A DNA stretch of 64,000 bases, taken from Clostridium sp. 'deep sea' (GTDB lineage Bacteria > Bacillota > UBA994 > PWPR01). The position numbers were made by a program, and so were the translations under genes. The notes beneath the pieces were generated by a model. It was not told where the DNA came from, searched no databases, and saw only the letters and a program-made list of their open reading frames with translations. The stretch lies in NCBI RefSeq assembly GCF_014931565.1, contig NZ_CP063353.1:1736001-1800000 (forward strand). The letters run 5' to 3'. Shown here in pieces: positions 1 to 64,000 of this stretch. Every line of letters begins with the position of its first letter. The first letter of the stretch is position 1.

Positions 1-1
1 T

Positions 2-319
2 AAAACCACTATAGAAGATGAGTTTTTTAGTGATATGAGTTTACACTGTGATAACGGTGAAAACATTGCAATTTTTGGTCTAGATGTATTACCACAATAC
101 CAGCGAAACGGCTACGCTGCCCAGCTTATTAAACACTATATTAAAATTGCTAAAGAAGACAACCGAAAAAAAGTACTACTAACCTGTAAGAAGCATTTAG
201 TTCACTATTATACTAAATTTGGATTTAACAATTGTGGTGTATCACAATCTGTACATGGTGGGGCTCAGTGGTTTGATATGGAGTTAAATCTAGTATCTTT
301 AACAAATTCCTCTGTATGA
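2..319 (+). CDS. GNAT-family N-acetyltransferase, 5'-truncated by window edge
   Basis: Only the last 105 codons are present. The frame is open back to base 2, so the ATG at 35 is internal and not the start. The fragment shows the acetyl-CoA pyrophosphate loop of GNAT enzymes (QRNGYAAQL) after the strand FGLDVLP, then YYTKFGF, typical of motif B. It ends in SVHGGAQWFDMEL, a common last strand of small stand-alone acetyltransferases. These enzymes move an acetyl group from acetyl-CoA to an amine; the substrate cannot be told here. The gene converges on the nitroreductase gene, with a hairpin between them. Confidence 0.85.
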   Translation, partial: KTTIEDEFFSDMSLHCDNGENIAIFGLDVLPQYQRNGYAAQLIKHYIKIAKEDNRKKVLLTCKKHLVHYYTKFGFNNCGVSQSVHGGAQWFDMELNLVSLTNSSV

Positions 320-430
320 TTTTGTAAGCATTTTTATTACTAATTAAACACTTGTTTTACTACACTTTATTGGCCAGCAGATGAGCTTGTTAACAAGTTA
401 AACCAAAAAAATTAATGTTTTACCTAACAA

Positions 431-481
431 AAAAGGAGCAGCTAGTTAACTAATAAAAATTAGTTTCTAACAGCCCCTTTT
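431..481. terminator. bidirectional intrinsic terminator
   Basis: The arms AAAAGGAGC (431) and GCCCCTTTT (473) close a hairpin whose inner stem is AACTAAT/ATTAGTT with an AAAA loop. Runs of A and T flank it. It lies between two convergent genes and can serve both. Confidence 0.7.
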
Positions 482-487
482 AGTTCA

Positions 488-982
488 TTAATAATAAGTA
501 ACACGTTCCTCCTCATATCTATCCGTAAACTCTTTCTCTTCTGCTGGATATCCAATTGCTATTAAAGAATAAGGCAATTTTTCATCTGTTAAATTAAATT
601 GCTCTTTAATTGCTAACATTCTTTCATCAATTGGAGCTATGCCAATCCACACTGATCCTAAACCCAAATCACAGGCCTCTACTAAAATATTTTGGGTGCA
701 AGCACCTAAATCTTGCTCCCAGAAACACGGATATTTCATAAAAGTAGTATTTCCTAATACTACTATGGCTAAAGGTGCATCAGCTGTCATTGCTCCATTG
801 GGGCTTGCTTCTGCTAACTTTCTCAATTCTGCTTTGTCCTGCACCACTATAAATTGCCAAGGCTGTTGATTACCTGCAGAAGGAGCTTGCATAGCTGCAC
901 GTAATATTTTCTCTATTTTTTCCTGCTCCACCACTTTGTTTTGATATTTTCGGATACTGCTACGATTAAAAATTGCGTTCAT
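488..982 (-). CDS. nitroreductase family protein (FMN-dependent)
   Basis: The protein is 164 residues, normal for short nitroreductases. FMN-binding features are visible: RSSIRKYQNK near the N-terminus, then APSAGNQQPWQFIVV. The central DLGACTQNILVEACDLGLG and late GYPAEEKE segments are also typical. Such enzymes reduce nitro-compounds, quinones or flavins with NAD(P)H; the physiological substrate is unknown. The ATG at 982 is chosen because GGAGGG lies just upstream; a longer frame to 1024 lacks a ribosome binding site. It starts 10 bp after the aldo/keto reductase stop, so the two probably form an operon of two redox enzymes. Confidence 0.9.
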   Translation of the reverse strand: MNAIFNRSSIRKYQNKVVEQEKIEKILRAAMQAPSAGNQQPWQFIVVQDKAELRKLAEASPNGAMTADAPLAIVVLGNTTFMKYPCFWEQDLGACTQNILVEACDLGLGSVWIGIAPIDERMLAIKEQFNLTDEKLPYSLIAIGYPAEEKEFTDRYEEERVTYY

Positions 983-992
983 GTTACCCTCC

Positions 993-2183
993 TTATTTAA
1001 TAAACAGTTTACCCACTTTTGCAACTGCTCTTATTACAGGCGTTTCAATATCTTTTTGAACATTTTTAAAATACTCTCTTATTTTAAGGTTTTGAGGACA
1101 TGCTTTTTCACATTTTCCACAGTCTATACACATAGTAGTCCATTTAGGTTTTTTGCTTGTCATGCCAACAATTCTTGCATACATTAATCTACGAGAGAGT
1201 CTGCCCCCAAACATATGATGATTATTATAAGTTTGAAAAGCATACGGTATATCGATACCAGCAGGACAGGGAATACAATACCTACAGCCTGTACAACCTA
1301 TTTTTAGTAAACGCTGATAGGTCTCTTTTACCTCGTTTATTATAGCTAACTCTTTTTTACTCAAGCTATTTGCTTTTGCCTCGTTTGCTATTTTTATGTT
1401 TTCAATAATATGGGCATCTTCACTCATGCCAGATAAAACCACAATAACGGCAGGGTGATTGTAAATAAACCTAAATGCCCACTCAGCTGGGCTTCTTTTA
1501 ATAGAGGCTTTATCCCATATTGCTTGAACTGCTTTAGGTATAGCTCCAACTAACTGACCACCACGTAATGGTTCCATTACTATTACACCTATATTCTTAC
1601 TGTAAGCATAATTTAATCCATCAATACCAGCTTGAAAATATTCATCCAAATAATTATACTGTATTTGACAAAAATCCCAATCATAACCATCTATTATTTC
1701 ATAAAAATCTTCTTTAGTACCATGATATGAAAAACCCATATAGGTAATTTTGCCTTCTTTTTTTATTCTATTCATAAAATCGAGTACCCCAAAGCGAAGC
1801 ATTTTTCGCCATGTAGGTCCATCTAGGGAGTGTAGTAGATAATAATCTATGTTATTAATCTTTAACTTACTTAACTGTTTATTAAGATATTTATCCATGT
1901 CCTGAGATTTATTAACTAAATAGGTGGGTAATTTTGTAGCAACTTTAACTTTCTCTCGATAACCGTCTTTTAAGATATATTCCCCTAAAAAACTCTCCGA
2001 CTCACCTCTATGATAAGGATATGCGGTATCCAAATAATTAACTCCATTATCTATTGCCATACGAACCTGCTTAATAGCATTTTCTTTAGCTATTTTACCA
2101 AAACTATTGGTCTTAAATCTCATACAACCATACCCTAGTACAGATAGTTTATCTTTTGTTTTGGGCATAATTCTATATTGCAT
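993..2183 (-). CDS. aldo/keto reductase with C-terminal 2x[4Fe-4S] ferredoxin domain
   Basis: The protein is 396 residues. Residues 1 to about 270 form an aldo/keto reductase barrel: LGYGCMRF, NYLDTAYPYHRGESE with catalytic Asp and Tyr, the Lys of VATKLP and the His of YYLLHSLD. The C-terminal 120 residues carry two cysteine clusters, CTGCRYCIPCP and CIDCGKCEKACP, as expected for two [4Fe-4S] clusters. This fused architecture is common in anaerobic Firmicutes and suggests ferredoxin-linked carbonyl reduction. The ATG at 2183 has AAAGGGTGG five bases upstream. A GTG nine bases earlier would overlap that site. It is co-oriented and nearly contiguous with the nitroreductase gene. Confidence 0.92.
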   Translation of the reverse strand: MQYRIMPKTKDKLSVLGYGCMRFKTNSFGKIAKENAIKQVRMAIDNGVNYLDTAYPYHRGESESFLGEYILKDGYREKVKVATKLPTYLVNKSQDMDKYLNKQLSKLKINNIDYYLLHSLDGPTWRKMLRFGVLDFMNRIKKEGKITYMGFSYHGTKEDFYEIIDGYDWDFCQIQYNYLDEYFQAGIDGLNYAYSKNIGVIVMEPLRGGQLVGAIPKAVQAIWDKASIKRSPAEWAFRFIYNHPAVIVVLSGMSEDAHIIENIKIANEAKANSLSKKELAIINEVKETYQRLLKIGCTGCRYCIPCPAGIDIPYAFQTYNNHHMFGGRLSRRLMYARIVGMTSKKPKWTTMCIDCGKCEKACPQNLKIREYFKNVQKDIETPVIRAVAKVGKLFIK

Positions 2184-2220
2184 AGTTACCACCCTTTACT
2201 TTTATTATAGTATACAAATA

Positions 2221-2763
2221 CTAATATTTAAGAATAGAAGAAACTCTAACTTTTAAACTATCTGGTAAACTTTGATTTAAACATCTTTTAATCAAAATTG
2301 GATTCACTAGTTGATGTTTTAAATGTTCTTCTAATATATCGGCTTTTATCTCTCTTTGCATTAGCAAATATAAAAAATACCAATCTTCTAAACTAGTATA
2401 ATTTAATTTAACACCATTTACAATTTCGGTAGCTGTTATTGACTCTTTATCAAAAATATACTCATAACTACCTTGCTCATGATGAATAATAAACTTGCCC
2501 ATTATATCTACTTCTATATCATTAACACTAAATTTACTAAAAAATTTTGTACCATACGTTTTTGATTGGGCAACAACTTGTTTTTGACCCATTGTATTTA
2601 GTATTTCTTCTACTTTGCTATAATCACTTTCAGCTACAATTAAATCTATGTCGTTAGCTTTAGTAACTAAACCATGGTACTTTAACATTAAAGAACCACC
2701 TATTCCCCAGCTAATACTTTGTTCGTTTAGCTGCTTAGCAATTGTTACTAATGTGTGTTTCAT
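2221..2763 (-). CDS. nucleotidyltransferase-superfamily protein
   Basis: The protein is 180 residues. The N-terminal half has a nucleotidyltransferase fold signature: helix LNEQSISWGIGG with the GG-S motif, then KANDIDLIV supplying the paired Asp of the DxD metal site, and a later strand VNDIEVDIMGKF with the third acidic residue. This matches the AbiEii/LinB/MNT-like group, which transfers nucleotides to small molecules or proteins. No antitoxin-like partner is adjacent, so a toxin role is not supported. The start is set by GAGGAGA just before the ATG. It lies 37 bp upstream of the aldo/keto reductase gene and may share its transcript. Confidence 0.75.
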   Translation of the reverse strand: MKHTLVTIAKQLNEQSISWGIGGSLMLKYHGLVTKANDIDLIVAESDYSKVEEILNTMGQKQVVAQSKTYGTKFFSKFSVNDIEVDIMGKFIIHHEQGSYEYIFDKESITATEIVNGVKLNYTSLEDWYFLYLLMQREIKADILEEHLKHQLVNPILIKRCLNQSLPDSLKVRVSSILKY

Positions 2764-2809
2764 AGTGTCTCCTCTAACTAACGTATTTTTTTTATTTTAA
2801 ACTATATTA

Positions 2810-2838
2810 TTGAAATAGGCAAACATATGTGCTATAAT
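2810..2838 (+). promoter_or_regulatory. predicted sigma-A promoter for the DUF3795 gene
   Basis: TTGAAA, a 17-bp spacer and a perfect TATAAT lie in the divergent gap, 88 bp before the DUF3795 start. Confidence 0.55.
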
Positions 2839-2925
2839 TTTTTTACACTTAATATATGTATTTAATATCATTAATTAAAATTATAGAATAATTTTACATA
2901 CAAAACTATATCTTTAGGAGGTATT

Positions 2926-3261
2926 ATGAAAAACTTAGCTTACTGTGGCTTGTTGTGTAATGAATGTGAAATATTCAAAGCAACGCTTGCTGATGACTGT
3001 GATTATAAAGAACAGGTTGCTAAAAATTTTTCTAGTCCTCAGTACCCTTTAACTAGTGCTGATATAAACTGTTATGGTTGCTCAGACAATAACAAAGCAA
3101 TTTTTAAGTTTTGTGAAGAATGTGAAATTAGATTATGTGGAATAGCTAAGTCCTTAACAAATTGTGGGCAGTGTAAAAGTTTTGCCTGTGATAAATTACA
3201 TAAAGCTTTTGAACATAATCCCGAGAATAAAAAGCGTTTAGAAAAAGTATTTATTAAGTAA
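2926..3261 (+). CDS. DUF3795 cysteine-rich protein
   Basis: The protein is 111 residues with about a dozen cysteines in pairs: YCGLLCNECEIF near the start, INCYGCSDN, FCEECEIRLCGI and NCGQCKSFACDKL. This spacing is that of the DUF3795 family, small bacterial and archaeal proteins thought to bind zinc or an Fe-S cluster. The function is unknown. AGGAGGT lies five bases upstream of the ATG. It is a single gene closed by a strong hairpin terminator. Confidence 0.85.
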   Translation: MKNLAYCGLLCNECEIFKATLADDCDYKEQVAKNFSSPQYPLTSADINCYGCSDNNKAIFKFCEECEIRLCGIAKSLTNCGQCKSFACDKLHKAFEHNPENKKRLEKVFIK

Positions 3262-3300
3262 GATTTTTCTTTATATAGGTTATGCACTCATATATTCATT

Positions 3301-3343
3301 AAAAGCAAAAAGAGAGTCACCGCCTCTCTTTTTGCTTTTTAAA
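3301..3343. terminator. strong intrinsic terminator after DUF3795 gene
   Basis: A perfect 16-bp stem (3301-3316 with 3324-3339) and a 7-nt loop, ending in a T-run. The A/T-rich stem base would let it work in both directions. Confidence 0.85.
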
Positions 3344-3410
3344 TTTGTTTTTCATTCCAGTAAAACTACTCAACTATGTTTATGCCTTGAGCCCTGCAAA
3401 ATTTACTTTT

Positions 3411-3542
3411 TCACTCAATAATATTAACCACTAAGTTACTATATTTTGATGTAGGATATACAGGTTTAGTAGACTCTCTATTCTGTTTAAAGAACTCTAT
3501 GATATATTCCTTATCTGTATAATCTCCACCATGACCTATTTT
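3411..3542 (-). pseudogene. possible C-terminal gene remnant
   Basis: An open stretch of 43 codons ends in TGA at 3411. It is bounded upstream by a stop and has no start codon or ribosome binding site. It reads IGHGGDYTDKEYIIEFFKQN and then ends in SKYSNLVVNIIE, which looks more like protein than random AT-rich sequence. I do not recognise the parent family. It lies directly downstream of the PRPP synthetase gene. Confidence 0.25.
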
Positions 3543-3550
3543 TTAAATCA

Positions 3551-4669
3551 CTACCCTTTACTAACTATCAGCTTCTTAATATTTTCAGTAGCATCAAGTA
3601 AAGGTGCTATAGATTGATCGTTATTAATATTAAAAATTATATTGGCTAAAAACTCTGCCATGTCTACCTCTACAAACCACTCACAGTCTTTTAATTCTTG
3701 TGAAATATGGGTTAGGTTAGTAGAGTAAACACGCTCCACTAATCCTTGCTCATACAACTTATCATACCTTTTTTTACCTTCAGTAAATAAAGCAAAGGTT
3801 GTTGCGATATATATTTTTTTTGCTTTACGCCGTTTTAATTCTAAAATAATATCTATTAGTGATTCTCCAGATGAAATCATATCATCTGTTACAAATACAT
3901 CTAAACCCTCTACATCTCTGCCCATGTATTCGTGCTGCACTATAGGATTTTTTCCGTTAACTACTTGGCTATAATCTCTACGTTTATAAAACAAACCTAT
4001 ATCTAAGCCCAATACACTAGCATAATAAATTGACCTATCCATAGCACCGGTATCGGGACTTATAACAATCATATTATCATTATTAATATTTAACTCTGTT
4101 TCTTTTTCAATAAAAGTTTTTACAATGTCATAGGTAGGGTAAAGGTTTTGAAATGAAACAAGTGGTATGGCATTTTGCACATTGGGGTCATGTACATCAA
4201 AGGTTATTATATTATTAACCCCTAGTTTTTCAAGCTCTTGTAAAGCAATAGCACAGTCTAAAGATTCTCTCATTTTTCGACGGTGTTGTCGTGAAGCATA
4301 TAACATAGGCATAACAACTGTCACTCTTCTAGCTCTACCACAAAGTGCAGAAACAGTTCGTTTAATGTCTTGAAAATGTTCATCTGGCCCTTTATGGTTA
4401 GTAAAGTTAAATAGTTTGTAAGTAGTGCTATAATTACCTACATCACAAAGAATAAAGATATCTTTTCCTCGTACTGTTTCCTCAATAACTACCTTACCTT
4501 CTCCATTAGAGAATCTTATTTCTTGGGTTTTAAGTAGATTAGACTTATTAATATTTTGAGACTTACACTGTAAAAAAATATCTATTTTTTCACCTAAATC
4601 TCTACAACTTTCAAGGGCTATAATACCTAATTCACCATTTGGAGCTCTACTGCTAGTAGTAAAACTCAT
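3551..4669 (-). CDS. prs: ribose-phosphate pyrophosphokinase (PRPP synthetase), long form
   Basis: The enzyme makes phosphoribosyl pyrophosphate from ribose 5-phosphate and ATP, for nucleotide, histidine and tryptophan synthesis. At 372 residues it exceeds the usual 315 or so. Hallmarks are MPMLYASRQHRRKMRESL (the flexible loop region), DVHDPNVQNA (normally DxHAxQIQGFF-like), VISPDTGAMDR and the PRPP-binding loop VFVTDDMISSGESL. The diverged DVHDP segment and extra length suggest the atypical clade seen in some Clostridia and Bacteroidetes. A GGTGGGA site lies six bases before the ATG. The gene stands alone. Confidence 0.88.
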   Translation of the reverse strand: MSFTTSSRAPNGELGIIALESCRDLGEKIDIFLQCKSQNINKSNLLKTQEIRFSNGEGKVVIEETVRGKDIFILCDVGNYSTTYKLFNFTNHKGPDEHFQDIKRTVSALCGRARRVTVVMPMLYASRQHRRKMRESLDCAIALQELEKLGVNNIITFDVHDPNVQNAIPLVSFQNLYPTYDIVKTFIEKETELNINNDNMIVISPDTGAMDRSIYYASVLGLDIGLFYKRRDYSQVVNGKNPIVQHEYMGRDVEGLDVFVTDDMISSGESLIDIILELKRRKAKKIYIATTFALFTEGKKRYDKLYEQGLVERVYSTNLTHISQELKDCEWFVEVDMAEFLANIIFNINNDQSIAPLLDATENIKKLIVSKG

Positions 4670-4854
4670 TTTATCCCACCTATCTCAAACTTATTATTTC
4701 AAAGTCATTATAGCTTACTAGTAAAAACATTTCAATGAGCTAACTTACTATAATTTTAAAATAAAATAAGAGGACAATTTGCCCCCCAATACATGCTTAT
4801 TTAGCTTTATTAAAATAACAAAAATTATATATTGTATATACTTTCATCCATTGT

Positions 4855-5418
4855 TTATTTATTTATTTTTAAAATAATCTTTTTAAGTTGATTAAATTCG
4901 CTAGCATTTATTAAACCTTCATTTAGTAACAACTTCAGCTCTCGTAATTCCTTTGAAATCCTTATTACCCTAAACTCCGACTCAAGCTCTGATTGTAATT
5001 TGCTATCTAAGATTACTTGTTCTTCATTTTCTTCGTTATTGTTATTTTTTGTTTCAAATTCAATAACTAAATCTGTATAAGATTTTATGTAGTCGGTAAT
5101 TGAGTTAATGAGTTTGTCGTTATACTTAATACCTATACTATCACATTTTCTTTTATACTGTACTATCATAGCTAAGGCATCTGATAGTATTTCGTATATT
5201 TTTGGATCATCACCAATGTACTCATAAATATTCATAGCTTTACTGATTTTATTAATTGACTCACTAGGATTAGGATTAATTATTTTTAAGCCATACCATG
5301 GGTCATTATACCTAAATGAGTATTCTTCAACTAAGTCATTAATTAGTCTAAATTTTGTTGCTAAGTTGCTATAAACAGGGCTATTAATGAAATCTATTCT
5401 GCGTTGAATTTGTCCCAT
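4855..5418 (-). CDS. hypothetical protein with C-terminal SHOCT-like motif
   Basis: The protein is 187 residues with no signal peptide or membrane segment. The body is mainly helical and unrecognised. The last 30 residues (LRELKLLLNEGLINASEF followed by NQLKKIIL) match the short SHOCT pattern, an L-x-x-L-x-x-G-x-I/L-x-x-x-E-F helix pair often at the end of bacterial proteins and thought to mediate oligomerisation. An acidic linker (NNNNEENEE) precedes it. GGAGGTGA lies upstream of the ATG. Function unknown. Confidence 0.6.
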   Translation of the reverse strand: MGQIQRRIDFINSPVYSNLATKFRLINDLVEEYSFRYNDPWYGLKIINPNPSESINKISKAMNIYEYIGDDPKIYEILSDALAMIVQYKRKCDSIGIKYNDKLINSITDYIKSYTDLVIEFETKNNNNEENEEQVILDSKLQSELESEFRVIRISKELRELKLLLNEGLINASEFNQLKKIILKINK

Positions 5419-5623
5419 TTTTTATCACCTCCAATTCAATAACAAACCTACTACCAGTCTCACTAACATAATAACATATCTTTTCTCAACAATTTCTTAA
5501 AATACTTTTAGTAGTTTTTTAAATGTATTTATTTTATTTTTAAATTAATCATAGTTTTTTTAGATTAAAGCTTTTTTAACTTACTTTACGTTATTTAATT
5601 AAAGCCATAGGTAATTTTTATGG

Positions 5624-5650
5624 ATAAAAAAATCGCTCATAGAGCGATTT
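5624..5650 (-). terminator. intrinsic terminator of the GHL10 hydrolase gene
   Basis: Stem AAATCGCTC/GAGCGATTT with a 3-nt loop, followed on the minus strand by seven T. It lies 49 bp downstream of the hydrolase stop. Confidence 0.8.
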
Positions 5651-5698
5651 AATCTTAAAAACTATTTATTTAAACTACTACTGGATGTTTCGTTTTAT

Positions 5699-7249
5699 TT
5701 ATTTAACATATCTCTCTTCCAGCATATCTGCAATCACAGATTTATTCTTAAGTGCAGTGTAGTTAAAGAATATACTGCCCTTTACTTCTGAATACGTGCT
5801 GTTTAAATCTAACTGTCTCACTAATTCAGCTGAACCATACCAAGCACTATCCGGGTTGCTACTGCCAGCGCGATAAGCGGCTTGTCCAATATACAAATCA
5901 ACATTGCTATCTTTTACAACATCTGTCCACCAAGCTAAAAGCTTACTATAATCTGCTATATCAAATCCTATATGCCAATAAATTTGAGGCACAATATAGT
6001 CTATATATTCTTCTTTAACCCATTTTCTAGAATCTGCATACTGATCAACATAAGACTGCATACCTCTAGTATCACTGCCCATTTTCGAAGAGCTTTTATT
6101 ACACCAAATACCAAATGGACTTATACCGTAACTAACTTTGCTTGATTTTGCTTTTATAGCAATCCCTAAGTCTTTAATAAGCTTATTCACATTATCTCTT
6201 CGCCAGTCATCGATATTATTGAATTTTGTGCCATACTCAGCATATGTTTTGCCATCATTAAAATTTTTACTCGGATAAAAGTAATCATCTAAGTGTATGC
6301 CATCAATATCATATTTCTCTATTAACTCCATGCTACTATCTATAATTAATTGTCTTACCTCTGGTAAACCGGGGTTAAAGTACAAATTTCCATCTGTATG
6401 CTCTACTACCCAATCGGGGTTTTTAATAGCAGGATGACTTGGGTCTAAACTGGCATAATCTAAGGCTGGCTCTCCAGCTTTTTTCTTAGTAATTCTATAT
6501 GGATTAATCCAAGCATGAAGCTCTATACCACGGTCGTGAGCCTCTTTAACCCAGTAAGTTAACGGATCAAAATCATAGTTTGGCGCGGTTCCTTGTTTAC
6601 CTGTTAAATACTTAGACCAAGGAAAATATTCTGATTTATATAAAGCATCAGCAGTTGGTCTAACCTGTAAAAAAATTGAGTTTAAACCTAATTGCTCAGC
6701 TTTGTCTAGGATAGCGTTTGCCTCAACCTTTAGCTTTGTGTCATTTACAGAAGGCACACTTGGATAATCTAAGTTTATTACAGAAGCAACCCATAAGCCT
6801 CTCATTTCCTCATTTTGAGACTTATTATTAACTGTAATACTAACTGTTTTTGTACTGTTATTCCAGTCTACAGTCGCGTGTAAACTCTCTGCCACAAACC
6901 TTGCTGGTACCATGGTTCTATTACCTATAATTGTTGGAGCAACGTTAAGCACTATTGAACTTCCATTTAACAGTGCATTTTTATTATTAAGAGTTAAAGA
7001 TACTCGTGTAGAATCTTTATAACCGGATACTGTTTTTGTTTGCTCATCCCAATGTACTGTTGCACCTAACGCCTCAAAAATAGCTCTCATAGGCACCATA
7101 GTTGTTTGATTAATAATTGTTGGAGAAACATCTGTTACTAATTGATTTCCATTAATGTATATGTTAGTAGATATTGCATGTCCGGCTTGTACTGTTGTTA
7201 ATAATAAGGCAAACATTAAAAAACTTACAAGTATTTTAAACCCCTTCAT
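5699..7249 (-). CDS. secreted GHL10-family glycoside hydrolase with copper-amine-oxidase-N-like repeats
   Basis: The protein is 516 residues. A signal peptide (about 1-25, ending QAGHA) is followed by two repeats of the copper amine oxidase N-terminal-like domain (about 29-142; TTMVPMRAIFEALGATVHWD and RTMVPARFVAESLHATVDWN), a common cell-surface module in Clostridia. From about 150 the GHL10 barrel begins (EEMRGLWVASVINLDYPSVP, LHAWINPYRI, DIDGIHLDDYFYP, YIDYIVPQIYWH). Relatives are thought to act on cell-wall or other extracellular glycans, and the YIVPQIYW strand is diagnostic. The ATG follows GGGAGA. A terminator follows, so it is probably monocistronic. Confidence 0.88.
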   Translation of the reverse strand: MKGFKILVSFLMFALLLTTVQAGHAISTNIYINGNQLVTDVSPTIINQTTMVPMRAIFEALGATVHWDEQTKTVSGYKDSTRVSLTLNNKNALLNGSSIVLNVAPTIIGNRTMVPARFVAESLHATVDWNNSTKTVSITVNNKSQNEEMRGLWVASVINLDYPSVPSVNDTKLKVEANAILDKAEQLGLNSIFLQVRPTADALYKSEYFPWSKYLTGKQGTAPNYDFDPLTYWVKEAHDRGIELHAWINPYRITKKKAGEPALDYASLDPSHPAIKNPDWVVEHTDGNLYFNPGLPEVRQLIIDSSMELIEKYDIDGIHLDDYFYPSKNFNDGKTYAEYGTKFNNIDDWRRDNVNKLIKDLGIAIKAKSSKVSYGISPFGIWCNKSSSKMGSDTRGMQSYVDQYADSRKWVKEEYIDYIVPQIYWHIGFDIADYSKLLAWWTDVVKDSNVDLYIGQAAYRAGSSNPDSAWYGSAELVRQLDLNSTYSEVKGSIFFNYTALKNKSVIADMLEERYVK

Positions 7250-7554
7250 CTCATTCTCCCTTTTTATCTTTGTATAATGTGTATAAGACTATCTTAACTA
7301 TGCTATGTTCCATAATACCAAATATAAACTCAAAACAGCGAAATTTTATAGAAATATATTATGATTTTAACATAAATATTTTTTTTATAAAATGTAATAT
7401 TTTATTAAAATATTCTTTTGTCTATAGCTATTTTTTAAAAAAGTAATTTTAACAAATTATCTTAGGTCATAATTATCTTTAAAACTAAACCTTTAATAAT
7501 ATTGAACTTAATCTCTAAGACTTAATATAAACCTCTACTATTTTAGTTAGTAGA
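7250..7554. other. 305-bp intergenic region
   Basis: Very AT-rich. I see no ORF with a ribosome binding site and no clear hairpin. It should hold the hydrolase promoter near 7270-7320, but no convincing -35/-10 pair stands out. Confidence 0.4.
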
Positions 7555-8571
7555 CTAGTTATTATTCTGCTTCTCCAGCATTTCTGTAAACTGTTTTTTT
7601 ATGTGAGGGATTAAGAAAAGCTTGTCTACTAAAGTAAGCTTTATAGCCAAACCTTTATACATACTTTCTATATAACAAAAGAGGTCTTCATTATCAGTTA
7701 CCATTTCAGTAGGCATTGCTATGTTTTGATTAAAGTGAGATAAAATAAATTTCTGAAAGCTTTCTGCAAATTTTAGAGGACTACACATATGTTGAGCTAC
7801 AACTCTTTGACTCTCTGTATCTACCATTAACAAGTTAATGGGATAAAATATAAGACCATCTTGCTCAACTGGGTATGGATAATAGAAATAGCTAATTTCC
7901 CATACCTGATTAAGCTTTTTAGTGTTTCTTTTTAACCGTGCTAAACTAAGCTCATCATAAGCAACAGGTACTTTTAAAATCCTTTGATAATCCTTTAACA
8001 TGTCTTCTATAACCATGCTTTTATCTACATAACTATTGTCTTTGTTAATCTCTCTTAAATAACAGATATTCTGCTCAAAAAAGCTTTCATCGCTAACATT
8101 ATACTGTTTTAAATCCACTATAAAATCTGTAGCATAACTTAATATATCTGCTATTAAACTTAAGTCATTATCATTTGGTCTTACTGGGTAAAAACCTGGC
8201 TTATAAACCCTAAAGGCAGGCCATAGTTTTTCATCTTCAAAACATTCTCCACTGGTAAAAGCATAGTCGTAATCTTCTTTTGGCAGATCTGATTTATCAT
8301 TAAAATAAACAGCAAAACCTTGCTGACACAATAAAAACTCATTGTAATTTTCATAACCCTTAACAAAGGTATCTATTAAATTAACTAAACCAGGTATGCC
8401 TTTGTATATTGTTAAACCTAATTCTTTTTCTTTATTACCTAATACACTGCAAAAATAAATATCTTGATATTTAGGCATCTTTAAGGCAAATATATCTGTA
8501 GAAAATAACCACTTCCATGGCCTTAAATTATTAAACTTCTTGGCAAATTGATATAATTTTAATTCATTCAT
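7555..8571 (-). CDS. uncharacterised cytosolic protein, DUF7309/DUF6930-like
   Basis: The protein is 338 residues without signal peptide or membrane segment. The N-terminus (LYQFAKKFNNLRPWKWLFST, then DIFALKMPKYQDIYFCSVLG) resembles a family of uncharacterised clostridial proteins assigned to DUF7309. The second half (FYYPYPVEQDGLIFYPINLL and MVDTESQRVV) resembles DUF6930. Both labels are from memory and not certain. The ATG at 8571 is preferred because GAGG lies seven bases upstream; an in-frame TTG four codons earlier overlaps that site. A terminator closes the next gene upstream, so it is transcribed alone. Function unknown. Confidence 0.6.
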   Translation of the reverse strand: MNELKLYQFAKKFNNLRPWKWLFSTDIFALKMPKYQDIYFCSVLGNKEKELGLTIYKGIPGLVNLIDTFVKGYENYNEFLLCQQGFAVYFNDKSDLPKEDYDYAFTSGECFEDEKLWPAFRVYKPGFYPVRPNDNDLSLIADILSYATDFIVDLKQYNVSDESFFEQNICYLREINKDNSYVDKSMVIEDMLKDYQRILKVPVAYDELSLARLKRNTKKLNQVWEISYFYYPYPVEQDGLIFYPINLLMVDTESQRVVAQHMCSPLKFAESFQKFILSHFNQNIAMPTEMVTDNEDLFCYIESMYKGLAIKLTLVDKLFLIPHIKKQFTEMLEKQNNN

Positions 8572-8680
8572 TTTATACCTCAATTCTTCTTGCTATTCTA
8601 ATGGTACACAAAAAACATATCTTACACAATAACAATAACTATAATTTAATATACAAACATATATTTGTTTAGGATGATAT

Positions 8681-8715
8681 AAAAAAAATAGAACTACCTA
8701 TGTATTGGTAATTCT
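8681..8715 (-). terminator. intrinsic terminator of the PrcB-domain gene
   Basis: On the minus strand AGAATTACC pairs with GGTAGTTCT (one G-T wobble) and is followed by a run of eight T. Confidence 0.75.
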
Positions 8716-8758
8716 AAATAAAGGCCTAATATGTTAATTGTTTAGGGTAAAAACAGTT

Positions 8759-9703
8759 TTATTTTTCAAATGATACTATTATTCGTCGTCCATACTCATC
8801 AACATAATAGTTAAATACAACAATTTCATTATCTTTAAAAGACTCTTTACATTCCTTTATGCTTTCAACTGTAGTCCAAAAAAATTCATCTTTATCTTCT
8901 ATTGAAATAATACAAATATCACCCTCTGTAACCTCTTTAAACTTTCCTAAACCAATTAAACCTTGCCAATCCTCTGGCACTGCTGGCAACGAGGCTTGCT
9001 CTAAAGAGCAAACCTCTAATTCGCCATTTGAGTTCTTGAAATAACTTATATCCAAAGCCATATTTTTTTGCAATTTAAGAGTATTACTTTCTTGTTCTGT
9101 ACTATATTTAAACATATAACTCTCTTCTGTTGTTTTTACACTAATATATTTTTCATCAAGCCTTTTACTGTAAATGCCATTTAGCTCCTCAACTTTAAGG
9201 TGATTTTCTACCTTAATAAGCTCTCCGTTGCTGCCTTTATAGTCTATAAAATCTACGTCTATTGTTTTTTCACTCGCACTAACTTTAAGCAATAAATAAG
9301 GATATGTTAACGCCATAGTAACCATGCTATCTTTTTTAGGTTTATTAAGTTTAACCTTAAATGTTACTTTATCTACACCTTCAATTACCTCTGTTACCTC
9401 TAAGCTATAACCACCAGTCTTCATTTCACCAGCTGATATTAACAAGTATCTGTATGATTTTTCGTTATATATTGCTAGTATTTTATATCCATGTTCTTTT
9501 TTATTGCTTTCAACCCAATACTTATCTTGATCACGTTCTAAATCTGTAATATTTATAACTGTATATTCGGTTTTTTTGTCAGATAATAATGTAGGAAAAT
9601 TATCTGCATCAGGATGTGTACGTGGTTTATTTGTTAGTTGTTTACATAATACCAAACACATAACTACACCAATTAATAGAACAACACTTATTAATTTTTT
9701 CAA
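8759..9703 (-). CDS. membrane-anchored protein with PrcB-like C-terminal domain
   Basis: The protein is 314 residues from a TTG start that has AAGGAG eight bases upstream; an upstream in-frame ATG lacks such a site. The N-terminus is a single hydrophobic segment (KKLISVVLLIGVVMCLVL) acting as signal or anchor. The cysteine after it does not fit a lipobox well. Residues about 75-150 match the PrcB C-terminal domain: YRYLLISAGEMKTGGYSLEV, with the GexxTGGY motif, and the terminal MALTYPYLLLKV. PrcB was described as a protease-associated protein; the role here is unknown. The C-terminal 150 residues are unassigned. Confidence 0.65.
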   Translation of the reverse strand: MKKLISVVLLIGVVMCLVLCKQLTNKPRTHPDADNFPTLLSDKKTEYTVINITDLERDQDKYWVESNKKEHGYKILAIYNEKSYRYLLISAGEMKTGGYSLEVTEVIEGVDKVTFKVKLNKPKKDSMVTMALTYPYLLLKVSASEKTIDVDFIDYKGSNGELIKVENHLKVEELNGIYSKRLDEKYISVKTTEESYMFKYSTEQESNTLKLQKNMALDISYFKNSNGELEVCSLEQASLPAVPEDWQGLIGLGKFKEVTEGDICIISIEDKDEFFWTTVESIKECKESFKDNEIVVFNYYVDEYGRRIIVSFEK

Positions 9704-9831
9704 AACTACCACTCCTTGTATTCCTAACATCTTAGACCTCTAATATTAGAATATGTTCCCAATTAATACAAGATTTAAACGTTTAACAAAGCTGATTTTT
9801 ATCAAAACTAATTAATCTATTAATCGAAAGT

Positions 9832-9868
9832 AAAAAGGGGCTTTTGCTTCAACTTTTGAAGCAGCCCC
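9832..9868 (-). terminator. intrinsic terminator of the DegV gene
   Basis: Two-part stem GGGGCT/AGCCCC and GCTTCAA/TTGAAGC (9837-9868), followed on the minus strand by five T. Confidence 0.85.
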
Positions 9869-9876
9869 ATTTACAC

Positions 9877-10731
9877 CTATATGCTATTTTTTTTTACCCA
9901 AGCTAAACCTACAGTACGTGGTCCTGTATGCACACTTATTACTGGAGATAATTCACTAACAATTATCTCGTGTGTTGGGTAAATTAATTTTATTTCATCT
10001 TGTAGTTTTTTTACATAATCTTCGGCACTTGCATGAGCTAACATAATTACAGAGTTTTCACACAATTGCTCACTTTTTAATATCTCTATTATTTTTGCAT
10101 GTGATTTTTTTATTGTTCTTACTTTTTGTTTAACTACAATTTTACCATCTATAAAATGAAGTAAAGGTTTAATTTTTAACACAGTACCTATCGAAGCAGC
10201 CGCTAAACTTATTCTACCAGTCCTATGTAAATGTTTTAAATCCCCTACTACTAAAAGTATTTCAGAATTATCTCTTATGAACTCTAAGTGTTTAATAATG
10301 TCCTTAACATCTTTAGCTTTTTTAGCTAAACAAAGGGCTTCAATAACCATTTGTCTTTGTACTACTGATGTACTTAAAGTATCAAAAATCGTTATTTTAT
10401 CTTTAGCTACCATTGATCTAACTAGCTCTCCAGTTTGATAAGTGCCACTTATTCCCGAGCTTATAGTAATATAAATAATATGATCATAGTCAATTAAAAT
10501 ATCTTCAAAAAGTTTAGTCAGTTCACCCACTAATGGCTGTGAGGTAGTTGGTAATTGTTCGGTTTCATGCATTAAGCTAAAAAACTCTTCCTGAGTTAAG
10601 TCAATTCCATCATTATAAGTATTATTACCTATTATTATTTGTAAAGGTATCGTATATAAGTTGTTATGCTTATTCAATAAATTCTTTTCGATAACAGCTG
10701 TGCTATCTGTAACAATTGCAATTTTACTCAA
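9877..10731 (-). CDS. DegV family fatty-acid-binding protein
   Basis: The protein is 284 residues, usual for DegV (FakB-like) proteins, which bind a fatty acid for phosphorylation by a FakA-type kinase. Hallmarks are IAIVTDSTAVI at the N-terminus, the TTSQP motif (LPTTSQPLVGEL), ITISSGISGTYQ, and the late HTGPRTVGLAW. The TTG at 10731 (giving MSKIAIVTDS) is preferred over a GTG three codons earlier because AAGGGG then sits at normal spacing. It is divergent from a TetR regulator with a shared palindromic operator between them, suggesting membrane-lipid-linked control. No fakA-like gene is nearby. Confidence 0.9.
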   Translation of the reverse strand: MSKIAIVTDSTAVIEKNLLNKHNNLYTIPLQIIIGNNTYNDGIDLTQEEFFSLMHETEQLPTTSQPLVGELTKLFEDILIDYDHIIYITISSGISGTYQTGELVRSMVAKDKITIFDTLSTSVVQRQMVIEALCLAKKAKDVKDIIKHLEFIRDNSEILLVVGDLKHLHRTGRISLAAASIGTVLKIKPLLHFIDGKIVVKQKVRTIKKSHAKIIEILKSEQLCENSVIMLAHASAEDYVKKLQDEIKLIYPTHEIIVSELSPVISVHTGPRTVGLAWVKKNSI

Positions 10732-10794
10732 ATTTCTCACCCCTTTTACTCTTCAACTGATTTTTTCTCAATTTACAGTAAAAATGTTATACTA

Positions 10795-10817
10795 GTAACA
10801 AGTTAGACACTTGTTAC
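10795..10817. promoter_or_regulatory. palindromic operator between degV-family gene and TetR gene
   Basis: GTAACAAGT (10795-10803) and its exact reverse complement ACTTGTTAC (10809-10817) are separated by five bases. A further half-site (ACAAGTTAC) lies near 10870. Size and symmetry suit a TetR dimer; the flanking TetR gene is the obvious binder. Confidence 0.65.
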
Positions 10818-10902
10818 ATTTACATATTACCATTATAATTATAAAAAGAGACAACAGTCAATTAAACTGAACAAGTTACACATATAAGGAGTATTGTTAC
10901 AA

Positions 10903-11502
10903 ATGAATCATACAGATAAAAAAGTTAATCCTATTACTATTCGCTCAAAAAAGTGGATTGTTGACTCCTTGATTGAGTTAATGGAAGAAAAGCCTTACAA
11001 AGATATTTCAATAAAAGAAATAGCAGATAGGGCTGGTTTAGTTAGGCAAACTGTATACCGAAATTTTAAAACCAAAGATGCTATAGTAAAACACTATGTA
11101 GATAATTTTTATATCTTTTTTTATAACATGATTTCCGAAAAAGAATCTATTTCTTTTTATGATTTACTGCTCCTTTATTTTGAATACTGGGATCAAAATA
11201 GAAACTTTATAAAAAAATTAATAGATAATGATATTTATATTTTATTATTAGATATGCATTTAGATTATATTAAAAACATGGCTGGAGATGCAAAATTTGA
11301 GAAACTTATTTTTAGAATACGCAGTAAACATGAAAGATATATGAACCACTTTTCAGCAGGCGGTTTATGGTTTGTTTTAAAGAAATGGATAGAGGATGAT
11401 AACCCCGCAAAACCAGCAGAAATGGCAAATATAATTCTCAATTTTTACAATATCAAAAGACTAAATACCAAGTATATTTCGTTTTTAGAAAATAGATCAT
11501 AA
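10903..11502 (+). CDS. TetR/AcrR-family transcriptional regulator
   Basis: The protein is 199 residues. The N-terminal helix-turn-helix reads DISIKEIADRAGLVRQTVYR followed by NFKTKDAIVKHYV, a textbook TetR DNA-binding domain. The C-terminal ligand domain is not assignable; its YFEYWDQNRNFIKKL segment resembles small-family TetR C-termini. The ATG at 10903 has AAGGAG 11 bases upstream; the alternative TTG three codons earlier is too close to that site. It is transcribed away from the DegV gene and probably represses both through the palindrome at 10795. Confidence 0.9.
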   Translation: MNHTDKKVNPITIRSKKWIVDSLIELMEEKPYKDISIKEIADRAGLVRQTVYRNFKTKDAIVKHYVDNFYIFFYNMISEKESISFYDLLLLYFEYWDQNRNFIKKLIDNDIYILLLDMHLDYIKNMAGDAKFEKLIFRIRSKHERYMNHFSAGGLWFVLKKWIEDDNPAKPAEMANIILNFYNIKRLNTKYISFLENRS

Positions 11503-11522
11503 GCTAACATTAACAAAAAGAG

Positions 11523-12179
11523 GGGGCTGTCCCATTAGAAGAAATTAAAAAATACAAAAGTGATAGTATATTTACAACAATTATTCCTATATTTTCTATA
11601 AAAATATAATAATTTATAGACATAGATTTAAAAAAAGTAAAAATACAACTTAAAATTTTAGTAAGGCTGGTAAATTAAATTACTAATTTTAACTGCTTTT
11701 ATTTGCAAATGAATAAGTCTAAAAAACAGTTTTAAAAATCATAATCAAGGATAAAGCAAAATATTGATTTAAAACCACAAAGTACACAAAGAGAAAAGAA
11801 GGGGTTATTGCTTACCGTCAATTCCGTGCCTCAGCACCTTAATCTAAAGTCAATCCATGTTCAAAAGATTAATAATAAGCTTCATTTTTCAAACCACAAT
11901 AGTACCTCATTTTTGTTGTAATTTCAACATCAAAAAGATTTGTCCGTATCCATGTAATCCTCACTGTGTGATTCTGTGGACACTTAAGTAACATGCATTT
12001 ATTACTAAATCAGACTACATCATATAAAAGCATAGGGGCGTGGAAATTGAAAAAAATTATTTCCTTGCCCCTTTTATTATCCGTGAATTATTTTATTATC
12101 TAGCATTTGATTTAACATTGTTATCTTTAAGTTTACTTTTATTTAGATCTTCACTTTGTAGAATTAATGCGACAGCCCC
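11523..12179. mobile_element. 657-bp non-coding inverted-repeat element, copy 1
   Basis: The ends are a 15-bp inverted repeat with one mismatch: GGGGCTGTCCCATTA at the left, and the complement of GGGGCTGTCGCATTA at the right. No ORF with a ribosome binding site lies inside. A diverged second copy is at 58978-59580, sharing blocks such as TCCATGTTCAA, AGATTAATAATAAG and an internal hairpin (here 12034-12072, AGGGGC...GCCCCT). It is best read as a MITE or an insertion-sequence remnant. Ends of the GGGGCTGT type occur on several DDE-transposase families. It lies between convergent TetR and M28 peptidase genes. Confidence 0.65.
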
Positions 12180-12217
12180 TTAAGAACCTCTATTAAATTT
12201 AACCTTGCCCTATACCC

Positions 12218-13645
12218 CTACTTATAATACTCTTCTGTTATAAATTTAACTGCTGCATTAACAGCCTCTTGGTGTTTATTAATATCAATTGTTAGCTCAT
12301 ACGAGTCTTGCATAGTATGGTGCCTTTGAATCTCTTGTAATTGTTTAAACATTACCGAAGGAACTCCACATACCGTAAAGGTTACATGGTCACTGCTCAA
12401 TATATAACTAGATCTTGAGGCAATACCTATATTCTTTGTATAATTTACTATTTGTTCACTGAGCTTAATTGAGTTTGTACCCGCATAACATATCTCTAAA
12501 TACTCTGCTCCTTTTGCCCCAATCATATCAAAATTTAACATTGTTGTATAATCCAATGACACTAATGGGTTAGACACATAGTGATTAGAACCAGCAAAAT
12601 ACTCTTCTTCACCATTAAAGGCAATAAAAATAATATCATACTCCGGTCTTTCATCTTTTGCTAATAAGGTTCTGGCAATTTCTAAAATACCTGCAATTCC
12701 TGAGGCATTATCTAACGCTCCAGGATTATATGTTTCATCTTTATTGTCTCCAATATGATCCAAATGTGCCCCAACTATTAGGTGTTTCTTACTCTTTTGA
12801 TTTGTACCCTCTATTATACCAATAACATTAGAGCTCTTACATTTCTCTAAAGAGAAATCTACCTTTAAATATGCAGAATCTCCTCTCTCAGCAGCCTCCT
12901 GTAAGTATGGGTAGGCATCATTTGAGCAATACATTAAAATAGGTCCATTTTTATTATTCAGCTTTTTACCACCTCTATTTAAGCGCCTCATTTGTTTACT
13001 CACATGAAAATAGCCATCTCTTTTATTATCAAAATTAATTATAGCGGCCTTTATGTATCCGCTTAGTGATTTAACCTTGTTAACAATGCCCTCAGCCTGA
13101 CGAGCATCATACTGTAAAGCGTAAGCTAAACGTTTGTCAATTAACAAAACTTTATTTTTAATTTTTTTGTTAGCTCTACTTAATTGCTCCATGCTCGTAA
13201 CATTTACTAACTCTGCCTTAACTTCACCCTTTATCATGGTATGAGGCCATAATGCTAACCCATTATAATCAGATAAATTATTATATTCACCTGTTACCTC
13301 ACCTGTTTTTCTGCTTGTTATCAATACAGCAGGTGAATTTACCACCATTAAATCCTGTTGAAAGCTTTGTAAGTAATCTGGATATTTAGTAGGAGGTGTT
13401 AGTCCTAACGACTTAAACTGCTCTACTAAAAACTTAACTGTTTTTAAATTACCGGCTGTGCCAGGTAACCTACCCATATATGAAGCTGAGGTTATTTCTT
13501 TTATTACATTATAGGTATAATCATCTACTGGTTTGTGTACTATGGAACTAAGAGGTATTTCTTTAATTGCATTTTGTTCAGAGGTATATAAAATACCACT
13601 GACAATTATCATTAATATTAATAATGATGTTAATAAATACTTCAA
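12218..13645 (-). CDS. secreted M28-family zinc aminopeptidase
   Basis: The protein is 475 residues. The N-terminal hydrophobic stretch (YLLTSLLILMIIVSGILY) is a signal peptide or anchor. The C-terminal half is the M28 catalytic domain with all expected zinc ligands: AHLDH, GALDNASG, the GEEE catalytic and ligand glutamates, NFDMIG, and a final His in QRHHTMQD. The region before it (about 100-270) fits an inserted protease-associated-type domain. It should release N-terminal amino acids outside the cell. The start is a TTG with AGAGGTG seven bases upstream. Its 3' side abuts the inverted-repeat element. Confidence 0.88.
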   Translation of the reverse strand: MKYLLTSLLILMIIVSGILYTSEQNAIKEIPLSSIVHKPVDDYTYNVIKEITSASYMGRLPGTAGNLKTVKFLVEQFKSLGLTPPTKYPDYLQSFQQDLMVVNSPAVLITSRKTGEVTGEYNNLSDYNGLALWPHTMIKGEVKAELVNVTSMEQLSRANKKIKNKVLLIDKRLAYALQYDARQAEGIVNKVKSLSGYIKAAIINFDNKRDGYFHVSKQMRRLNRGGKKLNNKNGPILMYCSNDAYPYLQEAAERGDSAYLKVDFSLEKCKSSNVIGIIEGTNQKSKKHLIVGAHLDHIGDNKDETYNPGALDNASGIAGILEIARTLLAKDERPEYDIIFIAFNGEEEYFAGSNHYVSNPLVSLDYTTMLNFDMIGAKGAEYLEICYAGTNSIKLSEQIVNYTKNIGIASRSSYILSSDHVTFTVCGVPSVMFKQLQEIQRHHTMQDSYELTIDINKHQEAVNAAVKFITEEYYK

Positions 13646-13815
13646 TTCTCAACACCTCTTTTACTTTCAGACTTTTAATGATAACGATTATCTATATTAA
13701 TAATATCGGCTGCTAGACCTTTTTTTTAACTAGTAAAATTAAGCATTTATATTATATCACTAATGGCTAAGCAACCATATTATTTTATCTTTTTACAAAA
13801 AAAATAAAAACATAC

Positions 13816-13844
13816 TTGACATTTATTAATATTATATATAGAAT
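13816..13844 (+). promoter_or_regulatory. sigma-A promoter driving the glycine riboswitch
   Basis: Consensus TTGACA, exactly 17 bp, then TAGAAT. It ends about 20 bp before the first aptamer, as expected for a riboswitch leader. Confidence 0.8.
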
Positions 13845-13864
13845 GAACAAAAATAATTTAAGTG

Positions 13865-14051
13865 GAAGATGATTATTGGAGATATCTTTTTAGATAACCG
13901 TAGAAGCAAGGAATATTTTTGCTTGAACTTATTCTGAAACTTTCAGGTCAATAACAATAATCTGACACTACCCTGGAGAGACTCATTTAATTGAGCATCG
14001 ACGAAGAAACTTATGATTAATAAGGAAACTTTCAGATAAAAGGACAGGGAA
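13865..14051 (+). promoter_or_regulatory. tandem glycine riboswitch
   Basis: Two consecutive aptamer-like modules are present. Module 1 has TTGGAGAT, an AT-rich hairpin, AACCGTAGAAGCAAG, and CTTTCAGGTCAATAA. Module 2 has CTGGAGAGACTCA...TTGAG, CATCGACGAAGA, and CTTTCAGATAAAAGGACAG. These match the glycine riboswitch pattern (GGAGAG, CCGAAGGxGCAA, CUCUCAGGxAAAAGGACAG) in the right order and spacing, though the GAAGGGGC cores are diverged. The last GGACAG overlaps the 5' arm of the terminator at 14042, so ligand binding probably prevents termination. The next gene is a Gly_transporter-family protein, which supports the assignment. Confidence 0.85.
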
Positions 14052-14090
14052 TAAAAAGCAATTAAAGGCTTTTTATTCCCTGTTCTTTTT
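14042..14090 (+). terminator. riboswitch expression-platform terminator
   Basis: An 18-bp stem (14042-14059 with 14068-14085, one G-U) with an 8-nt loop, then five T. Its 5' arm includes the 3' end of aptamer 2, making the two structures mutually exclusive. Confidence 0.85.
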
Positions 14091-14137
14091 AGTACATGCG
14101 AATAAAAGGCGTATTATAACTGAAAGGAGTAGTTATT

Positions 14138-14815
14138 ATGTTTTGGTTTAATGTATTTGATATTATAGGCACTGTCGCATTTGCAATATCTGGAGCTTTG
14201 GCTGGCATGAGAAAACAGCTTGATTTATTTGGTGTTATTACACTATCTATTACTACTGCTTCTTTTGGAGGATTAATGCGTGATATCTTTATAGGTAAAC
14301 TTCCTCCAACTATTTTTACAAACCCAAAATATGTTGTAATAAGTTTAATTACAGCACTTATAACTTTTGTTATATACCCAATTATCTTAAAAACTCTTTC
14401 GATCAAAACAAATAAATTTGGCATAAACCTAATATTAATCCTTGATGCTATAGGTCTAGGAGCTTTTACTGCTTTAGGAACAGAGATAGCAATATCCCAT
14501 GATATAAACAATATTTTTAGCGTAGTATTTATGGGCACTGTTTCTGGAGTTGGCGGTGGCGTTATTAGAGATGTTTTTATTAGAAATATACCCCTTATCT
14601 TAAAAAAAGAAATATACGCCTTAGCATCCATCACGGGTGCTACAATAATGTTTTTTTCACATAGTTTATTACCAACAATGCTTGCTATGTACCTTTGTTT
14701 TATAGCAACAGTTTCACTAAGAATTTTATCTATGCGATTTCAGCTTAATCTACCAACGGCTAAAATATGTTTAGATGAATTAGATGAAAATTGTACTGAT
14801 AAATCCTGGTGCTAA
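14138..14815 (+). CDS. glycine transporter-family (TRIC/UPF0126, PF03458) membrane protein
   Basis: The protein is 225 residues with about seven membrane segments. It has two copies of the family repeat: GTVAFAISGALAGMRKQLDL ending SFGGLMRDIF, and ALGTEIAISHDINN ending GVGGGVIRDVF. The GG-x-x-RD motif in each half is the signature. Bacterial members are trimeric cation-channel homologues, and the family was renamed Gly_transporter because of glycine-riboswitch association. The upstream riboswitch gives direct local support for movement of glycine across the membrane; import or export cannot be told. AAAGGAG precedes the ATG. Confidence 0.9.
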   Translation: MFWFNVFDIIGTVAFAISGALAGMRKQLDLFGVITLSITTASFGGLMRDIFIGKLPPTIFTNPKYVVISLITALITFVIYPIILKTLSIKTNKFGINLILILDAIGLGAFTALGTEIAISHDINNIFSVVFMGTVSGVGGGVIRDVFIRNIPLILKKEIYALASITGATIMFFSHSLLPTMLAMYLCFIATVSLRILSMRFQLNLPTAKICLDELDENCTDKSWC

Positions 14816-14843
14816 TGAGTTAGGTAGTTGGTTATTATTCATT

Positions 14844-14920
14844 GGTTTGGCTACTGGTTTATGTATTGTTTATTATAGAACTACCACTATAGTTTACAAA
14901 CATAAACTTATAGCCAAACC
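14844..14920. repeat. 77-bp long inverted repeat
   Basis: The outer arms GGTTTGGCTA (14844-14853) and TAGCCAAACC (14911-14920) are exact complements, as are the inner arms TTTATGT and ACATAAA. It can form a cruciform or a long RNA hairpin 28 bp after the transporter stop. No U-run follows, so it is not a typical terminator. A 67-codon frame here overlaps the transporter and lacks a ribosome binding site. Confidence 0.6.
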
Positions 14921-15038
14921 AACCCCTCCCACTAAAATAACTAATCAGTATTATTCATCTCTACATAATAAATTTTATACGCTATAATATTCCCTACAAA
15001 AAAATAGAAATTAAATCCATCACTAAATATTATTAATA

Positions 15039-15066
15039 TTGATATCCACCACTATATTTGTATAAT
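15039..15066 (+). promoter_or_regulatory. predicted promoter of threonine aldolase gene
   Basis: TTGATA, 16 bp, TATAAT, 45 bp before the ATG. The gene may thus be expressed independently of the riboswitch. Confidence 0.5.
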
Positions 15067-15110
15067 ATTATTGGTATAATAGCATTAAAAATTACTATAG
15101 GAGAATAAGG

Positions 15111-16148
15111 ATGAGTAAAAAATTATATAGCTTTAAAAATGACTATAGTGAAGGTGCACACCAAAATATTATTAAAGCTTTAACTGAAACAAATTTAGTT
15201 CAGCAACACGGTTATGGAGAAGATGATTACTGTAAAAGTGCCAAAAACCTTATTGCAAAACACTTAGAGAATAAAAATTCTCAAATTCACTTTACATCTG
15301 GAGGTACCCAAGCTAATTTAGTAGTTATATCCTCTATTTTAAGGCCTTATGAAGCTGTGTTATCGGCTGATAACGGTCATATATATGTGCATGAAACTGG
15401 TGCTATAGAGGCAACCGGACATAAAGTATATGCTGTTGATTGTAAAGATGGCAAAATTACGGCTAATATGGTTAGAAAAGCTGTTAATTTTCATGCAGAT
15501 GAACACATGGTAAAAATAAAAATGGTATATATCTCAAATGCTACAGATATGGGTGCTGTTTTTACAAAACAGGAACTAAGTGATTTACGAAAAGTATGTG
15601 ATGAGTTAGGTCTGTATTTATTTATGGATGGCGCAAGATTGGGCTCAGCCCTTAGTTCTTCTTACAGCGACTTAACGTTAGCAGACTGTGCTAAATTAAC
15701 TGATGTATTTTATATAGGAGGAACAAAAAACGGAGCACTACTTGGTGAAGCCATTGTTATTAACAATCAATGCTTACAAGAATATTTTCGCTATAGTTTA
15801 AAACAAAAAGGTGCTTTGTTAGCAAAAGGTAGATTATTAGGTCTTCAATTTTATGAACTGTTTAAAAATAATTTATTCTTTGACTTGGCAAAACATGCTA
15901 ACAAAATGGCAACTATCTTAAGTGAAGAATTAAGTGAATGTGGAATAACTTTTAAAACTAAACCATCATGTAATATTATTTTTGCAATCTTACCCAATAG
16001 TTTAGTTAAGGAACTTCTTAAAAAATATGATTTTTATGTAATAGAAAAACATAATGAAGACAGTTCAGTAGTTAGATTGGTAACTTCTTGGGCTACTCCC
16101 GAAAGTATTGTAAAACAGTTTATTGCTGATTTAAACAAATTGTTATAA
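15111..16148 (+). CDS. L-threonine aldolase (low specificity), PLP-dependent
   Basis: The protein is 345 residues, usual length. It splits threonine or allo-threonine into glycine and acetaldehyde. Family features are NDYSEGAHQNI at the start, FTSGGTQANL (PLP phosphate cup), YISNATDMGAVF, LYLFMDGARLGSAL (Asp holding the pyridine N, plus GARL) and FYIGGTKNGALLGEA with the Schiff-base lysine in GGTKNG. It lies just after the glycine-riboswitch transporter gene, so the two likely serve glycine balance. A predicted promoter in the gap suggests separate transcription. ATAGGAG precedes the ATG; a hairpin terminator follows. Confidence 0.9.
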   Translation: MSKKLYSFKNDYSEGAHQNIIKALTETNLVQQHGYGEDDYCKSAKNLIAKHLENKNSQIHFTSGGTQANLVVISSILRPYEAVLSADNGHIYVHETGAIEATGHKVYAVDCKDGKITANMVRKAVNFHADEHMVKIKMVYISNATDMGAVFTKQELSDLRKVCDELGLYLFMDGARLGSALSSSYSDLTLADCAKLTDVFYIGGTKNGALLGEAIVINNQCLQEYFRYSLKQKGALLAKGRLLGLQFYELFKNNLFFDLAKHANKMATILSEELSECGITFKTKPSCNIIFAILPNSLVKELLKKYDFYVIEKHNEDSSVVRLVTSWATPESIVKQFIADLNKLL

Positions 16149-16156
16149 AAAAATAT

Positions 16157-16182
16157 ACACCCCTTAATAGCCAAAGGGGTGT
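16157..16182. terminator. bidirectional intrinsic terminator
   Basis: ACACCCCTT/AAGGGGTGT with an 8-nt loop lies between convergent genes, flanked by A and T runs. Confidence 0.8.
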
Positions 16183-16209
16183 TATTTATTATCTATATGT
16201 AACACAATA

Positions 16210-16614
16210 TTATAAATATGTGTTGCGATCTGGATCTTTGCCATCAACTAACCACTTAACGCCAGTTGTCTCCCAAGTAGCACTAGAGGCAGCATCGATA
16301 TATCTTTTTTGCTTGTCTTTACCTGCTTTTTTCATTAAACGTTTAAACTGCATTGCTGTAACAATACCTTCTAAAATAACTACTGATTTGTCTAGTCCAT
16401 TTTCTAACAATAATTTATGACCTTCAATCATAGGTGCCTGTGACTCAGATGGCAGTGTTTTCATTTCTCTAATATCAATAAAAACATTAAAGCCTTTACC
16501 TAAACTAGGAACTAGTGATTTTACTTCTCCAAGCCATTTATTCATTTCACTCTCTTGAATAAAGCCACTAAAAGCCATTTTTACTCCGTATTTTTGTTTA
16601 TTAATAATATACAT
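16210..16614 (-). CDS. STAS/SpoIIAA-like domain protein
   Basis: The protein is 134 residues, cytosolic. The layout MAFSGFIQESEMNKWLGEV, then GFNVFIDIREMKTLP, then a helix and KSVVILEGIVTAMQFKRLMK, resembles the SpoIIAA-like STAS fold (PF11964 type) with its alternating strands and helices. The family is poorly characterised; lipid binding or regulatory roles have been suggested for relatives. AGGAGAG precedes the ATG. It is monocistronic and convergent with the threonine aldolase gene. Confidence 0.55.
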   Translation of the reverse strand: MYIINKQKYGVKMAFSGFIQESEMNKWLGEVKSLVPSLGKGFNVFIDIREMKTLPSESQAPMIEGHKLLLENGLDKSVVILEGIVTAMQFKRLMKKAGKDKQKRYIDAASSATWETTGVKWLVDGKDPDRNTYL

Positions 16615-17138
16615 AATTGCTCTCCTTTATATAATGTTGTTACCATGACAAAATTAGCCCTCTCCTAAATGTAAAAAATATCAAATAAACACACACTTCC
16701 TAAAATACTTTTATAACAAATACCCCTCCTTAAATATCTGTATTTAATTTTAGTAATTATTAATTTATGTAGTAATTATTTCTTTAAAATTATATCATTA
16801 TTCAACAACTCTTATTTTTCCATTAAAAATCCACAACAAAATTCACCAATTAATTTTAATAATTTTTATTAACTTATTCTCTAATTTTTATTATGGCTTT
16901 TATGTAGGAGAATTAAATATACTATGTCTTTATATAAATTGAAATAACAATGAATTAATAGAGAAATGTTTTGCTAATGACAAATATTTTTGCGACCTAA
17001 TATTTATATAGACGTAATATTTTTAGTAAATTTTGTACATATTGTAGCACTACGTATGCTTCTACTAGTATTATCGGCAATTATAAGATTTTATTAAATA
17101 TAATTTTTATAAATTTTTAGCTTAATTTAAAATTACCT
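16615..17138. other. 524-bp intergenic region
   Basis: AT-rich, with no ORF carrying a ribosome binding site and no strong hairpin. It should hold the promoter of the STAS-like gene near 16630-16700 and the 3' end of the spore photoproduct lyase transcript. I see nothing else. Confidence 0.4.
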
Positions 17139-18134
17139 TTAGGCTATATATATAATTTTACTATTAGTAAACCTACTATTTAGCTGCTTAATTAAAAATT
17201 GGGTGCTTTCTTCTTTAATTTTAGGCCTATAACAATATTTACCTCTACCTCTGCCTGTCATAATATTTTTATTAAAGAAACTATAAGCGTTAGGAAAAGC
17301 CTCTGTGTTTATAGCATTCTGCACATAACTATAGGTCATAAATATCATTTCAAAAAATAACTGTTTTTTAACTTTAGTAGATAAGTTATCTGCTAAAAAC
17401 GTAAATAACTCTACATATTCTTTTTGCCAATCCTTTATTAGTATAATTGGAGCTATCAGTATTCCTACTTGGTAACCTGCCTCAGCAAGTTTATTAATCG
17501 CCTCAACTCTAGTATTTAGTGACGATGTTCCTAACTCAATTCTATTTATTATTAATGCTGGATTAACACTCATTCTTACTATAACTTTTCCGTTATGATT
17601 AAGCGGTAAAATACTATCTACCATACTAAATTTAGTAGGAAAAGTTATTTTAGCTTTTTCATTAGCACAAAACTCATTAATGGTATAGATTAAGTTATTG
17701 GTAATTTCATTCTCTAAAATTAAATCACTATTACTGCCAATTTCGAACACAGCATTGGGTTGTTTTTGGGCTTGTACAATAAGCTTTTTCATCATTTTTT
17801 CTCTATTTACAAACAGTCTTAAGTAAGAACATTTATTATAATTACAAACTAAATAACAATACAAACAAGCTGCACTACAACCCGATGATGTCCAAGGAAC
17901 TAAATAGTTTGATACCTTTTGATTAGGTACATATCTATGCGTTTTACGAGTACCAATAATTATTAGTTTTTTTAAATAGGTAAAATCACTATTTGCCATT
18001 TTACGTAATTCTGGAATATTATTATGGTTTGAAATTTCTACCCACTCACAGTTTTTAAACCTACTCATTAACTGTTTACCTAAATCATAGTCTTTAATAG
18101 TCTGTTCAAAATAAATTTTAGCTGGTTTTATCAT
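17139..18134 (-). CDS. splB: spore photoproduct lyase (radical SAM)
   Basis: The protein is 331 residues. The radical-SAM cluster motif is CSAACLYC (CxxxCxxC) within WTSSGCSAACLYCYL, as in SplB. The flanking RKTHRYVPNQKVSNYLVPWT and the late GRGRGKYCYRPK segment, with a conserved cysteine, are also typical. The enzyme repairs the thymine dimer 5-thyminyl-5,6-dihydrothymine in germinating spores, which marks the organism as a spore former. The gene begins 4 bp after the stop of the FAD oxidoreductase gene, using GAGAAG inside that gene's end as ribosome binding site. Confidence 0.93.
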   Translation of the reverse strand: MIKPAKIYFEQTIKDYDLGKQLMSRFKNCEWVEISNHNNIPELRKMANSDFTYLKKLIIIGTRKTHRYVPNQKVSNYLVPWTSSGCSAACLYCYLVCNYNKCSYLRLFVNREKMMKKLIVQAQKQPNAVFEIGSNSDLILENEITNNLIYTINEFCANEKAKITFPTKFSMVDSILPLNHNGKVIVRMSVNPALIINRIELGTSSLNTRVEAINKLAEAGYQVGILIAPIILIKDWQKEYVELFTFLADNLSTKVKKQLFFEMIFMTYSYVQNAINTEAFPNAYSFFNKNIMTGRGRGKYCYRPKIKEESTQFLIKQLNSRFTNSKIIYIA

Positions 18135-18138
18135 TTAA

Positions 18139-19350
18139 TTACTTCTCGAAACGATTTAGTTTAAACAACTGCATATCTTTATTTTCTTTTCCTAAATAAA
18201 GATCAGTTAAAAACATTCCTGCAAGCATAGCATATACAATGCCATTAGCTCCATATCCTAAAGCAAACCATAGCTTATCACGATCTGGGTCTTTTCCAAT
18301 AAAACCCACATTATCTCTTGTTGAAGCAAAGTTACCGCAATATTTGTAGGCCACTTTTATATGCTCTTTAATATTCGGAAACATGGCCTTTAACTTATCT
18401 AGTAGAATACTGTACTTTTCTTCTGCAGTATTTTCATTACATAAATCTACAGTACAACTAATATCCTCTCCACCAATAATTATTCTTTTATCGTGGGTTG
18501 TTCTTAAATAATTGTACGCTTCTTTATTATCTCTAATAACACACTCATTTTTCCAACCATTTATTTCTGGTAGCGGTTCTGTAACAATATTAAAAGTAGT
18601 TGAAAATGTACCATATTTTTTATTAGTAAATAAACCTGTATTATATCCTGTGGCAGCAACAATGATTTCACCTTTAACCTTTGTCCCAAAATTATTAATT
18701 ACTGTAACGTAATCTTTTTCATATTCAATTTTAACTACCTCAGTGTTTTCATATATTTTTGCTCCTAGTTTTTCGGCTTCTTTAGCTACTTGGTGAGTAA
18801 ACAAAAATGGATCTAATACTGCACCACCACCAATGCTATAAATACCAGCTTCTAAATTAAAGCTAAAAGGATTAGATTTTTTATCGTAAAACTCTACCTC
18901 AAAACCGTTATTTACTCTATACTCAAATTCTTTTTTAATCTCTGCTATTTCTCCTTTTTTAGCTGTATAAAGCAAACAGTCTCTTTTTTTATAGTGGCAT
19001 TCATTGCCATAGTTATTAATAAAATCATCAATCTCTTTTAAAGCCTGCTGACAGAGTTGATAAACCCTTATTACATTAGCCTCAGTTGTATAGTCTAAAA
19101 TACCTGCCAAGTTGCTATCTAACTCATACTGTAAAAGTGATGTTGCAATACAAGTACTACCACTAGCAATTTGATATTTTTCTAAAACAGCTACTTTTAT
19201 ACCTGCCTTTGCCATATAATAAGCTAATAAACAGCCACCTATGCCGCCTCCAACTATAATTACATCTACTTTTAAATCCTCTGTTAAGTAATTATATTGT
19301 TTTGGTTTAACGTTTTCTTTGTAAAAAAAACTACTGCCTTTTACATTCAT
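18139..19350 (-). CDS. FAD-dependent oxidoreductase (DAO family)
   Basis: The protein is 403 residues. The N-terminal dinucleotide-binding motif is VDVIIVGGGIGGCLLAYYMA ending VAVLEK. GSTCIATSLLQYELD, the mid-protein GGGAVLDPFLF, and the C-terminal GFIGKDPDRDKLWFALGYGA with GANGIVYAML are standard for DAO-type amine or amino acid oxidoreductases. The substrate is unknown. The ATG at 19350 follows AGGAGAG; the frame extends further upstream without a site. It is the first gene of a two-gene operon with splB. Confidence 0.85.
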   Translation of the reverse strand: MNVKGSSFFYKENVKPKQYNYLTEDLKVDVIIVGGGIGGCLLAYYMAKAGIKVAVLEKYQIASGSTCIATSLLQYELDSNLAGILDYTTEANVIRVYQLCQQALKEIDDFINNYGNECHYKKRDCLLYTAKKGEIAEIKKEFEYRVNNGFEVEFYDKKSNPFSFNLEAGIYSIGGGAVLDPFLFTHQVAKEAEKLGAKIYENTEVVKIEYEKDYVTVINNFGTKVKGEIIVAATGYNTGLFTNKKYGTFSTTFNIVTEPLPEINGWKNECVIRDNKEAYNYLRTTHDKRIIIGGEDISCTVDLCNENTAEEKYSILLDKLKAMFPNIKEHIKVAYKYCGNFASTRDNVGFIGKDPDRDKLWFALGYGANGIVYAMLAGMFLTDLYLGKENKDMQLFKLNRFEK

Positions 19351-19446
19351 AAAATACTCTCCTAAATATCTTTTGTATATTATTTCACTAAACAAAAGAT
19401 ATATTCCAAATAAAAAGTACAGTTATCATTTTAAGTAAAATAATAA

Positions 19447-19483
19447 AGAGACTGTAACATAAGTGTTTTTATGTTAAGTCTCT
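19447..19483 (-). terminator. intrinsic terminator of the coiled-coil gene
   Basis: AGAGACT/AGTCTCT and TAACATAA/TTATGTTA stems around a short loop. On the minus strand the hairpin is followed by a T-rich stretch. Confidence 0.7.
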
Positions 19484-19544
19484 TAGTATATACATTTGTA
19501 ATTTTTTATATTTATTGTGAGAGTATCAATACACCTCTAACTTG

Positions 19545-20483
19545 TTAATTATTTAGTATGGAAACTAACCTAGTATTATACTCACTTAATTTTTGCTCTT
19601 CATTATCTTTTAAAGCATATAGTTGATCAACTAAAAGGCTAACTTTACTATAAATATTATCAACGCTTTTCTTAGCAGAGTTTATTTTCGATTGAACAAA
19701 ATAGTCCGAGATTAAGCCATCAAAAAAGTAATCTATAAATACATCAAAACCCTCAATATTAATATTTATTGTTTCATCAATATTTATATCTAGCAACTCA
19801 TTTTTAAACATCCTTAAATAGGTTTGCACTTGCTCAGACTGTTTTTTTGCCTCATTAATATGAGAGTGTTTAATCATGCTAGTAATTAATCCACCACCAA
19901 CCATATCCCAAATGCCCCAGCCTTGGGCACTTTTTAAACTATCAATAATACCTACAATACCTTTAACAGCTAAATCACCGGCATCTAATGCTTCGTCTAT
20001 TTCTTTTAGCTTAGCCTTACACTCTGCTATTTTATTAGTAAGCAAAATAGTATCTTCAGTATTATTAAGCTCAAAGCCTTTTATTAACTCTATCTTTTCA
20101 TTATAAAGTTCTTGTAGTTTGTTACTACAATTCTTATATTTTATTTTTTCTACCATTCTATCTTTAATCTCAGATTCAATATTCTGTAACTCTGTTAAAC
20201 ATTGATTATATTTTAAATGTGCTGCAAATGCCTCTTGTTTTTCTTGATCCAGTTTTACATCATAACTGCCAAAAAGTTTATAGAATAAATTTGTTACACT
20301 TAATCCTTCTAACTTTTCTACGTCATTACTCTCTTTATCTAATTCTGCTTTTAATTGTGCTTGTTTAGCTACAACTTTCTCTTTATCGTTTCGCAAACTT
20401 TCTATAATACTATTAAGCTTTAAGTATCTCTCTTCGCCAGATTTTAGTTCTGCAATTTGCTCATTAATTTCCTTAAACAACAC
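19545..20483 (-). CDS. hypothetical coiled-coil protein with glycine-rich hinge
   Basis: The protein is 312 residues and cytosolic. Residues 1-175 and 255-312 are long charged helices with heptad-like spacing. The middle holds GWGIWDMVGGGLITSMIKHS followed by HINEAKKQ, a segment I associate with uncharacterised Firmicute proteins of this shape. A KLFGSYDVKLDQEKQEAF turn lies near residue 70. No enzymatic motif is seen. The start is GTG at 20483 or TTG three bases on, both near GGGGGAG. Function unknown. Confidence 0.6.
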   Translation of the reverse strand: MLFKEINEQIAELKSGEERYLKLNSIIESLRNDKEKVVAKQAQLKAELDKESNDVEKLEGLSVTNLFYKLFGSYDVKLDQEKQEAFAAHLKYNQCLTELQNIESEIKDRMVEKIKYKNCSNKLQELYNEKIELIKGFELNNTEDTILLTNKIAECKAKLKEIDEALDAGDLAVKGIVGIIDSLKSAQGWGIWDMVGGGLITSMIKHSHINEAKKQSEQVQTYLRMFKNELLDINIDETININIEGFDVFIDYFFDGLISDYFVQSKINSAKKSVDNIYSKVSLLVDQLYALKDNEEQKLSEYNTRLVSILNN

Positions 20484-20545
20484 CTTACTCCCCCTATTTA
20501 TTAAACAACATAACTTAATAAATATTTACCCAATATTCTATAAAA

Positions 20546-21052
20546 CTAACTGCCTATTTTAAATACCTGCGATACACCTGGTATGTCATCTAGTAGTTCT
20601 TGGCTTTCTGTATACTCAATTTGCAATTGACTGTAAAGATTACTCCAAAATTTTACAGCTGGCAAGTTGTTTGCAATTTGCTCAATTTTATAGGTTCCAA
20701 CATGGCATTTAAATAGCACCTGAATAGCACGTTTACCAAAACCTTTTCTTCTATAAGATTTTAGTATAAAAAATTCATGTACACTTAAATCAACATCTTT
20801 TGGAACATATCTGCCCATATTAACTAGTATAAACCCTATTATGTTATTTTCTAATTTAATAAAATAAGGCAGTAAATCTGGTTGTTTAAAATATAACTCA
20901 ATACCCTCATAAATAAACAAACCATTCTTATTTATTTGCAAATCATCTGCATATTGTGATAAATCATGTAAATATAATGAAACTATATTTTTTAAGACTT
21001 CTTGTTGTTCTTCACTTACAATCTCAATATTAATATTTTGATCAGAATTCAT
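20546..21052 (-). CDS. GNAT-family N-acetyltransferase
   Basis: The protein is 168 residues. The acetyl-CoA loop is YRRKGFGKRAIQVL after the strand VDLSVHEFFIL, and motif B is QIANNLPAVKFWSNLY. The N-terminus (EQQEVLKNIVSLYLHDLSQY) is typical of a subgroup of stand-alone acetyltransferases. The substrate is unknown. AGGAGAA precedes the ATG. It stands 62 bp upstream of the coiled-coil gene and may share a transcript with it. Confidence 0.85.
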   Translation of the reverse strand: MNSDQNINIEIVSEEQQEVLKNIVSLYLHDLSQYADDLQINKNGLFIYEGIELYFKQPDLLPYFIKLENNIIGFILVNMGRYVPKDVDLSVHEFFILKSYRRKGFGKRAIQVLFKCHVGTYKIEQIANNLPAVKFWSNLYSQLQIEYTESQELLDDIPGVSQVFKIGS

Positions 21053-21173
21053 ATTTTCTCCTTTATTTATGTGTTAAATTTACATTTAAATTATTATATT
21101 ATATTAACATAATTAATTAATATTTATAAATATATCATATTTTCCATTATTATTCAAAATAGTTTATTATAAA

Positions 21174-21206
21174 TTGAAAGAGCCATTTAATAAATAACTC
21201 TTTCAA
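21174..21206 (-). terminator. hairpin, weak terminator of ABC-F gene
   Basis: TTGAAAGAG (21174) and CTCTTTCAA (21198) are exact complements with a 15-nt loop, about 90 bp after the ABC-F stop on the minus strand. The following tract is only moderately T-rich. Confidence 0.5.
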
Positions 21207-21295
21207 TTACTACCTTATTGTTTCTGCTATTTCAAATAAAGTTTTATTTTTCAATTAAACATACATCTCTACAATTTTATGATACACTAATTTTT

Positions 21296-23020
21296 TTATT
21301 TTTGCTTTACAAGCTTGGTAAACTGATGTTTTAACTTAGTTAATTCTAAGTATTCTTTATCAAGCTGCTTATAAGCTTCACTACTTAATTCTAAGCCATT
21401 AAATTCACTTACTATTATCGCTAATCTGTTCTTTATAATCATAAGCTGTTCATGAGCATAATTTTGAAGTTCATTTTTGTGTTGCTTTTCTTGTAGCTGT
21501 ATATACTGCACAAAAGAATACTCATATCTCTTGATTTTTTTATTCTCAAATACTAGTACCTTATCACATATTTTGTTTAAAAAATAACGATCATGAGATA
21601 CAACTATAAGTGTTCCTTTATAGTCTTTAAGTGTTTTCTCTAACATCTCTCTGCTGTGCAAATCTAAATGATTAGTTGGTTCATCTAGTATCAATACATT
21701 ATTATTTTGCAGAATCATCTTGGCTATTTTTATTCTTGTTATTTCACCTAAACTAAGGGTTTGTATTTGTTTATAGACCATTTCGTTAGTAAATCCTAAA
21801 TTTGCTAAAGTAGTTTGTACTAAGGCCTGCTGTTTAAAGTTACTTGTTTCAAAATAATCTAAAATTGTTTGATTTTCATTTAAGGTTAGGTCATCTTGGC
21901 TTAAATAAGCTACTTTAGCTGAAGAGCTAAGGTATAGTTTACCTTGATTTAACTTCCTACTTTTTAAAATAGCTTTTATTAAAGTAGTTTTACCACAACC
22001 ATTGGCTCCAAAAAGGGCTATTTTTTCTGCTCTTTTAATATAAAAAGAACTATTACTAAAGATAATATTATTTGCATAGTTTACAGCTATATTTTGAGCC
22101 TCTAGTACCCTTTCACCACCAATGTTATGGCTTGTAATCTTAAATTTAATAGCTTGTTCTGCATTTGGTTTAGCTAACCCTGTTAAATTAATTTTTTGTA
22201 ATTTTTTTATTTTGGATTTAATCTGTTTATCCTTCTTTTTTGCTTTAACTCTAAAGTACTCTTTTAATCCATCTTTTTTTGTTGATTGAGAATGTGCTTT
22301 AGCAGACCATTGTCTTAGCTGGTTTATTTCCTCCTTAATGCTTTGTTTATGCTTCTCTTGTTCTTTAAATTTTTGTAATTGATCATTATATCTTTTTTGC
22401 TTTAGCTTACGATAATAACTATAGTTTCCCTTATATAGCTGTGCTGTACCACGCTCAATTTCAATTGTTTTACTCACACATTGATCTATAAAATAGCGAT
22501 CATGTGATATTATTATTATGGTACCTTGGTAGTTATTAATCTCTTTTATAAGCCAATTTATACCCAAATAATCTAAATGATTTGTGGGTTCATCTAATAT
22601 TAATAGCTGTGGTTTTTTTGCCCAAACACTTGCTATTGCTAACTTACGCTGCTCTCCTCCACTAAGACTATTCAACCTATTTTCACAAAAATCATAAACT
22701 TTATTTATACCGAGCTGCTTTGTTGTATAAAGATAGTTTTTTAAAGAGTCACTTTTATTGATTTGCTCAAAATCTTTATTATTATATACAATAGCTTGTT
22801 TTAAATATCCCTTACTATAATTATGACTATGCCATATAATTTGGCCTTCATCTGGCTGAATATTATTTAACAAAATATTTACTAAAGTGGTTTTACCAGC
22901 CCCATTATCTCCAACAATTGCAATTTTTTCACCAAGCTTAACCTCAAAATTAATGTTTTTTAAGATAACTCTATCACCATATCTTTTTTTAATATTTATA
23001 CATTTAAACAATAAACTCAA
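21296..23020 (-). CDS. ABC-F ATPase, probable ribosomal-protection resistance protein
   Basis: The protein is 574 residues with two ABC cassettes and no membrane segments. Cassette 1 has GDNGAGKTT, LSGGEQRK and LLILDEPTNHLD; cassette 2 has GANGCGKTT, LSLGEITR and VLILDEPTNHLD. Between them is the charged helical linker (about 200-300) that reaches into the ribosome in antibiotic-resistance ABC-Fs of the Vga/Lsa/Vml type. The C-terminal extension is also charged. The drug class cannot be told. The start is TTG with AGGAGG eight bases upstream. A promoter, a seven-codon leader ORF and a terminator precede it, the usual attenuation layout of such genes. Confidence 0.88.
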   Translation of the reverse strand: MSLLFKCINIKKRYGDRVILKNINFEVKLGEKIAIVGDNGAGKTTLVNILLNNIQPDEGQIIWHSHNYSKGYLKQAIVYNNKDFEQINKSDSLKNYLYTTKQLGINKVYDFCENRLNSLSGGEQRKLAIASVWAKKPQLLILDEPTNHLDYLGINWLIKEINNYQGTIIIISHDRYFIDQCVSKTIEIERGTAQLYKGNYSYYRKLKQKRYNDQLQKFKEQEKHKQSIKEEINQLRQWSAKAHSQSTKKDGLKEYFRVKAKKKDKQIKSKIKKLQKINLTGLAKPNAEQAIKFKITSHNIGGERVLEAQNIAVNYANNIIFSNSSFYIKRAEKIALFGANGCGKTTLIKAILKSRKLNQGKLYLSSSAKVAYLSQDDLTLNENQTILDYFETSNFKQQALVQTTLANLGFTNEMVYKQIQTLSLGEITRIKIAKMILQNNNVLILDEPTNHLDLHSREMLEKTLKDYKGTLIVVSHDRYFLNKICDKVLVFENKKIKRYEYSFVQYIQLQEKQHKNELQNYAHEQLMIIKNRLAIIVSEFNGLELSSEAYKQLDKEYLELTKLKHQFTKLVKQK

Positions 23021-23108
23021 TTGTATCGCCTCCTACCATATTTAGTTCAACAGAAATTAAATATTGGTACATAGGTGGTACACTTTTAGCTAATTAATAT
23101 TTAACAAC

Positions 23109-23143
23109 AAAAAAACTGCAAATTGAACTTAATCAACTTACAG
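23109..23143 (-). terminator. attenuator terminator upstream of ABC-F gene
   Basis: On the minus strand CTGTAAGTTGA pairs with TCAATTTGCAG (11 bp, two G-U) and is followed by seven T. It lies between the leader ORF and the ABC-F start, so the gene can be expressed only by read-through or anti-termination. Confidence 0.75.
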
Positions 23144-23330
23144 CCTATTTATACCATACCAAAACCCTATACGGGCTTATTGTAATTTAAGTATATAGCA
23201 GTAGTATATAAATACTAACGAAATAAGTTATTATTGTTCTTAGCTAATTTGTGTACAAAACACGCAATATTAAAACTAATGTTAAGTAAACACTAATTTA
23301 TTGAATGTTTATTACGCAATATTTAATTAA

Positions 23331-23354
23331 TTAAGCTAAAAACAAATTAATCAT
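23331..23354 (-). CDS. 7-residue regulatory leader peptide (MINLFLA)
   Basis: ATG ATT AAT TTG TTT TTA GCT TAA, with AAGGAG six bases upstream, lies about 35 bp after a consensus promoter and 310 bp before the ABC-F start. Very short leader ORFs in this position regulate several ABC-F and erm resistance genes through drug-stalled ribosomes. Here that role is inferred from position, site strength and the downstream terminator. Confidence 0.7.
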   Translation of the reverse strand: MINLFLA

Positions 23355-23389
23355 TTCGTTCTCCTTATCTTTTTTACTTACTACTTATT

Positions 23390-23418
23390 ATATTAACAGC
23401 GTAAATTTTTAATGTCAA
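23390..23418 (-). promoter_or_regulatory. promoter of the leader peptide/ABC-F transcript
   Basis: Minus strand TTGACA, 17 bp, TAATAT, about 20 bp before the leader ribosome binding site. Confidence 0.75.
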
Positions 23419-23484
23419 CTACTGGATAATTTTTGACATATACCTTAATCAAAACTCTTTATAGTTAAGCTATCTATGCTGTTA

Positions 23485-23763
23485 CTAAATCTTATTATAC
23501 TTTTTTAGATTAATAATATTAGATATTATAGTAACAACCCCCATAATTAAGGATGAAGTAGCCCAGGTTGAATGTTTAGTATAAAACCATTTTACACTCA
23601 TTAAAACAAGTATAACACCTAGTATAGCACCCACACTTGAACCAATTACAGCTATCTTTTTGGGTGGATTAGTTAAGGTCTCTACAGATCTACTAGACAT
23701 TTTATGAGATTTATCCACTATCTCTTGGGTTTTATTAAGTACTTTTTCAGTATAATTTTTCAT
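23485..23763 (-). CDS. small two-TM membrane protein
   Basis: The protein is 92 residues. A charged N-terminal helix (about 1-35) is followed by two membrane segments, AVIGSSVGAILGVILVLMSV and TSSLIMGVVTIISNIINL. I do not recognise the family. AAGGAG precedes the ATG. A copy of the operator found before the adjacent TetR gene lies at 23782, next to this gene's ribosome binding site, so it is very likely controlled by that TetR protein. Confidence 0.65.
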   Translation of the reverse strand: MKNYTEKVLNKTQEIVDKSHKMSSRSVETLTNPPKKIAVIGSSVGAILGVILVLMSVKWFYTKHSTWATSSLIMGVVTIISNIINLKKYNKI

Positions 23764-23781
23764 TATAGTACTCCTTTCATT

Positions 23782-23805
23782 TACATACCGAACAAATGTA
23801 TGTTA
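23782..23805. promoter_or_regulatory. TetR operator copy 2 (before small membrane protein gene)
   Basis: ACATAC (23783) and GTATGT (23798) with a 9-base gap. Read on the minus strand it matches the site at 24507 in TAACATACATT and GGTATGTA with a variable 5-base centre. Confidence 0.75.
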
Positions 23806-23854
23806 ATAGTCATTAAAAAAACTAAATTTACATTTAGCTTATTTTAATATTTAA

Positions 23855-24496
23855 TTAAGCAAAAACTGCATCTCTAAATTCCCTTAATTCTAACATTACT
23901 TCACTGTCAATAACGGGTAAGCCCAGGCTATCAAATAGTTTTTTAATAAACACAATTTTATTTGTAAATTCAACCTTTGTGACGTTTACTACGCTTGGAT
24001 TAATCCAAATATTAAGTAGAATCATAATAACCTCAGATAACTCTTTTGAGTCACTAACTTTAATAGATCCATCGTTTATACCTTCTATCAAAATCTCATT
24101 TATTAGTGGAGCATATACAGTTATGCAATTGTTAATTTGCATAGCCAATATTTTAGGATTTTTTAAAAGTGATGGCGACGATTTTAATAGTTTTTTTTGT
24201 TGCTGATTAGAGACCGAAGCTATAAAAACACGCTTTAACTTTTGTAAACCATTTATGCTATTATCACTCTTTATTTTATTAATAGGGTTTTGCTCTTCAA
24301 AAAGTCTTGTAGTAACAGCATCTATTATTTCCTCTTTAGACTTAAAGTGATGATAAATAGCCCCTCTGCTTAGTCCGTTAAGATTATCTACTATATCTTT
24401 AATAGTTGTTTTATCGTAGCCTTTTTCAATAAAGAGATTAAGTGATACATCGAGTATTTTATTAATAGTATTCTCTGGATATTTATTTCGTGGCAT
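23855..24496 (-). CDS. TetR-family transcriptional regulator
   Basis: The protein is 213 residues. The DNA-binding domain reads FIEKGYDKTTIKDIVDNLNG followed by LSRGAIYHHFKSKEEII, with the classic YHHF recognition helix end. The C-terminal ligand domain is not assigned. AGGAG precedes the ATG, and a palindrome at 24507 sits just upstream of it, pointing to autoregulation. The gene is followed by the small two-TM protein gene, which has its own copy of the operator. The ligand may be a membrane-active compound, but that is inference. Confidence 0.9.
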   Translation of the reverse strand: MPRNKYPENTINKILDVSLNLFIEKGYDKTTIKDIVDNLNGLSRGAIYHHFKSKEEIIDAVTTRLFEEQNPINKIKSDNSINGLQKLKRVFIASVSNQQQKKLLKSSPSLLKNPKILAMQINNCITVYAPLINEILIEGINDGSIKVSDSKELSEVIMILLNIWINPSVVNVTKVEFTNKIVFIKKLFDSLGLPVIDSEVMLELREFRDAVFA

Positions 24497-24506
24497 ACTT
24501 AGCTCC

Positions 24507-24530
24507 TAACATACATTCATTTGGTATGTA
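24507..24530. promoter_or_regulatory. TetR operator copy 1 (autoregulation)
   Basis: TAACATACATT, a 5-base centre, GGTATGTA, about 11 bp before the TetR start codon. The core arms ACATAC/GTATGT have the same 9-base gap as copy 2 at 23782. Confidence 0.75.
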
Positions 24531-24613
24531 TATTAAAACATAATAATGATAGTAATGTCAATATTGTAATTTAAGATTAACAGATAGGATTTAAATAAAT
24601 TTTTACATCAGTT

Positions 24614-24662
24614 AAAAAAAGAGACTAATAATTAGCTTTATAAGCTAATTAAATAATCTCTT
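24614..24662 (-). terminator. intrinsic terminator in a divergent intergenic region
   Basis: Stem AAGAGA/TCTCTT with inner AATTAGCTT/AAGCTAATT. On the minus strand it ends in seven T. It lies between divergent genes, where no known transcript should end. Confidence 0.7.
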
Positions 24663-24709
24663 AGAAAAAACTAGCTTTAAAAACATCGCATTTTTACGCA
24701 AACAAACTT

Positions 24710-24748
24710 AATAAAAAGCATTAATCTAACTAATTAATGCTTTTTATT
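24710..24748. terminator. second hairpin in the same divergent region
   Basis: AATAAAAAGCATTAAT and its exact complement around a 7-nt loop. Both flanks are T/A-rich, so it could terminate in either direction. Confidence 0.65.
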
Positions 24749-24759
24749 GCATTATTATA

Positions 24760-24788
24760 TTGACTTGATGCATTTTAATGCATATAAT
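24760..24788 (+). promoter_or_regulatory. promoter of DeoR-family gene with palindrome in the spacer
   Basis: TTGACT, 17 bp, TATAAT. The spacer and -10 edge contain ATGCAT-TTTA-ATGCAT (24768-24783), a likely operator for the regulator's own protein. Confidence 0.75.
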
Positions 24789-24818
24789 TAAGGTGATAAT
24801 TACTTAGGAGGTTGTTTT

Positions 24819-25598
24819 ATGTTTATAGAAGAGCGTCAGCAATTAATACTCGAGCAACTAGCTAAACACAAAAAGGTGGTAGTCGTTGAACTTGCCCAAT
24901 TATTAAAGGTTTCGGTAGACACCATACGAAGAGATCTTATTATTTTGGAAAATAATGGATTATTAAAGAGGACTAGAGGTGGTGCTATTTGTCCTAATAA
25001 ACTAAGAGCAAAGCATACCAGAAACTATAATGTAAGAGATATAAAAGAAGTAAATCCCTATTACGATGTTATTGCTAAACAGGCTTGTTTATTCATTAAT
25101 GAAAATGATACTATTTATTTGGCTGGCACTAGTATTGATTATTTAATGATAAAGTATTTACCAAAAGATATTAGCTATACTGTAATTACTAATTCAGTTA
25201 TAACAGCAGATGAGCTTAAAGGCTTTGAAAATATTGAGGTATTTATAACCTGCGGAAAAGTAAGAGGTCGTGGTAGCATGAATGACCCATTAGTTATTGA
25301 TTTTATACGAAATGTTCGTATTGATAAAGCCTTTATTTCTGGTCCATTTATTTCAGCTAATTTTGGCATTAGCACTACTACATTTGAAACCGCCAAGCTA
25401 CAAAAAGCGGTAATAGATATCGCTAAACAAGTTATTTGTCCTGTTCCTAATGTTAAGTTTGGAATTGAATCTTTTGTTAAAATTGCTGATATAAAAGACA
25501 TTAATATGGTTATAACAGATAGTGAATCCTTAGAGGAAGAAATTATTAAAATTGAAGAGCTTGGAGTTCAAGTTGTTATTGCTCAAGAGGAAAATTAA
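24819..25598 (+). CDS. DeoR/GlpR-family transcriptional regulator
   Basis: The protein is 259 residues. The N-terminal winged helix (MFIEERQQLILEQLAKHKKV with VELAQLLKVSVDTIRRDL and LLKRTRGGAI) is the DeoR signature. The C-terminal DeoR sensor domain follows from about residue 75 (NDTIYLAGTSIDYLM, ITNSVITADEL). Such regulators usually sense a phosphorylated sugar. The normal GGT...D/GG loop is partly altered (ITCGKVRGRGSMNDP). No sugar operon is adjacent, so the target is unknown. AGGAGG precedes the ATG. Confidence 0.9.
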   Translation: MFIEERQQLILEQLAKHKKVVVVELAQLLKVSVDTIRRDLIILENNGLLKRTRGGAICPNKLRAKHTRNYNVRDIKEVNPYYDVIAKQACLFINENDTIYLAGTSIDYLMIKYLPKDISYTVITNSVITADELKGFENIEVFITCGKVRGRGSMNDPLVIDFIRNVRIDKAFISGPFISANFGISTTTFETAKLQKAVIDIAKQVICPVPNVKFGIESFVKIADIKDINMVITDSESLEEEIIKIEELGVQVVIAQEEN

Positions 25599-25659
25599 GT
25601 TAATATACTACCGATTTTTAAGAAAGTTTGTAAAAATTAAATAACTAAAAAATAGTTCT

Positions 25660-25763
25660 ACCGCAAAGTATGCAAAGTTCACAAATTTATTCTTTAGTTA
25701 AAAACTGAATAACTCTTTTATATAAATCAATAAAAGATACTTGTTCTTAGCACTCTTTGCGGT
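25660..25763. repeat. 104-bp element with ACCGCAAAG terminal inverted repeats
   Basis: ACCGCAAAG (25660-25668) and CTTTGCGGT (25755-25763) are exact complements flanking non-coding AT-rich DNA. CAAAG recurs inside (GCAAAGTTCACAAA). A related string, CCACAAAGTACACAAAG, occurs inside the 657-bp element near 11775. It is probably a small mobile or palindromic repeat. Confidence 0.5.
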
Positions 25764-25771
25764 TACACTGT

Positions 25772-26541
25772 TTATTGTTTCTTTCTACTTTTATGGTAGC
25801 CAATATAACTTAGGATTACTGAAATAAAAATTAAAGCAATGATATTATGCAAATAGTAAATATTACGACCAACATATCTCTCTATTAGTGTATTTCCAAT
25901 AATTGAATATGGTATTAAAAGTAATACAGAAAAAGAAGATAAATACCACTTATTAAACTTTGAGTAGCTCAAAATACATATTACAATAAATGAATATGCT
26001 ATAGTTATAATTGCCAATGGTAATGCTAATGCTGACACCCAACCTTTAACTGTTATTAAACTCTCAATTAAATATAAATATGGAATACTTGTAATAGCTA
26101 AACCTATTAAGGTTACTAGCCACTTATTCCTTTTTAAATTTATAAGAGGCATTAAGGTAAACCAGGCTACTACTAAACCCCCTATTACATAATAAGACCA
26201 ACTTAGCTTATCATTAATAGCCATATCACAAATACCACAAATAACTATAGTTAACATAAATATAGAAGATAGGGCGATAGTGAGCTTTTTTGCAAAATCC
26301 TTAGTTTTCTTATGTTTACCTTTTCTGTTTCAACTTTTTCACCCATGAGTATCTCATTGGCTGTTACCCCTAAAGCTTTAGCCAATGGCAAAACTGTTTC
26401 AATATCTGGGTAACCCAAACCTCTCTCCCATTTTGAAATAGCTTTATCGGTAATACCAAGTTGCTCTGCTAATTGTTTTTGAGTTAAAGATTTTTGTTTT
26501 CTTAAGGTTGATATAAATGTTCCTGTTTTGGCACTGTTCAT
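25772..26541 (-). pseudogene. XRE-family helix-turn-helix membrane protein, frameshifted
   Basis: The 5' part (from ATG at 26541) encodes an XRE domain (SLTQKQLAEQLGITDKAISK followed by WERGLGYPDIETVLPLAKAL) and runs out of frame after VNIRK. In another frame the protein continues TKDFAKKLTIALSSIFMLTI and then about 150 residues with five membrane segments, ending at 25772. One base missing from an A-run (T4 at 26305-26308 on the plus strand) explains the break. XRE-plus-membrane proteins of this build are common in Firmicutes. A real null allele, phase variation and a sequencing error are all possible. Confidence 0.8.
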
Positions 26542-26790
26542 AGTAATTTGTTTCCTTCATCTGTTTTGTATATGCTAATAATAGTATTGTTTGTGTTATT
26601 AATCAATAATCTTACTGTTTACTAGCCAGGTAAACTAATCGTAGAGTTATAATTTTTATTGTAACAATAATTTTTTTTGCATTAAAAATTACCAAATTCA
26701 CAAGTTCATAAAAGCTTTAGTATAAGGTACTTAATTAAAAAAGGCTGTTACATTAGCTATTATTGCAAATGCCTCAGCCACTTTATTTAC

Positions 26791-27441
26791 TTAATAAATC
26801 TCTAGTTCTTCTAAAAAACTAATCATATCTTGTTTATTGCAAAAGTGTTTTAAAACCTGAAAACTAGTTCCATTAAATACTTTGCTGGTTGTAATCATTA
26901 AAGAAAAATCATTTACTATTTCAACCTCAATAACTGAGTGTTTTCTAATATAACGTTGTTCTATTTTTATAAAATCAGTATTGCTTTTCTTACTTAGAGT
27001 TTTTTTATTTTGGTTTTCTTTAACCACTGGCTTTTCTAAACTCTCAGTTACCACTTTACTAGCTAATCTGCAAAATGTCTCTGCTTCGTCTTTAATTACA
27101 TTATTAACCTTCTCTACTCCGTTATCATATTCAATAATTATTTTGGTATTTACTGAGTCTACTTGCCAATGAACTTTATTAATCTCTGTTAGCGCTATAT
27201 CATATTCCTGCGAAACGGTAAACGGCATATCATCGTAAAATATTATTCTCTTATTGGTTAAAGCAATAATTGCAGAGTCTGCTTTTTTATCTTCTAAACG
27301 ACCACTAGTAAAATATAGTACATCTTCTTTATCATGAATTAATTTAGGTAAAATATTAATCTCATTCTTCACAAACCAGGTAGAAGTTAAATTTTCGGCA
27401 ATTTTTTGTATTTGATTTCTAGCTCTTATCTCGTTCTCCAA
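26791..27441 (-). CDS. PH-like (YokE/bPH_3-type) domain protein
   Basis: The protein is about 216 residues and cytosolic. Residues about 50-130 fit a bacterial PH-like domain: EDVLYFTSGRLEDKKADSAI, ALTNKRIIFYDD and ITEINKVHWQVD-like strands, where TNKRIIF is the family's most recognisable motif. A second beta-rich segment follows a Lys-rich linker. Function is unknown; such domains are often attached to envelope or stress proteins. The TTG at 27441 is preferred because GGGGGAG lies upstream; an in-frame ATG at 27465 lacks a site. Confidence 0.65.
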   Translation of the reverse strand: MENEIRARNQIQKIAENLTSTWFVKNEINILPKLIHDKEDVLYFTSGRLEDKKADSAIIALTNKRIIFYDDMPFTVSQEYDIALTEINKVHWQVDSVNTKIIIEYDNGVEKVNNVIKDEAETFCRLASKVVTESLEKPVVKENQNKKTLSKKSNTDFIKIEQRYIRKHSVIEVEIVNDFSLMITTSKVFNGTSFQVLKHFCNKQDMISFLEELEIY

Positions 27442-27520
27442 ATCTCTCCCCCGTTTCATATTCATCTGCTAATAATTTAAATATATCATGCTTATCAAAA
27501 AAAACAAAGTTTACAAACTT

Positions 27521-27558
27521 AAAAACCACATAAACTATGGCTAGTTTATGTGGTTTTT
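27521..27558. terminator. strong intrinsic terminator after amidohydrolase gene
   Basis: A perfect 17-bp stem (27521-27537 with 27542-27558) around TGGC. It closes the GNAT-fusion/amidohydrolase cluster on the minus strand. Confidence 0.85.
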
Positions 27559-27574
27559 AATATTAATTTTATTA

Positions 27575-28432
27575 TTAAATACTTAGTTTAAAGAGCTCTT
27601 TAGCATTATTGTAAAAGACATTTTTATGATGTTCATTAGGAACAATCTGCTTTACAAAGTTAATATAAGATGCTAAATCAACTAAAGGCCAATCCGAGCC
27701 AAATAAAAACTTTTCATAGTTTTCTGCATAAATTAAGGCTTTTTTAAAGTGATCTTGATATAATTTTTGACCACCCATATAAGATACAGCTTCGTTATCT
27801 CCAATAATTAAGCCGGATAAATCTGCGTAAACATTACTATTTTTACTAACAACTTCAGCACAATCCATAGTCCACGGACAACCCATATGAGCTATTACAA
27901 AATTAACATCTCTATGAGTTACGGCCAGTTCATCTACATTTAAAGGATGAGAATATTTTAGTAAACCTCGCTCACTATAGGTATCTCCAGAGTGAATAAC
28001 AACAGGAACCTTATAACTAGCAGCTAAATCATATATTGGCTCATATACCTTATCAAAAACATGAAAATGATAATAACCAGCATATATTTTTATTCCTACA
28101 AAGTTATCATATTTTAAATACTTTTCTATATTTTCAAGCTCATCATTAGCATGTAAACCTAGTAGCTTAGTGGGGTTAATTCCTAAACAGCAAAATAAGT
28201 TATTAGGTGTTTTTTTTGCTAAATCAAGTATCATTGGGTTGCGACATTTATTGTCAGGAAAGGCCCCTGCACTTTTCTCTTGAATACCCATACCAATACT
28301 AGCAACTACCTTGTTTTTTGCAAAAGATTCGCTAAAGCCTTCATATGAATAATCAACTATAGAGATTGCTTTAGCTGTATCTTTAAACGATTGGATATTA
28401 GAAAAGTGAATATGGGCATCTATTATTTTCAT
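27575..28432 (-). CDS. amidohydrolase (Amidohydro_2 family)
   Basis: The protein is 285 residues, a metal-dependent TIM-barrel hydrolase. Metal ligands are visible: DAHIHF at residues 5-10, VVIHSGD, VIAHMG and FGSDWPL. The family includes decarboxylases and hydrolases of small ring acids and lactones; the substrate is unknown. GGAGG precedes the ATG. It starts 31 bp after the stop of the 1022-residue GNAT-fusion gene and shares its terminator, so the two are probably co-transcribed and may act on the same pathway. Confidence 0.88.
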   Translation of the reverse strand: MKIIDAHIHFSNIQSFKDTAKAISIVDYSYEGFSESFAKNKVVASIGMGIQEKSAGAFPDNKCRNPMILDLAKKTPNNLFCCLGINPTKLLGLHANDELENIEKYLKYDNFVGIKIYAGYYHFHVFDKVYEPIYDLAASYKVPVVIHSGDTYSERGLLKYSHPLNVDELAVTHRDVNFVIAHMGCPWTMDCAEVVSKNSNVYADLSGLIIGDNEAVSYMGGQKLYQDHFKKALIYAENYEKFLFGSDWPLVDLASYINFVKQIVPNEHHKNVFYNNAKELFKLSI

Positions 28433-28463
28433 TTAGGTTCCTCCGAGTTGTAAACTACTTAAA

Positions 28464-31400
28464 TCATATCTTAAATTTTAACTTATTTAAATCATTAAGC
28501 ATATCTTCTGTAAGATTTTCTTTACTAAAGAGCATAAATTGCGGTTTGGTAGTAAATGTTTCACCATCATTAACACTATGACTACTATAATTGGTACTAT
28601 AAGATACAAGATTTGTATTACTAAACCAATGTAGGTCTTCAGTATTTATAACCCTATATAAACTATAATCTGTTGTTTTTGATTTAAACTGCAATATGTT
28701 TTTTAATTGAATTTCATACTGTAAGTTACCACAACTAAACTCAGCTTTTTGGCCATTATCTGTATAAATAATGCTGTTATTAGCTATGTCTGCTTGCTGA
28801 ATGAAGCTCTTTTGCACCATATTTAACTTACTAAAATATTTTCCAGCGTTTTGATTTATTACTGCAAATGAACACACAATTGGAATGCCTGACAAAAGAA
28901 GATAATACTCGGTTATTGTTAGTCCTTTATACTTATCATGTTCAGTTATTTCTAAGCAGGTTTTAACTCCACTCCATACATTTCCAAAAATATCTGTTAC
29001 TTCAATAAAGCCTGCAGATTTTTGCTCGTTATGAACAGAGGCATAACTTATATTACCAGGAAGCATGGATGTTCCACCAGTCCAATAGTTCCACCATCCT
29101 TTAATACTTGGAGTTGGAAAACTATTATTAAACCACTCTTTGCCTTTATAAATTATAGAGTAAATACCAGGTGCATATTCAGGAGAAGACTTTATTACTA
29201 TATGCTCATTACTTACCTCATAAACTGTATTATCTCCTTTGTTGTGTTTTAATTGTTTTACTGGAGTATTGTTTTTAAAAAATAGTAGTTTTTCTTGTTG
29301 CATTTTTTTAAAGTTTAAACTAAAGTCTAAACTTAATATATCTAATTCAGGCTTTTTCACAATAGACTTATTAACTACAGCCTTGTTATTATTAAATTTA
29401 AACTCTGTGCAGCTATTGCTCTGTGTAAAGCAATTATACTTACTGCTTACACTTAGCTTACCTTCTATAGCTAGTTTTTTATGCTGCTCACACTCTAATA
29501 TAATTTTATCAGTTATAAATGGATTATTGTTATTTATTTTACACATAAATGAATCACTAACGTCGCTAGAGCTTAGGGGATTTTCATAACCTAAATAACT
29601 TCTAAATTGCTGCCATGAGTTAAAGCTATCCATAGTATAGATTATGGGCTTAGTTCTTGTTGTATATGAGCTATTTACTTTACTTTCTATCATAACAACT
29701 ATATTATCAAAGGACACATTACAGCTATCATGCCAGCTCAAACCAGCTTTAACTTTTGTGTTATTAAAAACCCAGTTTTCGCTAAATTTGTTAATGTCCC
29801 ATTGTTTAAGAAGTATTCCCTCAAAGTTTTTACTATTAATAACTTCTCCATTATAAGGTAAATACGCGTCAATTAATAAGAATTTACAGTCTTGAGTAAC
29901 ATAAAGATCTTTAATACTACTCTTATTTTCTAAATCACAATATAGCTTAATAATACCATCTTGAAAGAGTTCTATATAATAATGCATAATTACATTTGCA
30001 AATTTCTCTGATTTAAATGTTGCTTTAATAATCTCACTAGTACTTTTAGTAATGAACTCTACTTTAATAGGTTTTTTACTTTTAAACTCATTGTAATAGG
30101 GTTTACCAAGCCTTGGTATTGCTGCGCTTAGTTCATAAGTAGAGTTAGTAGCAAGTTTAGAAATATTGGTAGCATTATTTGCTTTCATTAATCTGGCACA
30201 AAAAGCACCGTTATATAGCTCATAGGCTTTATCCGACTCTCCATGAAACACCCCAGAGTATCCTCTAAAAACTGTTTTACAGTTTGCTAAGTAGTTAATA
30301 TTATTATCTTGAGTTTTTATGTTTACTTCAAAATCTTCATTATAAAAACTATATTTTTTAACAATACAATTAACCAATAAGGATTTTTTTTGCTTAGCAT
30401 TTAACTTTACAACCTGTTGGGCATTTATAAAACTAACGTTATCTGTGTCTTTTAAACTAAAGTTGATTTCTATATCTTCATTAAAGTTATTTTCTAGGTT
30501 AATATAACATTTATTTTCCTTATTTAACTGCTTAACTTGGTTAGCATTAGCAACCTCAATTTCTATAGGCCTTTTTGGATTAACACCTATTTTAAATACT
30601 GACTCTTTGCCATTAATGTTTATGATAGATGTAACACAAGGGTGAGTTTTTAATGCTTGTTGTACATGTTTAATAGGCTCTATAAAAAACTTGCTTACTA
30701 CCTGCTGCTTATTTTTTATACTAAAACTTAAATCAGCACTGTATTTAATATTTTTATTATCTACACCTTTAATTTTAATATTTAAAGGTTTGCCACTCTT
30801 ATTTACTAATTCATATGTAATATCATACTCTTTACCAAAAACCAATTTTTGCTCAGCTAGTCTCACTTTTACCAGATAATCATTGGTTTCAATACAGGTG
30901 AGACCTCTACCTTTACGCTCAAATTCCATACTCAACATTAAATCATTTTTTTGCCAGCTATACTTATAAAAATGAAAGTCCCCTTCAATATTGCCATCAC
31001 TCTCAACCTTAATTTCACGGGTACTATCTTTATACCAATCTATCGTATTAAAATACTGCGCTACTGCTTCAGTTTTTTTAACGTAAGGTAAAAAATTCAT
31101 TAAATGAGTATATTCATCATATTTTTCCCAAAAGAAACCACACTTTTTATACAAAGGAACAGCCTTTTCATTACCTTGCCAAGTGTATAAATCTAACCTT
31201 GGCCATTTTGAATTTATAGCAGCAGCTACACATGTTAATACTAACTTTTTACCAACCCCTTTACCATGGTAATCGGGTCTTACATTTAGTAGCGGTATGT
31301 ACGAGGCTCCTTCATCTTCTTTGTAGTTTGAAAAACTACAGTAACCAACAACATCATTATTATGTAAGGCTAAAAAAGAATGGATATTGCCAGCATTTTT

Positions 31401-31532
31401 TTCCTCTTCCATAACACTTTCAGCAGTGTGAATAACACTCTCTCCGCCCCAGCTATCGCCACTTTTGGACCACATATCAGCTAGTGACTCTGCGTATTTA
31501 TAGTCAAATTCAACAATTTTAATATCGTTCAT
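28464..31532 (-). CDS. giant GNAT-fusion protein, paralogue 1
   Basis: The protein is 1022 residues. Residues 1 to about 155 are a GNAT acetyltransferase: LNVRPDYHGKGVGKKLVL is the acetyl-CoA loop and NEKAVPLYKKCGFFWEKYDE is motif B. The remaining 860 or so residues have no signal peptide or membrane segment and look beta-rich, with blocks such as FRGYSGVFHGESDKAYELYN, SPEYAPGIYSIIYKGKEWFN, and PSIKGWWNYWTGG. I do not recognise this body. A paralogue of 1027 residues lies upstream in tandem, with matching blocks throughout. GGAGGAG precedes the ATG. Two hairpins and a 22-codon ORF lie just upstream; the amidohydrolase gene follows. Confidence 0.8.
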   Translation of the reverse strand: MNDIKIVEFDYKYAESLADMWSKSGDSWGGESVIHTAESVMEEEKNAGNIHSFLALHNNDVVGYCSFSNYKEDEGASYIPLLNVRPDYHGKGVGKKLVLTCVAAAINSKWPRLDLYTWQGNEKAVPLYKKCGFFWEKYDEYTHLMNFLPYVKKTEAVAQYFNTIDWYKDSTREIKVESDGNIEGDFHFYKYSWQKNDLMLSMEFERKGRGLTCIETNDYLVKVRLAEQKLVFGKEYDITYELVNKSGKPLNIKIKGVDNKNIKYSADLSFSIKNKQQVVSKFFIEPIKHVQQALKTHPCVTSIININGKESVFKIGVNPKRPIEIEVANANQVKQLNKENKCYINLENNFNEDIEINFSLKDTDNVSFINAQQVVKLNAKQKKSLLVNCIVKKYSFYNEDFEVNIKTQDNNINYLANCKTVFRGYSGVFHGESDKAYELYNGAFCARLMKANNATNISKLATNSTYELSAAIPRLGKPYYNEFKSKKPIKVEFITKSTSEIIKATFKSEKFANVIMHYYIELFQDGIIKLYCDLENKSSIKDLYVTQDCKFLLIDAYLPYNGEVINSKNFEGILLKQWDINKFSENWVFNNTKVKAGLSWHDSCNVSFDNIVVMIESKVNSSYTTRTKPIIYTMDSFNSWQQFRSYLGYENPLSSSDVSDSFMCKINNNNPFITDKIILECEQHKKLAIEGKLSVSSKYNCFTQSNSCTEFKFNNNKAVVNKSIVKKPELDILSLDFSLNFKKMQQEKLLFFKNNTPVKQLKHNKGDNTVYEVSNEHIVIKSSPEYAPGIYSIIYKGKEWFNNSFPTPSIKGWWNYWTGGTSMLPGNISYASVHNEQKSAGFIEVTDIFGNVWSGVKTCLEITEHDKYKGLTITEYYLLLSGIPIVCSFAVINQNAGKYFSKLNMVQKSFIQQADIANNSIIYTDNGQKAEFSCGNLQYEIQLKNILQFKSKTTDYSLYRVINTEDLHWFSNTNLVSYSTNYSSHSVNDGETFTTKPQFMLFSKENLTEDMLNDLNKLKFKI

Positions 31533-31579
31533 GTTCTCCTCCTAAAACCCATTATGTAAATCAACCTTTAAAATAATAA

Positions 31580-31602
31580 AAGTTGTAGTATAACCACAAC
31601 TT
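31580..31602 (-). terminator. hairpin close to start of GNAT-fusion paralogue 1
   Basis: AAGTTGT/ACAACTT with a 9-nt loop. On the minus strand a T-rich stretch follows (TTATTATTTT). It lies about 50 bp before the start codon. Confidence 0.5.
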
Positions 31603-31674
31603 AAATAAATATAGTTAATCAAGATTTTAAAGTTTGCTACCTTGAACACATATTATGAAATAAAAAGCTGTAGT

Positions 31675-31699
31675 TATAATAGCTACAGTCTAAAATTTT
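31675..31699 (-). terminator. intrinsic terminator after 22-codon ORF
   Basis: CTGTAG/CTACAG stem with a short AT loop, followed on the minus strand by five T. The stem shares the CTGTAGC sequence of the terminator at 35103 in the paralogous cassette. Confidence 0.65.
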
Positions 31700-31704
31700 A
31701 AAAA

Positions 31705-31773
31705 CTATAAATTAAACTGTAGGTCATGAAATAAAACTTCACTATCTTTTACACCTGTATTTGCTTTTATCAT
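31705..31773 (-). CDS. 22-residue small protein/leader upstream of GNAT-fusion paralogue 1
   Basis: A 23-codon ORF with GAGGAGG at ideal spacing (8 nt) before the second of two close ATG codons. The peptide begins MIKANTGVKD and ends EVLFHDLQFNL. It lies between the terminator of paralogue 2 and a terminator of its own, so it is the first ORF of a separate transcript. Its C-terminal pattern (V/I-L, D/G-L, Q/H, F/Y) resembles the 31-residue peptide before paralogue 2. It may be a leader peptide, a signalling peptide or a substrate of the adjacent acetyltransferase fusion; sequence alone does not decide. Confidence 0.6.
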   Translation of the reverse strand: MIKANTGVKDSEVLFHDLQFNL

Positions 31774-31880
31774 TATCATGACCTCCTCTTTCTAAATTTG
31801 CTTATTATTTGCATACCATAATAAAACATAATATGATTATACATTATTTAGCAATAATAATAAAGAATTAATTATAATTT

Positions 31881-31921
31881 AATGAAAGTGTAACAAATAT
31901 TACTAAAGCAACACTTTCATT
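31881..31921 (-). terminator. hairpin terminator after GNAT-fusion paralogue 2
   Basis: AATGAAAGTGT (31881-31891) and ACACTTTCATT (31911-31921) are exact complements with a 19-nt loop, about 30 bp after the stop of paralogue 2. Confidence 0.65.
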
Positions 31922-31948
31922 AAATATTCTAAAATCATAATTTATAAC

Positions 31949-34900
31949 TTAGTTAGTTAGTTTAAATCTCACTTGTTTTAAATCCTTCAACATTTCTTTT
32001 GATAGGCTTTCTTTACTAAAAATGCCAAACTGAGGAATAATAATCACAGGACTATTACTTGCTAAACTAATATCAACAACATCATAAGCATAATAAGTGT
32101 TTTTAGTATAGAAAGAAACATGTTTTCCATCATTCAACAATCTGGTTAAAGTATAATCTACTGTTTTTGAGCCATGAATAGTTATATCTTTAGCTACTAT
32201 TTCAAACTCTCTCTCACCATATTGAAATACAACATCTTCACTGCCTTCACATCTCTTAATCCAATTTTGGGTGCGATCAGTTGTTTGTTCAATAAAAGAA
32301 TACAATTGTAAACTTAAATTTTGTTTAAAACTACCCTTTGTTTGCGAAACTACAGCAAAATTAGCTACCACAGGAACACCATTTAGTAATAAATAATACT
32401 CGTTAACTGTTATTCCTTTATATTTTTCGTGTTTAGTCACAATAAGGCTTGTTTTAATACCAGACCATACATTACCTAAATTATCTTCAATTCTAACAAA
32501 TTGGGCTTGTTTTTCTTCTTTATTTAGTGAAGCAAAGCTGAATTCATCTAACATTGTAAACATTCCACCTGTATAACAATTCCACCAAGCTTTTATTGAT
32601 GGCTCGGGAAAACTACTATTTAACCATTCGCTACCCTTATACTGCATAGAATATATTCCTGGCGAAAAATTAGGTGCAGCTTTTAGGCTTATAATACCGT
32701 TATTTACTTCATAAATACTTTTGCCCTTTTCTGTAAACTGCTTAGATTTTATCGCTTTTGAATCTACAAAGAATATTGCTTTTTCCCTCTTAAGATTTTG
32801 GGTATTTAGCTCAATATTGAGTTTAACAATATCTATCTCTGGCCTAGCATTAAGTAAAGCAGATTTTACAGCTTTTCTATTTTGGATACATAGATTTGTT
32901 TTTGCTATAGTTATTGAGTTATTAAAAGATTCGACTTCTATACTACCTTTAATCTCTTGTCGTTTATTTTCATAGATTAATAACTCAAATTGATCTTTTA
33001 TAAATGGATTATTATTATTAATACTACTTATTAAGCTATTTTGGCTAGCAACTGAATTTAATTTTTTAGTATAACCCAAATAATTTCTAAACTCCTGCCA
33101 ATTTTTAAAGGTATCTATGGTAAGTATGATAGGCTTAGTAAAGACCGATTTATGTGCCTGTATATTATTTATTTTACTCTCTATCATAGTAGAGACCCCT
33201 CTAAAAATAGCCTCTAAACTTGGGTGCCACGCTATGCCTTTAGTATTTCTAAAATCACTAAATAACCAGTTTTCGCTTAATTTTTTGGCATCCCAATTAC
33301 CTACATCAACACCATCTGCACATTCACTTATAATAATGCCTTGTTCATAAGGCAAATAACCATTATTTAATAACAGGTAACTATCCTGACATACAAATAA
33401 ATCCTTCACATTTTTGTCTGAGTTGTTTTCAACTTCATAGTAAATTTTTATTATTCCACCTGAAAAAAGCTCAAGGATATAGTTTAAAGCTATATTTGGT
33501 AATTTTTCTGAATTAAATTTTAAAATTAAACACTCACTATTACTTTTTTCAACATATTTAACTTCATTGGGTTTTTTATTTTTAAACTCACTGTAATAAG
33601 GTTTTCCAAACTGAGGTATACTTGTATCAATAACCTCCTCTTCATCCATACCTAGTTTATAAAACTCTGTGTAGTTAGATTCTTTAATGAATTTAACAAC
33701 ATATGGACCATTGTAAAGATAATATGCTTCTTCTGTTTCACCATGAAACATGCCATAATAACCTCTAAAAGTAGTTTTTAAATTAGTAACATGCTCTACA
33801 AGATTATTATTTACAGCTATTTTTACCTGTAACTGCTCACTGTAAAATCCATAAGACTTAATAATACAGGGTATTGCTAAATGGTGTTTTTGTTTAGGCT
33901 CTAACTCTAAAGCAATATTTTTATTTTTAAACTCTACCAAATCATTATTGATTAGCTCAAAATTAAGCTTAATATTCTGTTCAAAATTATTTTCGATATT
34001 AATATAACAAATACTATCTGCATTAAGCTGTTTATATTCATTATCATTAGCAATATCAATCTTAATAGGTTGAATTGCATTAACACCAATTTTAAACAAT
34101 GATTTTTTACCATTTATTTTAATTAAAGAGCTAACACAGGGATGAGTTTTTATTTTAGCCTGTTTCTCTTTTATATCTTCTACAAAAAACTGCCCGTAAA
34201 CTATTTCAGTATTGTTTATATCGTTACTATAATTAAAGTTAAACTTAATATTTTTATCATTTTGACCTTCAATACTAACTTGTAAAGGTTTGCCACTTTT
34301 ATTAGTTAACTCATACTTTATTTTATAACTTGAACCACAAATTAACTTTTGTTTTTCTAGCCTAGTTTTTATTAAATAATCATTTGTTTCTATACAGGTT
34401 AAGCCACGGCCACGTCGCTCAAATTCCATATTTAAAACTAAGTCATTTTTTTGCCAATTATATTCGTAAAAATCAAACTGACCTTCAACGTTTCCATCGC
34501 TCTTAATTTCAATTTTGCGCTTATTATCTTGATACCAATCTATCTCTTTAAAGTACTCTTTAACAGCCTCGGTATCCATTACATAAGGCAAAAAATTCAT
34601 TAAATGTGTATATGCATCTTCTTCCTCCCAAAAAAATCCACATTTTTTATAGAGAGGAACTGCTTTATTATTACCAGTCCAGGTATATAAGTCGAGCCTG
34701 GGCCACTCACATTTTAAGGCCATTTCAACACATTTAAGAACCAACATCTTACCTACCTTTTTGCCTAAATAGTCGGGTCTTACATTTAAAAGGGGAATAT
34801 ATGAGGCCCCTTCATCTTCTTTGTAATTAGAAAAACTACAATAACCAACAACCTCTTCACCAGCTACTGCTAAAAAGGTATAAATATTACTGTATCTTTC

Positions 34901-35032
34901 TTCTGCCTCTTTTACACTTTCTGCAGTTCGAATAGTGCTATCTCCACCCCAATTTTGACCGCTTTTATTCCACATATGAGCCAATGATGCAGCATACTTT
35001 GGTTCATAGTGTACAATTTTAACTTCGTTCAT
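31949..35032 (-). CDS. giant GNAT-fusion protein, paralogue 2
   Basis: The protein is 1027 residues with the same layout as the downstream paralogue. The N-terminal GNAT domain (about 1-155) has LNVRPDYLGKKVGKMLVLK, in which the usual G-x-G loop is GKKVGK, and NNKAVPLYKKCGFFWEEEDA. The large body shares RGRGLTCIETNDYL, FRGYYGMFHGETEEAYYLYN, FSPGIYSMQYKGSEWLNSSF and PSIKAWWNCYTGG. No catalytic motif was recognised in the body. It is preceded by a 31-codon ORF and a perfect hairpin terminator. Tandem position and similarity over full length point to duplication of a cassette, now well diverged. Confidence 0.8.
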   Translation of the reverse strand: MNEVKIVHYEPKYAASLAHMWNKSGQNWGGDSTIRTAESVKEAEERYSNIYTFLAVAGEEVVGYCSFSNYKEDEGASYIPLLNVRPDYLGKKVGKMLVLKCVEMALKCEWPRLDLYTWTGNNKAVPLYKKCGFFWEEEDAYTHLMNFLPYVMDTEAVKEYFKEIDWYQDNKRKIEIKSDGNVEGQFDFYEYNWQKNDLVLNMEFERRGRGLTCIETNDYLIKTRLEKQKLICGSSYKIKYELTNKSGKPLQVSIEGQNDKNIKFNFNYSNDINNTEIVYGQFFVEDIKEKQAKIKTHPCVSSLIKINGKKSLFKIGVNAIQPIKIDIANDNEYKQLNADSICYINIENNFEQNIKLNFELINNDLVEFKNKNIALELEPKQKHHLAIPCIIKSYGFYSEQLQVKIAVNNNLVEHVTNLKTTFRGYYGMFHGETEEAYYLYNGPYVVKFIKESNYTEFYKLGMDEEEVIDTSIPQFGKPYYSEFKNKKPNEVKYVEKSNSECLILKFNSEKLPNIALNYILELFSGGIIKIYYEVENNSDKNVKDLFVCQDSYLLLNNGYLPYEQGIIISECADGVDVGNWDAKKLSENWLFSDFRNTKGIAWHPSLEAIFRGVSTMIESKINNIQAHKSVFTKPIILTIDTFKNWQEFRNYLGYTKKLNSVASQNSLISSINNNNPFIKDQFELLIYENKRQEIKGSIEVESFNNSITIAKTNLCIQNRKAVKSALLNARPEIDIVKLNIELNTQNLKREKAIFFVDSKAIKSKQFTEKGKSIYEVNNGIISLKAAPNFSPGIYSMQYKGSEWLNSSFPEPSIKAWWNCYTGGMFTMLDEFSFASLNKEEKQAQFVRIEDNLGNVWSGIKTSLIVTKHEKYKGITVNEYYLLLNGVPVVANFAVVSQTKGSFKQNLSLQLYSFIEQTTDRTQNWIKRCEGSEDVVFQYGEREFEIVAKDITIHGSKTVDYTLTRLLNDGKHVSFYTKNTYYAYDVVDISLASNSPVIIIPQFGIFSKESLSKEMLKDLKQVRFKLTN

Positions 35033-35102
35033 TATGATCCTCCTCTGTATGTATAAAGAGTTATGATTTTACATATTCTCTTTTTAAACAACTTTCTAAG
35101 TA

Positions 35103-35135
35103 AAAAGCTGTAGCCTTAATATGGCTACAGCTTTT
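35103..35135 (-). terminator. perfect intrinsic terminator after 31-codon ORF
   Basis: AAAAGCTGTAGCC/GGCTACAGCTTTT, 13 bp without mismatch, 7-nt loop, T-run on the minus strand. It lies between the small ORF and the start of GNAT-fusion paralogue 2. Confidence 0.85.
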
Positions 35136-35153
35136 ATTATTTTTATAAGTAAA

Positions 35154-35249
35154 CTAATGAGTTACTAACTTAATAATAGCAAAATAATAGTGTAGGCCAT
35201 TTAAAATCTTAGTATTTAATTTATGTTCATTTAAATCAATGTTAATCAT
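35154..35249 (-). CDS. 31-residue small protein/leader upstream of GNAT-fusion paralogue 2
   Basis: A 32-codon ORF with AAAGGAGG exactly 8 nt before the ATG, an optimal site. The peptide starts MINIDLNEHKLNTKILNG and ends HYYFAIIKLVTH, with a hydrophobic C-terminal half. It is followed 19 bp later by a perfect terminator and then by the 1027-residue GNAT-fusion gene. The same order recurs before the other paralogue. A TATAAT lies about 45 bp upstream of the start. Its role as leader, signal or modification substrate is open. Confidence 0.65.
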   Translation of the reverse strand: MINIDLNEHKLNTKILNGLHYYFAIIKLVTH

Positions 35250-35441
35250 TTTTTTGGCCTCCTTTTGATAGTATTTTATTTGTAACACAAACACATTATA
35301 TAGTAAATAAAGTAAACTATAAAGTACAATAACATGTATGTATTATTTATGTTCGTTAAATAAGCTCTGCTAATTGAACAAACGTGCATTAATCAATATT
35401 AACTGGGCATAATAGTAAAAAATTTTTAATGAGGTGTTGTT

Positions 35442-35594
35442 ATGGCAAAACAAGGAATGAAAAGACCTAATCCTAGTGATTCACATGGTACTGAAAGTAA
35501 TAAAAAAATGAATCATGATAAAAATGATTTTGAACCAGTTCCAGAGATAAAAGGTAAAGCAAAAAAAGGCCATAAAAAAGCTGGCCCTATGTAA
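35442..35594 (+). CDS. small basic protein, 50 residues
   Basis: ATG preceded by GAGGTG, 50 codons. The sequence begins MAKQGMKRPNPSDSHG, then has VPEIKGKAKKGHKK and ends AGPM. It resembles a small Lys- and Pro-containing protein that I recall from other Clostridia, where a similar GMKRP...VPEIQGKAK pattern occurs in longer proteins; that recall is uncertain. A weak hairpin (GCTGAA...TTCAGC, 35609-35644) follows. Function unknown; a spore or DNA-associated role is only a guess from its charge. Confidence 0.65.
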   Translation: MAKQGMKRPNPSDSHGTESNKKMNHDKNDFEPVPEIKGKAKKGHKKAGPM

Positions 35595-35796
35595 GATCTT
35601 AATAAGGGGCTGAACATTAGTATAATTTAAAGCTAGTATTCAGCTCTGTAATATACTCGCTTTTAGCTTCGACTACAGTGTTTGACAAGTTAACTACGTG
35701 GTTTGCTCACTTAGTTTTCCTAGTATTTATACCCTATGCTAGCTAATAAACTTTAATTTTTTCTGCCCTATCTGATGATAACCTAGCTAAAGCCCA

Positions 35797-35821
35797 TAAA
35801 AAAAGAACTGTTAACAGTTCT
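35797..35821 (-). terminator. intrinsic terminator of DUF1697 gene
   Basis: AGAACTGTTAACAGTTCT palindrome (35804-35821) followed on the minus strand by a T-run. Confidence 0.8.
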
Positions 35822-35832
35822 ATAGTTAAGTC

Positions 35833-36357
35833 TTAACTCATCATTTCTAACACTTTTTTTATTGTTTTTAGATTTCTTGTTGTTGATACCACATTAGCTT
35901 TTTTCTCAATAAAGGCATTATTGACTTTGCTTTTACTATAGCCATCTGGTAAGTATAAGTATATTTCTTTTTCGTTAATCCTGCACAAATCAAACTCTTT
36001 TAAACTACTATTTATCTGCTCTGTAAAATCTACTTTGCTTGCAGTTTTTAACAAAGTTACATATAGATTTTTATTGTTTTCTGTCTCAAAAGGAAATTTA
36101 TCTACTATAGCTTGCAACTCTCTTTTTGTTCTTATAATAACCTCTATATTAAGCCCCTTGTTATGTTTAATCATGTTTTGAATTTCTTTTTCTATTAAAT
36201 TGGTGTTTCTTTTACGAGTTCCTATAAAAACAATGTTGCCAGTGTTTAAATAGGTGGCTATTTTAAAATAGCCAAGTTTAGTGTAAATACTTACAATTTC
36301 ACTCATCTTAATTTTGTTATTAACTCCAACATTTATACCCCTTAAAAACGATACCAT
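35833..36357 (-). CDS. DUF1697 family protein
   Basis: The protein is about 174 residues. VSFLRGINVGVNNKIKMSEI, then LGYFKIATYLNTGNIVFIG, are the defining N-terminal features of DUF1697. The family is widespread and uncharacterised. The C-terminal EKKANVVSTTRNLKTIKKVL also fits, ending in the usual TTRNWNT-like motif. The start is uncertain: ATG at 36357 or the GTG just before it, with GGAAGGA further upstream. It is a single gene with its own terminator. Confidence 0.85.
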   Translation of the reverse strand: MVSFLRGINVGVNNKIKMSEIVSIYTKLGYFKIATYLNTGNIVFIGTRKRNTNLIEKEIQNMIKHNKGLNIEVIIRTKRELQAIVDKFPFETENNKNLYVTLLKTASKVDFTEQINSSLKEFDLCRINEKEIYLYLPDGYSKSKVNNAFIEKKANVVSTTRNLKTIKKVLEMMS

Positions 36358-36396
36358 CACCTTTGTACATTCCTTCCATAATTTTTTATTTTGCAC

Positions 36397-36690
36397 TTAT
36401 TGCAAAATTATTTATATCCATAGATGATTATTCTTAGGTGACTATTTATATATATCTTCAATACAACTTATTATCGATTTAAAAAAATAAAAATTTTAAA
36501 TATTATTAAGACATTTATAGTGAAATGAAAAAAGTATTATAAATTCATGATTTTATATTATCACATTTCTTTAACGATGTGAGTAAAATTTATTGCTAAA
36601 TAAAAAAAATAAGTTAAATATGGCAAAATATTTAATGTTATATGTCCATAATGAACAATCATATTTAATTTTAAAACACATATCATAATA
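36397..36690. other. 294-bp AT-rich intergenic region
   Basis: Divergent gap between the DUF1697 gene and the 79-codon ORF. Apart from the promoter listed at 36691 I see no ORF or hairpin. Confidence 0.4.
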
Positions 36691-36719
36691 TTGACAAAAA
36701 AAACGAACTAACGTACTAT
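36691..36719 (+). promoter_or_regulatory. promoter of the 79-codon ORF/ABC exporter transcript
   Basis: Consensus TTGACA, 17 bp, TACTAT, about 25 bp before an AAGGAGGTGA ribosome binding site. Confidence 0.75.
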
Positions 36720-36755
36720 GAAATATGTATTAATTAATATAAGGAGGTGAGAGTA

Positions 36756-36995
36756 GTGACAATAGCGAGAAATGTATTACTTACAAATTGGTTTGTAGAT
36801 TTCTGTAATATTATTAGCAATAAAGCACATTTACAAAAGGCAAATTGGGTTAGTGCGTCATTCTATTGTAATTTATTAACAAATTTGGCAACTAACAATG
36901 TAATCAAAGTAAATAATGATAATAGTTTAGTTCGCTATTTTAAACTATACCGTTTAACTAACCTCTTGCCTTTATATAAAGGGAATACTGCATAA
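36756..36995 (+). CDS. 79-residue ORF preceding ABC exporter operon
   Basis: GTG start with AAGGAGG eight bases upstream, one of the best ribosome binding sites in the window. The product (MTIARNVLLTNWFVDFCNII, ending LPLYKGNTA) has no recognised domain and no clear membrane segment. It ends 46 bp before a perfect 16-bp terminator, beyond which only 36 bp remain to the exporter start. It may be a leader ORF that controls read-through, or a small functional protein. An alternative in-frame GTG at 36747 overlaps the ribosome binding site. Confidence 0.5.
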   Translation: MTIARNVLLTNWFVDFCNIISNKAHLQKANWVSASFYCNLLTNLATNNVIKVNNDNSLVRYFKLYRLTNLLPLYKGNTA

Positions 36996-37041
36996 GCACC
37001 TTAGCTTATTTAGTTAACTCATTTTATAAATATAAAATGAT

Positions 37042-37082
37042 AATCCCCTAATACCGGCATTAACCGGTATTAGGGGATTTTT
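37042..37082 (+). terminator. strong terminator/attenuator before ABC exporter operon
   Basis: A perfect 16-bp stem (37042-37057 with 37064-37079), 6-nt loop, then a T-run. No room for a promoter remains between it and the exporter's ribosome binding site, so exporter expression probably needs read-through. Confidence 0.8.
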
Positions 37083-37118
37083 GTGTTTAAAAAAAAGAAA
37101 AACAAAGGAGTGATTTTT

Positions 37119-37892
37119 ATGAACTTAAAAAAATACTGTAAAACAGCAACAATGACTGCAAAAGCCCAAACCAATGCTGGCGTTTTTTATTTGTTGCCTA
37201 ACTATATTCTTAAAATTGTATACTTAATTCCCTTAATATTTTTATGGAGAACTCTAATGACTAGCGGTGTTAAAACTGATATGTCATTAAAACAAATGCT
37301 TAGCTATACCTATATGAGTACTTTGTTAGGTGGACTTTTAGTAGTTAGAACTCCTTTAGGAAACTGGATTTACGAAGGGCTAATAATTGGTCTATATCAA
37401 AGACCGTTATCAATTTATGGGCATATAGTTGCTCAAACCATTGGCACAAGCTTGGTTGATTTATTGCTATTCACTCTTCCAATGTTAATTTTATCACCGT
37501 TATTTGCAGTAACAATTACCCCTGATTCGTGGTGGTTTTTAGTTAGCTTAATTCTATGTATTTCATTAGGAATAGCAATGGATTTTATCTTTGCTTGTAT
37601 TCAAATAAGAATGATAAATGCCTCTTGGTTGGTCTATAACATTCGCAATGCTATTGTTTTAGTTTTTTCAGGCAGTGTTATACCCCTAGCAATTTTACCT
37701 TGGGGGCTTGGCAATATCTTAATTTATCAGCCGTTTGCCAGCTTAGGAGGAGCTACCCTAGCTATTTACACAGGTATATCAGAGCCATTTAAGCCTATTA
37801 TGATTCAAGTTATTTGGAATATTGTACTGTGGATTTTAGCTATATTATTCTTTAAAAAATCTCAGGAGAGGATGATAAGCCATGGAGGTTAA
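37119..37892 (+). CDS. ABC-2 type transporter permease, subunit 1
   Basis: The protein is 257 residues with six predicted membrane segments. Features such as SYTYMSTLLGGLL, the interface segment WIYEGLIIGLYQRPLSIYG and the late FSGSVIPLAILPWGLG resemble ABC-2 permeases of the ABC2_membrane_6/DUF990 group. Those come as two permeases plus one ATPase. AAAGGAG precedes the ATG. It overlaps the next permease gene by 11 bp, implying translational coupling. Confidence 0.85.
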   Translation: MNLKKYCKTATMTAKAQTNAGVFYLLPNYILKIVYLIPLIFLWRTLMTSGVKTDMSLKQMLSYTYMSTLLGGLLVVRTPLGNWIYEGLIIGLYQRPLSIYGHIVAQTIGTSLVDLLLFTLPMLILSPLFAVTITPDSWWFLVSLILCISLGIAMDFIFACIQIRMINASWLVYNIRNAIVLVFSGSVIPLAILPWGLGNILIYQPFASLGGATLAIYTGISEPFKPIMIQVIWNIVLWILAILFFKKSQERMISHGG

Positions 37893-38739
37893 AAAGCAAT
37901 TTAAATCTTTGCAACTACTAAAGTTATTAGGTTTTTATGCCAAATTAGACTTAATGTGGTTACTAAGAGATACTAAAATAGCAGTATTTGCGATTTTATC
38001 AGAATCTATTGCAGCACTGGCATCGATTAGCTCTATTTTTTTACTAGCAATGAGATTTAAAGGTATTGGTAATATGAGCCACTATGAGGTTTTATTTATG
38101 TTAGGTTATGTGACTTCTGTATTTGGAGTTTTTAATACCTTTTGCTCCATGAACAATGTGGGTCATATAAGTAGGCGAATTGGTAGGGGGCAATTTGAAC
38201 ACATGTTTATTCAACCGTTATCAATGCCCATTCAGCTTATTAGTGAGGGTTTTATTCCCTTTACAGGGAGTAGCACCTTAGTGGTTGGCATATCTATAAC
38301 CTGCATAGCACTAAGTAAACTTGCTGTATGCGTTACTTGGTGGTGGGTTTTAAGTTTTATTGGTAGTTTATTAGTTAGCATAGTAATAATTTTAAGTCTA
38401 TCATATTTGTTTTCAAGCACAGCATTTTATGCCCCTGTTGCTTGTGAAGAAATATCGATGTTATTAATAGATAATTTAAGTTCATTAACAAAATATCCCC
38501 TAACAGGTATGCCAAAATTTATTGTTTATCCGTTAATAACTGTTTTGCCATACGGCTTATTGGGCTGGTTTCCAAGCATGACTTTATTAGGTAAACAACC
38601 ATTGGCATTACCAAATATATTTCCAGCATTAGTTGCTTTAACGTTATTTATAATAACTTATTTTGTATTTAAGAAAGGATTTAATCATTATGTTAAAACA
38701 GGTGCAAATAGATACAAAGACATGGGACACCGAAGATAA
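37882..38739 (+). CDS. ABC-2 type transporter permease, subunit 2 (DUF990-like)
   Basis: The protein is 285 residues with about six membrane segments. RRIGRGQFEHMFIQPLSMPI matches the R-x-G-x-x-x-x-x-x-x-x-P-L interface motif of this permease group, and LTKYPLTGMPKFIVYPLITV, then LPYGLLGWFPS, matches its C-terminal half. It overlaps the preceding permease gene by 11 bp and the following ATPase gene by 50 bp, so the three genes form one tightly coupled operon. The likely partner is the other permease as a heterodimer. Confidence 0.87.
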   Translation: MEVKKQFKSLQLLKLLGFYAKLDLMWLLRDTKIAVFAILSESIAALASISSIFLLAMRFKGIGNMSHYEVLFMLGYVTSVFGVFNTFCSMNNVGHISRRIGRGQFEHMFIQPLSMPIQLISEGFIPFTGSSTLVVGISITCIALSKLAVCVTWWWVLSFIGSLLVSIVIILSLSYLFSSTAFYAPVACEEISMLLIDNLSSLTKYPLTGMPKFIVYPLITVLPYGLLGWFPSMTLLGKQPLALPNIFPALVALTLFIITYFVFKKGFNHYVKTGANRYKDMGHRR

Positions 38740-39712
38740 CCTAGCTATAAACATTACAAACGTTACAAAAACCTTTGAGCAGTGGCAAAGAACTAATAAC
38801 TTTAAAGATATAATAAGTAACCTAATAAAACCCCAAAAAAGAACCATTACAGCCTTAGATAATGTATCTTTTCAGGTTAAAAAAGGGGAGTTTGTGGCTT
38901 ATGCAGGTGCTAATGGAGCAGGTAAAAGCACTACAATGAAGCTCTTAGCTGGCATGTTAATGCCTAAAAACGGAGATATAAGTATTTTAGGTTTATCTCC
39001 AAAACGTAATCGAATTAAACTCATGCATAAGCTTGGCGTGTTATTTGGTAACCGAACCGAGCTCTGGTGGGATCACCCTATTATTCAGAGTTATGAGTGG
39101 AAAAAAGTTGTGTGGAACATTGATAAAAAAAGATATAACAAAATGTTAGATATGGTAGTAGAATTATTAGATCTAAAAGGCATCTTAAATACCTTTGCCA
39201 GAGAGTTATCATTAGGGCAAAGAATGAAAGCCGACTTAGGATTAATGCTTTTACATGAACCCCAAGTTATACTGCTAGATGAACCAACTTTAGGCTTAGA
39301 TGTACTAGCAAAAAGAAACATGATTGACTTTTTAAAAAGAATAAACAAAGAAAACAAGGTAACCGTAGTGGTTACTAGCCATGACATGGATGACCTTGAG
39401 GAAATGGCCCACAGAATAATTCTTTTATCTAAAGGTAAAATAGCCTATGATGGTGGTTTTAAAAAGCTAAGAGCTAGTATAGGTGTTAATAAGACTATTA
39501 CAATAACTACTAAAGGCACTTTATCCCCTGTATTTAATAACGCCAAATTGCTAAGTAGCGAGCAAAATATTCACGAGTATCAGCTCAATAAGGGAGTAAA
39601 TATTGCTTCATTATTAACTGAAATAGCTCAACTAAATGAGGTTATAGATATTGAGACCAATAGAGCTCCTATTGAAAAAATAGTAGCAAAATTGTATAAA
39701 GAGTGGCGATAA
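38690..39712 (+). CDS. ABC transporter ATP-binding protein
   Basis: The protein is 340 residues. Walker A is GANGAGKST, the signature is LSLGQRMKADL, Walker B is VILLDEPTLGLD and the switch His follows in VVTSHDMDD. NITNVTKTFEQWQ at the N-terminus and a C-terminal extension of about 90 residues are typical of ATPases paired with ABC2_membrane_6 permeases, which are thought to be exporters; the substrate is unknown. The ATG at 38690 has AAAGGA nearby. A longer frame exists upstream inside the permease gene but lacks a site. A palindromic terminator closes the operon. Confidence 0.92.
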   Translation: MLKQVQIDTKTWDTEDNLAINITNVTKTFEQWQRTNNFKDIISNLIKPQKRTITALDNVSFQVKKGEFVAYAGANGAGKSTTMKLLAGMLMPKNGDISILGLSPKRNRIKLMHKLGVLFGNRTELWWDHPIIQSYEWKKVVWNIDKKRYNKMLDMVVELLDLKGILNTFARELSLGQRMKADLGLMLLHEPQVILLDEPTLGLDVLAKRNMIDFLKRINKENKVTVVVTSHDMDDLEEMAHRIILLSKGKIAYDGGFKKLRASIGVNKTITITTKGTLSPVFNNAKLLSSEQNIHEYQLNKGVNIASLLTEIAQLNEVIDIETNRAPIEKIVAKLYKEWR

Positions 39713-39735
39713 ACAAGACAAAATCCATTCATTTT

Positions 39736-39764
39736 GAGGCAGTGATTAATCACTGCCTCTTTTG
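39736..39764 (+). terminator. intrinsic terminator of ABC exporter operon
   Basis: A 24-bp perfect palindrome centred at 39747-39748 (arms GAGGCAGTGATT/AATCACTGCCTC), followed by TTTTGCTT. Confidence 0.85.
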
Positions 39765-39917
39765 CTTCTTATACTAAGTAGAAATATAAGTTTCAATATT
39801 AGTTAATAGTAAATATTTACCACTTAAAATACACAGTATTGTTAAAAATCACATAACATATATTACACATGTAAATTTAGCAGATAAAGATAAACCATTT
39901 ATAAGGAGTGTAATTGT

Positions 39918-40694
39918 ATGTCAGCTTACTACTATCAACGTGTTTGTAGTAAAATGAAAAAAACCAAAATATATCAAAAGAACAGACATGTTAAACCGTA
40001 TATACCCGAAACTATTTTTTTAAATACTAATAATTTAACATACATGCTCAATAAATATCCTATGGTAGTTTTTAAACCTAATATTGGTGAACGGGGTATA
40101 TTTGTAGGCTCTATTAGCAGAACTAGTGTTTTAGGGCAATATGATATTCATTATTTAACAGATATTCAGAAAAACCTTTATATGGACGAGGTAATTAATT
40201 TTATTAGTAAACTAGCTCCCAAAAAACGATTTTTGCTACAACAAGGTATTGACCTAATAAAACATCAGCATAAACCAGTAGATATACGAGCAGTTGTACA
40301 AAAACCTTATGACTATTGGCTAGTAACTGGCTATATTGCCAGAATCGCAGCAGATAATAAAATGGTCACAAATCTCGACAGCGGGGGCAAAGGCCTGCCT
40401 TTAAATAGTTTTTTAAAGTCTACTGACTTAACTAAGCAAGAGATTGTTAAGCTTAAAAAATCTATAATATTTATCTCAAAAAATATTGCCAATACCTTAA
40501 CAAAAAGATACCCTCATCTAAGAGAACTGGGGGTAGATTTTGGTGTTGATAATAATTTGTATCCTTGGGTATTAGAGGTTAATACTTGGCCTGGTTATTG
40601 GCGTTTTAAGTATTTTAAAGATAAGTCTTTGTATTACAAAATTCATCGCAATCATAAAATAATTGTTAGTTCCTCAAAAAAAATAATCCATTAA
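39918..40694 (+). CDS. YheC/YheD-family ATP-grasp protein
   Basis: The protein is 258 residues. The features match the YheC/YheD endospore-coat-associated ATP-grasp group: MVVFKPNIGERGIFVGSI (ATP-binding lysine strand), LLQQGIDLIKHQHKPVDIRA with the VDIR motif, WLVTGYIARIA, and the terminal ELGVDFGVDNN...PWVLEVNTWPG with metal-binding acidic and Asn residues. Bacillus members are shorter-lived in annotation as coat-associated proteins; the ligase reaction is not known. At 258 residues it covers mainly the catalytic part. AAGGAG precedes the ATG, and a hairpin follows. Confidence 0.88.
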   Translation: MSAYYYQRVCSKMKKTKIYQKNRHVKPYIPETIFLNTNNLTYMLNKYPMVVFKPNIGERGIFVGSISRTSVLGQYDIHYLTDIQKNLYMDEVINFISKLAPKKRFLLQQGIDLIKHQHKPVDIRAVVQKPYDYWLVTGYIARIAADNKMVTNLDSGGKGLPLNSFLKSTDLTKQEIVKLKKSIIFISKNIANTLTKRYPHLRELGVDFGVDNNLYPWVLEVNTWPGYWRFKYFKDKSLYYKIHRNHKIIVSSSKKIIH

Positions 40695-40705
40695 AATGTT
40701 TATGT

Positions 40706-40738
40706 AAAAAGGCTGTACTTACTTAAGTTACAGTCTTT
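40706..40738 (+). terminator. intrinsic terminator of YheC/YheD-like gene
   Basis: AAAGGCTGTA/TACAGTCTTT stem with one G-U pair, followed by a moderately T-rich tail. Confidence 0.6.
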
Positions 40739-40848
40739 AGTTTATTTAATCACGGCTCTTTTTATTCTAAAATTAATGTAATTACTTAAATAATTGTAGC
40801 ACCAAAAAAATTCGTTTTTACACTAATTTTTTTATTCATTATTTTAAA

Positions 40849-42336
40849 TCATTTTAAAGGAATACATATCTCGATTTTATCTACATATTTACCGTCTTTT
40901 CTATACTCTCTCTCAAGATAATAACTAAAGTCTACTTTACAGTCATTTGCTTCACAATATTCACTTGCTGCAAGATATAATTGTTTGCTCTTTAGCTTTT
41001 TTAACCCAACCTTTTCTGGGTCTATCCAAGTACTAAATACTAGGTAGCTCTTGCCTTTAAGCTCTTTTTCATGTAGCTTATTAGGATAAGTCTTAAAGCT
41101 CTGCTTAATTTGCACAGCAGCAAATACACTATTCACTATTGCTTTATTTTTATTTAAGTAAAAAGCCTTAGTTGTAGAATCTCCATATACTAAACTAAAA
41201 GTGTTATTGCCAGCAATTATTTTAGCAGAACAATTATCACCTGCTTTATATATACTGTTAGCTAACTTATACCAGGGTATTTTTTTGCTCCAGAGCTTAG
41301 TATTTTCTTTTTGCTCAAATAAACAGCCTGCTAATATAATAGTTGGCAATGTTACTATTTGTGGCTCTAACTGCATATGTATTTGAGGGCTTAGTTGCTC
41401 TTGATTATTTATTTTTACAATAGGCAGTAGTAAATCTAACTGCCTATTGGCGTCATTTTTTTCAGCATTAAAACTAAAACAATCTATACACTGCTCTAAA
41501 TAGTGGCGATTATCTTTTGGTCTCCAGTCAAGTTTATAGATGTCGCTTTCTTCAACCCAGCTATTCAGTTGATCCCAACGCTCTCCTACAATAGGTAAAT
41601 AAGCTGGAATAGCGGCATATAACCCTGTAGCTACTTCTTTTTTAATATATGGATCTTTAACCTCAAAATCTTGGGCTATTGTAACCCACATTTCATAGCC
41701 ATACTTTCCTTCGCTATTATTAAAACCATAGCCATAAATTCTAAAGCCTAACTGCTGATGTAAGTTATTTTTTACTATTAGCTTATTAAGCTGTTGATGA
41801 CAGTCCTGTTCAGGAGTTTTACTTATTACTCTGTAACTCGCTACCATCATTTTAGATATGCTAACTATTCTCACATCATTTGAGCTATACACATTACTCA
41901 AATTCAATTTCCTTTCTGAGAGTGCTATTTGAAGTGCGTTTTTTAGTTCATTAAATGCTACATTATTGGGTGTATCTATCGCATTAAAGGCTGAGGATAA
42001 GCTCTGTTTAGAATCTACTATAACTATAAGTTTTTTAAGTAATAGCTTAATGGACTTAAGGTAGTCAATGTGTTGCTCAGTTTTATATAAATGATTTTCT
42101 AATACCTTAACAATAGTAGCTAACTCAGTAGAGTTAAATATTTGGCTAATATCCTGTAAAGGCAAGTTTAGTTTTCTTAACAAAACAATTTGCTTTACTT
42201 TAACAATATTATCATTATTAAAGTAGCGATAGCCATTAGTTAATCTGGTGCTTTTAATTAAACCAGCACTCTCCCAATAACGTAAAGTTCTATTTGAAAC
42301 ACCATAGGCCTTTGAAACATCACCAATTCTAACCAT
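40849..42336 (-). CDS. MerR-family regulator with two GyrI-like effector domains
   Basis: The protein is 495 residues, far longer than usual MerR proteins. Residues 1-75 are the MerR DNA-binding domain (MVRIGDVSKAYGVSNRTLRY, then WESAGL and NGYRYFNN), followed by a coiled-coil helix. Residues about 160-285 resemble the GyrI/AraC effector-binding fold (FRIYGYGFNNSEGKYGYEMW, GLYAAIPAY). A second such domain seems to follow (about 310-495), ending in KVDFSYYLEREYRKDGKYVD and EICIPLK. It may sense amphipathic drugs or cations. The ATG at 42336 follows GAGGGG. Its promoter carries the typical MerR operator. Confidence 0.85.
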   Translation of the reverse strand: MVRIGDVSKAYGVSNRTLRYWESAGLIKSTRLTNGYRYFNNDNIVKVKQIVLLRKLNLPLQDISQIFNSTELATIVKVLENHLYKTEQHIDYLKSIKLLLKKLIVIVDSKQSLSSAFNAIDTPNNVAFNELKNALQIALSERKLNLSNVYSSNDVRIVSISKMMVASYRVISKTPEQDCHQQLNKLIVKNNLHQQLGFRIYGYGFNNSEGKYGYEMWVTIAQDFEVKDPYIKKEVATGLYAAIPAYLPIVGERWDQLNSWVEESDIYKLDWRPKDNRHYLEQCIDCFSFNAEKNDANRQLDLLLPIVKINNQEQLSPQIHMQLEPQIVTLPTIILAGCLFEQKENTKLWSKKIPWYKLANSIYKAGDNCSAKIIAGNNTFSLVYGDSTTKAFYLNKNKAIVNSVFAAVQIKQSFKTYPNKLHEKELKGKSYLVFSTWIDPEKVGLKKLKSKQLYLAASEYCEANDCKVDFSYYLEREYRKDGKYVDKIEICIPLK

Positions 42337-42356
42337 GCACTTCACCCCTCAGCTAA

Positions 42357-42387
42357 ATTATGAACCCTTACCTCGTGTAAGGGTCAA
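42357..42387 (-). promoter_or_regulatory. MerR-type promoter/operator with 19-bp spacer
   Basis: Minus strand TTGACC, 19 bp, CATAAT. Within the spacer ACCCTTAC and GTAAGGGT form a perfect 8-bp dyad around 5 bases (42364-42384). The overlong spacer spanning a dyad is the hallmark of MerR-activated promoters; here it drives the regulator's own gene. Confidence 0.85.
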
Positions 42388-42477
42388 TAACTTCATTTTA
42401 CTAAATTACAAATTAAATATCACTAGTTTAGCAAAGCTTAGATTAAAAAACTTATAATAGATACTAAAACGACAAAA

Positions 42478-42572
42478 CACATCATATTTCCCGGGTAATA
42501 GCTATAATTCGGGAAATATGATGTGCGTTTTGAAGATTAAAGTAGTAATTTAGCACGAAGAGAACCGTCCCC
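42478..42572. repeat. REP-like hairpin with GGGGACGGTTCT motif
   Basis: CACATCATATTTCCCG (42478-42493) and its exact complement (42510-42525) form a 16-bp hairpin. About 30 bp on is AGAACCGTCCCC (complement GGGGACGGTTCT), a string I recall as widely dispersed with REP-type elements linked to Y1 transposases. It lies downstream of ppdK and upstream of the MerR gene. No transposase is present. Confidence 0.5.
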
Positions 42573-42594
42573 ATGTGTTAAAAAGAATTAGTTT

Positions 42595-45252
42595 TTACAC
42601 TAATTCTTTTCTTTGTTTAAGTTCTGCTTGAGCTGCTGCTAAGCGAGCAATGGGAACTCGGTAGGTTGAACAACTTACAAAGTCTAGCCCTAGTTCATTA
42701 CATAATGCTATTGACTCTGGGTCTCCACCGTGTTCTCCACATATACCAATTAGTATATTAGGGTTAGTTTGTTTACCTAAAGTTATCGCTATATCCATTA
42801 GTTTGCCTACACTCGAGCGGTCTAGGGTTACAAATGGGTTATTTTTTAAGATTTTAGCATCTAAATAGTGTTGCATAAATTTACTTTCGGCATCATCTCT
42901 AGAGAATCCGAATGTTGTTTGGGTTAAGTCATTGGTGCCAAATGAGAAGAAATCAGCCTCTTTTGCTATTTCATCTGCTGTTAGTGCTGCTCTAGGTAAT
43001 TCAATCATGGTACCAATGGTATAGCTAAACTTAACATTGTGCTCTTGCATTATTTGTTCTGCAATCTCGATAGTTTGTTTTTTTAGTAATTCTAGTTCTT
43101 TTACATCGACGATTAAAGGAATCTCTACCTCTGGCAATACTTCATAACCCTGTTTAACCAACTCAGCCACAGCTAAAAATATGGCTTGTGCTTGCATAGC
43201 ATAAATCTCTGGATAAGTTATTGCTAAACGACAACCCCTATGTCCAAGCATTGGGTTAAATTCGTGTAAAGATTCTATTTTTTTAAGTAAAGCTTCTTTA
43301 GTTTTAATTATATTTAAATCTGCATTTCTTAGCTTTAGTTCAGTAAGTTCTACTTTTAAGTCTTCTTTGTTTGGTAAAAACTCATGCAAAGGAGGGTCTA
43401 ATAATCTTATACACACGTGATATCCTTGCATGGCTTTTAAAATTTCATAAAAATCTTGTTTTTGATATGGTAATAGCTTTTGCAAATATTCTTTGCGCTC
43501 GTTAAGGGTATCTGCTAATATCATTTTTTGTACTATAGGTAAACGTTCTTTTTCCATAAACATGTGCTCTGTTCTGGTAAGTCCTATGCCTGTAGCACCA
43601 AATTCACGAGCCTTTAAGGCATCTTCGCCATTATCTGCGTTGGCTCTAACACCAAGTTTTTTTACCTCATCTGCCCAAGCTAAAAACTCTGTAAACTCAT
43701 CTGCTAGTTTAGGTAATGACATGGCTACTAAGCCTAGTATTACTAAGCCAGTTGCGCCATCTATAGAGATAATATCTCCTTCATGCACCCTAGTGTTAGT
43801 TGTTACAAAGTATTTCTCTTTAAAATTAATTTTAATTTGCTCACAACCACACACTGCTGGTTTGCCCATACCCCTTGCTACTACAGCTGCATGACTTGTC
43901 ATACCACCTCTGCTAGTTAAGACTCCTTGCGACATTACTAAGCCGTGGATATCGTCTGGGGTGGTCTCGTTACGTACTAGTATTACATTTTCACCCTCAT
44001 TGCCAAGCTTTTCGGCTTTGTCAGCACTAAAAACTACCATACCAGAGGCAGCCCCTGGTGAGGCAGGCAAACCCTTAGCTATTGTGTTTAAATCATTAGT
44101 GTTTTCAATATTGGGGTGTAATAGTTGACTTATTTGTTTGGCATCAACCATTAGTAAAGCCTGCTCTTTAGTAATTAAACCCTCTTTTACTAAGTCTACA
44201 GCTATTTTAATTGAGGCTGCAGCAGTACGTTTACCATTACGAGTTTGTAAAAGATAAAGTTTTTCTTTTTCTATTGTAAACTCAATGTCCTGCATATTTT
44301 TATAATGTTTTTCAAGAATGCTGCAAATTTTAAGAAGCTGATTATAAATAGCTGGCATATCCTTCTCTAATTCACTAATAGGTAACGGAGTACGACTGCC
44401 AGAAACAACATCTTCTCCCTGGGCATTAAATAAATACTCGCCATAAATTTGGTTAACTCCTGTTGATGGGTTACGGGTAAAGGCTACTCCAGTACCACAA
44501 TCATCACCTAAGTTGCCAAATACCATAGCTTGAATATTAACAGCTGTACCTAAATCATGCGCAATTTTATTATAATTACGATAATAAACTGCTCTATCAC
44601 TATTCCAAGAGTTAAATACTGCATTAATCGCTAATAATAACTGTTTATAAGGGTCTTGGGGAAACTCTTCATTAGTGTGCTTTAAGTATAGCTCCTTATA
44701 CTGCTCTATAATTTGCTTTAACGATTCAGCAGTTAACTGATAGTCGTATTCTACACCTTGTTTTTGCTTGATACTATTGAGAATTTGCTCAAATAAAAAA
44801 TGGGGAATGTTCATAGCAACATCACCAAACATTTGAATAAATCTTCGGTAACAGTCTAAGGCAAAACACTCATTATTGCTGGCCTTGATTAAGCCTAAAA
44901 CTGTTTTATCGTTTAATCCTAAGTTTAAAATGGTATCCATCATACCGGGCATAGAAATACTTGCACCCGATCTTACTGAAAAAAGCAATGGTTTATTAGT
45001 ATTGCCAAACTCTTTATTTAGCTGCTGTTCTACATTCTTTATTCCTAACTCTAGCTGCTGTTCTAATCCTAAAGGTAGCTTTTCACCTATATCATAATAC
45101 TCGTTACACGCCTCAGTGGTAATTGTAAACCCAGGGGGTACTGGTAAGCCTATATTGGTCATTTCAGCTAAGTTTGCCCCTTTACCACCCAGTAATGATC
45201 TCATACTTGCATTACCATCTTTAAATAAGTAAACATACTTTTTGTTTTTCAT
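42595..45252 (-). CDS. ppdK: pyruvate, phosphate dikinase
   Basis: The protein is 885 residues, normal length. It interconverts pyruvate, ATP and phosphate with PEP, AMP and pyrophosphate; in anaerobes it serves glycolysis or gluconeogenesis. Domains in order: ATP-grasp (LLGGKGANLAEMTNIGLPVP, VFGNLGDDCGTGVAFTRNPS), the phosphohistidine domain (TSRGGMTSHAAVVARGMG, His in TSHAAV), and the PEP barrel (GLTRTEHMF, MLGHRGCRLAI, GTNDLTQTTFGFSRDD, and GICGEHGGDP with the catalytic Cys). No regulatory kinase/phosphatase gene (yqfL type) is adjacent. GGGAG precedes the ATG. Confidence 0.97.
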   Translation of the reverse strand: MKNKKYVYLFKDGNASMRSLLGGKGANLAEMTNIGLPVPPGFTITTEACNEYYDIGEKLPLGLEQQLELGIKNVEQQLNKEFGNTNKPLLFSVRSGASISMPGMMDTILNLGLNDKTVLGLIKASNNECFALDCYRRFIQMFGDVAMNIPHFLFEQILNSIKQKQGVEYDYQLTAESLKQIIEQYKELYLKHTNEEFPQDPYKQLLLAINAVFNSWNSDRAVYYRNYNKIAHDLGTAVNIQAMVFGNLGDDCGTGVAFTRNPSTGVNQIYGEYLFNAQGEDVVSGSRTPLPISELEKDMPAIYNQLLKICSILEKHYKNMQDIEFTIEKEKLYLLQTRNGKRTAAASIKIAVDLVKEGLITKEQALLMVDAKQISQLLHPNIENTNDLNTIAKGLPASPGAASGMVVFSADKAEKLGNEGENVILVRNETTPDDIHGLVMSQGVLTSRGGMTSHAAVVARGMGKPAVCGCEQIKINFKEKYFVTTNTRVHEGDIISIDGATGLVILGLVAMSLPKLADEFTEFLAWADEVKKLGVRANADNGEDALKAREFGATGIGLTRTEHMFMEKERLPIVQKMILADTLNERKEYLQKLLPYQKQDFYEILKAMQGYHVCIRLLDPPLHEFLPNKEDLKVELTELKLRNADLNIIKTKEALLKKIESLHEFNPMLGHRGCRLAITYPEIYAMQAQAIFLAVAELVKQGYEVLPEVEIPLIVDVKELELLKKQTIEIAEQIMQEHNVKFSYTIGTMIELPRAALTADEIAKEADFFSFGTNDLTQTTFGFSRDDAESKFMQHYLDAKILKNNPFVTLDRSSVGKLMDIAITLGKQTNPNILIGICGEHGGDPESIALCNELGLDFVSCSTYRVPIARLAAAQAELKQRKELV

Positions 45253-45308
45253 AATTAACTCCCTTCAGTTACCTATATGTAACATAGTAAATTCATTATT
45301 TGTATATA

Positions 45309-45440
45309 TAGTGTATACTATTTAGTTAATTAGTGTATACTATTTAAACTATAATGTCACATACGCCTATATTATATCATTTATAAAGATAATTAGTATA
45401 CTTTATTTATAAATTATTCAAAACGTGCATACTTTATTTA
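45309..45440. promoter_or_regulatory. tandem TAGTGTATACTATTTA repeats upstream of ppdK
   Basis: Two identical 16-mers TAGTGTATACTATTTA start at 45309 and 45331, exactly 22 bp (two helical turns) apart. Two diverged copies follow: TAGTATACTTTATTTA at 45394 and GTGCATACTTTATTTA at 45425. The core AGTGTATACT is nearly palindromic. They lie 57-190 bp before the ppdK start. They are likely operators; a CcpN-like regulator is possible by analogy with gluconeogenic genes in Firmicutes. Confidence 0.6.
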
Positions 45441-45500
45441 GTAATAGCTGTTTAGATTAAAACTTTTACTGTTAAGCTAGTTATTTTTATCCTAAATTAT

Positions 45501-45527
45501 AAAAAAAAGAGCCACAAAGTGACTCTT
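45501..45527 (-). terminator. intrinsic terminator, minus strand
   Basis: AAGAGTCAC/GTGGCTCTT with a TTT loop and one mismatch, followed by eight T on the minus strand. It is about 350 bp downstream of the large SLH gene and is its nearest clear terminator. Confidence 0.65.
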
Positions 45528-45875
45528 GCATTTTGTTGACGTTTACAATGTGGTTAAATTACTGCTTGAACTACTTATCTATTCTTTTCATTTTAAACAC
45601 ACTTAAAACTTTTACCCAAACTCAACTAAGCTGCTCTTTAAACCACTACTCTTATTTACTGTAATAACCTGTTTATCGGCTTCTTTTATAGAATATTCCG
45701 TTAGCTTCTTCACTCATGTGATAGATCACCTAATTTAATATCTGTATTCTATAATAGATTTAACTAAAAGTAACTCGTTAGTATTACCGATGTTAGCATG
45801 TGTAAATAAGGGTCTGCTATATAACAGACACCAAAGTATTTAATGTACGTGTAGTTTAGTAATTATATATTACAA
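45528..45875. other. 348-bp region downstream of the SLH gene
   Basis: No complete gene. On the minus strand a 33-codon open stretch (45612-45713; KKLTEYSIKEADKQVITVNK, ending SSLVEFG) has no ribosome binding site and could be a decayed gene end. The rest holds nothing I recognise. Confidence 0.3.
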
Positions 45876-48800
45876 TTAAATTAATTTTGCTTCAGTTAAC
45901 AACCTATAAAGAATAGCAGCAAGTTCTGCCTTAGTTATATTACTTTTAGGGCATAATTGACCTTTTTCATTTCCTTTAAGGAGGTTATTTTTAATACATA
46001 ATGCCATAACCTGCTTTGCCCAGTTTCCTACTTGATCTTTATCTGCGAACTTATTAAGCTCTTGCTCTATTTCCTGCTCGGTAATCTCCACACTTAAACC
46101 TGCCAGCTTCATTGTTCTTACAATAAGGGCTGCTGCCTCTTCTCGGGTTATCTTGTTGTGAGGTCTTAGGGTGTTATCTACAGCATAGCCACTTATTAAG
46201 TTATACTCAAGGGCAGTCGCTACATAGCCAAAGTAGTCATCGGTTTGCTTAACATCAGTAAACTTAGAAACCGTTCCCTTATCGCCAATACCAAGTGCCT
46301 TTACTATTGTTTTGGTAAAGTATAATCTTGTTATCTCTTGATTAGGTTTAAAGTTTGTATCAGTTGATGGTGCTACAATCATTCGGGAGCCCATTTCATT
46401 ACAGATATTTTCTGCCCAGTGTCCCTCTACATCTTCATACTGCTGTGGGTTATAAATCACCGAATAGGTACTATTAGTTAAGCTATTAATTTTAGCATAG
46501 TACTTTTTACCTATTACTATTATTTTTGTTGGTACATGGCAGAATGATCCATCGTGGTAAACCACTATACCTGTAGTTATTTTACTAGCTTCTACTCCCT
46601 CTGGTATGGCTATTGTTCTCTCTACATAGCTATTGTATTTTTTCACTTCTACAGTCTTATTTTTATAGCTGCACTTCACCGTAAAGTCTACTGGAGGCAC
46701 TACCAAGGTTAGTTTATCTTTTTCAGCTGTCTTTTCAACTACTTTTATCATTTCCTTTGGTGTTCCACCAATTTCAATACCTACCTCAATATCCTCTAGA
46801 TCAAGATCTTCTCCTAGTTGCTCTGAAACCTCATCTATATTAATCTGTTCAGCAGGTAGAGCATAAGAGGCTATTTGGGTTTGAATTTCTATTACTGCTT
46901 CTTTTTGCTCCATGGTTTTTACTATTTTCCCATTTAGCTTACTTTTAACTGTGCTTATTTTATTGCTTATTGGTATATGTACCACTGGCTTTTCCTCTTG
47001 CTCTAGTTTCTTTTGCAATTTCTTTTCGTCTACAGTTACTATTGTCACCCGCTTGCCGTTTTGATATTTAGTTTGAGATTTAGCTACAAATTGCTGCACC
47101 TCTCCATTTACCTCTACTGGTATCCATGTGCTTGAGCTTCCACTATTGCTTGGTTTTATCGCTGTAAAGCTCCATGTATCTTTATTGCTAATTCCTGCAA
47201 AAGCATTACCTGAGCTATCCTTGAAGCAAGTGTTATCTATTGCTACATAGTACTTAGTGGATTTTTGTAAAGGGTTTGTTAGGGTAGTGCTTGCAATATT
47301 ATTTACAACTGATACCTTACTAACAGGTATTGCCTCTACTATGCTATCATCGCTATATTTTTTTAGTGTTATGTTACCTGTTCCTTTAACTATATTTTCA
47401 ATAAAGGTCAGTTCTAAATTAGTGCTAGTTGATACTGATGTTGCTCCAGTTGCTGGGTTATATGCTGTTACTGTAGGGGCTACTGTATCCTCTGTTCCTG
47501 TTCCTTTTAGGGTAAAGTTAAGGGTGCTATTGGCTTTATCGTTAGTGGTAATAGTTACAGTTGCTGTTTTCTCACCCGTAGTGCTTGGATCAAATTTTAT
47601 TTCAAAAATCGTCTCAGACCCTGGTAATACATCACCAGCAGCAGTTTGTATATAAAATCCACTTCCACTACAATTAAAAGAATCAACTAATAAAATATAG
47701 TTTCCTGAGTTATGTATTGTAAATACTTTAGTAGCAGAACCAGTATTAATATCTACATCACCAAAATCCGTATCGTTGCTTGTACTTGGGGCACCACCAT
47801 TATTAATAACACGACTATTTCCAGTTACGCTCATAATCACAATTTCATTGTCTTTTGTAATTACATTTACTTTTTTGCTTAAGCTATTGTAGTCTGAAGC
47901 GGGGCTAGTTGAACTAATGTTTATATCGCTTGTTATATCCCCATCTAGGTCAGTATCGTCAACACCTGTTATTGTTACTAGGTGCTCTACATTCCATTTA
48001 GCGTTTTCTATTGTAATAGATGTACTAGATAAGGCTACTTCACTTTCATCTGTTGGTGCTAATGTTATTTTCACATCGTCTGTTGGTTGGGTTGCTAACT
48101 TAATAGCTATTTGATCTGTTGAACCTTCAGTAACACTAGTTGTACCGCCCGCTTCAATTATTATTAGATCTGGTACATCATTATCTACTGTTGTTACTTT
48201 AACTGCTTGATTTACTACTGAGTCGAAGTTATTATCACTTTCTGTACTATTTATACTTAATGTAATATTAGTATCTTGATTACCATCTTTTAAATAATCA
48301 TCTACACCCGTTACTGTTACTGTTTGGGGATTGTTCCAATTAGAGTTTGTAAAGGTTAAGCTGTTTTTATCTAGGGTTAGTTCAGCTGTATTGGGGTTAC
48401 TTATATCTAAAACAACATCTATTATTGGTTGGGCATCTAAAACTACGCTAAAGCTATCTGTAGCACCATCTTCTGCTACTGATGTATTGCCATTTGTTTG
48501 GGTTATGGTAAATCCTGCTGTATCATCGCTTGTTGTTGTAACAGAAACTGTTTTATTTAAATTATGATACTGACTATCACTGGTATCATTTTTTACGGCT
48601 ATGCTAATATTTGAAGCTATATTGCCATCTATAAGGCTATCGTCAACACCTGTGAGTGTTACTGTTTTATTACTGTAGTCATCTTTAGTAAAGGTTAAGG
48701 CAGCTGGGCTAGCAGTTACTTCACCTGTATCTGAGCTACTAACTTCTAATACTACTTTATCTTGTGGTTCTGTATCTATAGCTATAGTAAAAGTGTCTGT

Positions 48801-51800
48801 TGAACCATTCTCACTAACTGTTTTCCCTGTTGTATCTGTTAGGGTTAATCCTGCTACATCATTATCCAATGTTAATACTGCAATTATTTGACCTATATTA
48901 TGGAAATAAGGGTCACTATTTGTGCTATCTACACTTAAATTAATACTGGTTGTTATATAGCCGTCTATTAAATGATCATCTAGTCCTGTTACAGTTACTA
49001 CCTGCTTAATATTCCAGTTATCTTTATTAAAGACTAGGCTAGTGGTGTCTAGTTCTACCTCACTAGTGTCCGATTTATTTATGTTGATTACAACATTATT
49101 TACAGGCTTTGCATCTAAAACTACTGTAAAGGTATCTGTAGTTCCTGCCTCACTTACTTCTGTATCTCCCGCTGTTTCTTCAACAGTAAAACCAGCTATC
49201 TCATTATCTTCTGTTGTTACTGATAGAGTATCTCTTAGGCTATGGTAATGGATATTACTACTTGAGTTATTTACGCCTAATTCAATTCCTACTTCTTTAT
49301 CTCCATCTACAAAGGTATCATTTATAGCTGTTACAACTACTGTTTGTACCTTATCCCAATTAGAACTGGTAAATGTTAAGCTACTTTTACTAAGTGTTAA
49401 CTCCTCGATGTTTAGAACAGTTAAGTCTATAACCACATTGTTAGCTGGCCTTGCATCTAATACTACGGCAAAGCAGTCTGTTGCTCCATTTTCAGTAACA
49501 GTAGTATTTCCATCTGTTTCAGTTACAGTAAAGCCTGCAACCTCATTATCTTCTGTTGTTACAACTAGAGTTTCGCTTACATTATGATAAGTTAGGTCAC
49601 TATTTGAATTATTTACACTCAGGTTAATATTAGTGGTTACATTACCATCTACCAGGTTATCATCTAATCCTGTTACAGTAACAGTTTGAGCTTGATTCCA
49701 ATCACTTGTTGTAAAGGTTAAGCTATCGTCACTAATTTTTATTTCTCCCACAGTAGATTTCGTTATATTTATAACTACATTACTGGTTGGTTTAGTATCT
49801 AGCACTACATCAAAGGTATCTGTAGTGGTTTCTTCTGACACTATCGTTTTATCTCCTGTTTGAATTAATGTTATGCCTGCTTCATCATCATCAACTGTTG
49901 TTACAGTAATCTTTTGATTAGCAATAGGGTCAAAGCTATCATCACTTTTTTCATCATTGATACTTACTGTTATATCTGTATTTTGATTTCCATCATCTAT
50001 GTAATCATCTATTCCTGTTACTGTTACTGTTTGGGGATTGTTCCAATTAGAGTTTGTAAAGGTTAAGCTGCTTTTATCTAGGGTTAGTTCAGCTGTATTG
50101 GGGTTACTTATATCTAAAACAACATCTATTATTGGTTGGGCATCTAAAACTACGCTAAAGCTATCTGTAGCACCATCTTCTGCTACTGATGTATTGCCAT
50201 TTGTTTGGGTTATGGTAAATCCTGCTGTATCATCGCTTGTTGTTGTAACAAAAACTGTTTTATTTAAATTATGATACTGACTATCACTGGTATCATTTTT
50301 TACGGCTATGCTAATATTTGAAGCTATATTGCCATCTATAAGGCTATCGTCAACACCTGTGAGTGTTACTGTTTTATTACTGTAGTCATCTTTAGTAAAG
50401 GTTAAGGCAGCTGGGCTAGCAGTTACTTCACCTGTATCTGAGCTACTAACTTCTAATACTACTTTATCTTGTGGTTCTGTATCTATAGCTATAGTAAAAG
50501 TGTCTGTTGAACCATTCTCACTAACTGTTTTCCCTGTTGTATCTGTTAGGGTTAATCCTGCTACATCATTATCACTTATAGTGGCAGTTACTGCTTGCTC
50601 ACCTTTCTCAGTGCCATTATTTACTGATGTTATCTCAACATTAATTCTTTCTTGACCTTCAGCTATATTATCATTTGTGCTTGTTATAGTAATGCAGTTT
50701 TCAATATCACCAGCATTGATTTTAATAATAGTAGGCGCTACATAGTCTTCATTACTTGCATCACCTGTGTATGCTAGGTTTACTGTTATGTTTTTACCTG
50801 ACTCTTCTGACAGTGTAGCTTTTAGAGTAGCCTGTCCACTATTTTCAGCTAAGTTGCTTTTTTCTATTGTTAATGTTACTGTTGGAGGATCATCATCGTC
50901 TAAGATAGTTATTGTATGTTGTTGTGTTCCATCTTCAGTTCCACCTGTCACTGAATCAACATCTATAATAATAGTTTCATCTTCTTCATCTAAGGTATCC
51001 TGAACACTTGTTAGTATTGTTGTTGCTTGATTCAGGTTTGCTGGTATTGTTATGGTATTACTTGCTAAGTTATAATCTGTACTCGACCCTGTAGCAGTTG
51101 TGCCAGAGGATAGTACAGCTAAATTTACTGTTATATCTTGAGTTGTGCTGCCAGTTTTATGAAATGTTATTGTACATGTCTCATTATTTTCTAATATTTG
51201 AGTTGAGCTCACCTCAAGAGTTACTAAGGGCTTATCGCTGTCGTCATTTATCTTACAAATAACCTGCTGGATTCCATTTTCCCTACCATTAGTTACTGAG
51301 TCTATGTCAACAATAATGGACTCTTCCTCTTCATAGATGGTGTCTTTAATTCCCTTTAGAACTGTTGTTGCAAATAGCTGACCACTAGGAATTATAATAG
51401 AGGAAGTGGCTGTGTAATCTGTTATATTAGTAGCTACTCCCGAAAATGCAAGGTTAACTGTAATATCTTTGTTAAATTTATGTAATAATGTAGCTTTAAG
51501 ATTTGTAGTACCACCATTTTCATTAATTTCAGAGCTAGGATCTAAGATTAGTGTTACTGTTGGTTGTGATATGACGTTTAAGGTAGCTGTGTAAATATCA
51601 TCACTATCAAAAGCCCCATCATTTACCTTAAAAGTAAATGCAGAATTGTGACCATTGGAGTTTATGTATTTAAATTGACTATTATCTAAATTTGCTTTAG
51701 TAACTATTGAATCAACAGTAAGGGCAGTCTCCTCATTATCTATTGTATTACTATTATTTAAATCTATCCATAAAGACCCAATCTTAGGAGTGGCTGTTAT

Positions 51801-52679
51801 TTTTACATGATCTAATTTATTTTCATTTTTTCTATCAAAGTCTGTGGTTTTAAAGGTATGAGCAGTGTCTTGATAAATGGATGATACTGTAAAACTAGTT
51901 GCTGTTGGTTTTTGAATTACTGTAAAATTATAAGCTAAGGGATTAATGGAATATGGTGTACTATTTGTAGCATCAACATCCCAGTTATTTAAATCATTTA
52001 TTGCTTCTCTTAAAACCTCTGGAGTACCTGAGGTAACTGATTCGTCATTATACATAAAATTATCTTTTTCAATTATTTGAGAGTTCTTAATACCGTATAC
52101 CCATATTGCAGCATTATTATCTTTTAAAACATTTGGTAAGGCAGAGGTTGAACCAGAACTAACTCCTCCATCCCAGTTTTCTTCAGTAGTGCTAGGAGTA
52201 CCTATTTCATAATTATAGTGAATACCAGCTATCAAAGTTTCAGGATTAGTATAATCAGATCCTTGGTAAATGAATAACTGATCACCATTAAAATGAAGAT
52301 ACATTGCAGGTTTATTAGGTTCATTAATTACCTCTATATTATCATTAGATACTACCGGATTATCTCCTTTGGTTTTTATATGTACTACAGTTCCAGCATC
52401 TAAGTCTTGCTTTACTGTACACTTCAATATCCCATCTGAACCATCATCTACAAATCCAGTACTATCATCCCAACCTTCATCAGTTATGTACAAAATAGTT
52501 CCAGACTCTATATCTTTTAATAAAACAAAAGCAAAGTCGTCATTGCCATCTGCGTTAAGTCCAACAAAGGCAATATCCCCTGTATTTAAAGACGTAGCTG
52601 CTTGTGCTGGTGTTGTGGTTATTGATAAAAAAATAATTACACTTATTACAATTGCCAGAAACTTTAGTCTTATTCTCAT
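45876..52679 (-). CDS. giant SLH-anchored surface protein with Calx-beta and related repeats
   Basis: The protein is 2267 residues. A signal peptide (1 to about 28, ending TTPAQA) is followed by an N-terminal domain of unknown role (NTGDIAFVGLNADGNDDFAF), a cadherin-like segment, and three Calx-beta-type domains (about 373-703; VTLILDPSSEINENGG). Eight repeats of about 112 residues come next (about 703-1613), each opening like AGFTITQTNGNTSVAEDG and containing LTFTxxxWNxxQTVTVTGxDD. Then come a Hydin-like domain (about 1613-1723), a Big_5-type Ig domain (PTVTAYNPATGATSVS) and three SLH domains (about 2080-2267; YEDVEGHWAENI, RLYFTKTIVKALG, ITREEAAALIVRTMKLAG). SLH domains bind pyruvylated wall polymer. 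AAAGGAG precedes the ATG at 52679. Confidence 0.93.
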   Translation of the reverse strand: MRIRLKFLAIVISVIIFLSITTTPAQAATSLNTGDIAFVGLNADGNDDFAFVLLKDIESGTILYITDEGWDDSTGFVDDGSDGILKCTVKQDLDAGTVVHIKTKGDNPVVSNDNIEVINEPNKPAMYLHFNGDQLFIYQGSDYTNPETLIAGIHYNYEIGTPSTTEENWDGGVSSGSTSALPNVLKDNNAAIWVYGIKNSQIIEKDNFMYNDESVTSGTPEVLREAINDLNNWDVDATNSTPYSINPLAYNFTVIQKPTATSFTVSSIYQDTAHTFKTTDFDRKNENKLDHVKITATPKIGSLWIDLNNSNTIDNEETALTVDSIVTKANLDNSQFKYINSNGHNSAFTFKVNDGAFDSDDIYTATLNVISQPTVTLILDPSSEINENGGTTNLKATLLHKFNKDITVNLAFSGVATNITDYTATSSIIIPSGQLFATTVLKGIKDTIYEEEESIIVDIDSVTNGRENGIQQVICKINDDSDKPLVTLEVSSTQILENNETCTITFHKTGSTTQDITVNLAVLSSGTTATGSSTDYNLASNTITIPANLNQATTILTSVQDTLDEEDETIIIDVDSVTGGTEDGTQQHTITILDDDDPPTVTLTIEKSNLAENSGQATLKATLSEESGKNITVNLAYTGDASNEDYVAPTIIKINAGDIENCITITSTNDNIAEGQERINVEITSVNNGTEKGEQAVTATISDNDVAGLTLTDTTGKTVSENGSTDTFTIAIDTEPQDKVVLEVSSSDTGEVTASPAALTFTKDDYSNKTVTLTGVDDSLIDGNIASNISIAVKNDTSDSQYHNLNKTVFVTTTSDDTAGFTITQTNGNTSVAEDGATDSFSVVLDAQPIIDVVLDISNPNTAELTLDKSSLTFTNSNWNNPQTVTVTGIDDYIDDGNQNTDITVSINDEKSDDSFDPIANQKITVTTVDDDEAGITLIQTGDKTIVSEETTTDTFDVVLDTKPTSNVVINITKSTVGEIKISDDSLTFTTSDWNQAQTVTVTGLDDNLVDGNVTTNINLSVNNSNSDLTYHNVSETLVVTTEDNEVAGFTVTETDGNTTVTENGATDCFAVVLDARPANNVVIDLTVLNIEELTLSKSSLTFTSSNWDKVQTVVVTAINDTFVDGDKEVGIELGVNNSSSNIHYHSLRDTLSVTTEDNEIAGFTVEETAGDTEVSEAGTTDTFTVVLDAKPVNNVVININKSDTSEVELDTTSLVFNKDNWNIKQVVTVTGLDDHLIDGYITTSINLSVDSTNSDPYFHNIGQIIAVLTLDNDVAGLTLTDTTGKTVSENGSTDTFTIAIDTEPQDKVVLEVSSSDTGEVTASPAALTFTKDDYSNKTVTLTGVDDSLIDGNIASNISIAVKNDTSDSQYHNLNKTVSVTTTSDDTAGFTITQTNGNTSVAEDGATDSFSVVLDAQPIIDVVLDISNPNTAELTLDKNSLTFTNSNWNNPQTVTVTGVDDYLKDGNQDTNITLSINSTESDNNFDSVVNQAVKVTTVDNDVPDLIIIEAGGTTSVTEGSTDQIAIKLATQPTDDVKITLAPTDESEVALSSTSITIENAKWNVEHLVTITGVDDTDLDGDITSDINISSTSPASDYNSLSKKVNVITKDNEIVIMSVTGNSRVINNGGAPSTSNDTDFGDVDINTGSATKVFTIHNSGNYILLVDSFNCSGSGFYIQTAAGDVLPGSETIFEIKFDPSTTGEKTATVTITTNDKANSTLNFTLKGTGTEDTVAPTVTAYNPATGATSVSTSTNLELTFIENIVKGTGNITLKKYSDDSIVEAIPVSKVSVVNNIASTTLTNPLQKSTKYYVAIDNTCFKDSSGNAFAGISNKDTWSFTAIKPSNSGSSSTWIPVEVNGEVQQFVAKSQTKYQNGKRVTIVTVDEKKLQKKLEQEEKPVVHIPISNKISTVKSKLNGKIVKTMEQKEAVIEIQTQIASYALPAEQINIDEVSEQLGEDLDLEDIEVGIEIGGTPKEMIKVVEKTAEKDKLTLVVPPVDFTVKCSYKNKTVEVKKYNSYVERTIAIPEGVEASKITTGIVVYHDGSFCHVPTKIIVIGKKYYAKINSLTNSTYSVIYNPQQYEDVEGHWAENICNEMGSRMIVAPSTDTNFKPNQEITRLYFTKTIVKALGIGDKGTVSKFTDVKQTDDYFGYVATALEYNLISGYAVDNTLRPHNKITREEAAALIVRTMKLAGLSVEITEQEIEQELNKFADKDQVGNWAKQVMALCIKNNLLKGNEKGQLCPKSNITKAELAAILYRLLTEAKLI
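48310..48866 (-). repeat. 557-bp direct repeat, copy A
   Basis: Nearly identical to 50017-50573 (offset 1707). I saw two differences by eye: near 48352 and near 48544, the latter giving VSV versus VFV in the protein. It encodes parts of repeats 6 and 7 of the SLH protein. Confidence 0.9.
50017..50573 (-). repeat. 557-bp direct repeat, copy B
   Basis: Partner of copy A, in frame and in the same orientation, encoding parts of repeats 1 and 2. The other repeats of the array are well diverged at DNA level, so this pair is recent or homogenised. Confidence 0.9.
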
Positions 52680-52820
52680 GCTGCTTTCTCCTTTACTTAT
52701 CATATTCCAATTAAATATTATAGTTTAATATGAATAATCATTCCATACTTATGTGCATAATTATTAATGATAGTTAATAAACATTTATACTTAAAGAATT
52801 AAGCTCTTCACTAGTTAAAC

Positions 52821-52889
52821 TTAAATTTTATTTATAGCTGAGTTTGTTTCACTTGTTTTTGTTACATTAATAAACTCTAGTACACTCAT
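52821..52889 (-). pseudogene. 22-codon ORF resembling an ABC ATPase N-terminus
   Basis: ATG with AAGGGAG seven bases upstream. The product starts MSVLEFINVTKTSETNSAI and then ends NKI. This strongly resembles the first 22 residues of ABC ATP-binding proteins (LEFKNVTKTYG...AINNI), but a stop follows at once. It is either the remnant of a deleted ABC gene or a short peptide that resembles one by chance. It lies in the gap upstream of the SLH gene. Confidence 0.35.
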
Positions 52890-53059
52890 TGTATAGCTCC
52901 CTTAAGGCTTTATTATTAAAACATTATCGGTTTAACATAATTCCTTATAAGACTAAATGCTCTTCTATTTTAATGTTTTATGACACATTGTTACTATTCA
53001 TAATTTTGTAAATAAAAAAGCCCCTATCCCTAAAGATTAGAGCTTTAACTAATTATTTT

Positions 53060-54082
53060 TTATTTTACACTATTTACTAAATCCAGTATTTCTTTATTAA
53101 TAAGCTGAGGTTTATACTGATGAATGAAGTGATTAGTATCCTTAATTACAACTTGACTGCTATTTGTAGACCAACGTGTTAGTTGTTCTTGACTAGTTTT
53201 CCACTTTAATAAACCTTCTTCTAATCTTTGGGCAGATACCTCTGCAGTTAATATTCTTAGTGGAATATCACCTAAATAACCACCGTCTACTACCTTTTGG
53301 GCGTTGCTCTTGAGGCTTTTTATTTCGTTAAGAGCATCTTTACTAATTAAATGTTTTAAAAACATGGTATTATTAAGATCTTTGTACTGGGTAGGAAGCA
53401 ATTCTAAGTTATTTTTGTTGCTATTAATATTGGCAAAAAACTTATCTTTTTGTAAATTAGCCTGTAGCCTAAATAAACCAAACTTCTTTAATATTCTCAT
53501 TACTGAAACCTGTTTTTCAAATTTTTTGGCATCTTGATTATTTAAATAATAGTTTGGTGAGCCACCGTCTAACAATAGTATTGCTTTTACCTCATTAGGA
53601 TAAAGCTGGGCATACCGAAATACCTCCAAAGAGGATAATGAATGTGCTACAAAGATATAGGGTGCTTCTTGGTTAGTTTTACTAAGGCACTCTCGAATTT
53701 CCCAAACTATGGTATCAATATCTCTTGAGTCATTGGCAGTTTCACTAAAACCATATCCTGGTCGTTCATATACTACAACTCTGCTATGTTTAGCTATTTC
53801 GTTATGTAAATTATAAAAATCTGCATACGGGCTGGGGGTTCCATTTCCAGCAGCAAATACAACTGTTTCGTTGCCCTGACCTTTTGCATATACATGCATA
53901 TCATGGCTATTAACTTTAACTAATAAACCAGCAGGCTTTAATGTTTTTGTAGTTTTGTTTAAGAAGTAACTCTCATACAGATAACTTACTAATAAAATTA
54001 ATAATACAAGAATTAAAATGACCACAAAAACTTTTTTTAGAATAGCCCATACTCCTAGTTTTGAACGTAATTTTACACTCAT
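53060..54082 (-). CDS. membrane-anchored alpha/beta hydrolase
   Basis: The protein is 340 residues. One N-terminal membrane segment (VFVVILILVLLILLVSYLY) anchors it. The alpha/beta hydrolase core follows: VVVYERPGYGFSE, nucleophile elbow VAHSLSSLEV, in which the usual G-x-S-x-G is A-H-S-L-S, then AILLLDGGSPNYY, and the catalytic His in TNHFIHQY. The unusual elbow may alter its activity, though Ser is retained. The substrate is unknown. The ATG at 54082 follows AAAGGAG. A hairpin near 53013-53042 probably terminates it. Confidence 0.85.
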   Translation of the reverse strand: MSVKLRSKLGVWAILKKVFVVILILVLLILLVSYLYESYFLNKTTKTLKPAGLLVKVNSHDMHVYAKGQGNETVVFAAGNGTPSPYADFYNLHNEIAKHSRVVVYERPGYGFSETANDSRDIDTIVWEIRECLSKTNQEAPYIFVAHSLSSLEVFRYAQLYPNEVKAILLLDGGSPNYYLNNQDAKKFEKQVSVMRILKKFGLFRLQANLQKDKFFANINSNKNNLELLPTQYKDLNNTMFLKHLISKDALNEIKSLKSNAQKVVDGGYLGDIPLRILTAEVSAQRLEEGLLKWKTSQEQLTRWSTNSSQVVIKDTNHFIHQYKPQLINKEILDLVNSVK

Positions 54083-54247
54083 GTTTTTCTCCTTTTTGTT
54101 AGTACCAAATTGTGTAATACCAAGAAGCAGACATAACAAACACCGGTATAATAAAATTCATACTGGTAATCGCAAATATTTTGGTGTATTTCATATTTAA
54201 AACTAAAATTATATAACTACTCTTAAAATATCATTAATTGAAATATT

Positions 54248-55021
54248 TTACAATATATTATTTTTAATATATTTAGCAACAGCATCTTCATCATTGCTAC
54301 CTATTACTTTTTTGGCAACCTGCTTTACTTCAGCTATAGCATTACTTACTGCAACACCGTAAAAATAATCTATCATGCCAATATCATTAGTATCATCACC
54401 AAAACAAATTACTTGTTCTTTTTTAATATTAAAGTGCTGTGCTACGGCTTTTATGGCATCAATTTTATTAGAATCTTTATGGGCAAACCTACCCCATAGT
54501 TCACCTCTATAGGGTGTATAACAGCATAGAGGGTATTTTTTTAGTAATTTTTGAGCAGACTCGGGTTTATAAACCTCGCAGGTTATTTTATAGGTTTCTT
54601 TATTTAGTGGTTTACTATAATCATTAAAGGTTGCATTTAAATAGTCTCTTTCAGCTTCTATTCTTTTTTTATTATTTCTAAAATAAAAGTCTCTTGTTTC
54701 AACTGTTATTTCACCAATGTTTTTATCAGTTAAACAGTCTTTAATAAAGTTATTAGATAACTCTACAGGCAACATGCTCTCAAAAATTATTTTGCCTTTA
54801 TATTTAGCTAATGCTCCTCCATTAGAAATAATTAAGTCTGGCTTGATTATATTTAAATATTTTTCAGCTGTTCGCTCCGACCTAGCAGTAGCAACACCAA
54901 AAATAACTCCTTTTTGTTTACACTCATTTATCACATCTAAACTAAACTGAGATATTGCTTTGTTTGACCTTAAAAAAGTATTATCTAAATCTGTAAGTAT
55001 TAGTTTGAAATTACTTGTCAT
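54248..55021 (-). CDS. Cof-type HAD-superfamily phosphatase
   Basis: The protein is 257 residues. Motif I is LTDLDNTFL (DxD with nucleophile Asp), motif II lies in VATARSERTAEKYL, and the C-terminal metal motif is CFGDDTNDIGMI, preceded by KIDAIKAVAQHFNIKKEQVI. The cap domain between them is of the Cof type. Such enzymes dephosphorylate sugar phosphates, nucleotides or cofactors with low specificity. The ATG at 55021 follows AAGGGGG. It is monocistronic as far as can be seen. Confidence 0.9.
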   Translation of the reverse strand: MTSNFKLILTDLDNTFLRSNKAISQFSLDVINECKQKGVIFGVATARSERTAEKYLNIIKPDLIISNGGALAKYKGKIIFESMLPVELSNNFIKDCLTDKNIGEITVETRDFYFRNNKKRIEAERDYLNATFNDYSKPLNKETYKITCEVYKPESAQKLLKKYPLCCYTPYRGELWGRFAHKDSNKIDAIKAVAQHFNIKKEQVICFGDDTNDIGMIDYFYGVAVSNAIAEVKQVAKKVIGSNDEDAVAKYIKNNIL

Positions 55022-55146
55022 TAAAGAGCCCCCTTTAATTTTTCTGATAATTATAACATACCTCAAGATTAAATGTTATATAATTGAAATAATTTGTATT
55101 TTTAGTGAAAATTATTATGCTAATATACTATAATAAAGTGAAATAA

Positions 55147-55341
55147 ATATGTTCAGTAGGATTAAGCGGCTGCACTAAGGACTGTTTTACTCATTATATT
55201 TTGTTAACTGTTATAGAAAAAAAATATAATATCGAAAGAGTATTAGTGAGGTATAATAGAGGTAGCTTTATTAAACAACTAAAGCAACTAGATTATCCTG
55301 AAAAAGCTTTTATTGAAAGGAGCTTTTTTCATATTAGCTAA
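55147..55341 (+). pseudogene. 65-codon open fragment without start codon
   Basis: An open frame bounded by stops with no ATG, and no GTG or TTG with a ribosome binding site near its 5' end. It reads SVGLSGCTKDCFTHYILLTV, then VLVRYNRGSFIKQLKQLDYP and IERSFFHIS. The composition is convincingly protein-like, but I do not recognise the family. It is probably the internal or C-terminal remnant of a lost gene just upstream of the CPBP protease gene. Confidence 0.4.
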
Positions 55342-55385
55342 AACATAATTGCTATAAATACAAAATAAATAACATATGAGGTACT

Positions 55386-56345
55386 ATGAACAACTACAAA
55401 TCGAACAGTAACAATCTAAATTATCGTTTTACGGCAGCTATTCTTGTAATTTATTACTCTGTATGGACTATGTTTAGACTTTTGTTTAATAATCCTTTTC
55501 ATCCTGCAATTCAATCATTTAAAACTATATCTATATTTTTTTTAATTGTTATTTGCATTCAATCACTTACCAATTACTTTCCTTGTTTTTTATTTGCTAA
55601 ACTAAAAAAACAGTCTTTTAAAGATTTATTGAGATTAAATAAAGTATCTTTAAAACAATTACTACTTACCTTGGTTATTTTTTTAGGATTTAATGCCATG
55701 GCAGTATTTTTAATAAAAGCACAAGATATTATTATCAATATGTTTGGCTTAAAATTTGAGATGAACAATTATATGTTAGCAGAAAGCCTACCTACCTTAA
55801 TTATTTTAATTATCACAGCTGGAATTATTATTCCTATTGGTGAAGAACTATTTTTTAGAGGGCTTTTAATTAGAGGCTGCGAGGGTTTAGGTATAAAATT
55901 TGCTATATTTGTGTCTGCTTTTTATTTTGCCATAAATCATAATAATCCACATAGGTTAATAACCTTATTTTTATATGCCTATTTAGTTGGTTTAATTGTA
56001 CACTACACAAATTCTGTTATACCTGGTATGGTAATTCATATCATTACCAATACAGTATTTGAGGTATATACATATATTCAAGGCAAAGCTAATATGGCTC
56101 AAATATACAGTAATGTAGCCAATACAGAGCATAACATTTTAAGCAATAATTTTGCATTATTCATGGTTTTTATTTTAGGTAGTTTAGCTTGTTATATAGC
56201 TTTAAAACAGCTTAAAAAGCTAGCTGAACCTCAAAACCAACAGGTTATGACACAATCTGGTTTAAATAAAAACAGAGCTGTAATTTTAATAGTTACAGCC
56301 TTGATAATTACTACTTTAATTTATATGTTTTGGGCTATTTTGTAA
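55386..56345 (+). CDS. CPBP-family intramembrane metalloprotease
   Basis: The protein is 319 residues with about eight membrane segments. The catalytic EExxxxR motif is GEELFFRGLLIRG, the second motif is FAINHNNPHR with metal-binding His, and the third is MVIHIITNT. These define CPBP (CAAX protease and bacteriocin-processing) enzymes. Bacterial members may take part in bacteriocin immunity or membrane-protein processing; the substrate is unknown. TGAGG lies before the ATG. The last segment (IVTALIITTLIYMFWAI) is a C-terminal anchor. It is convergent with the AraC gene. Confidence 0.9.
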   Translation: MNNYKSNSNNLNYRFTAAILVIYYSVWTMFRLLFNNPFHPAIQSFKTISIFFLIVICIQSLTNYFPCFLFAKLKKQSFKDLLRLNKVSLKQLLLTLVIFLGFNAMAVFLIKAQDIIINMFGLKFEMNNYMLAESLPTLIILIITAGIIIPIGEELFFRGLLIRGCEGLGIKFAIFVSAFYFAINHNNPHRLITLFLYAYLVGLIVHYTNSVIPGMVIHIITNTVFEVYTYIQGKANMAQIYSNVANTEHNILSNNFALFMVFILGSLACYIALKQLKKLAEPQNQQVMTQSGLNKNRAVILIVTALIITTLIYMFWAIL

Positions 56346-56370
56346 ATGCAAAAAAATAATTATCTATTTT

Positions 56371-57051
56371 TTACTCATAGCTATATAAATATTTTTTAGG
56401 GCTAGTCAACTCTAGGTTTTTGAATATCTTAATAAAGTATTGTTCGTTATCAAAACCAACTATTTCTGCTACCTCTTTAATACTATACTTATTAAGCTTA
56501 AGTAATCTTTTAGCTTCTGCTATTCTTTTTAACTGAATATATTGAGTTACAGATATTTTTATGTCTTTTTTAAACTGCCTAGATAAATGTAAATCCTGCA
56601 CATTAAACTTTTTAGCTATTTGTTTAGTAGAGATATTTTTTTTATAGTTTTGCTGTATATACTCACATACTTTTTTTGTAAGCCCTGTGCTATTAAAACA
56701 CTTGCTTTCAAATACAGCTTGAGCATATAGCCCTACTGTTTGGCTTAAGTGTTGATGGATTTCACTTATTTGGCGTAATTTTTTAAGTTTAAATGTAAAA
56801 TTTAAACTAATTATAAGTGAATCTATAAAGTCTAAACCTCCTATACAGGCAGATTTTCTTATATTGCTATTTAACCTAGTAAGGTAGTTCTTCCACTCTT
56901 CGAGTATAACAATAGGACAATTATGTAGTTTAAGCAACTCTTGTAAACCAATTAAGGCCTTTTGTTTGTCTCCTAACTCTATATAGTGATATATTTCTTC
57001 GGTATTCTGTAGTATTTTATAATAATTTTCACTAACACTGTTTGTACTCAT
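56371..57051 (-). CDS. AraC-family transcriptional regulator
   Basis: The protein is 226 residues. The C-terminal 100 residues hold two helix-turn-helix motifs: STKQIAKKFNVQDLHLSRQF with KKDIKISVTQYIQLKRIAEA, then YSIKEVAEIVGFDNEQYFIK with IFKNLELTSPKKYL. The N-terminal 120 residues are helical and not assignable to a cupin or PAS fold. They resemble the helical sensor of some Firmicute AraC proteins. The ATG at 57051 is chosen over a TTG six codons earlier, though its ribosome binding site (TGGGG) is weak. Target unknown. Confidence 0.87.
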   Translation of the reverse strand: MSTNSVSENYYKILQNTEEIYHYIELGDKQKALIGLQELLKLHNCPIVILEEWKNYLTRLNSNIRKSACIGGLDFIDSLIISLNFTFKLKKLRQISEIHQHLSQTVGLYAQAVFESKCFNSTGLTKKVCEYIQQNYKKNISTKQIAKKFNVQDLHLSRQFKKDIKISVTQYIQLKRIAEAKRLLKLNKYSIKEVAEIVGFDNEQYFIKIFKNLELTSPKKYLYSYE

Positions 57052-57275
57052 TATAAAACCCCATAACAATTATTTTATTGTAATAATTTTCTATTTTTAA
57101 CCTTAATTATCCTTTAATTGCTATTCAGAGGCAACGTCATTGTTCTACATATTGTTGCATTATATTACTTATTGCTCTACTTATTTATATTTGATTTACT
57201 CTACTAAATATGATTACCTAATAAAATTATTATAGAAGGGAAAAATAGCTATATTAAATATTTAGAGGTGTAAAA

Positions 57276-57482
57276 ATGAAAAAGAAAAATAATGCTAACA
57301 ACAAAACCAACCAAACTAATGTAACCTATGGCAAGCCAATTGAGTATAACGAGTCTTTTAAAAACAGTAAAGTACAAGATTTAGAGAACCTTGAAAGCAA
57401 AATGGATAAACTACGTACTAAACCTGTAGCTGAGGTTCAAGTAGAGCATAATAAAAACCTTAAAAAGAACCAACTAAAGTAA
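57276..57482 (+). CDS. small hydrophilic protein, 68 residues
   Basis: The product is highly charged and Asn/Lys-rich: MKKKNNANNKTNQTNVTYGK, then a helix SKVQDLENLESKMDKLRTK, ending LKKNQLK. No membrane segment or known domain is visible. AGAGGTG precedes the ATG and a good terminator follows, both of which support a real gene. It resembles small spore-associated proteins in composition only. Confidence 0.65.
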   Translation: MKKKNNANNKTNQTNVTYGKPIEYNESFKNSKVQDLENLESKMDKLRTKPVAEVQVEHNKNLKKNQLK

Positions 57483-57500
57483 CCAAGTTAAACTAAGTGT

Positions 57501-57533
57501 AAAGGACACAAAAAAATATAATATGTGTCCTTT
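57501..57533 (+). terminator. intrinsic terminator of 68-residue protein gene
   Basis: AAAGGACACA/TGTGTCCTTT stem, 13-nt loop, 19 bp after the stop. Confidence 0.8.
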
Positions 57534-57716
57534 AAAATATTTATGTATACCTATTTTTATTTAAGCTACTGCTTATACCTAACTAATTTTAAGTTTATTT
57601 TAGTCCATGTTTATCTTTATATGAAATAATAGTAAATTATACTTAATGCATTAATGCAGGATTATGTTACCATTAATTCTTTAATAGTTAAATAAGCAAT
57701 TGTGAAGAAAAACATT

Positions 57717-58874
57717 TTACACTACTCTTTCACCTGCAATAAATACTTGCTCCACATTTGTAAAGTTACTTAAAGGGTGGCCATCAAATATAACTAAATC
57801 TGCCTCTTTACCCACCTCGATACTGCCAATTTTATCGCTCATAGCTATTAACTCAGCTGCATTAATGGTAATAGCCTTAAATGCTGCTTCCTCGTCTAAG
57901 CCATACCGTATTGCTAAGCCAGCATTCATTGCTAAATACTTTGTATGCGAAGCAGGGGTTACAGCATCCATAGTTATTATTACTTTTGCACCAGCCTTAT
58001 TTAATACAGCAGGGGTCGACATTCTTACATCCCACAGCTCGTGTTTATATGGCCCAATAATTAATGGTCCTATTACACAAAAACACCCTTTATCAGCCAA
58101 TATATCTGCCACATGATAACCCTGTGTGCAATGCTCTATTGAATAATCTAAGTTAAACTCTTCCGCTATTCTAATAGCAGTTATAATATCATCTGCTCGG
58201 TGGGCATGTATTCTGGCTTTATATTCTCTGTTTAAAACTTTGGCTAGTTGCTCTAAACCCAAATCTCTATTAAAATGTTTACCTTCTTTTTGGGCTTGTT
58301 TTTGTTTTATCACATAGTCTTCTGCCTTCATAAGAGCTTGACGCATGACAGCGGCATTACCCATACGTGTTGAGGGTATTTTTTTTTGCTCTTTATATAC
58401 ACCTTTAGGGTTTTCTCCTAAAGCAAATTTCATTGCCTCTTTACCTTGCACTACCATATCGTATACAGTGTTGCCATGGGTTTTAATGACAAAGCCCGTT
58501 CCGCCTATAATATTTCCACTACCAGGACCAGTATATGCTGTAGTGACACCACCCTGTAAAGATAATTTAATAGCTGGGTCTTGAGGATTAAAGGAGTCTA
58601 TTCCTCTTACAAAAGGGCTAACTGGGTTTGTCATTTCATTACCATCTGCAGTTGCTGGCACATTAATTTCACCGAATGTACCTAAATGTGTATGCGCATC
58701 TATTAAACCCGGCGTTAAACATTTGCTTTTTGCATTAATTATTTTATAGCCAGCTGGAACCTTTAAAGAACTAGTACCTACGGCCTCAATAAGTCCATTT
58801 TTAACTAAAACTACTCCGTTATTAATAATACCCTTTGTTATTGTGTAAATTTTAGCACCAACAATTGCGAACAT
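57717..58874 (-). CDS. amidohydrolase, imidazolonepropionase-like
   Basis: The protein is 385 residues. It is a metal-dependent hydrolase with PGLIDAHTHLG (HxH metal site), the Lys-containing barrel region, IHAHRADDI, DYSIEHCTQGY and ITMDAVTPAS (metal Asp), and the terminal GSIEVGKEADLVIFDGHPLS typical of the composite beta-sandwich. Members remove amide or lactam bonds from small molecules or dipeptides. The substrate is unknown; no hut genes are nearby. The ATG at 58874 follows GAGGAA. It appears monocistronic. Confidence 0.88.
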   Translation of the reverse strand: MFAIVGAKIYTITKGIINNGVVLVKNGLIEAVGTSSLKVPAGYKIINAKSKCLTPGLIDAHTHLGTFGEINVPATADGNEMTNPVSPFVRGIDSFNPQDPAIKLSLQGGVTTAYTGPGSGNIIGGTGFVIKTHGNTVYDMVVQGKEAMKFALGENPKGVYKEQKKIPSTRMGNAAVMRQALMKAEDYVIKQKQAQKEGKHFNRDLGLEQLAKVLNREYKARIHAHRADDIITAIRIAEEFNLDYSIEHCTQGYHVADILADKGCFCVIGPLIIGPYKHELWDVRMSTPAVLNKAGAKVIITMDAVTPASHTKYLAMNAGLAIRYGLDEEAAFKAITINAAELIAMSDKIGSIEVGKEADLVIFDGHPLSNFTNVEQVFIAGERVV

Positions 58875-58977
58875 TGTATATTCCTCTTTTCTAAACACAG
58901 TTTTTTTATATACAATTTATTATTCAATTTTAAATTAAATTTACCTTTTATTGCTTTTAAAATATTGCATAAAAAAA

Positions 58978-59580
58978 GGGGCTGTTTGCATAGCAGAAGA
59001 GCAAAAAATGATATGTGATAGTGTATTTACAATTGTGTTTTCTAGCAAAACAAAATAATTTGCAAATATAGATGTTTAAAAGAAAAAATACATCTAAAAA
59101 TTTTAGTTATACTAGTAAAGTAAATTACTAATTTTAAATTCTTATTATTGCTAATGAGTAAGTCTAGACACATTAAAATCAAAATCAAGGGTAAATCAGT
59201 AATATTGTTTAAAAACACAAAGCACACGAAGGGAAAAGAAGATGGTATTGCAAGCCGATAATATTTATGGCTCAGCCACCTCAATGTATAGTTAATCCAT
59301 GTTCAAGAGATTAATAATAAGTTTAATTTTTTGTTGTTATCTCAGCATCTAATAAAATTGTGCGTATGTAGAGAATTTTCTCTGTATGATTTTGAACATG
59401 TATTTAATATTACATATAACAGCAAAAGGGCAGGAAATTTAAAAAAACTTTCCTTGCCCCTTTTAATATTCTCTAATTATTTTTTTACCTACCATTTGAC
59501 TTACCATTGTTAGTCTTTAAAATCCTGTTAAAGTTTACTTTTATTTAGGTCTTCTCTTTGTAGAGCTAGTGAGACATTCC
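58978..59580. mobile_element. 603-bp non-coding element, degraded copy 2 of the 11523 element
   Basis: It starts GGGGCTGT like copy 1 and shares, in the same order, ATTTACAA near the left end, AAATTACTAATTTTAA, CACAAAGCACAC, TCCATGTTCAAGAGATTAAT, an internal hairpin (59424-59464, GGGC...GCCCC with T-run) and TTACTTTTATTTAG. The right end is degraded (GTGAGACATTCC where copy 1 has GCGACAGCCCC). No transposase ORF is present. Like copy 1 it lies just 3' of a minus-strand gene. Confidence 0.65.
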
Positions 59581-59593
59581 TCTCTCTCACTTA

Positions 59594-61174
59594 TTACTTA
59601 ATTGAATTGTTAGTAAACTCTATTGCGTCTATTTTATTGGCATTAGTAGTTTTTAAGTAAGAGATACTTATCTCGTCACTTTTTTCTGTTAATGCAATGG
59701 TTGGGAATTGATCTACAGATACTACATATAGTAAATCACTGTTTTCGATTTTTACTATAAAATAACCATCCTTAAACTCTCCCACTCTCACAACTTTACC
59801 AGCGATTTTTTCAAGGCTACTATACTGATTATTTAAGGAGTTTGAGCCACCCTCTGTAATTAAAATTCTGTTATACTCAGTTTGAGCCTCTCTTAGGGTT
59901 TTACCCCAAGCAACTGCCCGATAATTTTTAACTGAGCATAAGGCATAACCTACTACATTGCCACTATTACCTTTTAGGGTAGATAAATAGGTTGCTTCGC
60001 CGTTAACATTAATTAAATAGGGATACTTGGCTATATAACCAGCGTTTTGCACAAGCTCTTCCATTAAACCCATTGCCTTTTGCTCTGTAGAACCCGAAAT
60101 TCTATTATACTGAGCTTTAGCGGTACGTGGGTTGTAAATTAAAAAACCTGTTGTAGCTTCATCGCCACCGTAAGATGTTATACCGGTATAAAAATAAATG
60201 TTACCATCTTTAAACACATAACCAATGCCATTGGTATTTCTTAATTTACCAGTATCAGAAGGATTCCACCAACCGTTAATTAGTTTACCCCAATTGCGTA
60301 AATGTTCATGAAAAATACCTACAGATGAAACTCGGTCTACCCATTGAGGCTGTTTACCTTTTTCATAGTAGTTAACATCTTTGGTAATAGGGTCTACAAT
60401 AACTGTTCCCAATACTTGAGAAGTAGCTACGCCAGCTTTATGGGTATAAGCTGTAATAACCCATTTAGGATTACCATTAGAATCCTCCTCAAAAGAATAG
60501 TCAGTTAAAGCAAAGTTTTTATGTTTTTTATACACTACCCGTTTTAAGTCATTACTAAAATAGGCCGATGGAGCAACCTTAAACTGTTTTTCTACAAACA
60601 CCGCTTTACCAGTGGTTGCACTAACTTTAATATAACCAGGAATAGTTTTATTTTTTATATACTTAAAAAATCCTGAGTGTTCTAAAGGAAAAAGCCAATA
60701 CGGTTTACCGTTTATTACCGATAAAGTTCCATATTTTTGAGATATTGAATACATTGAACCTAGCGATGGATCTTTTTCGGTTATTAACTTTTCACCAAAT
60801 CTAATTGCATCTGATTCATCCCAAATAATTAAGTTGGCCATATCTACATTTGGTACAGTTTCATCAAAAACTACCTCTTCTACATCTAACATTTTTTGTT
60901 TTACAGATGCTTTAAAAATAGCTGATGAAGATACAGTTGCAATAAGCACATAAAGCAATGTAACAATAATTATTAAACCACCAATTTTAGCGTGTTGATG
61001 TTTTGTTTTCTTTTTAATTGTTGTAAGATAACCAACCAAAATCATAATTACTGCAAAAATTAAGGTTAGTATTGCTAAATGAATAAATTTTAAACTAATT
61101 ACAGGCAACATAATAAATGAAATTAGTAAAACTATAATAGCTGCTACTATAGCTCCAACAATAGTCTGTTTCAT
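59594..61174 (-). CDS. uncharacterised membrane protein with large extracytoplasmic domain
   Basis: The protein is 526 residues. Three membrane segments lie in the first 95 residues (GAIVAAIIVLLISFIMLPVI, LAILTLIFAVIMILVGYL, GGLIIIVTLLYVLIATV), followed by about 430 soluble residues. Blocks such as YWLFPLEHSGFFKYIKN, TPGYIKVSATTG-like (IPGYIKVSATTGKAVFVE), FALTDYSFEEDSNGNPKWVI and FYTGITSYGGDEATTGFLIY are shared with a conserved Firmicute family I remember only as hypothetical. Function is unknown; the domain order suggests an envelope role. GGGAGAG precedes the ATG. Confidence 0.7.
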   Translation of the reverse strand: MKQTIVGAIVAAIIVLLISFIMLPVISLKFIHLAILTLIFAVIMILVGYLTTIKKKTKHQHAKIGGLIIIVTLLYVLIATVSSSAIFKASVKQKMLDVEEVVFDETVPNVDMANLIIWDESDAIRFGEKLITEKDPSLGSMYSISQKYGTLSVINGKPYWLFPLEHSGFFKYIKNKTIPGYIKVSATTGKAVFVEKQFKVAPSAYFSNDLKRVVYKKHKNFALTDYSFEEDSNGNPKWVITAYTHKAGVATSQVLGTVIVDPITKDVNYYEKGKQPQWVDRVSSVGIFHEHLRNWGKLINGWWNPSDTGKLRNTNGIGYVFKDGNIYFYTGITSYGGDEATTGFLIYNPRTAKAQYNRISGSTEQKAMGLMEELVQNAGYIAKYPYLINVNGEATYLSTLKGNSGNVVGYALCSVKNYRAVAWGKTLREAQTEYNRILITEGGSNSLNNQYSSLEKIAGKVVRVGEFKDGYFIVKIENSDLLYVVSVDQFPTIALTEKSDEISISYLKTTNANKIDAIEFTNNSIK

Positions 61175-61380
61175 TTTTTCTCTCCCTCATCCCTTCTTGG
61201 CAGTTTCATAACCACCACTATAAAATACGTAAACAACATTACAGTTAATTATATACCCTTTATCTTACTGTTATAATCAAATTAATAAAGTTATTTTTAA
61301 TAATTATTTTACATTTACAATAATCAGTACATTTTGGTAAGAATGTTGAACTCTTAAGAGATTATCTATAAACATAGTTA

Positions 61381-61409
61381 AAAGGAGTAGCCTATTATGG
61401 CACTCCTTA
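61381..61409 (-). terminator. intrinsic terminator of the 91-residue protein gene
   Basis: AAGGAGT.GCC/GGC.ACTCCTT stem with a short AT loop, followed on the minus strand by TTTTAA. Confidence 0.7.
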
Positions 61410-61435
61410 TTAATACGTGTATTTTTTTATTTAGT

Positions 61436-61711
61436 TTATGGTTTAATTTGTGACCATCTTTCAACTAGCCATACTTCAGTTTGATTGGCTTGAGGAATAA
61501 CTATATTACCAAATGAACCGTTTCTTAGGGCAAAAAGAGTAAGTGTTTTTGTAGTTGGATTATGATTTTTTAATCTGCCAAATCTCCAATAACCATTCAT
61601 ATTTTTTAACAGTAACCATTTGTTATGGTAGTTACTCCAGTTAATATTAGCAACACTTGCTAACCTTCGTTTCCTATTATATACAATGCCAAGTTTTTTA
61701 TTTTTAGGCAT
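61436..61711 (-). CDS. hypothetical protein, 91 residues
   Basis: A basic, Trp- and Asn-rich product: KKLGIVYNRKRRLASVANIN, WSNYHNKWLLLKNMNGYWRF, then beta-strand-like SFGNIVIPQANQTEVWLVER. It has no signal peptide or membrane segment. A single compact beta domain is likely. AAAGGAGAG lies well placed before the ATG and a terminator follows, so the gene is probably real. I do not recognise the family. Confidence 0.6.
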   Translation of the reverse strand: MPKNKKLGIVYNRKRRLASVANINWSNYHNKWLLLKNMNGYWRFGRLKNHNPTTKTLTLFALRNGSFGNIVIPQANQTEVWLVERWSQIKP

Positions 61712-61910
61712 TATTCCTCTCTCCTTTTAAAAAGTATTACATAATAGCATATGAATTTTTAAGGAAATATGGGACAAGGCTAAATAAAATATAATTATTA
61801 TTTATGAACCACAAAAGTATTATTTAGATAAGTATGTTATTTTTAAAAAAAAATATAAGATTATAGTCAAAATTACTTTGAGTATAGCCTTATACTTAAT
61901 ATAACTATTT

Positions 61911-62711
61911 TTATTGTAATTTGTGAATTTTATACCCGCCTTCTTCACGTACCCTTAGCCCTTGCTTTGTCCATCGAGGCTCTAAGGAATTTTTTATCCT
62001 TGTATCACAGCCTGTTGTTAAATCTACAACTATTACATCACCGTCTGTTGATTCATATGCTAAGTATCTACCATCTAAACTCCTTAAAGACATTGTTCTA
62101 CTTCGTGGCAATAGATTTTTAGCTTCAAACTTAGACAGGTTTCCAGCTAAATCTAAAAGTAAAAACTCATTGTTTTTTTCGGTTGAAGTTTGAATTATTA
62201 TTTTTTCTTCAAGCCAACCACAATGCAAAATGGTACTACCTTCTTCCATTAATAAGACCTTTTCCATATTAGTATTAAAATCATACACAGCTATCCCGTT
62301 AGTAAACGGAATATTACCACCTTCAAAATCTTTGGGTTTAGTGTAAACTGCCATTGTTGCATTTTGATTAAGAAAAATTTGTGAGCTTGCTTGCTCTTTT
62401 TCAAGAATTACTTCCTCTTCTCCATTAAATAAAACCTTACGAAGAGAATAATCTTTTCCTACATAAATAATATCGCCATTAGGGAAAGCATCAGCTGAAA
62501 GACCATCTAAAACTAATGTTTTATTTGTATCCAAGTATTTTACACTCAACTTTATTTCTGGTAGCACCTCTCCGTATAATAGTGTGATTTCCACTTTGTC
62601 ATTTTGTTGAAGATTCATGCGCCTTAAATTATTAGTATATCCTCCTATTAACACACATGCTCCAACAATCATAATACAGATAGCTACTATTAATATTTTA
62701 TTAGTTTTCAT
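61911..62711 (-). CDS. membrane-anchored beta-propeller-like protein
   Basis: The protein is 266 residues. One N-terminal anchor (ILIVAICIMIVGACVLIGGY) is followed by repeated short beta units such as AFPNGDIIYVGKDYSLRKVL, IAVYDFNTNMEKVLL and LRSLDGRYLAYESTDGDVIV. This resembles a small TolB/WD40-like propeller. The ATG at 62711 has GGAGGTG upstream and overlaps the end of the M23 peptidase gene by 11 bp, so the two are translationally coupled. A role with the secreted peptidase at the cell surface is likely. Function otherwise unknown. Confidence 0.7.
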   Translation of the reverse strand: MKTNKILIVAICIMIVGACVLIGGYTNNLRRMNLQQNDKVEITLLYGEVLPEIKLSVKYLDTNKTLVLDGLSADAFPNGDIIYVGKDYSLRKVLFNGEEEVILEKEQASSQIFLNQNATMAVYTKPKDFEGGNIPFTNGIAVYDFNTNMEKVLLMEEGSTILHCGWLEEKIIIQTSTEKNNEFLLLDLAGNLSKFEAKNLLPRSRTMSLRSLDGRYLAYESTDGDVIVVDLTTGCDTRIKNSLEPRWTKQGLRVREEGGYKIHKLQ

Positions 62712-64000
62712 TCTTAGCACCTCCATAATGAATTAAATTATTATCATAGGGGCATATTCGTGTTGTTGAGTTAGTATAAACATTAAAATCTAAGTGATCA
62801 CCGCTGGAATATCCTGTGTTTCCCATCAATGCAATTCTTACATTTTGGTTTATGTTGTCATTTAAATTTACAATATTAGATTGATATTTGAGGTGCCCAT
62901 ATACACTATAAGTGCCATCAAGATGGTCTATTTTGATATAAGTACCCCAATCTGGAGGACCTGCTGGGTAATTATTATATTCGTCTTGTTCCACCTTTAT
63001 TACTCTTCCACCCTTTGCTGCGTAAATATTATCACCTGTTTTACCATCGTAATCTGTTGCCTTATGCCCATCATAAGCATGACCATACGCCCAAGAAGTA
63101 CCTGTCCATCCTGTCCAATCTCTTATATTTCCACTAGTAGTATCTAAATCAAAAAAAGAGGAAATGGGAATAAATTCAGCTACTGGTCTTGAGTATTCTT
63201 TTATTGACTTTTTGTTTACTCTAAGCCTATATTCCCCATCAGAGCTAGACCATTGATATGCTTTAATTAAAAATGCATAATCACCAGTAGAGGTTGTATT
63301 GTAGACAATATGCTCAGCTGTAGTTTCACTTTCTAACGACGTACCTACTAAATTACCGTTAGGGTTATATAAGAAAATATCATAATCATTCGGTAATTTA
63401 TACATATCAATTACAATTTGTTCGCCACTTGAAGCAGAAATTTTGTACCAATCTTGATCAATGGCGTTATCTATAGTTGCTCTATATTCATAGTTACCAA
63501 AGGTTAGATTTGAAGTATACAAAAGGTTATCATTAGGCTCATAATCGTCGTAACTAGATGAAAAATATGTAGATAATGAATAGCTATTATTTGCATCAAA
63601 ACTATTATCAGGCACAATTCTAACATAATAATCTGCTGTTGCACCAATATAACTAAACTGTTCTTTGCTATTACCTGAGTAGTGAGATTTGCTCTTTAAA
63701 TATAAGGTATTACTGACAAGTTTATAAAGGTATATATCATAATCACAACTGGTAGGGATATTTTTTAATTCTACAGTTATTTTCCCTGGATTAGGCATAG
63801 AAATTTTAAACCAGTCTATATCACTGGTAGAACTTATTGTTCCTGTAATTTCAGTTGCAAAGGCTATTGAATTAGCTTGGTGAGGCTCATTATTAGGCTC
63901 AGATTCAGATACTGCCATTATTGAAACATTACTTGTTTTTGATATGTTTTCAACTATAAACTCTTCGATATAGTTTGACTTACCATCTTGAAGCTTTACT
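62701..64000 (-). CDS. secreted M23-family peptidase with two PPC domains, N-terminus beyond window
   Basis: The frame is open to the window edge (residues VKLQDGKSNYIEEF... precede the internal ATG at 63918), so the start lies outside. Two pre-peptidase C-terminal (PPC) domains follow: EPNNEPHQANSI...DIDWFKISMPNPGK and EPNDNLLYTSN...DQDWYKISASSGEQ. The C-terminal M23 (LytM-like) domain has GHKATDYDGKTGDNIYAAKGG-type HxxxD zinc site, then YGHLKYQS, then GDHLDFNVY where the canonical motif is HxH. The second His, normally a zinc ligand, is Asp. It probably cuts peptidoglycan or another extracellular peptide. It overlaps the propeller gene downstream. Confidence 0.85.
   Translation of the reverse strand, partial: VKLQDGKSNYIEEFIVENISKTSNVSIMAVSESEPNNEPHQANSIAFATEITGTISSTSDIDWFKISMPNPGKITVELKNIPTSCDYDIYLYKLVSNTLYLKSKSHYSGNSKEQFSYIGATADYYVRIVPDNSFDANNSYSLSTYFSSSYDDYEPNDNLLYTSNLTFGNYEYRATIDNAIDQDWYKISASSGEQIVIDMYKLPNDYDIFLYNPNGNLVGTSLESETTAEHIVYNTTSTGDYAFLIKAYQWSSSDGEYRLRVNKKSIKEYSRPVAEFIPISSFFDLDTTSGNIRDWTGWTGTSWAYGHAYDGHKATDYDGKTGDNIYAAKGGRVIKVEQDEYNNYPAGPPDWGTYIKIDHLDGTYSVYGHLKYQSNIVNLNDNINQNVRIALMGNTGYSSGDHLDFNVYTNSTTRICPYDNNLIHYGGAKNEN

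Follow-up and report, generated by a model that had tools for sequence, protein, structure and literature searches.

A VmlR-like ABC-F gene of Clostridium sp. 'deep sea' behind a probable ribosome-mediated attenuator with a seven-codon upstream reading frame

The window analyzed here, a stretch of 64,000 nucleotides from contig NZ_CP063353.1 of Clostridium sp. 'deep sea', carries on its minus strand a gene for an ABC-F protein related to VmlR and VmlR2, preceded by a leader in which a promoter, a short upstream open reading frame (uORF) led by a Shine-Dalgarno (SD) sequence and an intrinsic terminator are all present, in that order. Very probably, this leader is a ribosome-mediated attenuator of the VmlR type. 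Computed directly were the leader parts, the family to which the protein belongs, the folds expected for the RNA and how often the layout recurs ahead of related genes; induction of the window gene by drugs is predicted. Regulators of this kind are already known, and what is new lies in the details, namely a further lineage for a VmlR-type attenuator, a longer uORF and a predicted drug response. The window leader would thereby add a lineage to those in which VmlR-type ribosome protection is controlled by drug sensing.

Results

The VmlR-like ABC-F protein

The product of the window gene scored 504 bits with NF000355, the model of ABC-F ribosomal-protection proteins (cut-off 380), and both sets of ATPase motifs are present in it. 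Its nearest solved relatives in the PDB were 8buu (E 1.3e-149, 503 bits) and 6ha8 (E 5.2e-107, 362 bits), both labeled ExpZ in that database, while the third-best relative reached 242 bits. The entry 6ha8 is taken here to be VmlR of Bacillus subtilis, and the loop alignment shows that the drug-facing loop between the ATPase domains of the window protein is a near-match to that of 6ha8. The eight-residue loop insertion of VmlR2 is absent from the window protein. VmlR2 is the closest solved protein to it, 8BUU being identified as VmlR2 of Neobacillus vireti in PMC10201436. Judged by sequence, the window gene is an antibiotic-resistance ABC-F gene of the VmlR/VmlR2 type, and, given this relatedness and the VmlR-like loop, it likely protects against pleuromutilins, lincosamides and streptogramin A.

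No close homologue was found in one genome of the same genus and one of the same family, the best same-genus match having 31% identity, and a scan of the genome contigs yielded one remote ABC protein and nothing else.

Organization of the leader

A previous sequence-only reading had proposed a resistance-type ABC-F gene controlled by a leader-peptide attenuator, composed of a consensus promoter, a seven-codon frame with AAGGAG, a hairpin ending in seven T and the ABC-F start. These four parts were all recovered (Table 1), the gene starting with TTG at 23020 behind AGGAGG, and the proposal as a whole is supported by the VmlR/VmlR2-type sequence of the protein together with the vmlR-like parts of the leader. 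Two facts had escaped that reading: the peptide MINLFLA starts with MIN, which is the whole uORF of B. subtilis vmlR, and seven-codon uORFs also precede other related ABC-F genes.

Table 1. Features of the ABC-F gene and its leader in the window
Feature	Position	Strand	Basis
Promoter TTGACA-17-TAATAT, extended -10	23390..23418	-	motif match and shuffles
Shine-Dalgarno AAGGAG of the uORF	23361..23366	-	six bases ahead of the ATG
uORF ATG ATT AAT TTG TTT TTA GCT TAA, peptide MINLFLA, seven codons	23331..23354	-	sequence
SL-1, long hairpin enclosing the uORF (anti-antiterminator)	23198..23384	-	predicted fold
SL-1 core, 12 pairs	23346-23333 with 23246-23233	-	predicted fold
Candidate antiterminator strand CUUAAUUAAUU	23325..23335	-	predicted to pair with 23138-23128 (5' arm and loop of the terminator) while a ribosome occupies codon 1 or 2
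SL-2, middle hairpin	23150..23195	-	predicted fold only
Intrinsic terminator, stem and seven U	23109..23146	-	terminator search and folding
SL-4, hairpin over most of the ABC-F Shine-Dalgarno	23022..23082	-	predicted fold
Shine-Dalgarno AGGAGG of the ABC-F gene	23029..23034	-	sequence
VmlR-like ABC-F ribosome-protection gene, TTG start, 574 aa	21296..23020	-	ORF and profile/PDB matches

The promoter hexamers occupy 23418-23413 and 23395-23390, with a 17-nt spacer and a TG ahead of the -10. When the 121-nt stretch preceding the uORF was shuffled 2000 times, a match of at least 10 of 12 bases accompanied by the TG arose in 0.3% of cases; across the wider 4 kb, promoter-like sites were not above chance (24 seen, 26.2 expected). 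Transcription would start near 23383, which would give a leader of about 363 nt. An SD-led uORF of the MINLFLA sort appeared in 4% of shuffles of the window leader. The terminator, with its stem at 23146-23113, reads CTGTAAGTTGA-TTAAGT-TCAATTTGCAG and then TTTTTTT; on both strands of the 4 kb, four terminator-like sites were found where 1.2 were expected. Folding of a 375-nt stretch comprising the leader gave a z of -4.85, none of 100 shuffles being equally stable. No family of Rfam 15 matched the leader, neither at the gathering score nor at E up to 1, and a search of the genome for a second copy gave nothing beyond one 27-base match.

Predicted folds and effect of a ribosome on the uORF

In the ribosome-free fold, SL-1 takes in the uORF, with its ATG paired and its SD mostly open. 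Among 1000 shuffles, 9 equalled or bettered the 12 pairs of the SL-1 core. By folding and shuffling together, the uORF lies in a hairpin predicted to exclude the candidate antiterminator.

The effect of a ribosome was modeled by constrained folding, with a footprint from -15 to +14 and a transcript ending within the terminator loop. The probability that the terminator 5' arm was paired upstream was 0.06 without ribosome, 0.66 with the ribosome on codon 1, 0.77 on codon 2, 0.30 on codon 3 and 0.07 on codon 7. Over 20 footprint settings it ranged from 0.52 to 0.80 for codon 1, from 0.16 to 0.77 for codon 2 and from 0.11 to 0.77 for codon 3, so that the effects at codons 2 and 3 vary with the footprint assumed. 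In the codon-1 model, 23335-23325 paired with 23138-23128, and shorter helices were also formed. Shuffling of the local stretch alone equalled this duplex in 10 of 1000 cases, but shuffling of the whole leader did so in 239 of 1000. When the middle of the leader was shuffled and both ends were kept, a shift as large was obtained in 1 of 150 cases, and the combination of low pairing in the free state with high pairing in the stalled state in none of 150. Shuffled middles usually left the terminator arm paired in both states (means of 0.65 free and 0.69 stalled), so the real leader is distinctive in hiding its strand until the stall.

The sequence-only reading had suggested that alternative pairing between the leader and a terminator arm could explain drug induction, with RNA folding as the check. 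Such a pairing was indeed found under the ribosome constraint, but at equilibrium the full terminator, with its 3' arm complete, outcompeted the alternatives, whether or not a ribosome was present: the model shows the candidate antiterminator as long as the 3' arm is still to be made, and not afterwards. Therefore the switch, if real, must be kinetic.

Two other pairings were considered. An antiterminator drawn by eye from the G074 class described below, UAAUAACUUA (23233-23224) with UAAGUUGAUUA (23140-23130), is not claimed, because the duplex test chose another pairing, no better than shuffles (530/1000). The pairing of 23185-23181 with the terminator arm, the first one tried, had a probability of 0.0.

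Leaders of homologous genes

The homologue search covered 61 relatives, 398 genomes of the phylum and four classes (13, 63, 59 and 348 genomes), these sets overlapping, and a first look at upstream regions comprised 36 loci. The uORF count was made on 49 better-matching loci, including the window copy (L013, L042-L055, L071-L103, L012), reduced to 48 by leaving out L087, whose upstream region was short. The rule was an ATG-initiated frame of 2-16 codons, behind an SD and located at -360 to -90. Such a uORF was present in 27 of the 48 leaders, the window included, against 4.6 expected from shuffles. It was absent by the rule in the other 21, among them L043, L044, L089, L090, L095 and L096; the rule overlooks L071, L076, L079 and L085, which have a similar uORF with a different SD or a GTG start.

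The same ribosome test, weak as evidence here, was run on homologous leaders. Twenty-two were entered and the finder located no terminator in L045; in the remaining 21, including that of the window, upstream pairing of the terminator arm increased in 13 and decreased in 3. For L013 and L098, the finder settled on weak hairpins (0.4 and -3.0 kcal/mol), which probably do not represent the terminator, and for this reason L098 failed as a positive control, its uORF MDN being known in Bacilli. Tests of uORF pairing on single leaders gave values of 5% or less in only 8 of 27.

As a separate observation, the uORF Met-Asp-Asn of L098 lies 194 nt ahead of its ABC-F gene and pairs very strongly with a downstream strand (0/300 shuffles); PMC9226507 has MDN among the vmlR uORFs of Bacilli tested.

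The G074 class and covariance model R1

In the G074 class, 21 loci matched and 20 leaders were aligned, L087 being omitted. Their uORF is strongly conserved, ATG CGC AAG NNN ATT CTG GCC TAA, and encodes mostly MRKxILA. By eye, 15 of the 20 start with Met-Arg-Lys and 18 have seven codons ending in Leu-Ala, the exceptions being L080, which ends in Leu-Val, and L078, with a stop at codon 4. In this last leader (L078:1193-1434) the stop leaves the tripeptide MRK, a natural test of the need for the remaining peptide.

RNAalifold recovered SL-1 and the terminator unaided. SL-1 was 89.8% paired and showed 12 two-sided changes, where shuffles averaged 4.3 and none of 500 was as high; the terminator was 95.6% paired, with 10 two-sided changes (0/500 shuffles), it being understood that related sequences surpass such shuffles more readily than independent ones. 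Most of the changes in SL-1 concerned the two leading bases of codon 4 (CG to UA in 5 leaders, GC to AU in 6), and the number of pairs with a two-sided change was 3, a value reached in 107 of 500 shuffles. The antiterminator of the class, formed by the 3' strand of SL-1 with the 5' arm and loop of the terminator, was 90.5% paired, versus 34-58% when slid, and in the 20 aligned leaders it contained no two-sided change and was not above shuffles. Since covariation was found for SL-1 and the terminator and none for the antiterminator, the case for the latter in the class is one of complementarity alone.

The covariance model R1, built from the 20 aligned leaders, gave 24 matches in 23 of the 63 genomes of the class. 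Twenty-three were strong (E of at most 1.3e-22), corresponding to the 20 training leaders and three new ones (G292, G421 and G403), each ahead of a VmlR-like frame; the weak one (G333, E 0.008) had no VmlR-like frame after it within the 2.2 kb read. Over the 49 other loci the best match was L091, with E 0.007. When R1 was run on the 64-kb window, its leader was not matched, and on the leader alone with filters off the segment 23203-23113 obtained 11.5 bits; thus the model does not place the window leader in the MRKxILA sequence family. What the window and the class have in common, by eye, is the layout, a seven-codon uORF ending in Leu-Ala and GGCUGUAAGU in the terminator.

Discussion

Relation to known systems

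The msrD leader encodes a macrolide arrest peptide (PMC10314930). In the window leader, as in those of erm and msrD, a resistance gene would be controlled through the stalling of a ribosome by a drug on a short leader ORF. An early stall is predicted to be sufficient in the window, whereas macrolide stalling within the peptide is what the erm and msrD leaders rely on.

The closest parallel by described layout is the experimentally studied vmlR leader of B. subtilis. As described in PMC9226507, its uORF lies in the first hairpin, after which come a middle hairpin, the terminator and a hairpin that covers the SD. It shares with the window the VmlR-like gene, the uORF inside SL-1 and the order of the hairpins, and its whole uORF, Met-Ile-Asn, equals the first three residues of MINLFLA. 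The window differs from it in uORF length (seven codons versus three), in leader length (about 363 nt versus 219 nt) and in a much longer SL-1. In PMC9226507, MIN and MRK were both tested as vmlR uORFs, MRK being less efficient. In PMC10201436, VmlR2 and cplR likewise combine a resistance ABC-F protein with a short uORF (MK[L/Q] and MR[I/M], respectively), different from that of the window and shorter, and the terminator and SD hairpin of cplR were shown by mutation. As to tiaA and are5sc of Streptomyces coelicolor, PMC12421871 describes how lincosamide, streptogramin A and pleuromutilin stall the ribosome on the start codon of the uORF, and terminator and antiterminator forms are proposed, as for the window; the uORF of tiaA is longer, and both differ from the window in that they concern ARE5 proteins of Actinomycetota with unrelated uORF sequences.

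Six heptapeptides, MINLFLA among them, were sought in literature text and none was found; logos and supplements lay beyond that search, so this absence is weak evidence. Among titles and abstracts of the 15 papers listed out of 21, no heptapeptide uORF leader of an ABC-F gene was seen.

Proposed mechanism and alternative explanations

What follows on drug response, kinetics and the part played by each hairpin is inferred from the above. Without drug, the seven-codon uORF would be translated and released, and its RNA would fold into SL-1; with SL-1 closed, the terminator 5' arm would be left for its own 3' arm and transcription would end at 23115-23109. If a lincosamide, pleuromutilin or streptogramin A blocked formation of the first peptide bonds, the ribosome would be held at codon 1 or 2, and SL-1 would be unable to close at its uORF end. 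The RNA just behind the uORF, 23335-23325, could then capture the terminator 5' arm ahead of the synthesis of the 3' arm, and the polymerase would continue into the VmlR-like gene. SL-4, over the SD of this gene, probably adds translational control.

A first alternative, which we regard as unlikely, is that MINLFLA acts as an arrest peptide in the manner of erm or msr, its amino acids being decisive, so that a macrolide or other drug stalls the ribosome late. The C-terminal Leu-Ala of 18 of the 20 aligned G074-class leaders, seen also within MFIKFLAF of L046, speaks for it. However, a ribosome on codon 7 left upstream pairing of the terminator 5' arm at 0.06-0.11, that is, it gave no antiterminator, and residue 4 of the class may be R, C, H, L, Q, F, G or S while the first two bases of its codon covary with the other strand. 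The stop at codon 4 of L078 also argues against a decisive peptide, as does the window protein, which is VmlR-like, unlike the macrolide-acting Msr.

Somewhat less probable still is a mainly translational, erm-like attenuation, in which a stalled ribosome would release the ABC-F SD from SL-4 with the terminator playing a minor part. Most of that SD is indeed paired within SL-4 (stretch 23008-23100, folding z -2.13, beaten or matched by 5 of 200 shuffles), and the cplR gene of C. difficile combines translational with transcriptional attenuation, as stated in PMC10201436. Nevertheless, a good seven-U terminator stands between the uORF and SL-4, these two are about 250 nt apart, and an unsystematic look met no pairing that would link them.

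The least probable explanation, that uORF and hairpins are accidents of AT-rich DNA, with an ordinary promoter and an unrelated hairpin, draws on the AT-rich region, on promoter-like sites being no commoner than in shuffles and on the failure to find a near relative of the window leader that could show conservation, yet it has against it the shuffle rates (4% for the uORF, 0.3% for the promoter, 1/150 for the ribosome-dependent shift) and the same layout ahead of related genes.

Going beyond the VmlR-type attenuator preferred for the window, we tentatively suggest, as a possibility somewhat short of an even chance, that VmlR-type leaders outside Bacilli form an undescribed family of RNA switches, whose seven-codon uORF is mainly a hairpin arm. 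Only the first codons would be read under drug, the remaining peptide being free to vary while the pairs are kept, and the window leader would count as a remote, AT-rich member, with the MIN start in common with B. subtilis. This offers a testable idea on the variation of uORF length, namely that for drugs acting early the first part of the uORF is enough and the remainder acts as RNA. The covariation at codon 4 in the G074 class provides a direct means to tell a peptide role from an RNA role.

Other features of the window

On the minus strand, 243 nt beyond the ABC-F gene, 20546-21052 encodes a GNAT acetyltransferase (PF00583). Upstream of the leader, also on the minus strand, there are a frame of 92 aa, weakly matching a family of phage membrane proteins (23485-23763; phrog_3996, E 0.00045), and a TetR-type regulator (23855-24496; PF00440). 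A glycine riboswitch aptamer lies on the plus strand at 13963-14057 (61.5 bits versus a gathering score of 32), followed by frames on both strands, 14089-14634 (-) and 14138-14815 (+).

Also on the minus strand are a spore photoproduct lyase family protein (17139-18134; PF20903, E 1e-60) and a protein of 2275 aa that combines an S-layer homology domain with Ig-like domains (45876-52703). Two adjoining minus-strand frames, 28464-31532 and 31949-35032, encode proteins of about 1020 aa each. In the product of the latter, Pfam recognized a GNAT acetyltransferase domain at the N-terminus and nothing else, and by eye the start of the former resembles it; tandem duplication of a long, unusual fusion may account for the pair.
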